Positions 1-38,265 of a stretch of 38,265 nt of DNA are shown here, piece after piece (position 1 is the first letter of the stretch; each line of letters starts with the position of its first letter). The notes below the pieces were generated by a model. That model saw only the letters and a list, made by a program, of their open reading frames with translations, ran no database searches and was not told the DNA's origin. The DNA is from a virus. Made by a program: the position numbers and the translations under genes. The stretch lies in the IMG/VR virus record IMGVR_UViG_3300025655_000105, positions 1-38,265 of that record. The stretch is one strand, 5' to 3'.

Positions 1-51
1 AGCTCAGCCCCCGTGGTGCGTTCCATGCTCCAGGAGTACCTTGAGCCATAA
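1..51 (+). CDS. 3' end of a gene cut by the window edge
   Basis: Frame 1 is open from the first base and stops at TAA 49-51, giving a natural-looking C-terminus that ends MLQEYLEP. No start is visible. It could be the tail of the plus-strand gene that starts at 38144 if the genome is circular, but a direct join of the two ends is out of frame by one base. The next gene on this side is convergent (minus, ends at 86). No function can be assigned. Confidence 0.35.
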   Translation, partial: SSAPVVRSMLQEYLEP

Positions 52-85
52 AATGGCAACAGACTTGGTTATCCATCACAGACAC

Positions 86-193
86 CTACCCAGCCACACC
101 GAATGCGTGTGTCAACGCGAGCAGTGCAGCGAAGAACATAGCCAGGAAGGTGACGGTTATCAGGAACTCTCTGATCAGTTCATTCCAGTTCAT
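86..193 (-). CDS. small membrane protein, 35 aa
   Basis: The ATG at 193 has a strong ribosome site (GGAGAGG, 6 bases upstream) and the ORF stops with TAG at 86-88. The product begins MNWNELIREF and then has one hydrophobic helix of about 20 residues (FLITVTFLAMFFAALLAL). Its start overlaps the end of the Ref-like nuclease gene, so it is the last gene of the leftward early operon. Function unknown. Single-helix proteins of this size are common at operon ends in temperate phages. Confidence 0.6.
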   Translation of the reverse strand: MNWNELIREFLITVTFLAMFFAALLALTHAFGVAG

Positions 194-461
194 GCTTGAG
201 CCTCTCCAGTAGTTGCGCTTCAGTGCCGTAGTTCTTTTCCCGCTCGATCTGTCCTGCATGGATAGCCACACCGTATCCGCCTGTTCTGTGGTGGCTGTGA
301 CACAATGGGATAGCGTCACGATGTTTAGCCTTCTGCCCTGCTCCTGCGAGGAAGCGGGGATGGTGGATCTCTGGAGGTGAGAACAGGCCGAGGTGCCACC
401 GGCAGACGACGCAGCCGTAATCTGAGAGGCTGTTGAGGTGCTGTTTCTCTGCCTTGGTCAT
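180..461 (-). CDS. Ref-like HNH nuclease (recombination enhancement family)
   Basis: The 93-residue product starts MTKAEKQHL. It carries a CVVC motif near residue 17, an EIHH motif, and then a PLCHSHHRTGGYGVAIH block. This is the HNH zinc-nuclease arrangement of the P1 Ref / phage recombination-enhancement family. In known members Ref cuts DNA at RecA-directed displacement loops. The ATG at 461 is preferred over an upstream ATG at 476 because the upstream start lies in the cassette-edge sequence. The gene follows the zinc-ribbon cassette and is the distal part of the early operon, like lambda nin-region nucleases. The family call is by eye. Confidence 0.82.
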   Translation of the reverse strand: MTKAEKQHLNSLSDYGCVVCRWHLGLFSPPEIHHPRFLAGAGQKAKHRDAIPLCHSHHRTGGYGVAIHAGQIEREKNYGTEAQLLERLKHELE

Positions 462-478
462 AGTGTTATGCGGCATTC
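461..478 (-). repeat. 18-bp repeat at cassette edge, copy 1
   Basis: GAATGCCGCATAACACTA on the minus strand, between the end of the zinc-ribbon cassette and the Ref-like start codon. An identical copy lies at 14430-14447, between the last cassette of the second array and the integron integrase start. Read on the opposite strand it contains GTTATGC, which fits the integron core GTTRRRY. Confidence 0.8.
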
Positions 479-507
479 GTTCCGCTCTATCCCTCTGTTA
501 TGAGGCG

Positions 508-672
508 CTAGTCCTCATAGTCCTCAAAACAATCCACCTCTCCGCACTCCGGGCAGATGTTGAATTTAATTTGGTGCGATTTCTTATCAGAAGAAGCATC
601 TTCATCCGAGCAAAGTAGTTCGCTGTTGTAGCCCTGCCAGCCACATTCTGTGCATTCAATTTCAGGTTCCAC
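508..672 (-). CDS. zinc-ribbon protein encoded in an integron-like cassette, 54 aa
   Basis: It starts with GTG at 672 behind ACGGAGTACAGACA and stops with TAG at 508-510. The product begins MEPEIECTECGWQGY and has CxxC at residues 7-10 and a second CPEC at about 40-43, so it is a small two-knuckle zinc ribbon with an acidic tail. The gene sits in a cassette: the first core box GTTATGAGGC (697-706) and the last box GCCTCATAAC (497-506) are exact reverse complements, and the stop lies just 1 base before the last box. The leader is nearly identical to that of the cassette gene at 34646-34810. Function unknown. It reads with the early operon. Confidence 0.75.
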   Translation of the reverse strand: MEPEIECTECGWQGYNSELLCSDEDASSDKKSHQIKFNICPECGEVDCFEDYED

Positions 673-696
673 TGTCTGTACTCCGTAAATAAAAGT

Positions 697-755
697 GCCT
701 CATAACAAGGCCAATTCACGCGGAATCGCTACGCTCTATTGACCTTGATCACTTC
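697..755 (-). other. attC-like site upstream of the zinc-ribbon cassette
   Basis: On the minus strand the sequence folds as CAAGGTCAAT ... ATTGGCCTTG (10-bp stem, one G-U pair), followed directly by the core GTTATGAGG. The inner part holds a small GCG/CGC stem. This is the L''/L' plus R' arrangement of an attC, but the R'' box that should read ...TAAC is degenerate (TGATC). The left half overlaps the end of the 38-residue ORF at 729-845. Confidence 0.5.
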
Positions 756-845
756 CCCGACCTTGAGCCCCTTCAGCGCCTCGAAGTCTTCGTCGTGCGC
801 CGGGGAGAGGCCGGTCGGGGTTTTGATGAGGAGTGATTGAGTCAT
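729..845 (-). CDS. DUF1367-like N-terminal fragment, 38 aa
   Basis: The ORF begins ATG at 845 with MTQSLLIKTPTGLSPA and ends ...GEVIKVNRA. The first 35 residues look like the start of the DUF1367 phage family (LxKTPxGLxPA, then KxGEVI), which normally continues for well over 100 residues. Here the ORF stops inside the attC-like fold that begins the neighbouring cassette. It may be a gene truncated by cassette insertion, or a genuine short protein. The start lies 10 bases after the end of the preceding gene of the operon. Confidence 0.5.
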   Translation of the reverse strand: MTQSLLIKTPTGLSPAHDEDFEALKGLKVGEVIKVNRA

Positions 846-854
846 CTACCTGGA

Positions 855-1361
855 TCAGTGCCGCTTGCTTGCGTGGTAGTCCTGCAGCTGCCCCAGGATG
901 TGATTCAGGAACAGGTCTCCCTGTACCTCTTCGCCGTTTTCACCGACAACCGGTTCAGGTGCTCCACCACAGGCATTGATCACCGCCACATAGCTGACGT
1001 GGAAGTTATCGCGGTCTTTCGGATCCATATCCAGGTACTTGAACGCGGCGTGGATGCCTTCCTTGTTCAGACCCATGTTGACGAGCTTCGCCTTCTCGGC
1101 CTGCATTTCGGCATTGAGCTCCTTCCGCTTGTCCTTGATCTTCTCGATAGCCTTCTTGCCGGCGGCGATCTTCTCGGCATACTCAGGCTCGAAGGCGACG
1201 TGTTTTGACATTTCCTCCTGGTTCTTGAGGCCTTGCTTGAGTTCCCTTTCTGCCTCTGCATGTGCCTTTGCCATAGGGCCGTTCTTGGTGCCGTCTATGG
1301 ACTGCACGTTGCTAGTCCCGCCACCAATGTTTTCGTTTGTTGCTGCATTTGATTCCGCCAT
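855..1361 (-). CDS. helical phage protein with GapR/DUF2312-like segment
   Basis: A 168-residue product starting MAESNAATNENIGGG behind a purine-rich GAGAGGAAGAGAA ribosome site. After a low-complexity glycine-rich start comes a charged helical stretch (EYAEKIAAGKKAIEKIKDKR) and a segment KLVNMGLNKEGIHAAFKYL that recalls the helical DNA-binding GapR/DUF2312 family; that resemblance is weak. The start lies inside the end of the RuvC-like gene (67-base overlap), so the two are translationally linked. The role is not established. Confidence 0.7.
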   Translation of the reverse strand: MAESNAATNENIGGGTSNVQSIDGTKNGPMAKAHAEAERELKQGLKNQEEMSKHVAFEPEYAEKIAAGKKAIEKIKDKRKELNAEMQAEKAKLVNMGLNKEGIHAAFKYLDMDPKDRDNFHVSYVAVINACGGAPEPVVGENGEEVQGDLFLNHILGQLQDYHASKRH

Positions 1362-1849
1362 TTCTCTTCCTCTCTCTGTTGAATCCAGGTCAGACCCACA
1401 GCGAGTGCTGACCATGCGTGTTTGGAAACCCCGTACAAGGGGCCTGGTTGCTTCTTCGTGCCGATCTGAGGCGTAGTGCCTCCACCCTCGGCGGGGTACA
1501 AATCCAGAATTGCCTGTCGCACGTTCTTGTCTTTCGCCCTGGAGCTACCGCACAGGTTGAGTTTCACATCACGGCGATAGATGCGATCACAGTTCTCGGC
1601 GCCAAAGGCCTGAATGAACCGGCCCATCCAGAGGACGGTCTCGAATGTGGTTGCACCCACTGACATACCCATACCGGCGATCATCTCGAACGCCATCCGT
1701 TCACAGGTGTAGCAATGGACGAACGGAATCTCCTGGATCAGCACTTCGTTCTTGATCTCGGGTTTCGCCCAGCTGACCTCTTTGGTCTCGGTATCGAGCA
1801 CCAGAGCGCCGCTGACTTCAGTTCCCGGGTCAATGCACAGCAGTTTCAT
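1295..1849 (-). CDS. RuvC-like Holliday junction resolvase
   Basis: A 184-residue RNase H-fold nuclease. Acidic residues stand where RuvC uses them: LLCIDPGTEVSGAL near the start (Asp 7), FEMIAG with Glu near residue 54, and a C-terminal SKHAWSALAVG helix in the place where RuvC has HxxDAxAxA. The last Asp is thus replaced or shifted, which is common in phage RuvC relatives. The length matches bacterial RuvC. In lambdoid phages a resolvase (RusA or RuvC type) sits in the same distal part of this operon and processes recombination or packaging branches. It lies 3 bases after the 49-residue gene's stop. Confidence 0.68.
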   Translation of the reverse strand: MKLLCIDPGTEVSGALVLDTETKEVSWAKPEIKNEVLIQEIPFVHCYTCERMAFEMIAGMGMSVGATTFETVLWMGRFIQAFGAENCDRIYRRDVKLNLCGSSRAKDKNVRQAILDLYPAEGGGTTPQIGTKKQPGPLYGVSKHAWSALAVGLTWIQQREEEKWRNQMQQQTKTLVAGLATCSP

Positions 1850-1852
1850 TGC

Positions 1853-2002
1853 TCAATCCCTCACGTACTTGAGAATTTCAGACGGGTGTTTCGATGAGCG
1901 TATCCAGTGACCGTTGGCCCACAGAAAAACCATGCCGCGTAGGCCGATCTTGTAGTACAGGCCATCGATCCGGACGGATGCTGCGTCAGTAGGTCTGCTC
2001 AT
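1853..2002 (-). CDS. small phage protein, 49 aa
   Basis: The ATG at 2002 overlaps the TGA of the upstream gene (ATGA), behind AAGGGAGCAAGG. The product MSRPTDAASVRIDGLYYKIG... has alternating aromatic and hydrophobic residues (GLYYKI, VFLWANGHW), which suggests a small beta-rich fold. No family is recognised. It sits between a small HTH-like gene and the RuvC-like gene in one tightly packed operon. Confidence 0.6.
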   Translation of the reverse strand: MSRPTDAASVRIDGLYYKIGLRGMVFLWANGHWIRSSKHPSEILKYVRD

Positions 2003-2208
2003 GCGGCCTTGCTCCCTTGTCCGTTGCAATGTTCTCGGTGCAGTCCCAGGAGTTTGTCTCCGAGGCTCCATGCGGGATCTTTCGTCTTGCCCGTGCTGAG
2101 TTGCTTGACGCTCCAGTAGTGGGCATCTACGGCTGCGGCAACCGAGTTGATATTCCCGAACTCCTGCACCAGGTCGGCGAGGATCTGCTTCCAGTTGGGT
2201 TGTTCCAT
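1999..2208 (-). CDS. small HTH-like phage protein, 69 aa
   Basis: The ATG at 2208 overlaps the stop of the membrane-protein gene (TGATG), which decides the start. The product contains NINSVAAAVDAHYWSVKQLSTGKTKDPAWSL in two pieces: a predicted helix, a turn and a second helix, followed by a PAWSLGDKLL helix. The layout resembles compact XRE/Cro-like DNA-binding proteins in which the recognition helix is followed by the operator-contact loop. This is a fold guess only. Confidence 0.6.
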   Translation of the reverse strand: MEQPNWKQILADLVQEFGNINSVAAAVDAHYWSVKQLSTGKTKDPAWSLGDKLLGLHREHCNGQGSKAA

Positions 2209-2315
2209 CACCATGCCCACTTGCTGCCGCCGATGATGATCAGCGCAAACGCCAGGAGCATGAGCCAATCGATACGGGTTGCCTGTTTTTCCAGTTCCTT
2301 GTCGTGTTCTTTCAT
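2208..2315 (-). CDS. small single-helix membrane protein, 35 aa
   Basis: The ATG at 2315 follows an excellent ribosome site (GGAGGAATACGCG). The product MKEHDKELEKQATRIDW begins with a charged helix, continues through one membrane span (LMLLAFALIIIGGS) and stops at WAW. The stop overlaps the next start. It lies directly downstream of the helicase gene. The role is unknown. Confidence 0.6.
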   Translation of the reverse strand: MKEHDKELEKQATRIDWLMLLAFALIIIGGSKWAW

Positions 2316-2350
2316 CGCGTATTCCTCCGCGTTTTAGGGGTTCACAAATT

Positions 2351-3298
2351 TCAATTCAGGAAAATGCGTTCATCGGGGTTAGGCCATGGCATAGCCCCTG
2401 CGCCCTGCTTTGGTATCCACTGCTGAGATTTCTCGTGCCACCAGAAGCCCCACAGGCCCTCCCATTCGCCGTGACGCTGCTTGGCCACTCGGATGTAGCA
2501 GTCGGGCTTAGATTTGACCTCCTCGGGCACGTCAGGGGCTCCGTACTCGTCTTTCGGTGCCTCTCTGAGCCGTTTTTCCTTTCCGGCATTGCGTCCAACG
2601 ATCAGCACGTTGTCTGCGAGGTCGGTAATCTCACCAGCCCCCTTGATGTCCCACTTGGTTGGGATCTCGGCTTCGTTTTTGCCCTTGCGAATGTGGACGA
2701 CGAGGTGGACGTGGATGTTGTATCGCTTTGCCACCCAGCAGAGACGATCCACAAACGTTTTCTGGCGGGAGTAGTCGTCAGGGCCAATACCGCACTTCAC
2801 CATCGAGTCGATCATGATGTGCTTGACCCCGCACTTGGTTGCCGCCCAATGACAGACGGCCAGAATGCGGTCTGACTCGACGGTATCCACCTGGTCGTAA
2901 ATCCACAGATTTTCTGTCTTGGCGAAAAAGCCCCGGATGAATCCCTCTGTTGGGTTGTCCACGCCAGCTGCCTGTCTGACCATGCGCCCCATGGTCGCCT
3001 CTGGCTTCATCTCCATCGACGCAATGAGCACGGAGGTATGCGGTATCAGCCACAGGGCACACTGGCCCATGACGAGAGATTTACCGTTGCCGTTGACGCC
3101 AGCCCAGATCGTGACCTCACCAGGTCGAAATCTGAATTTGTCTTTGGTGCGCTGCCACGGCATCGAGTCACCGTAGACGGCAACACCCTTGCGCATGCGG
3201 TCAACGGTCGAGTCCAAGAAGTCCTTGGCCGGGCATACCGACTGGCTTTCCTGGTTTGCCGTGAATTCGAGTAGCTCGCTGTCTTCGAGAATGTTCAT
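2351..3298 (-). CDS. DnaB/SF4-type replicative helicase domain protein
   Basis: A 315-residue RecA-fold ATPase. Walker A is GVNGNGKS (about residues 67-74); the Walker B-like strand is HIMIDSMVK (about 160-168), and HLVVHIRKG (near 200) matches the H4-loop/sensor region of DnaB and T7 gp4 C-terminal domains. No DnaB N-terminal domain or primase is present. It follows the O-like initiator with a 4-base overlap, the order used in many lambdoid phages (initiator then helicase or loader). The inferred role is unwinding or helicase recruitment at the phage origin. Confidence 0.82.
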   Translation of the reverse strand: MNILEDSELLEFTANQESQSVCPAKDFLDSTVDRMRKGVAVYGDSMPWQRTKDKFRFRPGEVTIWAGVNGNGKSLVMGQCALWLIPHTSVLIASMEMKPEATMGRMVRQAAGVDNPTEGFIRGFFAKTENLWIYDQVDTVESDRILAVCHWAATKCGVKHIMIDSMVKCGIGPDDYSRQKTFVDRLCWVAKRYNIHVHLVVHIRKGKNEAEIPTKWDIKGAGEITDLADNVLIVGRNAGKEKRLREAPKDEYGAPDVPEEVKSKPDCYIRVAKQRHGEWEGLWGFWWHEKSQQWIPKQGAGAMPWPNPDERIFLN

Positions 3299-3996
3299 TC
3301 AAAAATCACCGTGTCAATTTCGCTGATTGGCTGCTGCTTTCCGGCAAACCGATCTTCTTTCGGGAAAAGCCCCTTCCATCCATTCGCGATGGATTTGTCT
3401 ACACACGCTTGCTGGTGGGCGTGAGTGAGATCGACAAGAACGTTGGCGGCTTTCGTCTTCGCCAAGTCAGTCATGGGAGATTTGATTTCTTCACGATGGG
3501 CCACGTATTCGGCCCACGCCTTGAGGTTCAGTCCTGCAGGAGGAGTCCAGGTTTCAGGGGGTGGAGATTTTTCTTTTTTGCTTGTTTTTTTCTTTCTTGT
3601 TTTGTTGTTTTCATTGTTGTTAGTGGTTACTTGTTGGTTATTCGTTGGTTGTTTGTTGGTTACTCGTTGGTTATCTTGCTGGTTACCGCTTTGGTACTTG
3701 TGGTAATTAATTACTGTAATTACAGTGTGTTGCGGAGATGTTTTGATGGTTATCTCGTTGGTTGATTTTAGCTTCCTTAGTGCTGTGCGAATTTGCATAA
3801 CTGAGAGACCTAGTTCTGCGCTCAATACGTCACGAGAGGTGATAAAAGAACCCTTCTCAATCGTAATTCCACGCCAGCTTTTGTCCTCATGATTGGCCCT
3901 CAGCAGACAGTGAATGAACAGCCGCATGGTGTTGGCGTCGTCATACCACTCCCACTCTAAAAGTTTCCTATGAAGACACACCCAGCCCTCAGACAT
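3295..3996 (-). CDS. phage replication initiator (O/DnaD-like winged helix)
   Basis: A 233-residue product. The N-terminal about 100 residues form a winged-helix pattern (GWVCLHRKLLEWEWYDDANTM, then SFITSRDVLSAELGLSVMQIR) typical of phage O-like and DnaD-like replication proteins. A Q/N/K-rich linker follows (about 100-150, poor in other residues), then a C-terminal helical domain (LNLKAWAEYVAHREEIKS...). The linker DNA is strikingly T-rich on the top strand (3560-3730). The origin is often inside this gene in lambdoid phages; the repetitive GTTGGTTA-type stretch 3620-3690 is a possible but unproven origin region. Confidence 0.75.
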   Translation of the reverse strand: MSEGWVCLHRKLLEWEWYDDANTMRLFIHCLLRANHEDKSWRGITIEKGSFITSRDVLSAELGLSVMQIRTALRKLKSTNEITIKTSPQHTVITVINYHKYQSGNQQDNQRVTNKQPTNNQQVTTNNNENNKTRKKKTSKKEKSPPPETWTPPAGLNLKAWAEYVAHREEIKSPMTDLAKTKAANVLVDLTHAHQQACVDKSIANGWKGLFPKEDRFAGKQQPISEIDTVIFE

Positions 3997-4390
3997 TGGC
4001 GTTCCTCACCCGCATAAAAGCATCTCTTTCCATCCGTAAATCAGTCTGAGAAAGACGCCTGCCTGACGCCCTGAAATGCTTTGCAAGCTCCATGACCACC
4101 ATCCCAGATGGAACCAGTGGATCTCCGCCCTTGGAGGTCTGGTAGGCGCGCACAGCGCCGTCTAGCACCGCTTCCTGATCAACTCCCGCGTCAAGCAGCT
4201 TCTGATACTCCATCCGAGCAATGTTCAGAGGCCTGCGATGACTTCTAAGCATCTCAAGGTCAATCAGGTTGCCGTCTCTTGCTGCAATATCAATGGCCGT
4301 TTCCAATTGGTCGTCCATCTTCAGCACAAGGTCATACCGTGAAGGGTCTTTTTGGAGTTGCGCGTAAAGCCTGTAATCGAATCCGCTCAT
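3989..4390 (-). CDS. hypothetical early phage protein, 133 aa
   Basis: It starts MSGFDYRLYAQLQKD at 4390, inside the end of the preceding small gene (59-base overlap), and its own end overlaps the initiator start by 8 bases. It is mostly helical with many charged residues. No conserved family is recognised. The position between the CII-like and replication genes suggests an accessory role in replication or regulation. Confidence 0.65.
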   Translation of the reverse strand: MSGFDYRLYAQLQKDPSRYDLVLKMDDQLETAIDIAARDGNLIDLEMLRSHRRPLNIARMEYQKLLDAGVDQEAVLDGAVRAYQTSKGGDPLVPSGMVVMELAKHFRASGRRLSQTDLRMERDAFMRVRNANV

Positions 4391-4538
4391 CTTTGTCGTC
4401 CCAGCCTTTTAGCCAGTCATTGATCCAATCTGTGTTCTCATGCTCCGGATGCCAGTTCGGCGGCTGCCTGGGCCTTCCTTCGGTTCGGGTCCAATACCCT
4501 TGGAGGTAGGCCGGCGCTCCGGTCTGGCTCCTAACCAT
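4332..4538 (-). CDS. hypothetical small protein, 68 aa
   Basis: The ATG at 4538 lies just before the stop of the upstream gene (ATGGTTAG overlap). The product is rich in Trp, Pro and Arg, and the section NWHPEHENTDWINDWLKGW looks like a genuine folded or binding segment. A second frame (4409-4600) is also open but gives a less protein-like, Gly/Arg-rich product, so this frame is preferred. Function unknown. Confidence 0.5.
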   Translation of the reverse strand: MVRSQTGAPAYLQGYWTRTEGRPRQPPNWHPEHENTDWINDWLKGWDDKDERIRLQALRATPKRPFTV

Positions 4539-4659
4539 TCAGCGGCTTGAGCCACTTTTTCCGGGCATTTATCGTGTTGCAGGTAGGGAAGTGCCTCCAC
4601 GGGTGGTTTCCCTTGTGCTTATTCGATTTAGGCGGTCTGGCGTTAGGTTTCTCAGCCAT
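4531..4659 (-). CDS. hypothetical basic small protein, 42 aa
   Basis: The start ATG at 4659 overlaps the end of the CII-like gene by 8 bases, and the stop TAG lies at 4531-4533. The product begins MAEKPNARPPKSNKHKG and is Lys/Arg/Pro-rich with a TCNTINARKKW tail. Translational coupling on both sides supports it being real. No family is recognised. Confidence 0.5.
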   Translation of the reverse strand: MAEKPNARPPKSNKHKGNHPWRHFPTCNTINARKKWLKPLNG

Positions 4660-5050
4660 TGATTACCGCCTGCAAATTGCTGAAGTGCTTCAGGCGCTTT
4701 TCCATCGTCGCCAGTTTCTCAACGGTCTGAATGAACTCACGTTGGAGTTCGGCCATTTCGTCTGCTGGTTCCATAGGCTCAGGGCGCTTGTAGTCGCACC
4801 AATCGGTAATGAAATACATCCCGGCATGGCAGTTGATCTTTCTCGCCTCAGTCAGGATAAAGAGCACCTGCTCAATGTTCAGGACATCGCGTTTAGCGGT
4901 GTTCAATGCGTCGTTGAGGCGATTTCCAGCCTTGTCGACAGGCATTTCAGGCCATAGGGCAGAACCAATGGCCTTTGCACCTCCGAGCGCCTGCACGCAG
5001 GTTCTCAGCGCCTCGTAGATGTCTTCGTGAAAGAGTTGTTCTTGTTCCAT
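4652..5050 (-). CDS. CII-like phage regulatory protein (Phage_CP76 family)
   Basis: A 132-residue product starting MEQEQLFHEDIYEAL. The features of the family are visible: LGGAKAIGSALWPEM with a lattice of helix-turn-helix type residues, then AGNRLNDALNTAKRDVL, a block with CHAGMYFITDW, and a C-terminal helix (ADEMAELQREF). These proteins take the place of lambda CII, controlling lysogeny after the first early gene. It lies downstream of the cro-like gene, separated by a terminator, exactly as in lambda cro-tR1-cII. Confidence 0.78.
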   Translation of the reverse strand: MEQEQLFHEDIYEALRTCVQALGGAKAIGSALWPEMPVDKAGNRLNDALNTAKRDVLNIEQVLFILTEARKINCHAGMYFITDWCDYKRPEPMEPADEMAELQREFIQTVEKLATMEKRLKHFSNLQAVING

Positions 5051-5101
5051 TTCCGTACCCTTCCGTTACGCACGGACAGCGACTGACAGCAGGCCCGTGC
5101 T

Positions 5102-5136
5102 AAAAAAAATATGCCCGCTGCAGGAGCGCAGCAGGC
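5102..5136 (-). terminator. intrinsic terminator between cro-like and CII-like genes (tR1-like)
   Basis: On the minus strand GCCTGCTGC / GCAGCGGGC form a 9-bp stem (one G-U pair) with a 6-base loop, followed by AT and a run of eight T. It stops or attenuates transcripts from the leftward early promoter after the cro-like gene, in the position of lambda tR1. Confidence 0.8.
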
Positions 5137-5153
5137 ACGAAATAGCCCCTACA

Positions 5154-5188
5154 GGAAAGTGGCGGAACAATGAATTCCGGTACTTTCC
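5154..5188. promoter_or_regulatory. nested inverted repeat ahead of the tR1-like terminator
   Basis: GGAAAGT (5154-5160) pairs with ACTTTCC (5182-5188), and inside it CGGAA pairs with TTCCG. This gives a two-part hairpin in the 5215-5051 gap. It could be an antitermination (nut-like) RNA element or a second control hairpin. The sequence gives no direct proof of either. Confidence 0.5.
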
Positions 5189-5214
5189 GTCAGAGCCAAG
5201 GGAGGTATTCGGGG

Positions 5215-5439
5215 TCATGCGGCAGACTCAGAGTCAAGCGATGGCATCCACTGTGGATCTGGATAAATGTCTGGTCGCATTTCGTGAGGGGTTACAGCCC
5301 CACTTGAACCATGAAATATCTTCAGCACTTGTTCTGCCGGGACTTTCTTCCACTGACCAGGAGCCTGTTTCTTGATGCCGCAGTAACCAGAAACCGCAGT
5401 TGGTCCGCCTGCTCGTTCGATGATGTCTTTAATATCCAT
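5215..5439 (-). CDS. Cro/YdaS-type HTH regulator
   Basis: A 74-residue product starting MDIKDIIERAGGPTAVSG. The short HTH (GGPTAVSGYCGIKKQAPGQWK) and the end motif HEMRPDIYP are hallmarks of YdaS/Cro-like proteins encoded opposite phage repressors. It is transcribed leftward from a promoter that overlaps the operator at 5446-5464. The -10 box is only about 7 bases from the ATG and there is no ribosome site, so the mRNA is probably leaderless. Its role would be turning down the repressor during lytic growth. Confidence 0.85.
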   Translation of the reverse strand: MDIKDIIERAGGPTAVSGYCGIKKQAPGQWKKVPAEQVLKIFHGSSGAVTPHEMRPDIYPDPQWMPSLDSESAA

Positions 5440-5445
5440 GCGGAT

Positions 5446-5474
5446 AGTAAAGAGTAACTTTACTCTGTAGTCAA
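5446..5474 (-). promoter_or_regulatory. leftward early promoter (PR-like) with embedded operator
   Basis: On the minus strand: -35 TTGACT (5469-5474), 17-base spacer, -10 TTTACT (5446-5451). The operator AGTAAAG-AGTAA-CTTTACT (5446-5464) is a perfect dyad across the spacer and -10, so repressor binding would block polymerase. The other early promoter at 7227-7255 has the same architecture. Confidence 0.8.
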
Positions 5475-5487
5475 GTTTCTCTATAGC
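5459..5487 (+). promoter_or_regulatory. candidate repressor-maintenance promoter (PRM-like)
   Basis: -35 TTTACT (5459-5464, within the operator), 17 bases, -10 TATAGC (5482-5487). A transcript would begin near 5494, and the repressor ATG at 5503 follows an AGGT. The two promoters face away from each other over a single operator. Confidence 0.5.
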
Positions 5488-5502
5488 GAAATAGGTCAAG
5501 CA

Positions 5503-5943
5503 ATGCTTTATAAAACGAACATGAATGAATTATGGAAAATGATAAAGAAGGCGAGGCAAGACGCAGGATTGTCACAAGAGCAGCTTGGAAATTCATGCAA
5601 ACCGCCAATTTCAAAGGCGGCTGTAGGTTTATGGGAATCAGATAACCCTGAAAAAAGGACTAAGCCAAAATACAGAAACCTTAAGACAATCAGTAGGGTT
5701 ACTGGTGTTCCTATGGAAGCACTTTTAAACGCTGCATCTAGTGATAATACTGAAGAACACGAAACACACAAGCCAACCCAGAAACAGCTAGACCTAATTG
5801 ATAGGTACGAATCTGCAACCCCAAAGGTTAAAAAGGCCGTTCTTGCAATCCTTGAGGCTGGAGAAGAGTTTTCAGACTACCTGGTCGGAGAAAACCCGAC
5901 CGTCACTTCCTTCGGGAAGGATGCCGTTCAGAGCAGTCGATGA
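5503..5943 (+). CDS. CI-like repressor, HTH-XRE, short form
   Basis: A 146-residue product. The N-terminal XRE HTH is clear: KKARQDAGLSQEQLG, ...SKAAVGLWES, ...KTISRVTGVPMEAL (about residues 14-73). The C-terminal part is only about 70 residues with two helices (QLDLIDRYESATPKVKKAVLAIL). There is no S24/LexA self-cleavage domain, so derepression cannot work by RecA-stimulated cleavage; dimerisation probably comes from the C-terminal helices. It diverges from the cro-like gene. An alternative ATG at 5521 is possible. The 3' end overlaps the converging gene at 5903 by 41 bases. Confidence 0.82.
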   Translation: MLYKTNMNELWKMIKKARQDAGLSQEQLGNSCKPPISKAAVGLWESDNPEKRTKPKYRNLKTISRVTGVPMEALLNAASSDNTEEHETHKPTQKQLDLIDRYESATPKVKKAVLAILEAGEEFSDYLVGENPTVTSFGKDAVQSSR

Positions 5944-6190
5944 GATATGCGGCAACCATGGCAAGTTTTTTCACATTTTCAAGCCCTGGATGCCCAACAG
6001 GGAAATACTCCTCAAGCTCTTTTGCGTTATCTTCTATTGTTTCGCTCGCACTACGCAAAGCATCCAGGATGCTTATTCGTGAAGGTGCCTTCTTAAGATC
6101 GAGCCTGGTTCTGCGCTTGACTGCTGTGACTGATTGTTTCGGGGGGAATTCTAGGATGAGAGCCCCTGCCCCTGCTTTGTCCTTTTGCAT
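5903..6190 (-). CDS. hypothetical protein convergent with the repressor, 95 aa
   Basis: ATG at 6190 behind GTAGGACGTACC. The product begins MQKDKAGAGALILEF, has a basic middle (VKRRTRLDLKK) and a helical C-terminus with NAKELEEYFP and MVAAYLIDCSE. Its end overlaps the repressor gene on the other strand, so the two may interfere by antisense transcription. It is in the immunity region, where lambda carries rex-like accessory genes, but no family is recognised. Confidence 0.5.
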   Translation of the reverse strand: MQKDKAGAGALILEFPPKQSVTAVKRRTRLDLKKAPSRISILDALRSASETIEDNAKELEEYFPVGHPGLENVKKLAMVAAYLIDCSERHPSRRK

Positions 6191-6324
6191 GGTACGTCCT
6201 ACGTCCAAATGTTTGACACAGGCTACAGCGCCTGTTGGCTCACACCATGAGCCTGTCCGAAATGCTGCAGGGTTTGGGCAGCGGGGAGCCGTTTTGTATC
6301 AGGTAGTGTGACGCGGCGCAATAC

Positions 6325-6387
6325 ACCGGACATACCCTGTCCGGTTTTGTGTGTTTTGACCTATAAAACCGGACATACTCTGTCCTC
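6325..6387. promoter_or_regulatory. pair of operators, CCGGACA-N5-TGTCC type
   Basis: Operator A (6325-6345) is a perfect dyad, ACCGGACA-TACCC-TGTCCGGT. Operator B (6369-6387) is CCGGACA-TACTC-TGTCC. An AT-rich box CTATAAAA lies between them. They sit just upstream of the HTH gene at 6420 and differ from the GTAAAG-N5-CTTTAC family, so they probably belong to a different regulator, perhaps that HTH protein itself. Confidence 0.75.
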
Positions 6388-6419
6388 TAGGATTTCACGG
6401 GCCTGCCGATATATCAGGC

Positions 6420-6692
6420 ATGAGTCCATCAGCCATCGCCCAGAACCTGCGATTGGCAAGGGAAAGCGCCGGGTTGACACAACAAGAAGGCGCCCGGATT
6501 ACAGGTTACAGTGAGCGCCACATTCGCCGCCTAGAGACAGAGGGGACGCTTGATCTCGGGGTGCTTGATCATATTGCCAGTGCCTATGGTGTGCACCTGG
6601 CAACACTGATATGGAAGCCTGCCGAATGGAAGCGCGTATCCCTTAGCCTAACCCCACCAGTCATCAGGGACTGGTACAACGAAGACACATAG
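6420..6692 (+). CDS. second HTH-XRE regulator, 90 aa
   Basis: The product has a full XRE HTH: AQNLRLARESAGLTQQEGARITGYSERHIRRLE in pieces at about residues 7-40, followed by an LDHIASAYGVHLATLIW helix pair. The C-terminus is short and has no peptidase domain. It lies directly downstream of the paired operators at 6325-6387, which fits autoregulation. There is no clear ribosome site (only CAGG). It may be an accessory or alternative immunity regulator. Confidence 0.75.
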   Translation: MSPSAIAQNLRLARESAGLTQQEGARITGYSERHIRRLETEGTLDLGVLDHIASAYGVHLATLIWKPAEWKRVSLSLTPPVIRDWYNEDT

Positions 6693-6722
6693 CACGGAAG
6701 GAGAGGTACGCAACCATGGCAA

Positions 6723-6914
6723 TCAGTCTTGTGATGAGCTACGCCTTACGCGTTGAAACCGTGCTAGGCGTCGCTTTGAAAAGCGCTCTACCTCGTGACG
6801 AGGAAGCAGCGCGAGATGACCAGCTCCACCAGGAAGCACTATCAAACGACCCCCAAGCCGCTCTATTTCTTGTCGGAGTAGATCGGCGGATTGTGTTTCC
6901 GGAACTTCGCTCAT
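6723..6914 (-). CDS. hypothetical small protein, strand uncertain
   Basis: The ATG at 6914 has GAGG seven bases upstream. The 63-residue product reads naturally (LLRQEIERLGGRLIVLP, then a basic RRLARFQRVRR end), with a possible nucleic-acid-binding tail. The plus strand is also open at 6716-6949 behind a good AAGGAGAGG site, but its product looks less like a folded protein. Only one of the two is likely real. Confidence 0.4.
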   Translation of the reverse strand: MSEVPETQSADLLRQEIERLGGRLIVLPGGAGHLALLPRHEVERFSKRRLARFQRVRRSSSQD

Positions 6915-7226
6915 TGAAACCTCGCGATTCTAATAAAACCAAACATTGATCGGGCCGAAAGGCGATAATCCTATAGGGATGGCACAATGGCCTTTCCGGC
7001 TAAACATCCATCTCAATAGTATTTCCAAATTTCGGATGAAACCTATCTAATTTCTGCCAGCGTTCCACCTGTTGGTGCCTGAAAACGAACAAGGTTCTTC
7101 ATCCTGCTCATTAAGTCATTGGAAATAAACGGGGAAACTGCTTTTCCTGATGCAAATTTGGTGATCCGATCACCCCCACAACTAGCCCATCATAACTTTA
7201 CTCGCTACATCAAAGTAAAGTTTTCC
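6915..7226. other. non-coding part of the immunity region
   Basis: No gene is seen in this stretch. It holds a GGTGATC-C-GATCACC palindrome (7160-7174) and two operator half-sites, CTTTAC (7196-7201) and GTAAAG (7215-7220), ahead of the rightward early promoter. The rest shows nothing recognisable. Confidence 0.6.
7160..7174. promoter_or_regulatory. GGTGATC-C-GATCACC palindrome
   Basis: A perfect 7+1+7 dyad upstream of the rightward early promoter, of a size and symmetry typical of an operator. It matches neither of the other operator families in the region. The protein that would bind it is unknown. Confidence 0.5.
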
Positions 7227-7255
7227 TTGCCCTTTGCGTAAAGTTCTGCTTTACT
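7227..7255 (+). promoter_or_regulatory. rightward early promoter (PL-like) with the same operator
   Basis: -35 TTGCCC (7227-7232), 17 bases, -10 TTTACT (7250-7255). The operator GTAAAG-TTCTG-CTTTAC (7238-7254) has the same half-sites, 5-base spacing and place relative to -10 as the operator at 5446-5464. It drives the plus-strand early operon starting with the GTG at 7289. Confidence 0.8.
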
Positions 7256-7288
7256 CTCTCCCAACACAACGAAACAGGGAGAGATCAA

Positions 7289-8071
7289 GTGAGCATCCTC
7301 GATCAAAACATCGCACTCCGGAAATCACTTCAGGACCTCTGCAATGCCAGAGATCTCGCCATTGAAGAGTTCACCTTGGCCGGCGAGTGCCTGAAGCGTA
7401 GTGAGCAGGCCCTGAATGAGATCACCTCACACGCCTTCCCCTGGGATGCAAAACCACATCTCTCCCTCGAAAAGTTCATCAGAGAGATTGATCGCCGGAT
7501 GTGGCGTCATGCCTTCGATAAAACCGGCCTCATGCAGTACATGGATGGTAAGGCGCGGAAAGAGTTCGACAAGGAACTCGACCAGAACCCCCCGGCATTC
7601 ACCATGGAAAACTGCCGGGAGAACCTTCTCACCGCAGCCAGCAATGCAGATGAGTTCTTTGTACGTGGCCTGGTTGAGTTCTTTCTCGCGCTATCGAAGC
7701 GCCACAAGACCAACACCAACGAACCGTTCAAGGTTAGCCGGAAAGCCATTCTGGGCTATGCAGTCTCCAACTTTATTGGAATGACTGTGAACTACAGCAC
7801 CTATTCCAATGGCTCTGATCGAGTCAACGACATGGACCGCATATTCAAGACCCTGGACGGCAAGAAGCATCAACCAAGAGCACTTGAATCTGCCATCAAC
7901 ACGGCCTGGAAAGAATCCAACGTATTCGAAGACGAGTACTACCGGATCAAGGGTTTCAAGAACGGCAACATGCACATCGAGTTCAAGCGCGAAGACCTGC
8001 TCGAAAAAGCCAACAAGCTGATTTCTGATTACTACCAGGGTCAAGCATTGGCAACTGGCGCAGCTGCCTGA
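7289..8071 (+). CDS. DUF4942 protein
   Basis: A 260-residue product starting with GTG behind AGGGAGAGATCAA. The pattern matches DUF4942: an N-terminal coiled helix region, WRHAFDKTGLMQYMD near residue 75, FFVRGLVEFF, and a C-terminal FEDEYYRIKGFKNGNMHIEF block. DUF4942 proteins are common in phages and plasmids as stand-alone proteins or fused to methyltransferases; the function is not established. It is the first gene of the rightward early operon. Confidence 0.8.
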   Translation: MSILDQNIALRKSLQDLCNARDLAIEEFTLAGECLKRSEQALNEITSHAFPWDAKPHLSLEKFIREIDRRMWRHAFDKTGLMQYMDGKARKEFDKELDQNPPAFTMENCRENLLTAASNADEFFVRGLVEFFLALSKRHKTNTNEPFKVSRKAILGYAVSNFIGMTVNYSTYSNGSDRVNDMDRIFKTLDGKKHQPRALESAINTAWKESNVFEDEYYRIKGFKNGNMHIEFKREDLLEKANKLISDYYQGQALATGAAA

Positions 8072-8084
8072 ACGAGGACGCAAG

Positions 8085-8489
8085 ATGGACATCACCTTCC
8101 CCGATTTACACGAACTGCCCTTCAAGGCGCGAATCAATCTGTTCTGCTCAGTCGATGAGGCTGGCCATGAAGAGGTTGAACACCTGGCGGTCTATCCGAC
8201 GCTGGAGATCACCTTCGGCTATTTCCCGGGATCGATCGACATCACCGATCTGTATGTCCTGGGAGAGGCCCCGAACGGATTTCTGACCCGTCACATTCAC
8301 ATGGGTCTGAGGGCGAACGGTGGTATCGAGTGGCTGGAGGGAAAGATTCTGCCGGTGTTCGAGGCTGAGTTAGCGCGGCACGGAGAGCAGGCGAAGGCTG
8401 AGAACTACCCTCCTTCGAACACGCACATGACCGGCCACTTTCCAGGTGTTCGGTTTGACTACCGTACCCCTCAATTCCTAGCGGAGTGA
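8085..8489 (+). CDS. hypothetical early protein, 134 aa
   Basis: ATG at 8085 behind GAGGACGCAAG, 13 bases after the DUF4942 gene. Acidic and beta-rich, with LEITFGYFPGSIDITDLYV and a C-terminal GHFPGVRFDYRTPQF. No recognised family. It is co-transcribed with the recombination genes downstream. Confidence 0.65.
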   Translation: MDITFPDLHELPFKARINLFCSVDEAGHEEVEHLAVYPTLEITFGYFPGSIDITDLYVLGEAPNGFLTRHIHMGLRANGGIEWLEGKILPVFEAELARHGEQAKAENYPPSNTHMTGHFPGVRFDYRTPQFLAE

Positions 8490-8496
8490 ATCAGTC

Positions 8497-8595
8497 ATGA
8501 CCTACCACATGAAAGACGTTAAGGGCCTGGGCTCTCGACTGCGCCGCGTTTGGTATCAGATCAAGCGATTCTATCAAGAGGTGCCGGAGCTGTGA
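8497..8595 (+). CDS. small basic protein, 32 aa
   Basis: ATG at 8497; the product is MTYHMKDVKGLGSRLRRVW followed by YQIKRFYQEVPEL. Its stop TGA overlaps the GTG of the next gene (GTGA). The packed arrangement supports it, but the length is marginal. Function unknown. Confidence 0.45.
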   Translation: MTYHMKDVKGLGSRLRRVWYQIKRFYQEVPEL

Positions 8596-8780
8596 CCGAG
8601 CAGGAATACCAAGCAGCCATCCCGAAGTGTTGCCGGTGGAGAACCTTTCAGGAGCACTGGGACGCTCTCGGGCTGTGCTGGGGAATAACCCACGGCCTGA
8701 TTCAGAAACAAGGCGAAAGCTACTGCGATACCTGTGACGAGAACGTGAACAACGATCAGGAAAACCAATGCAACCATTGA
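8592..8780 (+). CDS. Cys-rich small protein, 62 aa
   Basis: The GTG start at 8592 overlaps the previous stop. Six Cys and several His are arranged as CCRW near residue 13, CW, CDTC and CNH at the very end, which suggests zinc binding. The last bases overlap the ATG of the next gene. Two Cys-rich products in a row precede the exonuclease gene. Confidence 0.6.
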   Translation: MTEQEYQAAIPKCCRWRTFQEHWDALGLCWGITHGLIQKQGESYCDTCDENVNNDQENQCNH

Positions 8781-8944
8781 CCCTATGCACGAACACCGAC
8801 TGCCCGATCAAAAGCGATTGCCTCCGTGCCCAGGCATGGCCGGAAGGCGAGAAGCAGAGCATGGGCTTTTTTCACCCGGTCTATCTGCCTGATGGTGCCG
8901 TGTGCGCCCACAAGAAACCAATGACAGAGACGAAGGAAAAGTAA
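8768..8944 (+). CDS. Cys-rich small protein, 58 aa
   Basis: ATG at 8768 overlaps the previous gene by 13 bases; the stop TAA at 8942-8944 shares a base with the next ATG (TAATG). The motif LCTNTDCPIKSDCLRA (about residues 6-21) and a later VCAHKK suggest a four-Cys zinc site. Similar tiny Cys-rich proteins sit next to YqaJ/RecT pairs in other phages, as far as I recall. Function unknown. Confidence 0.65.
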   Translation: MQPLTLCTNTDCPIKSDCLRAQAWPEGEKQSMGFFHPVYLPDGAVCAHKKPMTETKEK

Positions 8945-9849
8945 TGGCACTGACCGCAGAACAACTGCATGAACACAATACCGGTATCGGCGGCACTGAC
9001 GCTGCCGTTATCGCTGGATGTCACCCCTACAAGACTGAGCGAGAGCTCTACCACGAGAAGCGCGGAGAGATCGAACAGGAGGACATCTCAGACAAGGATG
9101 CTGTCTATTGGGGCAACGTCCTGGAAGACACTGTAGCCATTGAGTTTGCTCGTCGCACCGGTAACAAGGTGCACCGGGTAAACAAGACGCTCAAGCACCC
9201 GGACTACCCGTTCATCATCGGCCACATTGACCGAAATATCGCGAAGACTGACCGCGCCCTTGAGTGCAAAACAGCAAGCGCCTACATCAGCCGCGATGCT
9301 TGGGGGCCATCGGGTACCGACCAGGTTCCAGAGCACTACCTCATCCAGTGCCAGCACTACATGGGGCTGTTGCCGAAAGTCAAAGTCTTCGATCTGGCTG
9401 TGCTGATCGGCGGTAACGATTTCCGCATGTACGAGATCCCCAGAGACGACAACCTGATCAGGTCATTGGTTGACCTGGAAGTCGCCTTCTGGGACCGCGT
9501 AGGTGCTGCCAATGCTCCGGAGTTCGACTACTCACACGAGAGCACTATCGAACTCATTCAACGGCTCTACCCGGGCACAGACGGACAAGTCATCGAACTG
9601 CCTGCCGGGGCTCTGCATTGGCACGAGGTACTTACGAAAGCCAAAGAGGTTGCCAAGACCTACGAGAGCGTCATCGAGGGTGCAAAAGCACATCTTCAGG
9701 AATTGATGGGGCAGTCCGCGGTTGGCTTGATCCCGGGCATGGACGGCGCAGGCTACACCCGCAAGTTGACGAAGCGGAAAAGCTTCACCGTAGAGGCTAC
9801 CGAATACATCGATTTCAGATTTACCAAAAAACCGAAAGGGGTTAAGTAA
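8944..9849 (+). CDS. YqaJ-family recombination exonuclease
   Basis: A 301-residue product. The PD-(D/E)XK nuclease core of the YqaJ/lambda-exonuclease family is visible: GIGGTDAAVIAG near residue 13, YWGNVLEDTVAIEFA (Glu), HIDRNI with the Asp, and ALECKTA with the ExK (about residues 100-103). A helical tail follows. The start ATG is coupled to the previous stop (TAATG). In these pairs the exonuclease degrades one strand to give ssDNA for the annealase encoded next, which here overlaps by one base. Confidence 0.85.
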   Translation: MALTAEQLHEHNTGIGGTDAAVIAGCHPYKTERELYHEKRGEIEQEDISDKDAVYWGNVLEDTVAIEFARRTGNKVHRVNKTLKHPDYPFIIGHIDRNIAKTDRALECKTASAYISRDAWGPSGTDQVPEHYLIQCQHYMGLLPKVKVFDLAVLIGGNDFRMYEIPRDDNLIRSLVDLEVAFWDRVGAANAPEFDYSHESTIELIQRLYPGTDGQVIELPAGALHWHEVLTKAKEVAKTYESVIEGAKAHLQELMGQSAVGLIPGMDGAGYTRKLTKRKSFTVEATEYIDFRFTKKPKGVK

Positions 9850-10790
9850 TGAGCGCAGCAACGGAACAGATTGGAAACGCTCTACAGAGCGTAAACGAGC
9901 AGGCAGGCAGCCTGCAGGTACAGGGAGGCTATCAGGGCGCGTTCTCATCTCAGAGCAACTTTGAGGCCGCCCAGCGTATGGCTAAGGCCCTGACCAGTTC
10001 TTCTCTGGTGCCTGCTCACTTCCAGGGCCAGAACAACCTGGGCAATGCGGTGATTGCGCTTGAGCTCTCGCAGCGTATCGGAGCGTCACCGTTGATGGTG
10101 ATGCAGAACCTCTACGTGGTACACGGCAACCCGGGATGGAGTGCAAAGTTTCTGATTGCCACCTTCAACCGTGCCGGTCGTTTCTCTGCAATCAAATACG
10201 AATGGAAGGAATGTGATGAGAACAGCCATGAGTATGGCTGCAGGGCCTATGCGACTGAGTTCTCTACCGGGGAGAAGATCTACGGCCCCTGGATTACCTG
10301 GAAGCTGGTCAAGGCCGAGGGCTGGGACAGCAAGAACGGCTCCAAGTGGAAAACCATGCCGGAGAAGATGTTCATGTATCGCGCCGCCGCTTGGATGATC
10401 GATGCGAACGCTCCTGAAATCTCCATGGGTCTGCCGACTGAAGATCAACTTCACGATGTCTACGACGTGGATCCGCAGACTGGCGAGATCACCAACACAA
10501 TCAGCGCCAGACGCGAGAAACCAGAAGCAACCAGAACTTCGCAACTGAGCGAAAAGCTCAGGCAGAAGGCCGATGAGATCCAGGACGCTGAGATCGTTGA
10601 ACCAGAAGAGACCAAGGGCGTAGTCGAAACGGTAACCGAAGACCAGCTCGAATCGATCATCAACCAGGCTGACTCTGTGGAGTCCCTGGACGATGTGATC
10701 GAGATGTCCGAAGGCCTGCCCTCTCAGGCAGCGAAAAAGCGCATCTCCGAGAAGGTAGCCATTCGTAAGAGCGAATTCGAACAGGAGTAA
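9849..10790 (+). CDS. RecT-family single-strand annealing protein
   Basis: A 313-residue product. Family features are [23 protein letters not shown] (cut in two here: [14 protein letters not shown] and LVPAHF), [28 protein letters not shown] and [14 protein letters not shown]. The C-terminal about 100 residues are charged ([18 protein letters not shown]). It anneals complementary ssDNA and works with the YqaJ nuclease encoded immediately upstream. The linkage TAATG shows translational coupling. Confidence 0.85.
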
Positions 10791-10795
10791 AAACG

Positions 10796-10981
10796 ATGCT
10801 GATCTTGACTCGAAGAGTTGGAGAAGAACTGGTCATCGGCGATGACGTAACCGTAGCCGTCCTTGGAACCAAAGGTAATCAGGTACGGATTGGCGTCAAT
10901 GCACCAGATGACGTGTCAGTTCATCGCCAAGAAGTCTACGAACGTATCCAACGTGAAAAAGCCGCAGGAGGCAAACAGTGA
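10796..10981 (+). CDS. csrA: CsrA-type translational regulator
   Basis: A 61-residue product that matches CsrA over its full length: [33 protein letters not shown] and EVYERI, with the RNA-contact residues Leu4/Arg6/Arg7 and the VxVHR motif in place. Host CsrA binds GGA motifs near ribosome sites. Phage copies are uncommon but known. Here it is embedded in the early operon between RecT and a small gene with which it overlaps (GTGA), so it is part of the phage, not a flank. Confidence 0.9.
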
Positions 10982-11157
10982 CAACCGAAACACCGAAAAA
11001 GAAATCCGCATCCATCGACCTGGAAGGCAAGGCCGCTCGTGACTACGACGTGATGGAAAAACACGTAACTGACACCCTGCCAGGCATCAAGCCCAATCGT
11101 GCCGATGTGCTGCGACACGCGCTCCACATCGCCGCAGAGAAGGTGGCAGCAGGTTAA
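10978..11157 (+). CDS. hypothetical protein after csrA, 59 aa
   Basis: The GTG at 10978 overlaps the csrA stop. The product [19 protein letters not shown] continues with a helix ([10 protein letters not shown]) and [20 protein letters not shown], which could be a small ribbon-helix-helix-like fold, though this is a guess. It is missing from standard long-ORF calls because it starts with GTG. It ends where the cassette region begins. Confidence 0.6.
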
Positions 11158-11163
11158 CGGTTT

Positions 11164-11227
11164 GCCGGCCCCGGGGACGACTCCCCACACTGTACTTCCC
11201 CAACAGTGACCCTCTCCCGGGGCTGGC
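11164..11227 (+). promoter_or_regulatory. long GC-rich hairpin in the leader of the DUF3850 gene
   Basis: A 12-bp stem with one G-U pair (GCCGGCCCCGGG at 11164-11175 with CCCGGGGCTGGC at 11216-11227) encloses a second hairpin CACTGT ... ACAGTG (11188-11208). It ends 18 bases before the DUF3850 ATG. No T-run follows, so it is not a standard terminator; it may be a translation-control RNA or a cassette-edge structure. Confidence 0.6.
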
Positions 11228-11244
11228 TCTTTGAGGAATATGCA

Positions 11245-11508
11245 ATGCACCACGAATTGAAAATATTGGAACCGTTCTTTGAAGCGGTGATCCGTGGTCA
11301 AAAGAAGTTCGAGATACGCAGCAATGTCGATCGAGGTTTCCAGAAGGGTGATACCGTCCTTCTCAAAGAGATCAAGAGAGGCACTTGCGCGGACATCTAC
11401 ACCAAACGAGAGCAGATGATTGAGATCACTTATGTAAGCGACTACAACCAGCCAAGCAACCAAGTTGTGTTCGCATTCTCTCTGCTTGGTGAGTCAATAG
11501 GTACATAA
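11245..11508 (+). CDS. DUF3850 (ASCH/PUA-like) protein
   Basis: An 87-residue product. The start is set by GAGGA 8 bases before ATG 11245. The family signature HELKILEPFFEAVIRGQKKFEIRSN is plain in pieces, followed by RGFQKGDTVLLKE. DUF3850 belongs to the ASCH/PUA-like superfamily of RNA- or modified-base-binding domains and is frequent in phages. The exact role is not established. It opens the accessory region upstream of the first attC site. Confidence 0.8.
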   Translation: MHHELKILEPFFEAVIRGQKKFEIRSNVDRGFQKGDTVLLKEIKRGTCADIYTKREQMIEITYVSDYNQPSNQVVFAFSLLGESIGT

Positions 11509-11520
11509 GGGACAGATTCA

Positions 11521-11814
11521 ATGTCAGACACCGAAATCAAGAAGGCAGAGAAGCGCGGCTATTCGAGGGGCTACGCGGCTGCTGAAAGACGCGCAGATAA
11601 AGAATTATCCGACCTTGGAAAGAAGACCGAGCTGCTTGAGCAGATAGCCTCTAAGCGACAGGAGCGTATTTATATGCAGTGCTTAGGCCTCGCACTCAAG
11701 CACTGCAGCAACTGGTCGATTGGTGACAAGCCTATCAACAACGCTGAAGGCTATTGCCGGCTTGCGAAGATATTCACCGAAAACTCCATTTCATCAATGG
11801 ACAGCACCATATGA
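11521..11814 (+). CDS. hypothetical coiled-coil protein, 97 aa
   Basis: MSDTEIKKAEKRGYSRGYAAA begins a charged helical N-terminus with heptad-like spacing (KELSDLGKKTELLEQIA). The C-terminus has CLGLALKHCSNW. The stop TGA overlaps the next ATG (ATGA). No family is recognised. Confidence 0.6.
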   Translation: MSDTEIKKAEKRGYSRGYAAAERRADKELSDLGKKTELLEQIASKRQERIYMQCLGLALKHCSNWSIGDKPINNAEGYCRLAKIFTENSISSMDSTI

Positions 11815-12077
11815 GCAATGAAAACAAAGACCGCATCAACTACAAAACGAAGGCGGGCAAAAAAATAATCGAGTCCGTCACCATCGACGGCAAGACACAA
11901 CCACTACGTGACTGGGAACGGCTGTCAGGTGTGAGCTCAGGAACTATCCGAGCTCGACTCTATAAGGGCATTACACCGAGAGAGGCCGTATTCGGAAAAG
12001 CTCAAGGCACAAAGAACATTATGGGGAGCGGGATTGATACCCACGTAATGCGGATAGCGAATGGGGCTTGGAGATAA
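11811..12077 (+). CDS. putative HTH DNA-binding protein, 88 aa
   Basis: ATG at 11811 overlaps the previous stop. The middle, GKTQPLRDWERLSGVSSGTI followed by RARLYKGITPREAV, resembles the homeodomain-like HTH found in many small phage proteins. The stop codon TAA is inside the first core box of the attC at 12072-12140 (AGATAAC), as in the cassette genes, so this gene or block may itself be the first cassette of the array. Confidence 0.6.
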   Translation: MSNENKDRINYKTKAGKKIIESVTIDGKTQPLRDWERLSGVSSGTIRARLYKGITPREAVFGKAQGTKNIMGSGIDTHVMRIANGAWR

Positions 12078-12140
12078 CGCTTACTTAAAGGGTGACTGGC
12101 TGCGCAGCAGACAGGCATCCATTTGAAGTGCTTGTTATCC
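12072..12140 (+). other. attC-like recombination site before the RtcB cassette
   Basis: R'' box AGATAAC (12072-12078), L'' ACTTAAA, central imperfect palindrome with GCTGCGCAGC, L' TTTGAAGT, R' box GTTATCC (12134-12140). This is the order and size (69 bp) of an integron attC. The R' box of this site pairs with the end of the RtcB cassette rather than exactly with its own R'', as expected for a cassette junction. Confidence 0.75.
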
Positions 12141-12166
12141 CAAGTACTGATACAGGAAAAGAGACA

Positions 12167-13381
12167 ATGAAACAGACAAAGATTTTTGCAGAAGTATTAG
12201 AAGATACCGCAATGGATCAATTTAATAGCGCGATGGAACAGCCATTTACTGTTTCAGGTGCACTGATGCCAGATGCGCACGCGGGCTACTCATTACCTAT
12301 TGGCGCTGTTGTAGCAACCGACGGTATGGTTTTGCCTGCCTGGGTTGGTTATGACATCGGCTGCGGAATGTGCGCCCTTCGCTTGGATGGTATCGACGCT
12401 GACGAGGTAGAGGCGAACAGCAAAGATGTATTTGACCTGATCTATAAATATATCCCTGTTGGGTTTAACGTGAACGAGCAAGGCAAAGAATACGGCCTGG
12501 ACGGGTTAACCGATAAAGGTAAAGAGATTGCCAAGACCAAAAAACATGACCGCGCTCTAGGTTCGCTCGGCGGTGGCAACCACTTTATTGAGGTTGGACG
12601 TGACGAGGAAGGCAACACATGGGTAGTAATTCACTCAGGTAGCCGTGGTGTTGGACATGGCATTGCTGCGCACTACATGACTGTTGCATCTAGCGACCCT
12701 ACGAAGCTGGAGCAGGAATTCGACGAAACCCACCAGGAGCTACTGAAGCACAACCCAGGCGAATACGATAGCCATAAGGAAAAGTGGGTGACCAAGAAGA
12801 TGGGGCGCTTGCGCCCTAAAGAAGGCCACTATGGTTTTGACGTTAACTCTCAAAACGGAAAGGACTACATTCAAGACCTTGCATGGTGCTTGGACTTCGC
12901 ACTAGCCAACCGTAAAGAAATGATGGAGCGCGTAATTCGAGCAATTACCGAGGCGCTTGATATTTCCTGTTATGAACTGGATTTTTCCGAACTCATTAAC
13001 CGTAACCATAACCACGCAGTAGAACGTGATGGGCTATGGATTCACCGCAAAGGCGCAACCCATGCGGAAGAGGGAATGATGGGTGTTATTCCAGGCAACA
13101 TGCGCGACGGCTCATTCATTGTTCAAGGCAAGGGCAATCCTGATTCTTTGTACTCAAGTTCTCATGGTGCGGGCCGTGTTCTGGGCCGCAAAGAAGCAAA
13201 GCGCAAACTGAATATGAATGACTTCACTGAAACAATGGAAGGCATTCAGGCTTTAGTGAAAGAAGACACCCTGGATGAATCGCCATTTGCATATAAAAAC
13301 ATCTTCGATGTGATGCGACTGCAACAAGATTTAGTTGAGGTTGTGGCTCATGTGCGCCCAATGGTGAACATAAAGGGATAA
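12167..13381 (+). CDS. rtcB: RtcB RNA ligase in an integron-like cassette
   Basis: A 404-residue RtcB. Motifs run in order: PDAHAGYSLPIG (35-46), GYDIGCGM with the metal ligands Asp63/Cys66, GGGNHF (His139), HSGSRG (His156), a long insert, NRNHNHAVE (about 279-287), HRKGATHAEEG, and SSHGAGR with the GMP-accepting His333. Known RtcBs join 2',3'-cyclic-phosphate or 3'-phosphate ends to 5'-OH ends using GTP and Mn2+. All key residues are present, so it should be active. ATG 12167 is chosen over an upstream frame-open start lying in attC, with AGGAA in front. The cassette boxes GTTATCCC (12134) and GGGATAAC (13375-13382) are exact complements, with the stop TAA in the last box. Confidence 0.93.
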   Translation: MKQTKIFAEVLEDTAMDQFNSAMEQPFTVSGALMPDAHAGYSLPIGAVVATDGMVLPAWVGYDIGCGMCALRLDGIDADEVEANSKDVFDLIYKYIPVGFNVNEQGKEYGLDGLTDKGKEIAKTKKHDRALGSLGGGNHFIEVGRDEEGNTWVVIHSGSRGVGHGIAAHYMTVASSDPTKLEQEFDETHQELLKHNPGEYDSHKEKWVTKKMGRLRPKEGHYGFDVNSQNGKDYIQDLAWCLDFALANRKEMMERVIRAITEALDISCYELDFSELINRNHNHAVERDGLWIHRKGATHAEEGMMGVIPGNMRDGSFIVQGKGNPDSLYSSSHGAGRVLGRKEAKRKLNMNDFTETMEGIQALVKEDTLDESPFAYKNIFDVMRLQQDLVEVVAHVRPMVNIKG

Positions 13382-13417
13382 CGACTGCATAACCCGCGCT
13401 GCGAACTGGAGATAGAT

Positions 13418-13729
13418 ATGGACACCGAAAGCACCAAACCCGAAACGGCCGCCGAGGACGACGCGCAGCGTCGGCCCGTTGATGCACTTGTTAGTTTTAC
13501 TCACGCCTACATGGGCCTGTGCATCCGCAATGACGAAAAGCACCAAGTAGTAAATGTGCATTCAGTGCATGACGGCCAGGTGTACTACGGCAGGTATTCC
13601 GATTTGCTGGAGGACGACATTACCGATGGGTTTATCGGTGCCTATCGATCCCCGGAAAATCAATTCAACGATATGATTGGCCGAGCCGTACTGGACGGGG
13701 CAGCGGTATATACCCTGCTGGAAAACTAA
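13418..13729 (+). CDS. hypothetical cassette protein, 103 aa
   Basis: ATG at 13418 behind TGGAGATAGAT, nearly the leader used by the cassette gene at 14185. Acidic product with VDALVSFTHAYMGLCIRND and DGQVYYGRYSDLLEDD; it may be a small beta-rich fold. The stop TAA lies in an AACTAAC core box. Its upstream boundary with the RtcB cassette has no normal R' box (GCATAAC instead), so that junction may be rearranged. No family is recognised. Confidence 0.65.
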   Translation: MDTESTKPETAAEDDAQRRPVDALVSFTHAYMGLCIRNDEKHQVVNVHSVHDGQVYYGRYSDLLEDDITDGFIGAYRSPENQFNDMIGRAVLDGAAVYTLLEN

Positions 13730-13757
13730 CGATTGAATTGAACAGCATGCGTTACTT
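13725..13757 (+). other. very short attC-like hairpin
   Basis: AACTAACG (about 13724-13731) and CGTTACTT (13750-13757) pair at 7 of 8 positions with only 18 bases between. It has the AAC and GTT triplets of attC core boxes and sits between two cassette genes, but it lacks room for a normal L''/L' stem. It may be a deleted attC. Confidence 0.5.
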
Positions 13758-13827
13758 AACTGAAAAAGAGGACAAGGCAGCATGGGCAGCACTAAAGGCA
13801 AGCACAAAGAAAATAGCAGGAGGACGC

Positions 13828-14070
13828 ATGTCTGATTCTAATGACTTGTTACCTTGCCCTTTCTGTGGAAGCAAGGTTTGGATGATTGGGTGGGGATGGA
13901 TTTCAATTACATGCCATAAGTGCGACATAACTTTTGAGGACAGGAACGGCGTGCCTGGAAATAAAGAGCACGAAAGGCGCTTAAGTGAGCGCTGGAATAA
14001 AAGATGCCCAATGACGGCAAAACTTGGAGCTACGAAAACATCACCGCCGATTGTGATTGAAAATGACTAG
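13828..14070 (+). CDS. Lar-like restriction-alleviation zinc ribbon, 80 aa
   Basis: Start set by AGGAGG 3 bases before ATG 13828, though the frame is open upstream to the cassette edge. The signature LLPCPFCGSKVWM, then ITCHKCDITF and a SERWNKR end follow the Lar-family scheme (CPFCG ... CxxC ... WNxR). Rac-prophage Lar relieves type I restriction by modifying host EcoKI activity; most relatives are uncharacterised zinc ribbons, so anti-restriction is only a hint. The cassette boxes GTTACTT (13751) and AAGGTAAC (14074-14081) nearly complement each other. Confidence 0.7.
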   Translation: MSDSNDLLPCPFCGSKVWMIGWGWISITCHKCDITFEDRNGVPGNKEHERRLSERWNKRCPMTAKLGATKTSPPIVIEND

Positions 14071-14073
14071 GGC

Positions 14074-14163
14074 AAGGTAACGATTGGGTAAGGGGCAGCC
14101 AGCGAAGCTGGTTGTCCCGCGCAGGGGCGAAGCCCCGTAGAGAACTTGACCCGCTTGTTATGA
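14074..14163 (+). other. attC-like site, 90 bp, after the Lar-like gene
   Basis: R'' AAGGTAAC (14074-14081); L'' GGGT-AAG and L' CTTGACCC pair with one extra-helical base, a known attC feature; R' GTTATGA (14157-14163). Two further hairpins lie inside (CAGCCAGC-GAA-GCTGG and GGGGC-GAA-GCCCC). Strong attC candidate. Confidence 0.8.
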
Positions 14164-14184
14164 GGCGGGTTCACGGAGATAGAT

Positions 14185-14412
14185 ATGACTACTGAATACA
14201 AATTTTGGCTCGTAAAAAACACAAGTGGCGGCGCTGCACAAAAGATGCACGGCACCATTGAAGAGGCACGCGAAGAGGCAAAGCGCTTGGCAGCCCAAAA
14301 TAACGGCCACACATTCGTGGTTGCTGAGGCAGTGGAAGCGTACCGGCAGAAACCTGTAGAGATCGAGCGTTTTCCGGTGAAGCACAGGCCTGAAGAAGCG
14401 CCCGCCTCATAA
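14185..14412 (+). CDS. hypothetical cassette protein, 75 aa
   Basis: ATG at 14185 behind TTCACGGAGATAGAT, the leader form shared with other cassettes. The product MTTEYKFWLVKNTSGGAAQK has a two-stranded start and a long helix (EEAREEAKRLAAQNNG), then TFVVAEAVEAY. The cassette ends GTTATGAGGCGGG (14157-14169) and CCCGCCTCATAAC (14401-14413) are exact 13-base complements and the stop TAA lies in the second. Function unknown. Confidence 0.75.
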   Translation: MTTEYKFWLVKNTSGGAAQKMHGTIEEAREEAKRLAAQNNGHTFVVAEAVEAYRQKPVEIERFPVKHRPEEAPAS

Positions 14413-14429
14413 CAGATATTGGGAAGCAT

Positions 14430-14447
14430 GAATGCCGCATAACACTA
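14430..14447 (+). repeat. 18-bp repeat at cassette edge, copy 2
   Basis: GAATGCCGCATAACACTA, identical to the minus-strand copy at 461-478. Here it forms part of a hairpin with GGCATT (14451-14456) that would cover the AGGGG ahead of the integron-integrase start. Confidence 0.8.
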
Positions 14448-14461
14448 AGGGGCATTGAGAG

Positions 14462-15448
14462 ATGAAACGAACAGAAGTTATTGAAAAAGTGAATGAAGTA
14501 GTGAAAAGACGCCATTTGTCACCGAAGACAAAAGCGGCTTACCTGACACGCATTCTGAAATTCATTGACTTCTGCCGTGCAAATGCTGGACTTTCTACCG
14601 AAGAGAAGATCACGGCCTTTCTTTCCAAGATGGCAGTTAAGGGAAAGGTATCTGCCAACACCCAGAACCAGGCCTTGAACGCAATTGTCTTTCTCTACCG
14701 TGATGTACTCGAACAGCCTCTCGGGGACTTCTCAAACTTCGTGAGAGCACAGAAGCCGAAGACCCTCCCGGTGGTAATGTCTGAACGCGAGTGCATGCTC
14801 GTTCTCTCTCATGTACACGGGATACATCATCTGATGGCCTCACTTCTCTACGGATGTGGACTCAGACTGAATGAAGCTGTTTCCCTCAGAATCAAAGACA
14901 TCGATTTCGACAGAGACATGATCTTCGTCAGACATGGTAAGGGGGCCAAGGACAGAGCCGTCATGCTCCCCAGATCGGTCAAGGACAAACTCCGAGAGCA
15001 GGTCGAAGACGCAAGGCGGATCCACACCAAGGACCTTGCTGCCGGCAATGGCTCAACCTACCTGCCGAATGCGCTGGTCCGAAAATTCCCCAATGCAGCA
15101 ACAGAGTTTGCGTGGCAGTGGGTATTCCCGGCCAGGAAGACGCACTACAACGAAGAGCTGCAGGAGACGAAGCGTTGGCACATTCACCATACGGCACTCC
15201 AAAAGGCCGTGAGGCAAGCTGTCAGGCTGTCCGGGATAGACAAGAAGGCCACCTGCCACACCTTCAGGCATTCGTTCTGTACGCATCTCCTGGAGAGCGG
15301 TAAGGGCCTGAAAGAGGTTCAGGAACTCATGGGCCACAGTCACGTCACCACGACGATGATCTACACCCACGTCATGCGCAAGCCGTCAGAGATTCAGAGT
15401 CCGTTGGATGCGGCAAGTAACGTGGTACCACTGGTGGCGAACGGCTGA
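14462..15448 (+). CDS. intI: integron integrase (IntI family)
   Basis: A 328-residue tyrosine recombinase. The catalytic set is complete: Arg135 ([10 protein letters not shown]), the beta-hairpin Lys (GKGAKD, about 160-163), His266-x-x-Arg269 (CHTFRHSF), His292 (MGHSH) and Tyr301 (TTMIYTHV). The IntI-specific insert that binds folded attC is present at about 198-223 ([13 protein letters not shown] then FAWQWVFPA); XerC/D and phage integrases lack it. The SPLD motif near the end is also IntI-like. It reads in the same direction as the cassettes and lies downstream of them, unlike the divergent classical layout. It is followed two bases later by the DUF4224-like/HNH gene, within the phage early operon. 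Confidence 0.94.
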
Positions 15449-15449
15449 C

Positions 15450-15929
15450 ATGAACAACTTCGTAACCTTCGACGAACTCAAGGAGATCACTGGATACAAG
15501 ACATCCAGTGCGGTGAAAGCCCGCCTAAACCTTTTCGGCATCAAATACCTTACGGGCAAAAAAGGCATTCCAGTTACCACCCGCCTAGCTATTGAGGTTG
15601 CCATAGACAATGTTGATCTTCTGCATCGAGATATCACAAAAGCATCGGTCCTAACCAAAAGCATGCGATACAGAGCTGGAAGAAATGCAGCTCTTGCAAT
15701 CAAGCGAGCAAATAAAAGTAACCGTTTGCCTGCTTGGGCAAATCAGAAGCAGATGCTGAACGTGTACATTGATGCAGTTATCAAGCAAGAAACATTCGGA
15801 CAACCGCAGCACGTTGACCACATTATCCCCCTACACGGCAAATTAGTCAGTGGCCTGCATGTTCCAGAGAACCTCCGGGTAATCGGTGCTGCAGAAAATA
15901 TCAGCAAGAGCAATGCGTATGAACTCTAA
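15450..15929 (+). CDS. DUF4224-like domain fused to an HNH nuclease
   Basis: A 159-residue product starting [17 protein letters not shown], 1 base after intI. Residues 1-40 match DUF4224, a short HTH-like protein usually encoded alone next to phage integrases. The C-terminal part has [22 protein letters not shown], an HNH pattern (DHIIPL ... N) with the His/Asn pair, seen in homing-type and phage HNH nucleases. The middle is helical and basic ([17 protein letters not shown]). This looks like a domain fusion or an insertion of an HNH domain. Confidence 0.75.
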
Positions 15930-16287
15930 TCGCGCACAAGTCCAGCCGAGACTCATCAGAAACAAGGATGCACCGGCCTACCTCGGCATGGATCAAAATC
16001 GGTTCAAGGCTGAAGTTCGCCCGTATCTTATTGAAATTCCTATAGGTGTGCAGGGTATCGCATTTGACAGGATTGACCTCGACGCCTGGGCGGACCAATA
16101 TAAAGCCCGCTGCGGACGTCCTGCCAAAAAGAAAATGGAGGTAAAACCATGGCAAGACGACCGATGCCAGGGCTCACGAAAAGGGGCCAAATCTGGCACA
16201 TCGACAAGTGCACCCCGCATGCCCCAGAAGGGAGGCTTCGAGAAAGCACTGGAGTTGGTGAACTCGATGAAGCCGAACGGTACTTAG
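15913..16287 (+). CDS. excisionase-like protein
   Basis: A 124-residue product. The first about 75 residues ([19 protein letters not shown] and [16 protein letters not shown]) have the AlpA/MerR-like winged helix of phage Xis proteins, ending in a basic GRPAKKK tail. The frame continues to 16287, 139 bases into the integrase gene, and its C-terminal part (KALELVNSM...) looks like a conserved tail, so the overlap is dual coding. ATG 15919 is an alternative start. Xis would direct Int toward excision. Confidence 0.7.
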
Positions 16288-17342
16288 TTCACCGTCTTGA
16301 AGAACTGCGTAAGGCTGCTGTCTATGGCATCAGACCAAAACGGCGATTCGAAGAGGCGGCCACAAAGTACCTGCTCGAAAATACTCACAAAGCAAGCATC
16401 CGCGATGACGGACGACACCTGAAACAGATGATGCCATATATCGGAGAACTGTATCTGCATGAGGTGTACGACGACACACTCCAACCCTTCGTTCAATATC
16501 GGTTGGGTAATGGAATCAAGCCGAAGTCGATCAATCTTGCGTTGAGTATTGTACGGCGGATACTGAATCTCGCTGCACGGTCATGGAGAGAAAACGGCCT
16601 CACCTGGTTGGAACAGGCTCCGCTAATCACCATGCTACCGCTCAAGGGAACTCAGGCCGAACCCTATCCGCTGTCCTGGGACGAGCAAAAGAAGCTTCTG
16701 AAAGAGTCACCCGATCACTTGGCTGAGATGGCCTTATACAAGGTCAACACGGGAAGCCGGGAACAGGAGGTCTGTCAGCTTTCATGGGAATGGGAGCAGG
16801 AGATCCCTGAGATAGGCCATAGCGTGTTTGTGGTACCGGCCTGGGTCAACGAGGAAGACGGACGAGTCAAGAACAGAGAGGACCGCTTGATCGTCTTGAA
16901 CACCGTTGCCCGGTCAGTGATCGAGGCCAAACGTGCTTCACGACCACAGGCCCACCTGGAAGGGTGCAAGTCACTGATGAAAGGAAAGGAGAAAGGAAGG
17001 TGCAATTGTGCCTATGGAGTTGTCTTCACCTATCGAGGGTATCAGGTAGGAAAGATGAATAACTCCGGATGGAAGACCGCATGGAGAGCAGCGGGGCTGC
17101 CTGTCTCGAAGAAAGTCCTCAAGGGAGTGCATAACCTCAAGCACACCTTTGGACGACGCCTGAGAGCCGCAGGAGTCCAGCTGGAGACCAGAAAGGTACT
17201 TCTCGGGCACACGACAGGGGACATTACGACCCATTATTCAGCGCCGGAGATCGAAGAATTGGTCAATGCCGCTGAGATGGTGTGTGGGGCTGATCCCCAC
17301 AATTTCCCCACATTGACCTTGATAAAGAAAAAAGCCGGTTAG
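16149..17342 (+). CDS. int: phage tyrosine integrase
   Basis: A 397-residue site-specific recombinase. The catalytic residues are Arg204 (TGSREQEV), His328 with the next conserved position Lys331 (HNLKHTFGRRL), His354 (LLGHTTGD) and Tyr363 (TTHYSA). The usual box II Arg is Lys, which I recall in a subgroup of phage integrases. A C...C insert (CKSLMKGKEKGRCNC, about 273-287) may hold zinc. The N-terminus (residues 1-60) is the arm-binding part. It lies next to the attP core and its arm-type repeats, and it starts inside the Xis gene. It would integrate at a tRNA-Arg. Confidence 0.92.
   Translation: MARRPMPGLTKRGQIWHIDKCTPHAPEGRLRESTGVGELDEAERYLVHRLEELRKAAVYGIRPKRRFEEAATKYLLENTHKASIRDDGRHLKQMMPYIGELYLHEVYDDTLQPFVQYRLGNGIKPKSINLALSIVRRILNLAARSWRENGLTWLEQAPLITMLPLKGTQAEPYPLSWDEQKKLLKESPDHLAEMALYKVNTGSREQEVCQLSWEWEQEIPEIGHSVFVVPAWVNEEDGRVKNREDRLIVLNTVARSVIEAKRASRPQAHLEGCKSLMKGKEKGRCNCAYGVVFTYRGYQVGKMNNSGWKTAWRAAGLPVSKKVLKGVHNLKHTFGRRLRAAGVQLETRKVLLGHTTGDITTHYSAPEIEELVNAAEMVCGADPHNFPTLTLIKKKAG
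17294..17312 (+). promoter_or_regulatory. left attP arm-type site pair
   Basis: TCCCCACAATTTCCCCACA: two TCCCCACA boxes 11 bases apart within the 3' end of int. It resembles the right-arm pair at 17522-17540, with the tRNA core between. It is the likely binding site of the integrase N-terminal domain. Confidence 0.65.
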
Positions 17343-17363
17343 GGCTGCCACCCATAACCGGCT
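17333..17363. terminator. bidirectional terminator after int
   Basis: AGCCGGTTA (17333-17341) pairs with TAACCGGCT (17355-17363), a perfect 9-bp stem with a 13-base loop, flanked by A-rich sequence upstream and GTATTT downstream. It separates the rightward early operon from the leftward late operon; the int stop codon lies within it. Confidence 0.75.
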
Positions 17364-17381
17364 GTATTTCTTAGCAAAATA

Positions 17382-17428
17382 TGGCGCGCCCGGCACGATT
17401 CGAACGTGCGACCGCCTGGTTCGTAGCC
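17382..17428 (-). other. attP core: 3' half of tRNA-Arg(ACG)
   Basis: Read on the minus strand it runs from the anticodon loop CTACGAA through the T-arm (GTTCGAATC) to the 3' CCA, matching the 3' half of a tRNA-Arg with anticodon ACG. Upstream of the anticodon stem the pairing fails, so it is not a complete tRNA. This is the classic phage attP design: integration restores the host tRNA gene. The crossover should lie in or near the anticodon loop. Confidence 0.85.
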
Positions 17429-17521
17429 ATACGGCTATGTCAGTAAACGTTTAATATCAGTAAGTTACAGGACGTCCGCAGCCCCCACAGTCCATAACTG
17501 CTCATGACGAATCTGGACCCA

Positions 17522-17540
17522 TCCCCACAAAATCCCCGCA
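17522..17540 (+). promoter_or_regulatory. right attP arm-type site pair
   Basis: TCCCCACAAAATCCCCGCA: two boxes 11 bases apart, the counterpart of the pair at 17294-17312. A further CCCCACA lies near 17483. Likely integrase arm sites on the other side of the core. Confidence 0.6.
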
Positions 17541-17541
17541 G

Positions 17542-17943
17542 TCACACCCGCTGCACAATCCGGAGCTTGAACTCCTTTCCACCATATAGCGCCATGAGGT
17601 GATTGAAAGCATGCTTCGAGTTGATGCCCCTCCCCTTTCCATTGGTGAACTGAAGCGTCATATTCGGGGCAATGCACCCAGCCAGTTCCTCGGGATGATT
17701 CGCCAGGTGGAACTTGATCAGGGTTCTTGGACTGTCCTCTGGCATCACGATATCTATCGCGTCATATCCGCCCTTGTTGTAGCGTCCGGGCTTGCACAGG
17801 TACTCACCCTCGGGAATGCAGGAGATAAACCGTTGGTTGTCGTGCCAGGGCCGCTCTACGGTGTGAATGATGGTGTTTCCGACCACCAGCCACCCGAATG
17901 CCCCTTCATCGGTGTAGATGCGCTCTAGGGTGATGGTGTCCAT
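17542..17943 (-). CDS. DUF5675 protein in the lysis region
   Basis: A 133-residue product. The start ATG 17943 overlaps the previous stop (TGATG). DUF5675 features are visible: LERIYTDEGAFGWLVV, ERPWHDNQRFISCIPEGEY and HLANHPEELAGCIAPN. The family is common in phage lysis regions and sits near holins and spanins; its enzymatic activity is not established. It is the last late gene before attP, where an endolysin would be expected. Confidence 0.78.
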   Translation of the reverse strand: MDTITLERIYTDEGAFGWLVVGNTIIHTVERPWHDNQRFISCIPEGEYLCKPGRYNKGGYDAIDIVMPEDSPRTLIKFHLANHPEELAGCIAPNMTLQFTNGKGRGINSKHAFNHLMALYGGKEFKLRIVQRV

Positions 17944-18233
17944 CACCGGTTCCCGTAGAGCTTCTGGATGACGTCGCGCTTCGCCTCGTTTCTGGCGTCA
18001 CAGATCCGGCCATACCGTTCCAACTTCTTGGCCCAGGTCAGGGTGTTTTCGTGCTTCACACCAAAAGGCTCAGGGAGAGGGCCGCACCGCTGCATCGTAG
18101 CCGCTCCGACTGTTGGCGGATCGTACTTGATCAACCAACTCTTGCAGCCCTGCATGGGTAAGGTCGCACTGATCAGGAGTGATATAGCCAGGAGGCGTCC
18201 GATAGACGGTCTCGTATTCGATTTCGATCTCAT
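17943..18233 (-). CDS. Rz1-like outer-membrane spanin lipoprotein
   Basis: A 96-residue product. The start ATG 18233 has GGAGACCGAGA in front. After a short basic N-terminus and hydrophobic stretch comes the lipobox LPMQGC, so the mature protein would be a lipoprotein from about residue 29. It is nested partly out of frame within the Rz gene, the standard spanin layout. With Rz it would bridge inner and outer membranes at lysis. Confidence 0.75.
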   Translation of the reverse strand: MRSKSNTRPSIGRLLAISLLISATLPMQGCKSWLIKYDPPTVGAATMQRCGPLPEPFGVKHENTLTWAKKLERYGRICDARNEAKRDVIQKLYGNR

Positions 18234-18477
18234 TCTCGGTCTCCACGAGTTGCTGATCTCGCTCTGCCAGATCCAGTTCCAGTTCGAGGCGTTGTTCCAT
18301 TGCCTCTTCGATGGCGTTGGCGTGTTTGGCTTCCCAGATGGTGTCAGCCAGCCAGTAACCACCCCAGGCAGAACCCGCGGCGATACCAGCCACAACTACG
18401 GCCATAAACCACCACCCGGAGGCCCCGAGTGCGGCCATGCCGAATCGCTTGGCCAGCCATGACAAGATGACGTTCAT
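18070..18477 (-). CDS. Rz-like inner-membrane spanin
   Basis: A 135-residue product starting MNVILSWLAKRFG. An N-terminal membrane helix (FMAVVVAGIAAGSAWGGYWLA, in two pieces) is followed by a long charged periplasmic helix (EEAMEQRLELELDLAERDQQ), the i-spanin pattern. The start overlaps the holin gene by 4 bases. It pairs with the overlapping Rz1-like gene. Confidence 0.75.
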   Translation of the reverse strand: MNVILSWLAKRFGMAALGASGWWFMAVVVAGIAAGSAWGGYWLADTIWEAKHANAIEEAMEQRLELELDLAERDQQLVETENEIEIEYETVYRTPPGYITPDQCDLTHAGLQELVDQVRSANSRSGYDAAVRPSP

Positions 18478-18707
18478 TGCCCTTCGTCCTCCTTTTTCTG
18501 CTTGCCTACACGCCACTGCCAAATACCGAATGCCGTGGCAGGCAGACCGATTATTGAACCGACCAGGGTGGCTGTGGTTCCGGGTATGTCCGGGGTTTTG
18601 GTGAATGTCTCGAATACCACCCAGGTCACCAGCGCCAGGGCCCAAAGCACAAACAGAATGACCAGGATTCCATGCTCGTGGACAAAGTCGATCAGGGCCC
18701 GTCTCAT
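18474..18707 (-). CDS. putative holin, two membrane spans
   Basis: A 77-residue product with hydrophobic segments ILVILFVLWALALVTWVVF and ATLVGSIIGLPATAFGIW and a charged C-terminus (RVGKQKKEDEGQ). Size, topology and position just upstream of the spanins fit a class II-type holin that forms inner-membrane holes at lysis. The family cannot be named by eye. Confidence 0.65.
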   Translation of the reverse strand: MRRALIDFVHEHGILVILFVLWALALVTWVVFETFTKTPDIPGTTATLVGSIIGLPATAFGIWQWRVGKQKKEDEGQ

Positions 18708-18931
18708 GTCCGATACTCCGCCGGCAGTTGCCGCCGCTTTTGTTCTGATTCGTAGGACTGGCGGCAGTGTTGGTGCTGCCAGAAGAAGAGAAGATCAATC
18801 AGCCTGTAGGCTGCCTCCCATCCCTGGCCGTCATTGCGTTTTCGCCAGCACCTGGCCGAGAGGGTTTCGTCGGCCCAGCCGCCGAACATAGCGTTGAACA
18901 GTTGGTCAATGGCTATCAGTACCTGCTTCAT
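18704..18931 (-). CDS. conserved phage protein near the holin, 75 aa
   Basis: MKQVLIAIDQLFNAMFGGWAD, ETLSARCWRKR, YRLIDLLFFWQHQHC. I recall similar proteins (ADETLSxRxWR) in prophage late regions, but the function is unknown. The last bases overlap the holin start (ATGA), so it is co-translated. One hydrophobic stretch could be membrane associated. Confidence 0.65.
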   Translation of the reverse strand: MKQVLIAIDQLFNAMFGGWADETLSARCWRKRNDGQGWEAAYRLIDLLFFWQHQHCRQSYESEQKRRQLPAEYRT

Positions 18932-18947
18932 CTGCGTGTGCTCATCG

Positions 18948-20300
18948 TTAGTACCAGGCCACTGATTGAGTGGCGTGAGTATTCCACTGCAGTTCCTCGG
19001 GGTGATAGCTCACGTTGTTGAATGCTGCCGAGGTGTATTTCGCGCCGCTGCGGTGGAGTATGTTGGTCAGCTTTGTGGCAGTTGGCAGATCAGCGTGGGC
19101 GCGATCACGCAACAGTACGTTGGTCGAGCTTTCGCCGGTGATGTTGGTTGTGTCGCTGTTGAAAACCCGCAACCCCTGCGACGCATCACCATTGGGAACG
19201 TAGTCCCAGAGGATTGTGTTTTCAGAGTGATAGAGGGCCTCCAGGGTGGCGCTCTTGGTCGAGAGGGTATCGCTGACGGTGTAATCGTGAACACGTGATG
19301 CCATGCCAGTATCGAACGTGAGGTCGCCGGTGGTGTTCAGCAGCGTGGTATAGAGGCTATCCACGACCGAAACCAGTTTGAGGTAGTCGTCGCCGCTGGC
19401 TCCTATCGGGTAGCAGCGCATGAGGGTCGTGTCGGTGTCGGTGCTCTGCCGGGTACCGGTAGCGTATCGGTCGAAATACGGTCTCACGCCGTCGTTGTCG
19501 ATAGTGTCTGGCATCGAGGCCAGGTAGTCACCTGTTTCAACCCAGCCGGTGCTGGTGGACGAGTAGCAGTCGGCGGCGGTCTTAAAAACAGAGAGCGAGG
19601 CGGTTATGCCGTCGCCCAGGGTTGCCGGTATGAGTGAACCGTTGCCGTTGATGTCAATCTCAATCACTGCCTCCAGGCCAACCCCGCTGTACTCGGCTAC
19701 ATCAAAGCCGACGAGCCCGTTTGGGCTGTAGAGGTTGAAAAAGCATCGGCTCCCGTCCTCGTTTGGCTCTGCACCTAGTACGGGCGAGGGGCCAGTTGCC
19801 ATGAGGAAGGTGTCAGCGCCCCCGAGGTCGGTGTCCCAGTTAAAAACCTGGGTTGCCAGCACCCGGTTTATGCTCGGGTAGCTGCCATCCGGCGAGAAAC
19901 GTCCAAATAATTTTGTGAGGGTTACGGTGAGCTGAACGTCGTCATCGTTGTTCAGCATGGTCATTTCGGCTTTGATGATCCACGAACCACCACCAGGGTC
20001 TGCATAAATCCAGTGGTTTGCACCCAACTCGCTGGGGCCTATCTGGTTATTGCGGCCCACCAAAACAACGTAGTCGCGCCACTCGTAACCGTTGGCGGTG
20101 TCGAAGGCTTGTTGTTCTGCGTCTCTGGTGATCCCTGGTGCTGCCGGATGTCGCGCCACAATGACAGCGCCATCATGGGGTTGAGGTGCGGTTTTGGTGT
20201 CACTGTTCGGCAGCGTCAGGGTTCCGCCGGTGACGGGGCCATGAAACGGCAGGCCCAGCGTGTCGAGTTTTCCGTCTATGGGGTGCTGTTGCTGGCGCAT
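18948..20300 (-). CDS. putative virion/tail-associated protein, 450 aa
   Basis: Acidic, Thr/Ser/Asp-rich with many short strands, as in fibre or tip accessory proteins. No enzymatic motif is seen. It lies at the distal end of the tail genes, before the lysis genes, where receptor-binding or tip proteins usually are. A segment like DTANGYEWRDYVVLVG may begin a beta-domain. The function is not assigned. Confidence 0.6.
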   Translation of the reverse strand: MRQQQHPIDGKLDTLGLPFHGPVTGGTLTLPNSDTKTAPQPHDGAVIVARHPAAPGITRDAEQQAFDTANGYEWRDYVVLVGRNNQIGPSELGANHWIYADPGGGSWIIKAEMTMLNNDDDVQLTVTLTKLFGRFSPDGSYPSINRVLATQVFNWDTDLGGADTFLMATGPSPVLGAEPNEDGSRCFFNLYSPNGLVGFDVAEYSGVGLEAVIEIDINGNGSLIPATLGDGITASLSVFKTAADCYSSTSTGWVETGDYLASMPDTIDNDGVRPYFDRYATGTRQSTDTDTTLMRCYPIGASGDDYLKLVSVVDSLYTTLLNTTGDLTFDTGMASRVHDYTVSDTLSTKSATLEALYHSENTILWDYVPNGDASQGLRVFNSDTTNITGESSTNVLLRDRAHADLPTATKLTNILHRSGAKYTSAAFNNVSYHPEELQWNTHATQSVAWY

Positions 20301-20303
20301 CGG

Positions 20304-20615
20304 TTACTCGTCAACGTAGTTCACTGGTATTGAATTTCCGTCACCGTCAAGGAACTCTGTCGAGGCGATGTGCTGCCTAGTCAGCACAAAAAATCCATCA
20401 CTGCTCACCAGTGAGCCAAGCGGATGAAATTCTTTAACACCACTCTGCTCATTGAGCGGTGGAGTAATGCCACCACCAGAACCACCGCCAACTACCCGCT
20501 TGCAGCGTGACTTGCTGGCCGGTATCGGGTCGCGATTGTCTGCAGCAGGCAAACGCCCTTTTCCGCGTTTCTGCGGAATCAGGCGATTGAGGGCGGTTTT
20601 TAGGGTGGTGGCCAT
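20304..20615 (-). CDS. hypothetical tail-region protein, 103 aa
   Basis: A basic N-terminus (LIPQKRGKGR, SKSRCKRVVGG), a Gly-rich joint (GGGSGGGITPP) and then a beta-rich end (GFFVLTRQHIAS). It is packed between two tail-associated genes. No family is recognised. Confidence 0.55.
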   Translation of the reverse strand: MATTLKTALNRLIPQKRGKGRLPAADNRDPIPASKSRCKRVVGGGSGGGITPPLNEQSGVKEFHPLGSLVSSDGFFVLTRQHIASTEFLDGDGNSIPVNYVDE

Positions 20616-20618
20616 GGG

Positions 20619-21227
20619 TTATACAGCCGTCCTGCGCACCAGGTTGGGCCTGATCTTCAGGTCGTCTGAGTTGTCGACGTAGAGCGTGGTGTCATCAACC
20701 CGAACCCAGAACTCAACGGCATTCGCAACACCGCCGGTGATGGTCAATGCGAGGTTGAGAGAGGCTCCGCCGGTGGCTGAATCCAGACCTACCTCGGTGG
20801 TGGCCAGTTTTACCTCTGCCGGGTCGTGGAGTTCTCCCAGACAAACCCAGGTCACCTCGTTGTCAACAACGGTATTGCCGACGGTGGTTGGCCAGGTTGG
20901 TTCGCTGGCACCGGTAGCACCGCCGCCGCTGATGCTCTGCACGGCGTATTTGTAGTTGTTGTCAACGGTAGGGCGCACCACGTCATCAACCACCTGGGCA
21001 GTGGATGCCTGCCAAACACCGGCCTGGTACTCGATGGCCATGGCGATTTGGTCAACGCCAGGATCACTGTCTGCCTGGTACTGGTAGTTGCTGTCGGTGT
21101 CGCCAATCCAGAGTTGGAAATCAACCGGATCTGTGCTGCCGTCACTGTGCTGGGTGGCGATGAGGTCAGCCAACCCGCCCGATAGCTGGGTAGTCAGCGC
21201 GGCATCTGAATAGATTTGAATGGGCAT
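20619..21227 (-). CDS. hypothetical tail-associated protein, 202 aa
   Basis: Beta-rich, Asp/Thr-rich product beginning MPIQIYSDAALTTQLSGGLAD. The pattern resembles phage tail-tip or fibre accessory proteins rather than enzymes. It starts 1 base after the large LamG-repeat protein's stop. Function not assigned. Confidence 0.6.
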   Translation of the reverse strand: MPIQIYSDAALTTQLSGGLADLIATQHSDGSTDPVDFQLWIGDTDSNYQYQADSDPGVDQIAMAIEYQAGVWQASTAQVVDDVVRPTVDNNYKYAVQSISGGGATGASEPTWPTTVGNTVVDNEVTWVCLGELHDPAEVKLATTEVGLDSATGGASLNLALTITGGVANAVEFWVRVDDTTLYVDNSDDLKIRPNLVRRTAV

Positions 21228-24086
21228 TTAGGCTGCCTCCTCGATGAGTTCGTCGTTTGGAATGTCGATGTCAAAGCGCCGTGCAGTACCGACACTGATG
21301 GCCTGCCGGTCTACGTCGGTGATCTCTGGCGTGGTGAGCGTGAATTGCTCGGGATAGGTGCGGTCGATGACGGCATCCTCTGCCGCGAACGGGTCCGGGT
21401 TCTCGTCGTCGTACCAATAGTTGGTGGTGTAGCCGTCCCAATCCTCCTGATAGGGGTCGCTGGTCACCATGCCGCCAATACGGAACGGCAGCCAAACGGT
21501 TTTGGCGTATTCGGTCAACGGGTCGCTGGCTGGCGCTTCAATGGGCTCCAGGGCTGGCTCTTCAACCACACCAACACCGCCGCGCCGACTGATAGCCAGA
21601 GTGACACGGGTTGTTGCTCTGCCGGTGGTGATGTCCAGTTGATGGGAGATTGCGTAGATCTTGCCGGTAGCCTGCAGGGTGCTGATGTTGAGGCGCGAGG
21701 TGTGCGTCAGATCCAGGAACGGGTTGAACGGGATTTCGAACTCAACCCGGTTTTCCCGGTGCAGGCTCAGGATCTCTGTTTTCAGTTTATCCAGAATGCA
21801 CTGCTGGGCGGCACTCATGGCTGTGCGCCCGTTGGTCTCGTACTCGGTGGCCTCGTAAAGCAGGTCGCCGTTTTCCAGCTCTACCGCGCCAGTAGGCATC
21901 ACGGCCAGCATGCCGGCAACACTGGGCTTTCCGCCTCCGTCCGGGTATTTGAACCGATAGGCGGTGCTTTGCTCGTGCGTGGTGTCGTCCTCGTCGTCCT
22001 GGGCGTCGATGCCGTAGTCCTCAACCGCATTCAGTGTGCCGTTGGTTTCAATGCTCTGGGGAGCGACTACCTGAAGGGTGTAGGTTTCGGTGACTGTCTG
22101 CACCCAGCGCATGCCCAGGGTGAAACGCGCGCCGATGCAGGCGGCGTCCAGGTCTGAAATGTCGGCACCCAGGAATGTTTTGTCCCAGATGCGGTTGTCC
22201 ATTTCCCCGGTCTCTGATCGACCGCAGGGAACAACGCCAGGCTCCCACACAGCCTCGTAACTGATGCCGCCCTGCAGCGTCCAACCTGAACCGGTGGCGG
22301 CACTTTCAACCTGCGACCGCTGGGGCAGGTTGAATTGATCTCGCAGGTAGTCGCAGACCGTACCCGGAAACATAAACCCATAGGTTACGTTGCGCTGCTT
22401 GTGTCGGCTGAATCGAAAATCCAGGGTCACGGTGATGTCGTTGATCAGTCGGCCACGTTCGCCGTGCTGCACACGGGCACTGCCCTGCACAAAACCGCTG
22501 TTGGTGAATGTGTAGTCTGCTGACGCCTTAGCCGCCCAGTCGGTAACGCGCATCGCGTTGTTGCGATCAACCCAGATTGAGGCGGCGCGGGTACTCAGGC
22601 GGTCCTGAGTGTATTGCCAGTTGCTGGCATCCTCGTCGAAGACATGCACTGACCAGGTCCCGGCGGTCAATGCGTCGATCTGCTCTCTGGGCAGGCCCTG
22701 CAACCGCTTCTGCATGCGGGTGCTGCAGGAGAGCTTGACCAGGCCGGTTTCAGGCTCATGGCTTGGAGCATCGACCTTGCCAGTATAGAGGCGCGAACGC
22801 CACAGTTCGGTATTGCTGGCATCGACCTCGATATAGTCAACGGTGATTGCCTGATCACTCCAGGCCAGCGGATCGAATACCCCCGCGCTCGGCTTGAGGG
22901 TGACCGATGCCATTGCGTTGGCACCCTCTTCAAATCCCGTGGAAACAATGCCGGTAACCCTTGCGGAGTAATCCACACCACCGATCACAACCCCAACACG
23001 CCACCGGTATGACGGGTCGCTGATAACCTGCTGGTGAATGTTGACCTCGGGCCGGACTGTTTCGTAAACCACCTGCCTGATGCCGACCTCTGGCCGGTAG
23101 GTAGCATGCGCTATTCGTTGCTCGATCAGCACCTCGGGGCGATGAGTGTCGTGGATAACCTGTTTGATCCCGACAGTTGGGCGGAATGTGCGCGCCGTGA
23201 TGATCTGCTGAATGTTGACTTCGGGGCGGAATGTTTCTGCAGGCAGAATCACACGCTGTTCAATCAGCACCTCGGGGCGGTGGGTGTCATACACCACCTG
23301 GTGAATACCAACCTCTGGCTGGTAGACGTCGATAATGCGCTGCTCGATCAGGACTTCAGGGCGGTGCGTGTCGTAAACAATTTGCTGGATGTTGACTTCT
23401 GGGCTGGCTGTAATGCTTGCCGCGTAGTTGTCCGCCCACTGCTGAGCAGTCAACGCATAGTCGTAAACGATTACCTCATCAACTGTTCCACTGAAATTCA
23501 GTGCTGAATTCAAACGCACCAACTTGCCAATGGACAATGTGTTGGTGTTGTTGATATCACCAAACCACATCCCATTGTTGGAACCTGAGATAACCGTGAT
23601 ATCGGTTATCTCTACGCCATCGACATAGACCTTGTGAACCGTCCCGTTAGAGGACAATCCAATGTGATGTTCTCCAACATGGACGCCAGCAACATTAAAA
23701 CTGACCGTATTGTGCGGAGTTCCATTGTTGTTACAGCCAACCCTTACAGAGTCAGTCGTAACATAGAGCACAAAATAGTAGGTGTCGTCGGCAGTATTGC
23801 CGATTGCAAATATTCCGCCAGCCCCGTCATGGATCTTTGCTTCAATGGAACCGGCTGTATCGGTTGACCTGAAGTTGCTTACCGCTTTGTTGGCATAGTC
23901 CGTACTGCCATCAAGCGTCATCGCTGTGTCTTCATCACTGGCAATCAGGCCAGCCGCACCATAGACGGGAGTACCTGACCACACAAGGTCATGCACACCC
24001 ATCTCATCAACAGCATTCCCGCTAGACTCACCCAGCCGCCACCAGTGAACCGGGCTCAGGGAATTGATTCTTGATTCCCAGATCAC
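21228..24086 (-). CDS. large tail protein: LamG-like domain, 14-residue repeats, hub-like domain
   Basis: A 952-residue product. Residues about 1-225 look like a LamG/concanavalin-type domain (WWRLGE, GSIEAKIH, VYVDGVEITD, GTVDEVIVYD). Residues about 228-356 are nine copies of a 14-residue repeat around PEVxIxQ (RPEVLIEQR, QPEVGIHQV, RPEVNIQQI). The rest begins GVVIGGVDYSARVTG and has baseplate/hub-like strand patterns. LamG domains bind glycans, so it may be a receptor-binding or tip protein with a repeat stalk. Confidence 0.7.
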   Translation of the reverse strand: MIWESRINSLSPVHWWRLGESSGNAVDEMGVHDLVWSGTPVYGAAGLIASDEDTAMTLDGSTDYANKAVSNFRSTDTAGSIEAKIHDGAGGIFAIGNTADDTYYFVLYVTTDSVRVGCNNNGTPHNTVSFNVAGVHVGEHHIGLSSNGTVHKVYVDGVEITDITVISGSNNGMWFGDINNTNTLSIGKLVRLNSALNFSGTVDEVIVYDYALTAQQWADNYAASITASPEVNIQQIVYDTHRPEVLIEQRIIDVYQPEVGIHQVVYDTHRPEVLIEQRVILPAETFRPEVNIQQIITARTFRPTVGIKQVIHDTHRPEVLIEQRIAHATYRPEVGIRQVVYETVRPEVNIHQQVISDPSYRWRVGVVIGGVDYSARVTGIVSTGFEEGANAMASVTLKPSAGVFDPLAWSDQAITVDYIEVDASNTELWRSRLYTGKVDAPSHEPETGLVKLSCSTRMQKRLQGLPREQIDALTAGTWSVHVFDEDASNWQYTQDRLSTRAASIWVDRNNAMRVTDWAAKASADYTFTNSGFVQGSARVQHGERGRLINDITVTLDFRFSRHKQRNVTYGFMFPGTVCDYLRDQFNLPQRSQVESAATGSGWTLQGGISYEAVWEPGVVPCGRSETGEMDNRIWDKTFLGADISDLDAACIGARFTLGMRWVQTVTETYTLQVVAPQSIETNGTLNAVEDYGIDAQDDEDDTTHEQSTAYRFKYPDGGGKPSVAGMLAVMPTGAVELENGDLLYEATEYETNGRTAMSAAQQCILDKLKTEILSLHRENRVEFEIPFNPFLDLTHTSRLNISTLQATGKIYAISHQLDITTGRATTRVTLAISRRGGVGVVEEPALEPIEAPASDPLTEYAKTVWLPFRIGGMVTSDPYQEDWDGYTTNYWYDDENPDPFAAEDAVIDRTYPEQFTLTTPEITDVDRQAISVGTARRFDIDIPNDELIEEAA
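23020..23405 (-). repeat. nine tandem 14-residue repeats coding region
   Basis: About 42-bp units encoding (R/Q)PEVxIxQxxxxTx. Several units are almost identical at the DNA level (the YDTHRPEVLIEQR form occurs in near-identical copies), suggesting recent duplication or recombination. In-frame copy-number change would alter the length of the stalk in the tail protein. Confidence 0.85.
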
Positions 24087-24089
24087 GCC

Positions 24090-24620
24090 CTATTTCTCCT
24101 CACACCGCAGGGTCCAGCTATAGGCGGCTGCTCCCTGGTCTGCGTTTTCGCTGAAAAATGCGTGAACGGTAATTTGCGGCCAGTAGTGAACCACATAGCC
24201 GGTTGCGCCTGTGACGGTTGCCAGGTTGACGGTATCGCCGACAATGCTGCTGACGGTTGTCTCTACCATCTCGTCGTTGACAATGGCATAGCCGCGGGGG
24301 GTGTAGTCGGTGTCTGTGCGCCGTTTCGATGGAATGGCAATGGAGGCCGTGAGGCCGTGTATTGCCCGAGGTGTAGAGCACTTGAGTACGTAGGGCGTGT
24401 GCTTGTCCAGACCGGCAAGCGCAGCAGGAGCCCAGCCCTGCGGCCCGGTGATGGTGGTATTGAGCTTGTCCAGGGTACCGGCGAAGGTCTGCGGGATTTT
24501 GGATCCGTCGCCCAGCGTCAGCAGAGAGGTTGCGGTAGCGTCTTCGTAGGTCTGAGATATGCGGCCGTTGCCGCTCTCTACCGGGATGGTGATGTCGCCA
24601 ATGGTGAATGAATACATCAT
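24090..24620 (-). CDS. hypothetical tail protein after tape measure, 176 aa
   Basis: Starts MMYSFTIGDITIPVESGN. Beta-rich with TGATGYVVHYWPQITVHAFF near the end, like small distal-tail or tip-baseplate proteins. The ATG overlaps the tape-measure stop (ATGATG), so the second Met may be used. Family not recognised. Confidence 0.6.
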   Translation of the reverse strand: MMYSFTIGDITIPVESGNGRISQTYEDATATSLLTLGDGSKIPQTFAGTLDKLNTTITGPQGWAPAALAGLDKHTPYVLKCSTPRAIHGLTASIAIPSKRRTDTDYTPRGYAIVNDEMVETTVSSIVGDTVNLATVTGATGYVVHYWPQITVHAFFSENADQGAAAYSWTLRCEEK

Positions 24621-26515
24621 AGCTCACCCCTCGCAGCGGCTTCTTGGGTTAATGCGTCGGCGAGAGAAACGCCATTTGATCCAGTTGTGGATACGTTAAC
24701 CACCGCCTTGAATTCAAGCGGCGGCAAGCTGTTGATATATTCAACGGCGGCGGCATAACCGGCGTCGGCCTGCTGTCTGATTTGTTCCGGAGAAAACGCA
24801 ACATCCATCGGGATTGCGCGGTTCGGGTCTTTCTCTGCAGCATCCTGGATGGCTTTTTCGGTGTCGCTTTGCGCGGCGGCATTGGCGATGCGCTCGAACT
24901 CTTTAGCGAGGCCGGTCATTGCAACCGTTGCGCCGTCGCCTTCCTGCTGCATCTGCTTGAGCATGGCTACGCCTTCACGGGCCAACTGAACGGCGCGTTC
25001 TGTATCGCCTGCATCCAGGGCTTGTTTGGCATCCAGCCGTTGCTTGGATGCGTCGATGAAGTCAACGTCTTTGCCGTCACCGCCGTTTTTAATCTCGGTC
25101 ACGGCAGAGCCGAATTCATTGGCTATCGCCGCCTGTTCTTTCTCGGCATCCTTTACCTGCTTGAGGGCGTCCTGGTAGATTTTGATGCGCTCTTTCAGGG
25201 CCTTTGCCAACTCCTTGTTCCCATTCGCGGTTGCCTTAGCGACTTCAGCAGAAAGGCCACCCTTGCCGGCCTCTGCCTTCGCGTCTCGGGTGGCCTTGCT
25301 CACCTTTTCAATTCCGTCTACAGCGTCTTTTGCATCTTCTCCGATAACACCAAACGCCTGACCGATGTTATTCACTGCGTCTGCTATATCATCGCCGTCC
25401 TCTTCAATGCCGCGCAGGAGTTCGCCGCCATACCGGTCGATGTCCTCTTTCATCAGCCTGAATGCCTCTGAAACCTCACCAAAGGTGATTGCCTCCAGCG
25501 CGACAACAACTCCACGAATAGCGGTCAGGATGAGGCTTGCACCGATTTTGATCATGAGCTGGAGACCGTTCCAAATCAGTCGAATGTGCTCAAATGATGC
25601 GGTAATACCCCGTGCAAGCCATGAAATGGCAGCATTAATTTCCTTAGAGCTTTCCTTTGTGGACCCTGTCATTTTCTCCCAGGATTCAGCGATGTACTGC
25701 ATAAAGCCCACCCACTGCTCGTTCTGGGTGAACATCTGGCCTAGGGTTTCAAGGTAATCGCCATGTGCGGCATTTGCCTTTCGGATTGCGCCCTCGTATT
25801 CGTTGCCTATAGCTTCAGCCAATCCTCTGAAGTTGCCGTCCAATACTTCGGCGACAATCTGCACCTTTCCAAGCTGGTCGGCTGACTCATGCGCGGCCTT
25901 CTGGACGTCGTTCATCACAACGCCGTACTCGCCCAGCGAACCAATGCTGCCGGTAATCGACTTCCCTAACTGGATTGCGATCGACTCTAGATCAACATCA
26001 GCGTTGCCTGCCCTTCTTGTGGCCTCTGCCATATCCAGCAGGCGGGGTGTGAGAATTGCGATCTCCTGGGCCGTAAGCTGGAAGGTGGCCAGCATGGCCT
26101 GAGCTGAGATGGTTGTCTCGTCACCGTAGCCGGTGGTCTGCTGCAAGGCGGATGCCTGGTCATACAGCGCCTTGATTTCGTCCTCTCGCGCACCGGTGAG
26201 GTTGCGAAGGGTAGTGGCCAGCTTTGTCTCTGCGCGTTCCTGAACGGCTGCGGCCTGGGTCCACTTCGAGATTGCCGCGATACCGCCAGCAACAGCCGCA
26301 CCGATCAGCAGGATTGCATTTCTCGCTTTGGAAGCGGCGGCACCTATGGCACCGAACGAACCGGCAGCCTGTTTGTTACTGCGCTCGATCTTCTCGGCTG
26401 AGTCGTCGGCGGCCTTTTCGATCTTGCGAAACGACCCCGTGACCTTGCTCACCTGGCCGGTGAAGCGGTCTTTCAGCTCGTAGGCAATTTCGACTATGCG
26501 GTCTTTGACGGACAT
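24617..26515 (-). CDS. tail tape-measure protein
   Basis: A 632-residue product. A helix-rich N-terminal half with Gly/Ala segments (AILLIGAAVAGGIAAISKW), amphipathic coils and low-complexity Ala/Glu/Lys stretches is typical of tape measure proteins, and it sits after the major tail and GpZ-like genes. By the usual 1.5 angstrom per residue this implies a tail of roughly 95 nm, though that is only an estimate. Confidence 0.8.
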   Translation of the reverse strand: MSVKDRIVEIAYELKDRFTGQVSKVTGSFRKIEKAADDSAEKIERSNKQAAGSFGAIGAAASKARNAILLIGAAVAGGIAAISKWTQAAAVQERAETKLATTLRNLTGAREDEIKALYDQASALQQTTGYGDETTISAQAMLATFQLTAQEIAILTPRLLDMAEATRRAGNADVDLESIAIQLGKSITGSIGSLGEYGVVMNDVQKAAHESADQLGKVQIVAEVLDGNFRGLAEAIGNEYEGAIRKANAAHGDYLETLGQMFTQNEQWVGFMQYIAESWEKMTGSTKESSKEINAAISWLARGITASFEHIRLIWNGLQLMIKIGASLILTAIRGVVVALEAITFGEVSEAFRLMKEDIDRYGGELLRGIEEDGDDIADAVNNIGQAFGVIGEDAKDAVDGIEKVSKATRDAKAEAGKGGLSAEVAKATANGNKELAKALKERIKIYQDALKQVKDAEKEQAAIANEFGSAVTEIKNGGDGKDVDFIDASKQRLDAKQALDAGDTERAVQLAREGVAMLKQMQQEGDGATVAMTGLAKEFERIANAAAQSDTEKAIQDAAEKDPNRAIPMDVAFSPEQIRQQADAGYAAAVEYINSLPPLEFKAVVNVSTTGSNGVSLADALTQEAAARGEL

Positions 26516-26516
26516 A

Positions 26517-27059
26517 TTAGCCTTTGCTCAGTTCGTACTGGATTTCGTGCGCTAGGGTCTTTTCAAGATCTGGCGCGGTCTGGTTGATGATCTCGGGCAG
26601 TTTGTCGCCCATGATCTTGCTAACCGGTGGTCCGTATATCTGCTTGATCGGCAACCGGCTGCGACTGGTTCGCCTGAAAACTCCAATGTGTCCGGATGGC
26701 ATGCGGGCAATGAACGCACCCTTGAACACCATCCGGGGCTTGTCCTTGCGCATGCGAACCGTCACGCCCTTTTTGGTCTGTCGCACACCGTTGAACTTGA
26801 TCAGTGGCACGGGTTTGTATCTGCCCTGAACGGTTGAGCGGTGGTTATCAGGCGTTGCCCGGGTGACCTTCAGTTGGTCTTTGACCGTCTTGGCTTTCAG
26901 GTTCAGGGTTTTTCGAATCACCCGGCTTGATACGTTGCGGCCCTTGGTGGCGGTTTTGTTCAGTGCCCGGGCACCTGCCCTGCGCAACTTCCGCTGATGG
27001 CCCTTGACCTCCTTTTCAAGGGCGCGGGTTGCGGTAGAGATTGCGCTGGGGGCGATCAC
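26517..27059 (-). CDS. GpZ-like minor tail protein
   Basis: A 180-residue product. Features: RRAGARALNKTATKGRNVSSR, PVPLIKFNGVRQTKKGV, KGAFIARMPSGHIGVFRRTSRSRLPIKQIYGP. This strongly matches the Minor_tail_Z family (lambda gpZ, tail termination/length-related). It lies between the major tail protein and tape measure, a slightly unusual order compared with lambda. No separate tail-chaperone frameshift gene is visible in the gap. Confidence 0.8.
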   Translation of the reverse strand: MIAPSAISTATRALEKEVKGHQRKLRRAGARALNKTATKGRNVSSRVIRKTLNLKAKTVKDQLKVTRATPDNHRSTVQGRYKPVPLIKFNGVRQTKKGVTVRMRKDKPRMVFKGAFIARMPSGHIGVFRRTSRSRLPIKQIYGPPVSKIMGDKLPEIINQTAPDLEKTLAHEIQYELSKG

Positions 27060-27066
27060 GTCACGT

Positions 27067-27795
27067 TTACGCCTGCTTGATTTCGGCGTACTGAGACAGG
27101 CCTGCAGTGGTGATGCTTGTATCTTTCAGCACGTCACCGGTCAGGCTGATTTCGCCGAACTCGTCACCGATCATTCCCAGGGTCTGGGCCCCGCCGAACT
27201 TGGCACGATGCACCTTGATAACAACCGGCGTACCGCTCTGCGCCTCGTTCAGGCCGTCAAACATCAACACGTATTCCTGGGCTGAACTGGTCAGCGCCTG
27301 GATTACATCAACCGCCTTCTTGGTGTAGTCGATAAGCAGTGCATCGCTTGCGCTGATGCTGCCTGCAGCCAAGATGACGATGCCCGATGCGGTAACGGTG
27401 TAGTCCGTGTCTTCGGTGTAGGTGGTGCCCGCCGGGTCACTGGTGACGGTGACGGTCTGAGCGGTGTCAATGACGTTTGCGGTGGTAACCAGCGTATCGG
27501 CACTGAGGGTTGCCGGTGCGCTGATGCTCTCATCGGTGACCGTGGTTGCAGTCACCGCAGAGGTTGAGCCGAACAGGGCAACAGCCAGATTCTCGGGGCT
27601 GAAGTCGTGCATTTTCAGACTCATTTCCACGCCGGTGATACGGCGCAGGGAGTTATACAGACCACCACCGGGACTGGTGAAATCAGGCAGCTCTTTCTTC
27701 TCTTCGTTGATGGAGAAGGTCAACTCGGACACGTTGCCAACCGCGCGGCCATTCAAGAAGACCTTGCCTTTTCCGATGTAACTTTTGTCAGCCAT
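27067..27795 (-). CDS. major tail (tube) protein
   Basis: A 242-residue beta-rich product beginning MADKSYIGKGKVFLNGRAVG. The pattern of a domain ending in PDFTSPGGGLYNSLRRITG, followed by Thr/Asp-rich Ig-like strands (TTYTEDTDYTVTASGIVI), is typical of siphovirus tube proteins. It lies directly after the GpU-like gene and before GpZ-like and tape measure genes. Confidence 0.8.
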   Translation of the reverse strand: MADKSYIGKGKVFLNGRAVGNVSELTFSINEEKKELPDFTSPGGGLYNSLRRITGVEMSLKMHDFSPENLAVALFGSTSAVTATTVTDESISAPATLSADTLVTTANVIDTAQTVTVTSDPAGTTYTEDTDYTVTASGIVILAAGSISASDALLIDYTKKAVDVIQALTSSAQEYVLMFDGLNEAQSGTPVVIKVHRAKFGGAQTLGMIGDEFGEISLTGDVLKDTSITTAGLSQYAEIKQA

Positions 27796-27807
27796 TTTCA
27801 GGGCTCC

Positions 27808-28269
27808 TTACTGTGTGTCCGGGTTACCGTATTCGCGGACGTGGGGAATGGAATAAACAACGCTGACGGAAACCACGTTGCTGTACTCTTCTGGGTATGA
27901 AATCTCGTCACCGGCAAAGCTTATGCCGTTGCCGTGCAGCAAGCCATCGAGGTTCTCGGGGTCGACCTCAACGGCCTTTTGAATGTCGGCCAGCATTTTG
28001 ATAGCGGTGACTTCTGGGTCGGTGCTGTACTTGTGGTGCGCTTCTACAACCACCGACGCATCCAGGCTCTGGCGCGCACCCCCAGACGATTGCTTTTCGA
28101 CAGTTCTGGGTTGCAGGTAGACGCCACACGACGGAAGAGAATCTGTATCCAAGACCGCCCGACCTCGATTCACATCCGCGCCTATATCGGTATGGTGTCC
28201 GTTGGCAATGCTGATACCGGCTACCCGGGTGACAATCGCGTCGATGATCTGCTGGAGCTTGATGGCCAT
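27808..28269 (-). CDS. GpU-like minor tail protein
   Basis: A 153-residue product starting MAIKLQQIIDAIV at 28269. QRLD-like segments and VVVEAHHKYSTDPEVTAIKMLADIQ match the tail-terminator style of lambda gpU. It begins where the FII-like gene stops and precedes the major tail protein. Confidence 0.65.
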   Translation of the reverse strand: MAIKLQQIIDAIVTRVAGISIANGHHTDIGADVNRGRAVLDTDSLPSCGVYLQPRTVEKQSSGGARQSLDASVVVEAHHKYSTDPEVTAIKMLADIQKAVEVDPENLDGLLHGNGISFAGDEISYPEEYSNVVSVSVVYSIPHVREYGNPDTQ

Positions 28270-28589
28270 CAGCTCACCACCTCGCGCACGGTCAGCGCCC
28301 ACTCAACCTGGTACTTGTCGGTGGCACGTATGACGTTGAAATCGGTACCGTCGACGGTCACCGTGTCGCCTTTGGCTGGGTTGGGGTAATCGCTTTTCAA
28401 CACGTTGAGGATCGTCTGATCCTCTTCCACGGTAACGACAAAACCGTCTGGCACCTGTTGCGCCTCGGTTTCACGCATCACTTTGAGGTCGAATGCGTCG
28501 CCCACACCCGGGGTGCAGGTGGCATCAGCACCAAGTCGCGCATAGATGGCGGACGATGCCCTTTGTTTGAGTGCGAGAAAGCCGGTCAC
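28269..28589 (-). CDS. FII-like head-tail joining protein
   Basis: A 106-residue product with GDTVTVDGTDFNVIRATD near the end and a helical start (MTGFLALKQRASSAIYARL). It resembles lambda gpFII, a small OB-like head-tail joiner. The location between head and tail genes supports this, but family recognition is by eye. Confidence 0.6.
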   Translation of the reverse strand: MTGFLALKQRASSAIYARLGADATCTPGVGDAFDLKVMRETEAQQVPDGFVVTVEEDQTILNVLKSDYPNPAKGDTVTVDGTDFNVIRATDKYQVEWALTVREVVS

Positions 28590-28592
28590 CGA

Positions 28593-28985
28593 TCAGCCCT
28601 CGTAAACCCTGTCGGCCATAACAGCCACTGAGGTGATCAGTTTGGTGAGCACCATTTTTACGCTGGGGTCTGCGGTTACGTTGGCATCAACCCAGGCTGC
28701 ATGTTCTGCTGGGGTCATGGAACGAATAGCAACAATGAGCGGGTCAACGGCCACCTGGTCGCTGATGCCTTCTTTTGCTTCAGATTCTTGCTGCTTTGAG
28801 ATGACGTGGGCCAGGTAGTCAACCTCTTTGGCGTCAACCTGTGCCGCCGTGGGAGGCGTGATTCCGTCAGCCCATTCAACCTGGGTATCCAGGTAAGCCT
28901 GCAGGTCGTCGCCATCATTGAACGCACTGAGCGCACGAAGCATGAAGCCGGGCCAACCGAAATTGATAATCGCGGTAACGTTCAT
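28593..28985 (-). CDS. hypothetical head/neck protein, 130 aa
   Basis: Helix-rich product beginning MNVTAIINFGWPGFML with DGDDLQAYLDTQVEW, then GITPPTAAQVDAKEV. No family is recognised. It is within the structural operon, just after a 173-residue hypothetical gene. Confidence 0.55.
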   Translation of the reverse strand: MNVTAIINFGWPGFMLRALSAFNDGDDLQAYLDTQVEWADGITPPTAAQVDAKEVDYLAHVISKQQESEAKEGISDQVAVDPLIVAIRSMTPAEHAAWVDANVTADPSVKMVLTKLITSVAVMADRVYEG

Positions 28986-28988
28986 GGG

Positions 28989-29510
28989 TTAGCCTCCGGT
29001 GCAGTCGGTGATTGCCAGTGAAATATCCGTTGGAATAACAGTGCCTTTTAGTACACCTCCAGAATCACCTTCCACCTCCCACACCACAAGAGAAACGGTT
29101 TGAGTGCCAGATGGGAGAGAATCCTGTGAAATCATGTAGGCGATGTTTGCACCGGAGGACAATGCACTTTTATATGCATCCTTAAAAGTGCCGCTTGCTG
29201 CTATCTCACCCACCCTCAGCGAATACTCTACTCCGTTGGATGTATAGGAAAGTGGATAAACTGTGGAGCCAATCTTTAACCCAAGTCGCGCCTGAATCGA
29301 TCCGGCCGAAGCAGTTGCATCTACTCGGCTCTCTTCACTCATGACGTGAATAGCTCCAACAGTGGGGATATTCATCGAAACCGACTGGCCGATCTGCGCA
29401 GCACCGGCCTGGGTGGTTGGCAGTGAAATATCGGTGCTATCGGTAAAGCGGTGGATGATGGTGTTACCACCACCGCCGCCTGACACCGGTGGAAATATCA
29501 GGTCGCTCAT
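28989..29510 (-). CDS. hypothetical structural protein, 173 aa
   Basis: Begins MSDLIFPPVSGGGGGNT; Gly/Ser/Thr-rich with repeated short strands (VDATASAGSIQARLGLKIG). It looks like a small decorating or fibre-like virion protein. Its start overlaps the previous stop. Function not assigned. Confidence 0.55.
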   Translation of the reverse strand: MSDLIFPPVSGGGGGNTIIHRFTDSTDISLPTTQAGAAQIGQSVSMNIPTVGAIHVMSEESRVDATASAGSIQARLGLKIGSTVYPLSYTSNGVEYSLRVGEIAASGTFKDAYKSALSSGANIAYMISQDSLPSGTQTVSLVVWEVEGDSGGVLKGTVIPTDISLAITDCTGG

Positions 29511-29752
29511 TACACTACCCCCGTGGTGACAACCTTGGCGCTACCTGAGTCCGCCCTTGCATAGACGTTTTCTGAGCCGCTGTAGCTGACATTTTCTCCG
29601 CGTGATTTAGGGTGATAATCGTCCGTGCTGTCTGCAGGCGCAGATGCACCGATATGAATCCGCACTCCATTTCCGCCACGTACCTCTACAACGCATGCGC
29701 CGGCATTGAGCAGGGTGTAACTTTCAGTCAGGGTTGTGGTTGTGGTCGCCAT
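29510..29752 (-). CDS. hypothetical virion protein, 80 aa
   Basis: Thr-rich start (MATTTTTLTESYTLLN) and a compact beta domain (VVEVRGGNGVRIHIGA, DYHPKSRGENVSY). Small cement or fibre-accessory proteins have this look, but nothing specific is recognised. Confidence 0.5.
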   Translation of the reverse strand: MATTTTTLTESYTLLNAGACVVEVRGGNGVRIHIGASAPADSTDDYHPKSRGENVSYSGSENVYARADSGSAKVVTTGVV

Positions 29753-29764
29753 GGTGTCTCCGCG

Positions 29765-30031
29765 TTATTGCTCACTGCGTTTGTTTTCAAATACGGGTCT
29801 ATAAAAATCCTTTTGGAACTGCTCAAGCTGACGCTCGACCTTGTGAAGGTCTGCTCTCAAATCCTTGACCTGTTCCGAAAGCACTTTCTGTGCTGCGTAC
29901 ATAACAACACTTGCCGTGACGCCTGCGATGATGAAAGCCTCGATCATTCTGGCTACTGATAAACGGTTGCTCTGACCAGTTACCAGCAAGAACGGAATGA
30001 CTTGCGCCCAATCGATCTGTTTCCACGGCAT
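29765..30031 (-). CDS. membrane-anchored coiled-coil protein, 88 aa
   Basis: Starts MPWKQIDWAQVIPF at 30031 (upstream ATGs lie in or beside a hairpin). One membrane span (MIEAFIIAGVTASVVMYAAQ) is followed by a coiled coil (LSEQVKDLRADLHKVERQLEQF). This layout recalls spanin- or holin-accessory proteins but it is in the head region. Function unknown. Confidence 0.5.
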   Translation of the reverse strand: MPWKQIDWAQVIPFLLVTGQSNRLSVARMIEAFIIAGVTASVVMYAAQKVLSEQVKDLRADLHKVERQLEQFQKDFYRPVFENKRSEQ

Positions 30032-30056
30032 TGTTTTTATTCCAGTGATCATTTTT

Positions 30057-30081
30057 TTAAGGGGCGCTATTGCGCCCCTTT
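30057..30081. promoter_or_regulatory. hairpin between the capsid decoration and membrane-protein genes
   Basis: AAGGGGCGC-TATT-GCGCCCCTT, a perfect 9-bp stem with a 4-base loop. On the top strand T residues lie on both sides; on the minus (late operon) strand it is followed by A, not T. So it is not a normal terminator of the late operon; it may be an RNA processing or pausing site. Confidence 0.55.
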
Positions 30082-30090
30082 TGCCTTGGG

Positions 30091-30477
30091 TTATGCGGTC
30101 AGGGTTGCAGGCTGGCCAGTCAGCCAAACGTTGCAGGTGGTTTCGAGGTTTGCGCCGTCCGCATCAGCACGGCACGAACCGGAAACGTCACCAGTTGCGG
30201 CAGTCGCCTGGTTGTCATCGAAGGCACTGGCGCTTGCGTCCCAGATCAGGGACTCGCCTGCGGTGAATACGGCGGCAGATACCTTTGCGGCAGTTACGCC
30301 ACAGTTGACGCCGACAGAGCCGCTTGCACCGTCTGCGATGTCGACCAGGGCAACGGCTAGGGTGGCATCACCCAACGCGCCCATCACAACAATGTCTCCA
30401 GCAGATACCGCACCACCGGTGCCGTTGGTCCACTGGCGGGTCTCCATGTGGTTGGAGTTGTAAATATTGGTAGCCAT
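30091..30477 (-). CDS. DUF2190-like capsid decoration protein
   Basis: A 128-residue product. AVSAGDIVVMGALGDATLAVALVDIADGASG matches the DUF2190/decoration style (GDxVxxG, Ala/Gly/Val-rich). It lies just downstream of the capsid fusion gene, where decoration proteins usually are. Probable head-surface protein. Confidence 0.7.
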   Translation of the reverse strand: MATNIYNSNHMETRQWTNGTGGAVSAGDIVVMGALGDATLAVALVDIADGASGSVGVNCGVTAAKVSAAVFTAGESLIWDASASAFDDNQATAATGDVSGSCRADADGANLETTCNVWLTGQPATLTA

Positions 30478-30530
30478 TTATTTGTTCCTCTTTAGCCTGC
30501 CGGGCGGTTTATGCCGCCCGGCTTATGGGT

Positions 30531-32627
30531 TTATGCGCCTGCGTTGCGAACAGCGCCCGCGTAACCGACACCGGAAACACCGAAGTCAAGGCGGGCCTTG
30601 TACTGGGTGCCGTCAACGCTCCAGCCGTCCTGCATGTCGAGGAAGGGTTCCTGCTCACCGTCAAGGAACGAGACCTCAAGCACGGGGGCTTCATCAGGGC
30701 TGGCAAATACAAACCAGGGGTTGCCCGTCAGACGAGGTGTGCCGACCAGATCAGAGAAGTAGTTCTGATAGGGGTTAGGCACGTTGTCGTTCTTGCTCTT
30801 GGCGGGTGCGTCGGGGTCGTTGGTGGAGGCGTTGAGAACACGCGCAGTCAACTCAAGCGATTTTGGTCCAAGCCAGATGGCTGGCGTCAGGTCCAGATAG
30901 TCGTTGCCGTTGATGTCCTTCTGTCCGGCCATGGCCAGCACACAGGATTCAACCGTCGCAACGGATGGGCCGCCTGCCGTTGCGGCAATGTTGCCGTGGT
31001 CTGCATGGAACAGGCTCTTGCCGTCGCTCAGGGTTGGACCCATGCCGCTGTTGAGCGCCAAGGTGCTGTAGACGGTTGATTCGATGGTGCGCCGTGCGGC
31101 ACGACCCAGGGCGGACGCGAGTCCAACAAAAGCGCCCAGGTCATCGTTGATGATGGCCTGACGGCTGATGTTGATCAGGTTGCCCTTGGTGCCAATGGAA
31201 ACGGTCTCTTTGCTACCGTCGCCGATCTGCTTGTTCTGGAACTCACCCAGCTCAGTGAGATCATCCAGATTACCCAAGCTGCCGATCATGTAGCGGTTGT
31301 GAGCGCGGAAGTCGGATACAGACCCGACAGCACAAAACCGACTCCAGGTATCGGCGGCAGTGCGGTAGCCGGAGAGCAGCGCCTTGTGCATCGCGTTTTC
31401 CAGCAGCACGGGGAAATCACTGGTGCTCTGCGTAAAGGCGGCGGCCACAACCTCCATTTTGGTTTTGCCTCTGGTGTCATACCCGCCACTGGCCAGGCAC
31501 TCACGAGCGAGGTCCATCAGCGACATTCCGCGGTAAGGGTTGCCAGCCATCTGAATGGCCTTGCCCTCTTCGCTCTTGATCTTGGCGCGAGCCAGGATGA
31601 TGTTGCCTGCGGCTTCAATGCGCTTGTCACGCTCATCGGTAACCACATCAACACGAACACCACCGGCGGCAGCCAGGGGCTCGTGCTGTTTACCGATGAC
31701 ATCCAGGATTTTTTCGCGTGCTGCGTCAACGGTGATTTCAGGATCAGCCAGGATCTGATCCTTCAACTCACTCATGCCATTAACCTGCATGTGCGGGGTG
31801 ATGATGGCGAGTACTTCGGTATTGCGCGCTTTGATAGCCTCGACCTGTCTGGCATTGGCAGCGGCTTCGATTTCGGTGACGTTCACCGGCTTTTCTTCGG
31901 CGGTCGGTTCAGCGCCCGCCTTGGGGGTCTTCTTCTCAGGCATTGTTTTATCCTTTCGAGAGGTTGGAAGAGTAGCGGCGGGCATTGCCGCCAGGGTTGG
32001 AGATTTGAAATTACGGAAATCAATCCCGTCTGCGCAGGCTGCGATATCAACGGAATCGGTGGTGTCGTCGATGAGTCCGAGATCAAGGGCTTCTGATGCG
32101 GTGAAATAGTGGTCATCGCCATCTTTCAGCCAGCCCTCAATGTCGGCCTTGTCTGGACCGCCGTCACGGATATAGGCGTTGGTCATGGCGTCTGCGTATT
32201 TATCGAGGATGTCGGCCTGCTTGCGCATCTGCTGCGCATTGCCTGACGCCCAAGACATAGGCGCATGAATCATCAAAAGGCCGTTGTCTGCCATGATGAC
32301 AGTCTCTCCGGCCATAGCGATGAGAGACGCAGCGGAGTAGGCCACAGCATCAATCTCAACAGTTACAGCGCCGCTATGTCTGCGCAGCGCGTTGAAAATG
32401 GCAATGCCGTCTGCAACAGATCCGCCAACCGAGTTGATACGAACTGTGAGATCCTTGCCATCTACATCCTTCAGCTCTGCAATCAGCTGCTTTGCGGTAA
32501 CGGATTCGTCATCCCAGTAGGATGGGCCGATGTTGCCGTAGATCAGAAGTTCTGCGCTGTCGTCGCCTGCGGCTTTGACTTCGTACCACGGCTTGGGTGT
32601 TGATTTGTCTTTCTTCGGCATGGTCAT
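30531..32627 (-). CDS. prohead protease-major capsid protein fusion
   Basis: A 698-residue product. Residues about 1-200 are a ClpP-type prohead protease: VGGSVADGIAIFNAL, AVAYSAASLIAMAG with nucleophile Ser98, MIHAP with His121. A charged linker (EKKTPKAGAEPTAEEKPVNV) leads to a Mu-type capsid half (TQSTSDFPVLLENAMHKALL, SDFRAHNRYMIGSLG, GSKETVSIGTKGN), ending near YAGAVRNAGA. The protease must cut itself off the capsid subunit. Fusions of this kind are known in other phages. The ATG overlaps the portal stop (ATGA). Confidence 0.85.
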   Translation of the reverse strand: MTMPKKDKSTPKPWYEVKAAGDDSAELLIYGNIGPSYWDDESVTAKQLIAELKDVDGKDLTVRINSVGGSVADGIAIFNALRRHSGAVTVEIDAVAYSAASLIAMAGETVIMADNGLLMIHAPMSWASGNAQQMRKQADILDKYADAMTNAYIRDGGPDKADIEGWLKDGDDHYFTASEALDLGLIDDTTDSVDIAACADGIDFRNFKSPTLAAMPAATLPTSRKDKTMPEKKTPKAGAEPTAEEKPVNVTEIEAAANARQVEAIKARNTEVLAIITPHMQVNGMSELKDQILADPEITVDAAREKILDVIGKQHEPLAAAGGVRVDVVTDERDKRIEAAGNIILARAKIKSEEGKAIQMAGNPYRGMSLMDLARECLASGGYDTRGKTKMEVVAAAFTQSTSDFPVLLENAMHKALLSGYRTAADTWSRFCAVGSVSDFRAHNRYMIGSLGNLDDLTELGEFQNKQIGDGSKETVSIGTKGNLINISRQAIINDDLGAFVGLASALGRAARRTIESTVYSTLALNSGMGPTLSDGKSLFHADHGNIAATAGGPSVATVESCVLAMAGQKDINGNDYLDLTPAIWLGPKSLELTARVLNASTNDPDAPAKSKNDNVPNPYQNYFSDLVGTPRLTGNPWFVFASPDEAPVLEVSFLDGEQEPFLDMQDGWSVDGTQYKARLDFGVSGVGYAGAVRNAGA

Positions 32628-34099
32628 TCTTTCTCGCTGGTGATTAATTCCCAGCCGCGAGCTTGCGCGGTTGGTTTTGAGATGGTGTCTTCACTGTCGA
32701 AAGCGTCTTCCTTCATCTGCTTCCAGCGGCGCTGCTGGTCTGCGACATCACGCGGATTCATGCCACGCCGACGTATGATTTCGATGCCGCTGGCATGGCC
32801 GTTTTCTTCGAGATTGCCCCAGGCAACAGACTCTTTGACTGGATCAATCCACGGCATTTGAGGTGGCATGTAGAACGCATCACCAATGGTCAGTGGGTCT
32901 ACGTCTGACGGGATGATCAGATCACCAGAGAGCAATGCCATTTCGAGGAATTTGTGATAGGTCGGCCTGACGAATTGGCCGATAAATTCAGAAGCCAGCA
33001 CACCATACGCGCCATAACCCTCAACAAGCTCTTGCCGCTGTGCTGAATAGGTTCCGTTGTAGTCTTTTGAGAGGCTTGAGTAGGTCAGGTAACTGGATGA
33101 AGCCCAGGCCCGCAGCTGCCCGTTGCGGTAGGCTTCCAGGTTTACGTTCGGGCGCGAGGTGTCGATGGTGCCAATCTCTTCACCGGCCACCAAATCATCG
33201 AAAACCATGCCCGGGCTAAACCGTAAATCACGCGCTTCCGGTTCGCCGTCGCCATCTAGATCGGTGTCATACAGATCCGAGCTTCCTTTTTTGATGTATG
33301 CCGCCATGCTTGCCGCAACCTTGGCGGCTATGCGTTCGCTCTCTTCGTAGTCTTTGATGTCGTCAATCCGCAGCATTGAAGCGGCGAATATTGATACGCC
33401 TCTGGTCTGCCCAATACGGTCAATCAGTTTGACGTGCAGCATGCGGTCGGCACTGACGCGCTTTGTCTCTGCCGCAACTGAGTAGAGCCTGAAGTCTCCG
33501 GGGTGCTGCTTGTAGATATGGTAGGCAACCGGCTTACCCCACCCATTGAGTTCAACCCCCTGGACGATGCGAGGGTCACCTGCCTTGTTGAGGCCAAGCG
33601 GAAGCTGGTCTGCCTCGATCAGTTCGAGTGAAAATGGAACGCGGGTTCCGTGGTCAAGGCTTGGGAGTGTGCCGCTGATGGTCTGCGCCAGGCCTTCACC
33701 GTCTCTAAGCCAAGTGCGCCCCATCAACCGTTGAGCTGCCGGCCAGTCATGCTGGTGCGTGACTTCAGGACGCAATGACCAATCCATATAGGACGCATGA
33801 ATTCTCTTTGCAAAGTCATCGTGGATGGATCCATCCGGCCTGCGCGGCTGTGGCTCTACCTGAATGCCGTTTGGTCCAATGACGTTCTGCACCAGGGTGT
33901 TGAGCGCCCCTTTAGCCAGGTCGTGATTTTGGTCGAGGTGGCGGGCCTGTTCTCTGATTGAAGTCCCGGCGCGTTGTACGGCGGTATCGGCAGAACCAGT
34001 CTCTCGGCGCTGTTTCTGGTAGCCGGTGCGCTTTCCGGCCTCGTAGTACATCTTGACTGGTACTCCGCCTCGCCAATGCACAACACGCCGTCTATTCAT
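32624..34099 (-). CDS. portal protein (lambda type)
   Basis: A 491-residue product. Motifs: DLAKGALNTLVQNVIG, RDGEGLAQTISG, LIEADQLP, RGVSIFAASMLR, YSSLSKDYNGTYSAQRQEL and PPQMPWIDPVKE fit the lambda gpB portal family. ATG 34099 overlaps the gpW gene stop (ATGAATAG); an upstream TTG is an alternative. The portal forms the packaging ring at one capsid vertex. Confidence 0.85.
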   Translation of the reverse strand: MNRRRVVHWRGGVPVKMYYEAGKRTGYQKQRRETGSADTAVQRAGTSIREQARHLDQNHDLAKGALNTLVQNVIGPNGIQVEPQPRRPDGSIHDDFAKRIHASYMDWSLRPEVTHQHDWPAAQRLMGRTWLRDGEGLAQTISGTLPSLDHGTRVPFSLELIEADQLPLGLNKAGDPRIVQGVELNGWGKPVAYHIYKQHPGDFRLYSVAAETKRVSADRMLHVKLIDRIGQTRGVSIFAASMLRIDDIKDYEESERIAAKVAASMAAYIKKGSSDLYDTDLDGDGEPEARDLRFSPGMVFDDLVAGEEIGTIDTSRPNVNLEAYRNGQLRAWASSSYLTYSSLSKDYNGTYSAQRQELVEGYGAYGVLASEFIGQFVRPTYHKFLEMALLSGDLIIPSDVDPLTIGDAFYMPPQMPWIDPVKESVAWGNLEENGHASGIEIIRRRGMNPRDVADQQRRWKQMKEDAFDSEDTISKPTAQARGWELITSEKE

Positions 34100-34295
34100 C
34101 GGCAAATCTCGCAATACGGTGACGGGGTGAAAGTCGGGGCTTGGCGGCGTACAACTCCGCCTCGATTTGATTTTGTATACGGATTAGCTCGTCCAGCGAA
34201 CGGTAGGTGATCTGGCGATCACCAAAACGCACAGACAATTCGCCAGCGGCTATTGCTGATTTAATACTGTCGAGGTCTTGTTGAGTGTACGCCAT
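34092..34295 (-). CDS. gpW-like head-tail joining protein
   Basis: A 67-residue product MAYTQQDLDSIKSAIAAG, VRFGDRQITYRSLDELI, a clear gpW signature. ATG at 34295 is set by the pattern MAYTQxDL. In lambda gpW stabilises packaged heads before tail joining. It overlaps the portal start and follows the cassette block. Confidence 0.85.
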   Translation of the reverse strand: MAYTQQDLDSIKSAIAAGELSVRFGDRQITYRSLDELIRIQNQIEAELYAAKPRLSPRHRIARFADE

Positions 34296-34357
34296 GCTGG
34301 GAAGCATGGACGCACAACGACGGGCATTTTAGGGAAAGAGTGTCGGGGTTTAGGCGG

Positions 34358-34540
34358 TTAAGTTGCAGGCGGCTCAGGAAGCGTCATCCAGTGAGTGAAA
34401 TAGTCTTCATCAACAAAGGTGCCTGCATAGCTCCACATATGCCCAGAAAACCAAGTAACTTCCATCTCCCCGTCTCTTGAAAACCCGAGCACAAAATCTT
34501 TCTCGCCGGGCATCTGCTCAGTACATTTAATCCACTGCAT
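34358..34540 (-). CDS. DUF551 protein in an integron-like cassette
   Basis: A 60-residue product MQWIKCTEQMPGEKDFVLGF ... DYFTHWMTLPEPP, the DUF551 pattern (WI...MP, then TxWMxLPEPP). Its ATG 34540 follows TTTTCACGGAGAAAAGCT, the cassette-leader motif. The cassette core boxes GTTAAGTTGCAG (34561-34572) and CTGCAACTTAAC (34357-34368) are exact 12-base complements, with the stop TAA in the latter. It reads with the late operon. DUF551 is widespread in phages; its role is unknown. Confidence 0.8.
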   Translation of the reverse strand: MQWIKCTEQMPGEKDFVLGFSRDGEMEVTWFSGHMWSYAGTFVDEDYFTHWMTLPEPPAT

Positions 34541-34562
34541 AGCTTTTCTCCGTGAAAACACT

Positions 34563-34654
34563 GCAACTTAACAAGTGGCTCTGGCCACTCGTCACTTTGT
34601 TCCTAGCTGGGACGGTCGCTTCGCTCCCGCCCCTAAGCATTGGCGTTATGAGGC
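34563..34654 (-). other. attC-like site, 92 bp, between late-operon cassettes
   Basis: R'' GCCTCATAAC (34645-34654) and R' GTTAAGTTGC (34563-34572). Inside are GGGGCGGGAGC ... GTCCC and AGTGGCCAGAGCCACT hairpins. Its general plan resembles the 90-bp site at 14074-14163, which has the same kind of GGGGC ... GTCCC inner stem. Confidence 0.75.
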
Positions 34655-34810
34655 GCTGGCCTTTTCTACAGCTTCTGAAACCTTGCCTAACAGCGTTTCC
34701 AGTTGTGGTGATTTCCATCCTTCTCCCATAGGCCCGCAATCACAATAATCTTGCAACACATCAACCAGCTGATCGGCCTCTTGGTCTGTTAAATCCAATA
34801 TGATTTTCAC
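34646..34810 (-). CDS. hypothetical cassette protein, 54 aa
   Basis: GTG start at 34810 behind ACGGAGTACAGAACA. The product MKIILDLTDQEADQLVDVLQ ... LLGKVSEAVEKASAS is helical with one CDCG motif. Its leader is almost the same as that of the zinc-ribbon cassette (672). The stop TAA lies in the GCCTCATAAC core. The start box GTTATATGG and end box complement each other only partly. Function unknown. Confidence 0.7.
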   Translation of the reverse strand: MKIILDLTDQEADQLVDVLQDYCDCGPMGEGWKSPQLETLLGKVSEAVEKASAS

Positions 34811-34838
34811 TGTTCTGTACTCCGTAGGTGGTCGCACC

Positions 34839-34905
34839 ATATAACAAGTGCGTAGAGTCACTGCGTTCGGTCTGGCTACGCCAGCCGCTCACCTCAAGCG
34901 TTAGC
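34839..34905 (-). other. attC-like site, 67 bp, between late-operon cassettes
   Basis: R'' GCTAACG (34899-34905) overlapping the stop codon, R' GTTATAT (34839-34845), and a central CTGGC-GTA-GCCAG hairpin. The spacing and layout fit an integron attC of about 60-70 bp. Confidence 0.75.
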
Positions 34906-35155
34906 TTTCAACAGCAGCCGCTTGGCGCTCGCATTCGTAGATGAATGAATCCACCAATATCGAATCGTTAGACACGTTTTTGATCTCCGCGCTTGTGTAT
35001 GCGCGACAGAAACCGTACGTCTCTGCGCAGTACCAATGCGCCTCAATAATCAGGCCGTCACGGTTCCCGGGTCGGATAACAATATCGGCATTTGTGCCGA
35101 GTATTGGCGGGCACTGCGATTTTAGTTTTTCAATCAATTCAAGGGTGTTTTTCAT
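34901..35155 (-). CDS. hypothetical cassette protein, 84 aa
   Basis: ATG 35155 (MKNTLELIEKLKSQC) rather than the frame-open upstream start, which lies in the Mor-like gene. ILGTNADIVIRPGNRDGLIIEAHWY is followed by an acidic/helical end. The stop TAA is in the GCTAACG box. Its 5' cassette edge is not clear: the expected GTTAGC-like box is reduced to TTGTAGCATT near 35165. No family is recognised. Confidence 0.65.
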   Translation of the reverse strand: MKNTLELIEKLKSQCPPILGTNADIVIRPGNRDGLIIEAHWYCAETYGFCRAYTSAEIKNVSNDSILVDSFIYECERQAAAVES

Positions 35156-35168
35156 TTCATCACCAATG

Positions 35169-35516
35169 CTACAAATTCCACTCACTCGAACCAAAGCCGG
35201 TATGCCTGCGGGTCTGCTTTGCAAGATAATCAGAAATCACACGGTCAACAGTTCGTCTGTCTACGTCGTGGTGCATGGCTATTTCCCCCCTCGGGGCTTT
35301 GCCCTTCCACATTGCAATAATACTCCTGTTGCGCTCTCTCCGCCGCTCCTTGCTGATCTGACGGATATAGTGACGATCTCCACCAAACCTGCCCCGAACA
35401 TCCTCCTCGACGTTCTGAGCGATAGAGCGCGCCAATTCTGCATCTATCCCGGCGTCGGATAATGCACTGTTCAAGCAGGTACAAACGAACTCGGCGAGAT
35501 CGTCGTACTCTGTCAT
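35169..35516 (-). CDS. Mor/C-family transcription activator
   Basis: A 115-residue product. VRGRFGGDRHYIRQIS, RRRERNRSIIAMW, RGEIAMHHDVDRRTVDRVISDYLAKQ matches the Mor family of phage Mu (GGxxxYIP-like turn, RNxxI, HTH at the end). In Mu, Mor activates the middle promoter. Here it lies inside the late operon between terminase and the cassettes, which suggests it could activate a promoter further along. The start overlaps terminase by 4 bases. Confidence 0.75.
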   Translation of the reverse strand: MTEYDDLAEFVCTCLNSALSDAGIDAELARSIAQNVEEDVRGRFGGDRHYIRQISKERRRERNRSIIAMWKGKAPRGEIAMHHDVDRRTVDRVISDYLAKQTRRHTGFGSSEWNL

Positions 35517-37573
35517 AGGCGACTGCTCCAGTCATCCGAACCAAAGCCCCGCTTGTTCATCTGCTTCTTAACTTGCTTTTTCGTGGTGGATTCTGCGCCT
35601 GATACGTGAGAGTTCCTATCCCACACCGCCGCCCACTTCGGAGGCGTTTTCCAATCTATTTTCTCGACGCCAAGATAAAGGTTCAGTGCCTTGCCGTAGT
35701 AAAGCAAATCCCCTGTCTCGTTTCTCTCGCTGCCAATGTTTTTCCAGCCGGTTGATGTTCTTGTCTCGGCAACGATTTCAGCGAAGTACTTCTCTTCCAG
35801 CCATGATGGAAGGTGAACAAAACCTGGACCCTCTTCTTTGCGCGTCAGATCGTTGTTGAGCGCGTCCTTGAGTTCGTTCGTGTTCAGAATCAACATCGGC
35901 ACATCTCCACGCGCCCCGGAGTGCCGGTCTTTGCGCTTTGATGAGTCTGGGTATGTTTCTCTCACTCGTGGGATTTTAGCGTTTGGTCTGTCACCCTCGC
36001 CCTTTATCAGCCGTACATTTCGGTTCTTGCCGCTGCGCCTGAGAGAGCGCCACCAGTTCAGAGCCCTGGTGGTAACGCCCTTTTTACCTCCGGAGTCAAC
36101 GCCAACGAAATGAACCGCCATTCTGCGGCCTGAATCATCACCCAGGGGGTACTCTTTGCCGATCAGTGCATTGAGTACAGTCCAGTCTTCCTGGTGGCCT
36201 GGTGGGTCGAGCGGCTCTTTCTCGCCTGCTGCAGTCACTCTATCTGACCAGTGAAGCGCGAACCGATCAACAATCCAGGATTCCTGTTCGATACCGTAGC
36301 CAGTGACCAGCACCTCGAATCGATTTCCCTGAACGTCGACTTTCGCCAACAGATAACGAACGCCCTCCGGAACGGTCCCCCTGGTCCACTCAATAGCGCG
36401 GCTGATCAGCTCGTCTGCCGTCCTGGTGCTCTTCCGACTGATTGGCAGATACGGTGACCCCTGGTCAACGTTAACGGTGGTTTTCAGCGCCTTCTCTGAA
36501 CCGGTGCGCTCATACTCAGCCTTAGCCTGGAGGTATTTCAGGACAATGGATTCCCATGTTTGAAAACGCGCGTTTGGTCCGTGCAACCAGAATGAGGCAA
36601 TGGAAGAGCCGTATGCCTCGCCGGTGATTATTCCGCCCTTGCTTATTTTCAGGCCGTCTCTTACCCATGCGCCGTTCGCGTCCATCTCCGTTTTGTGCTC
36701 AGGCCCAATCTGGCATCCGCAGGATGGGCACACAATCTGAACCTGTGCGGCGGCTTCCTGGATGTTGTCTATCTCCGGATACCAGAGGCGGTCGAACGTA
36801 GGGATGAAATACTCATCACATTCAATGCACGGCCAGTAACGGCGGCGACGGTCTCCGCGGTTGAAGAGCGACATTATCCCGGGAGCCGGTGGCCCTTCGT
36901 GTGATGTCGTTGGGGTCCACTTCGGGTTAATGATCTCCTTCTTCGGTGAACTCTCCGCCATGCACATTCCGGCGGACATGAAGGTCTGAACACGCTTCAG
37001 CGCCAAAGCAAATGGTTCGCCTTCCCCGTCTACGTCCTCTGGCATAGAGTCGTAATCTGACAGCACCACATAGCGCATATCACGCTGGGCCATTCGGGAA
37101 GACGTCGGCCACAGCAGATCAACCAGCATCCCGTTTCTGAATGTTTTGCTGAATAGGTTGTCATCGTGGGAGCGTGGCGAGATCATCGCGCGTATCTCAT
37201 CACTCGCCTTGTTCAGCCTGTTGAGACGGCGTTTCGAGTAGTCCTTTGCGTTGCCCTCTACCGGGAAATAGAGACCCATATCACCCGGATCACACATCAC
37301 CGCATAGCCATACCACCCATCAACCAGGCTCTGTGTCTTCGATGAACGGGCAGGCCCAACAAACACAACCGCCTCATATTCTCTGGCGGCGAGGGTGTCC
37401 ATCGGCTCAACCATGTAAGGAGTCAGATCCGGATCGTAGGGGCCTTGGTACCCACCAGGGGCGTTAACCGTCACATACCTGGACGCGGCCTCACTGACCC
37501 GCATCCGGACAGGGGCCTTCACTGCCTTGACGGCATCACTTCTGATTTCGGCATAGGTTCCGTATGAGATCAT
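35513..37573 (-). CDS. terminase large subunit (lambda gpA type)
   Basis: A 686-residue product. Walker A VGPARSSKTQ (about 72-81), Walker B-like YVVLSDYDSM, zinc-finger-like CIECDEYF and CPSCGC pair, and nuclease-domain FVGVDSGGKKGVTTRALNWW. These fit the GpA-like large terminase that works with Nu1-type small subunits and cuts cos ends. ATG 37573 overlaps the TerS stop (TGATG). It implies cos-type packaging; the cos site itself is not seen with certainty. Confidence 0.9.
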   Translation of the reverse strand: MISYGTYAEIRSDAVKAVKAPVRMRVSEAASRYVTVNAPGGYQGPYDPDLTPYMVEPMDTLAAREYEAVVFVGPARSSKTQSLVDGWYGYAVMCDPGDMGLYFPVEGNAKDYSKRRLNRLNKASDEIRAMISPRSHDDNLFSKTFRNGMLVDLLWPTSSRMAQRDMRYVVLSDYDSMPEDVDGEGEPFALALKRVQTFMSAGMCMAESSPKKEIINPKWTPTTSHEGPPAPGIMSLFNRGDRRRRYWPCIECDEYFIPTFDRLWYPEIDNIQEAAAQVQIVCPSCGCQIGPEHKTEMDANGAWVRDGLKISKGGIITGEAYGSSIASFWLHGPNARFQTWESIVLKYLQAKAEYERTGSEKALKTTVNVDQGSPYLPISRKSTRTADELISRAIEWTRGTVPEGVRYLLAKVDVQGNRFEVLVTGYGIEQESWIVDRFALHWSDRVTAAGEKEPLDPPGHQEDWTVLNALIGKEYPLGDDSGRRMAVHFVGVDSGGKKGVTTRALNWWRSLRRSGKNRNVRLIKGEGDRPNAKIPRVRETYPDSSKRKDRHSGARGDVPMLILNTNELKDALNNDLTRKEEGPGFVHLPSWLEEKYFAEIVAETRTSTGWKNIGSERNETGDLLYYGKALNLYLGVEKIDWKTPPKWAAVWDRNSHVSGAESTTKKQVKKQMNKRGFGSDDWSSRL

Positions 37574-38052
37574 CAAGCCGCCACCACCTTCGAGGCCTCA
37601 GACAGCTTCGAGTAGGCCTCGTCTCTAAATGCGTCAATCGATGCAATTACCCGTGCGGTCGCATGCGGCTGAATGCCGGCATCTCTTTCGAGCACATCCG
37701 GAAGCGTCTCCAAAAGAGAGACCATCGACTTCACCAGTTCAGCCGTCCCGCGCTCGACCTCTTCTGCGGGGATAAGCTGCCTCCTGGAAACCATCAGCTC
37801 ATCCCTGGCCTGTTCTGCGCGATAGTATTTGAGACGCTCGTTTGGCGTCATTTTGTCTACAGGTAGCTGCTCTTCAGGCTCCTTTTCCTGGGCTCTCAAA
37901 TAGCGAATATAGCCCTGAACAGATCCAACCAATGGATATTTCCCCCTGGAGGATTTAGGTATATATCCAAGTTTCGCTAACTGCTGTATCCGGCGCGGGG
38001 ATATCTCCAGCAGTTTCGAAATCACCTCTGTAGATAAAAGTTCAGAAGACAT
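37573..38052 (-). CDS. terminase small subunit (Nu1-like)
   Basis: A 159-residue product. ELLSTEVISKLLEISPRRIQQLAKLGYIPKSSRGKYPL is a clear MerR-like/Nu1 winged helix (shown here in parts of one domain), followed by a helix-rich dimer region (ERLKYYRAEQARDELMVSRRQLI). It recognises cos-type sites and loads the large subunit. It is the first gene of the late operon. Confidence 0.88.
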   Translation of the reverse strand: MSSELLSTEVISKLLEISPRRIQQLAKLGYIPKSSRGKYPLVGSVQGYIRYLRAQEKEPEEQLPVDKMTPNERLKYYRAEQARDELMVSRRQLIPAEEVERGTAELVKSMVSLLETLPDVLERDAGIQPHATARVIASIDAFRDEAYSKLSEASKVVAA

Positions 38053-38062
38053 AAAAAAAGCC

Positions 38063-38091
38063 TTGCTTTATAGCCCCCGTGGGGCTAGTAT
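38063..38091 (+). promoter_or_regulatory. candidate promoter for the plus-strand end gene
   Basis: -35 TTGCTT (38063-38068), 17 bases, -10 TAGTAT (38086-38091). The spacer contains the dyad AGCCCC-CGT-GGGGCT. An 11-base part of it, AGCCCCCGTGG, recurs at 6-16. It would drive the gene starting at 38144. Confidence 0.5.
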
Positions 38092-38143
38092 TAACTACAA
38101 GGGAAGGGCATGAGGCTCGGCCCAAACAACCAGGAGAATCCTG

Positions 38144-38265
38144 ATGACTACCATCCAAATCAAAAAATCCGAACTCATTAGCGAACTCACCAATTCCCTG
38201 CAATATGCAGGCTCCACCGAATGGGACCTCTACGTTCACGTCAATGGGGCACTGGATACGCGCCA
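38144..38265 (+). CDS. 5' part of a gene cut by the window end
   Basis: ATG 38144 behind AGGAGAATCCTG. The visible 40 residues begin MTTIQIKKSELISELTNSLQ and contain EWDLYVHVNGALDTR. It may continue at the window start if the molecule is circular, but the direct join is one base out of frame. It diverges from the terminase gene. No family is recognised. Confidence 0.55.
   Translation, partial: MTTIQIKKSELISELTNSLQYAGSTEWDLYVHVNGALDTR

Follow-up and report, generated by a model that had tools for sequence, protein, structure and literature searches.

A complete integron is very probably built into the genome of a temperate tailed phage, where its integrase would recombine reversed, phage-transcribed cassettes that carry counter-defence genes. 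The phage is known from IMG/VR record IMGVR_UViG_3300025655_000105, and the whole virus record, 38,265 nucleotides in length, is the window analysed here (Table 1). A sequence-only reading of this DNA had proposed a full-length tyrosine recombinase in which no catalytic residue is missing and the IntI-only insert is present, placed inside the phage early operon ahead of xis/int, and a possible role of the phage as a self-contained unit of cassette capture. The protein and its placement were both borne out by our analysis, and the capture unit is supported as a prediction, given intI, an attI core, four delimited cassettes and related phages that differ by whole cassettes. The boundaries of the array, the reversed orientation of its genes and its recurrence among phages were no part of that reading.

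Table 1. Phage and integron features of the window.
Feature	Position	Strand	Evidence
ORF of 88 aa whose end lies in the R' box of the distal attC	11811..12077	+	phrog_3377 HNH endonuclease, E 6e-5
Cassette 4	12078..13381	-	attC 12072-12140; 8-nt junction match 12134/13379; circular-form z -2.6; top attC scan match
Cassette 4 gene, RtcB RNA ligase, 404 aa	12167..13381	+	PF01139, E 4e-89; phrog_1075, E 2e-114
Cassette 3	13382..13729	-	attC 13376-13496; 9-nt junction match 13490/13727; circular-form z -3.0; attC scan match
Cassette 3 gene, 103 aa	13418..13729	+	no Pfam/PHROG match
Cassette 2	13730..14080	-	attC about 13724-13854; 13-nt junction match 13848/14078; circular-form z -3.4
Cassette 2 gene, Lar-like restriction alleviation protein, 80 aa	13828..14070	+	PF14354, E 1e-7; phrog_599, E 2e-11
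Cassette 1, nearest attI	14081..14412	-	attC about 14081-14163 (loose scan match 14075-14163); 13-nt junction match 14157/14410; circular-form attC z -4.9
Cassette 1 gene, weakly DUF2188-like, 75 aa	14185..14412	+	phrog_17352, E 1e-5; PF09954, 20.3 bits (under cutoff 22)
attI (predicted)	14410..14455	-	core TAA/C at 14410-14413; cassette 1 R'' matches boundary 14410 over 13 nt
intI, integron integrase, intact	14462..15448	+	328 aa, ATG start; TIGR02249, 2a3v, tree, insert
Excisionase-like N-terminus and HNH-like C-terminus, one ORF	15450..15929	+	phrog_1266 excisionase, E 4e-11; phrog_1035 endonuclease VII, E 1e-6; PF13986
Phage's own tyrosine integrase	16149..17342	+	phrog_1, E 1.5e-30
attP core, 3' part of tRNA-Arg(ACG)	17380..17429	-	88-91% match to three copies in G014/L110
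ClpP-like protease/major capsid fusion and portal	30531..34114	-	NF045540, 623 bits; phrog_21, E 1e-98
Terminase large and small subunits	35513..38052	-	phrog_15, E 2e-211; phrog_141, E 3e-24

The phage and its integron integrase

Both terminase subunits, portal, major capsid protein, integrase and att site are present in the window, as is typical of a temperate tailed phage. With the att core lying inside the record, excised or replicating DNA was probably the source of the assembly. G014 (locus L110), which holds the nearest IntI relative, is a prophage in its integrated state, perhaps accompanied by a second element; copies of the att core lie at 78-125, 5373-5419 and 42443-42492, one of them in a full tRNA-Arg(acg). 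The contig of L106 is 100% identical to the right end of the window and extends 2774 bp beyond it (L106 1-2774), with genes that look ParB- and methyltransferase-like by eye, which shows the window record to be incomplete. Both L105 and L107 start at window position 38261, and the L107 contig (G053) is 100% identical to the window wherever the two were compared (38261-20534 and 18000-16154). Its edge at 16154 falls just past the intI and xis/HNH genes and could reflect an assembly break caused by array variation.

The intI product was confirmed at the sequence level as a full-length integron integrase and not a Xer or phage integrase. It scores 383 bits (E 9e-115) against TIGR02249, the NCBIfam model of integron integrases with a curated cutoff of 265, and 139 and 133 bits against the XerC and XerD models, far under their own cutoffs. 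In the alignment, the catalytic set (R135, K160, H266, R269, H292 and Y301) is invariant, and the IntI-specific insert aligns with those of IntI1, VchIntIA-like and Shewanella IntI and is missing in XerC and XerD. VchIntIA (2a3v) is the best solved structure by sequence (E 6e-74; runner-up Xer, E 6e-27) and also by fold of the predicted model (mean pLDDT 82.5), with E 3e-25 for 2a3v and 4e-11 for Xer as runner-up. The closest proteins are viral (55% identity in L110, 53% in L120), the top bacterial one being about 49% identical.

Grouping with XerC/D or phage integrases had been named beforehand as an outcome that would speak against an IntI. In our tree, whose bacterial rows are a non-random sample (the 80 most similar to the window), the window IntI groups with IntI proteins, and XerC and XerD fall outside, on long outgroup branches that make the root placement uncertain. 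It belongs to a 14-row all-viral clade (SH-aLRT 95) nested in a larger group (support 91), whose 43 rows comprise, besides the window, 41 viral rows and a single bacterial one. A second viral IntI clade consists of 16 rows (support 98). The gene itself sits inside the early operon, flanked on one side by a YqaJ exonuclease and a phage-encoded CsrA-like regulator (10796-10981, just upstream of the array) and on the other by the excisionase-like/HNH gene and the phage tyrosine integrase. In the gene directly after intI, the excisionase-like and HNH-like domains are apparently fused.

A delimited array with reversed genes

Four cassettes spanning 12078-14412 lie directly upstream of intI and hold, from the distal end, RtcB, an ORF without assignment, Lar and a DUF2188-like ORF. 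An inserted cassette keeps its own R' half at its start, so that its R'' is expected to match that start and not the adjacent R'. Such matches extend over 8, 9, 13 and 13 nt in the window, where just three other pairs reach at least 8 nt among all comparable ones, and they define the boundaries of the four cassettes. When the circles were rebuilt in silico, the bottom strands of all four folded into attC hairpins (z -2.6 to -4.9), including those of cassettes 1 and 2, which fold poorly in the integrated form. Our attC finder is home-made and of limited sensitivity, and was verified on class 1, Vibrio and Shewanella integrons; an initial scan with a four-pair inner stem gave nothing useful, and a loosened and later a trained version were applied. 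The loose scan found three window sites with the R''-L''-L'-R' layout and an extrahelical C, namely the attCs of cassettes 4, 3 and 1, and the stricter trained scan retained the first two; the attC of cassette 2 was missed by both and is placed by its junction match and fold. The sites were assigned to the minus strand because the unpaired C sits in the L'' arm, and a plus orientation was ruled out by the same extrahelical C. An Rfam search gave no match. Scans, junction matches and circular-form folds thus confirm the window's attC sites, to which the sequence-only reading had alluded. At the left end, the 88-aa ORF represents either an array anchor or the remnant of a lost cassette; the junction test in the window found no R'' partner for its boundary that would mark a fifth cassette.

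The boundary closest to intI is the predicted attI core, 50 bp ahead of the intI start. Beside it lies the motif CAGATATT..GC..GGC, and similar sequences occur at the same place in L002, L110-L114, L117 and L120. Of 40 viral arrays, 33 gave a resolved boundary on the attI side, where the motifs are clade-specific, and the median gap between attI and intI is 74 nt in viral against 162 nt in bacterial loci. No LexA box was found upstream of the window intI, and a promoter scan for the array gave matches no more frequent than chance, with no promoter identified.

The polarity of attC relative to intI is canonical, whereas all four cassette genes are on the plus strand, opposite to the attC sites and co-directional with the early operon, intI and the phage integrase. 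The window genes are accordingly not co-directional with attC and would not be read from Pc; co-direction with attC is typical of bacterial integrons but does not define recombination, and the reversal is a variant feature. The TAA stop lies within the TAA/C core in three of the four cassettes, that of cassette 1 being the core itself, and the Lar gene stops 10 bp earlier. Among terminase-bearing IMG/VR phage loci with intI and detectable attC, a count that leaves out L135, 22 of 24 are majority-reversed, one is canonical and one is a tie; bacterial loci comprise 23 canonical, 2 reversed and 6 ties. Fisher's test on orientation in all viral against bacterial loci gives p 1e-9, a figure to be read with the IntI tree in mind, since about 5 changes of the viral label are needed there and the counts overstate independence. 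Reversal is present in both viral IntI clades, and a phylogeny-controlled test had too few independent pairs for significance. The reversed coding strand is confirmed in viral arrays by strand-specific homology: plus-strand ORFs match 20 Pfam families, minus-strand ORFs have matches in 1 of 90 cases, and antisense ORFs of bacterial arrays in 0 of 56. ORF length taken by itself points the same way, though less strongly.

Phage relatives and cassette turnover

The sequence-only reading had suggested looking for related phages with intI, and scans of IMG/VR recovered first 23 and then 80 loci of IntI relatives, mostly on metagenome contigs, with a recurrent phage arrangement. Hallmark genes among 50 records comprise phrog_15 terminase (22/50), phrog_2 terminase (10/50) and portal (22/50). 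The intI gene lies directly upstream of TerL in L002, L005, L014, L020 and L021 (with one ORF between in L016), of portal in L006, of primase in L004 and L010, and of phage integrase genes in L022, L152 and L174. Junction matches of at least 8 nt are found in 71% of viral and 65% of bacterial arrays, compared with 2-6% of controls (5% in the comparison for viral arrays). In L020 and L021, where attC arrays lie upstream of TerL, intI is reduced to a C-terminal remnant, as in decayed integrons with cassettes retained. L135 is a viral contig ending in a canonical array of 15 attCs, and probably represents a host chromosomal integron that was captured or lies in the flank.

Cassette turnover is most visible between the phage contigs L161 and L162, the flanks of which are 99.2-99.9% identical while whole inserted cassettes differ exactly at the cleavage points. 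Shared cassettes are bounded exactly by these points (299/299 bp at 100% and 425/425 bp at 99.5%), and further cassettes, 616 and 757 bp long, lie between them in L162. L165 is identical to L161 over 16.9 kb and belongs to a 42.7-kb record in which genes for TerL, tail, primase and integrase show its phage identity. The unassigned gene of window cassette 3 is 34% identical to an ORF in the array of these three loci. Pairs of viral IntIs have dN/dS of 0.04-0.30, indicating purifying selection. Together, the L161/L162 differences and the dN/dS values suggest that recombination operates in phages of this kind, as distinct from the window's own enzyme.

Annotated phage cassettes mostly encode DNA methyltransferases, plus Mom, Lar and RtcB; the plus-strand families named by Pfam are N6/N4 and C5 DNA methylases, Dam, D12, Mom, Lar, RtcB, PAPS reductase, DHH and others. 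Judging from the family names, most of the named families fit restriction evasion, many cassettes being without annotation, and RtcB may counter tRNA-cutting defences. For Lar, viral contigs yielded weak relatives. No attC sites flank the RtcB relatives at 76% and 67% identity; in L188, the 76% identical RtcB has no detectable flanking attC and is followed by an apparent csrA, a gene that the window also has upstream, which hints that phage genes may become cassettes. A further RtcB homologue (L189 7885-9058) was observed in a 45-kb viral contig with four minus-strand attC sites about 3 kb away.

In the mechanism that we propose, IntI would act during infection or lysogeny, recombining attI with the attC bottom strand in its folded form, and would add, drop and reorder cassettes like bacterial IntIs. 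Because the cassette genes are reversed, phage transcription would enter at the distal end of the array, in place of a Pc promoter at attI, and with the stop codon often in the TAA/C core, a gene would end at the cut. The cassettes would mainly serve as interchangeable counter-defence genes (for DNA methylation, Mom, Lar and perhaps tRNA repair by RtcB), and site-specific recombination would let the phage alter its anti-restriction kit. One lineage of phage IntIs may have retained the reversed-cassette arrangement.

Alternative readings and relation to known integrons

A fragment of a host chromosomal integron could have been caught by chance at prophage excision and be carried as passive cargo, as in the Vibrio anguillarum phages described in an earlier survey (PMC9892861), and L135 fits such an event, given its 15 attCs, canonical genes and position at a contig end. 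We consider this origin very unlikely for the window, where the integron is internal, between the early genes and xis/int and not at an att boundary, its nearest intI genes are viral within the 14-row all-viral clade, and its cassette genes are reversed, unlike those of bacterial integrons; dN/dS is low, and other phages show the same design next to TerL, primase and integrase. That the integron is now a relic, with an array of ordinary phage genes and an IntI that no longer recombines, is an unlikely reading. Activity of the window IntI is a prediction from its sequence, no LexA box precedes its gene, and the arrays of L020 and L021 retain only the C-terminal remnant; against this, the window IntI is intact with complete catalytic residues, viral IntIs are under purifying selection, L161 and L162 show recent cassette differences located at cleavage points, and the R''/start matches of the window still extend over 8-13 nt.

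It is barely credible that IntI was repurposed as a second phage integrase or a resolvase acting on attP or genome dimers, with the attC-like repeats incidental. The gene does lie beside or near phage integrase genes in the window, L174, L152, L165 and L022, but the phage already encodes a tyrosine integrase of its own and has a tRNA-Arg att site, its attC sites show correct polarity and junction matches, the attC-binding insert of IntI is conserved, and many intI-bearing phages have the gene beside TerL or primase. We therefore favour a complete phage integron, and we lean, with less assurance, towards the broader view that tailed phages keep an integron lineage of their own, with reversed cassettes, a shortened attI-intI gap, counter-defence cartridges and a cassette pool largely separate from that of bacteria.

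Sedentary chromosomal integrons (Vibrio, Thiohalobacter L031 and Betaproteobacteria L092) share with the phage ones the IntI family, attC structure, attC-intI polarity and junction signature, but have cassette genes that follow the direction of attC and point away from intI, and their attI-intI gap is about 160 nt against 74. VchIntIA/IntI4 (2a3v) resembles the window IntI in fold, catalytic residues, insert and about 41% identity, the former being a host chromosomal enzyme and the latter a member of a viral clade. In inverted-integrase integrons of the Treponema type, intI is flipped, the cassette genes stay canonical and the attC sites lie downstream of intI. Genes and intI thus read one way there as in the window, where, unlike in that type, it is the genes within the cassettes that are flipped. 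A published phage record, Virus Rctr41k (KX853513; L175), looks like an inverted-integrase integron, having an intI annotated as xerD, attC-like sites downstream on the plus strand and all genes running one way (4680-9434).

Integrons, devices for gene collection best known in bacteria, have already been published from phages. Among 10,705 genomes, three complete integrons were found in phages together with one In0, all of them host-type or class 1 (Vibrio, Shewanella and P1) (Qi, 2023; PMC9892861). Integrons and CALINs are described there, the phage attCs were shown to be recombined by IntI1, and MTase cassettes are proposed to help phages escape restriction (PMC9892861). Those integrons resemble the window and the other viral loci in having intI, attI, attC and cassettes, among them MTase cassettes, in phage genomes; the available part of the text describes no phage-specific IntI lineage, reversed cassettes or conserved placement beside TerL, primase or int. 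That article alone reports phage integrons in the literature we searched, which excluded preprints and most subscription papers. The same literature gave no report of a phage IntI lineage, of reversed cassettes, of the short attI-intI gap or of intI placed within phage operons.

Phages thus carry more than stray integron pieces, and many hold a whole integron as a standing part of the genome, embedded in early, packaging or lysogeny operons. The reversed cassettes suggest that the transcription of the carrier, and not the recombination system, sets the orientation of cassette genes. If active, these integrons would allow phages to swap anti-restriction genes through site-specific recombination, mirroring the bacterial integrons in which anti-phage defences are stored, and movement of cassettes between phage and bacterial arrays would connect the two gene pools.
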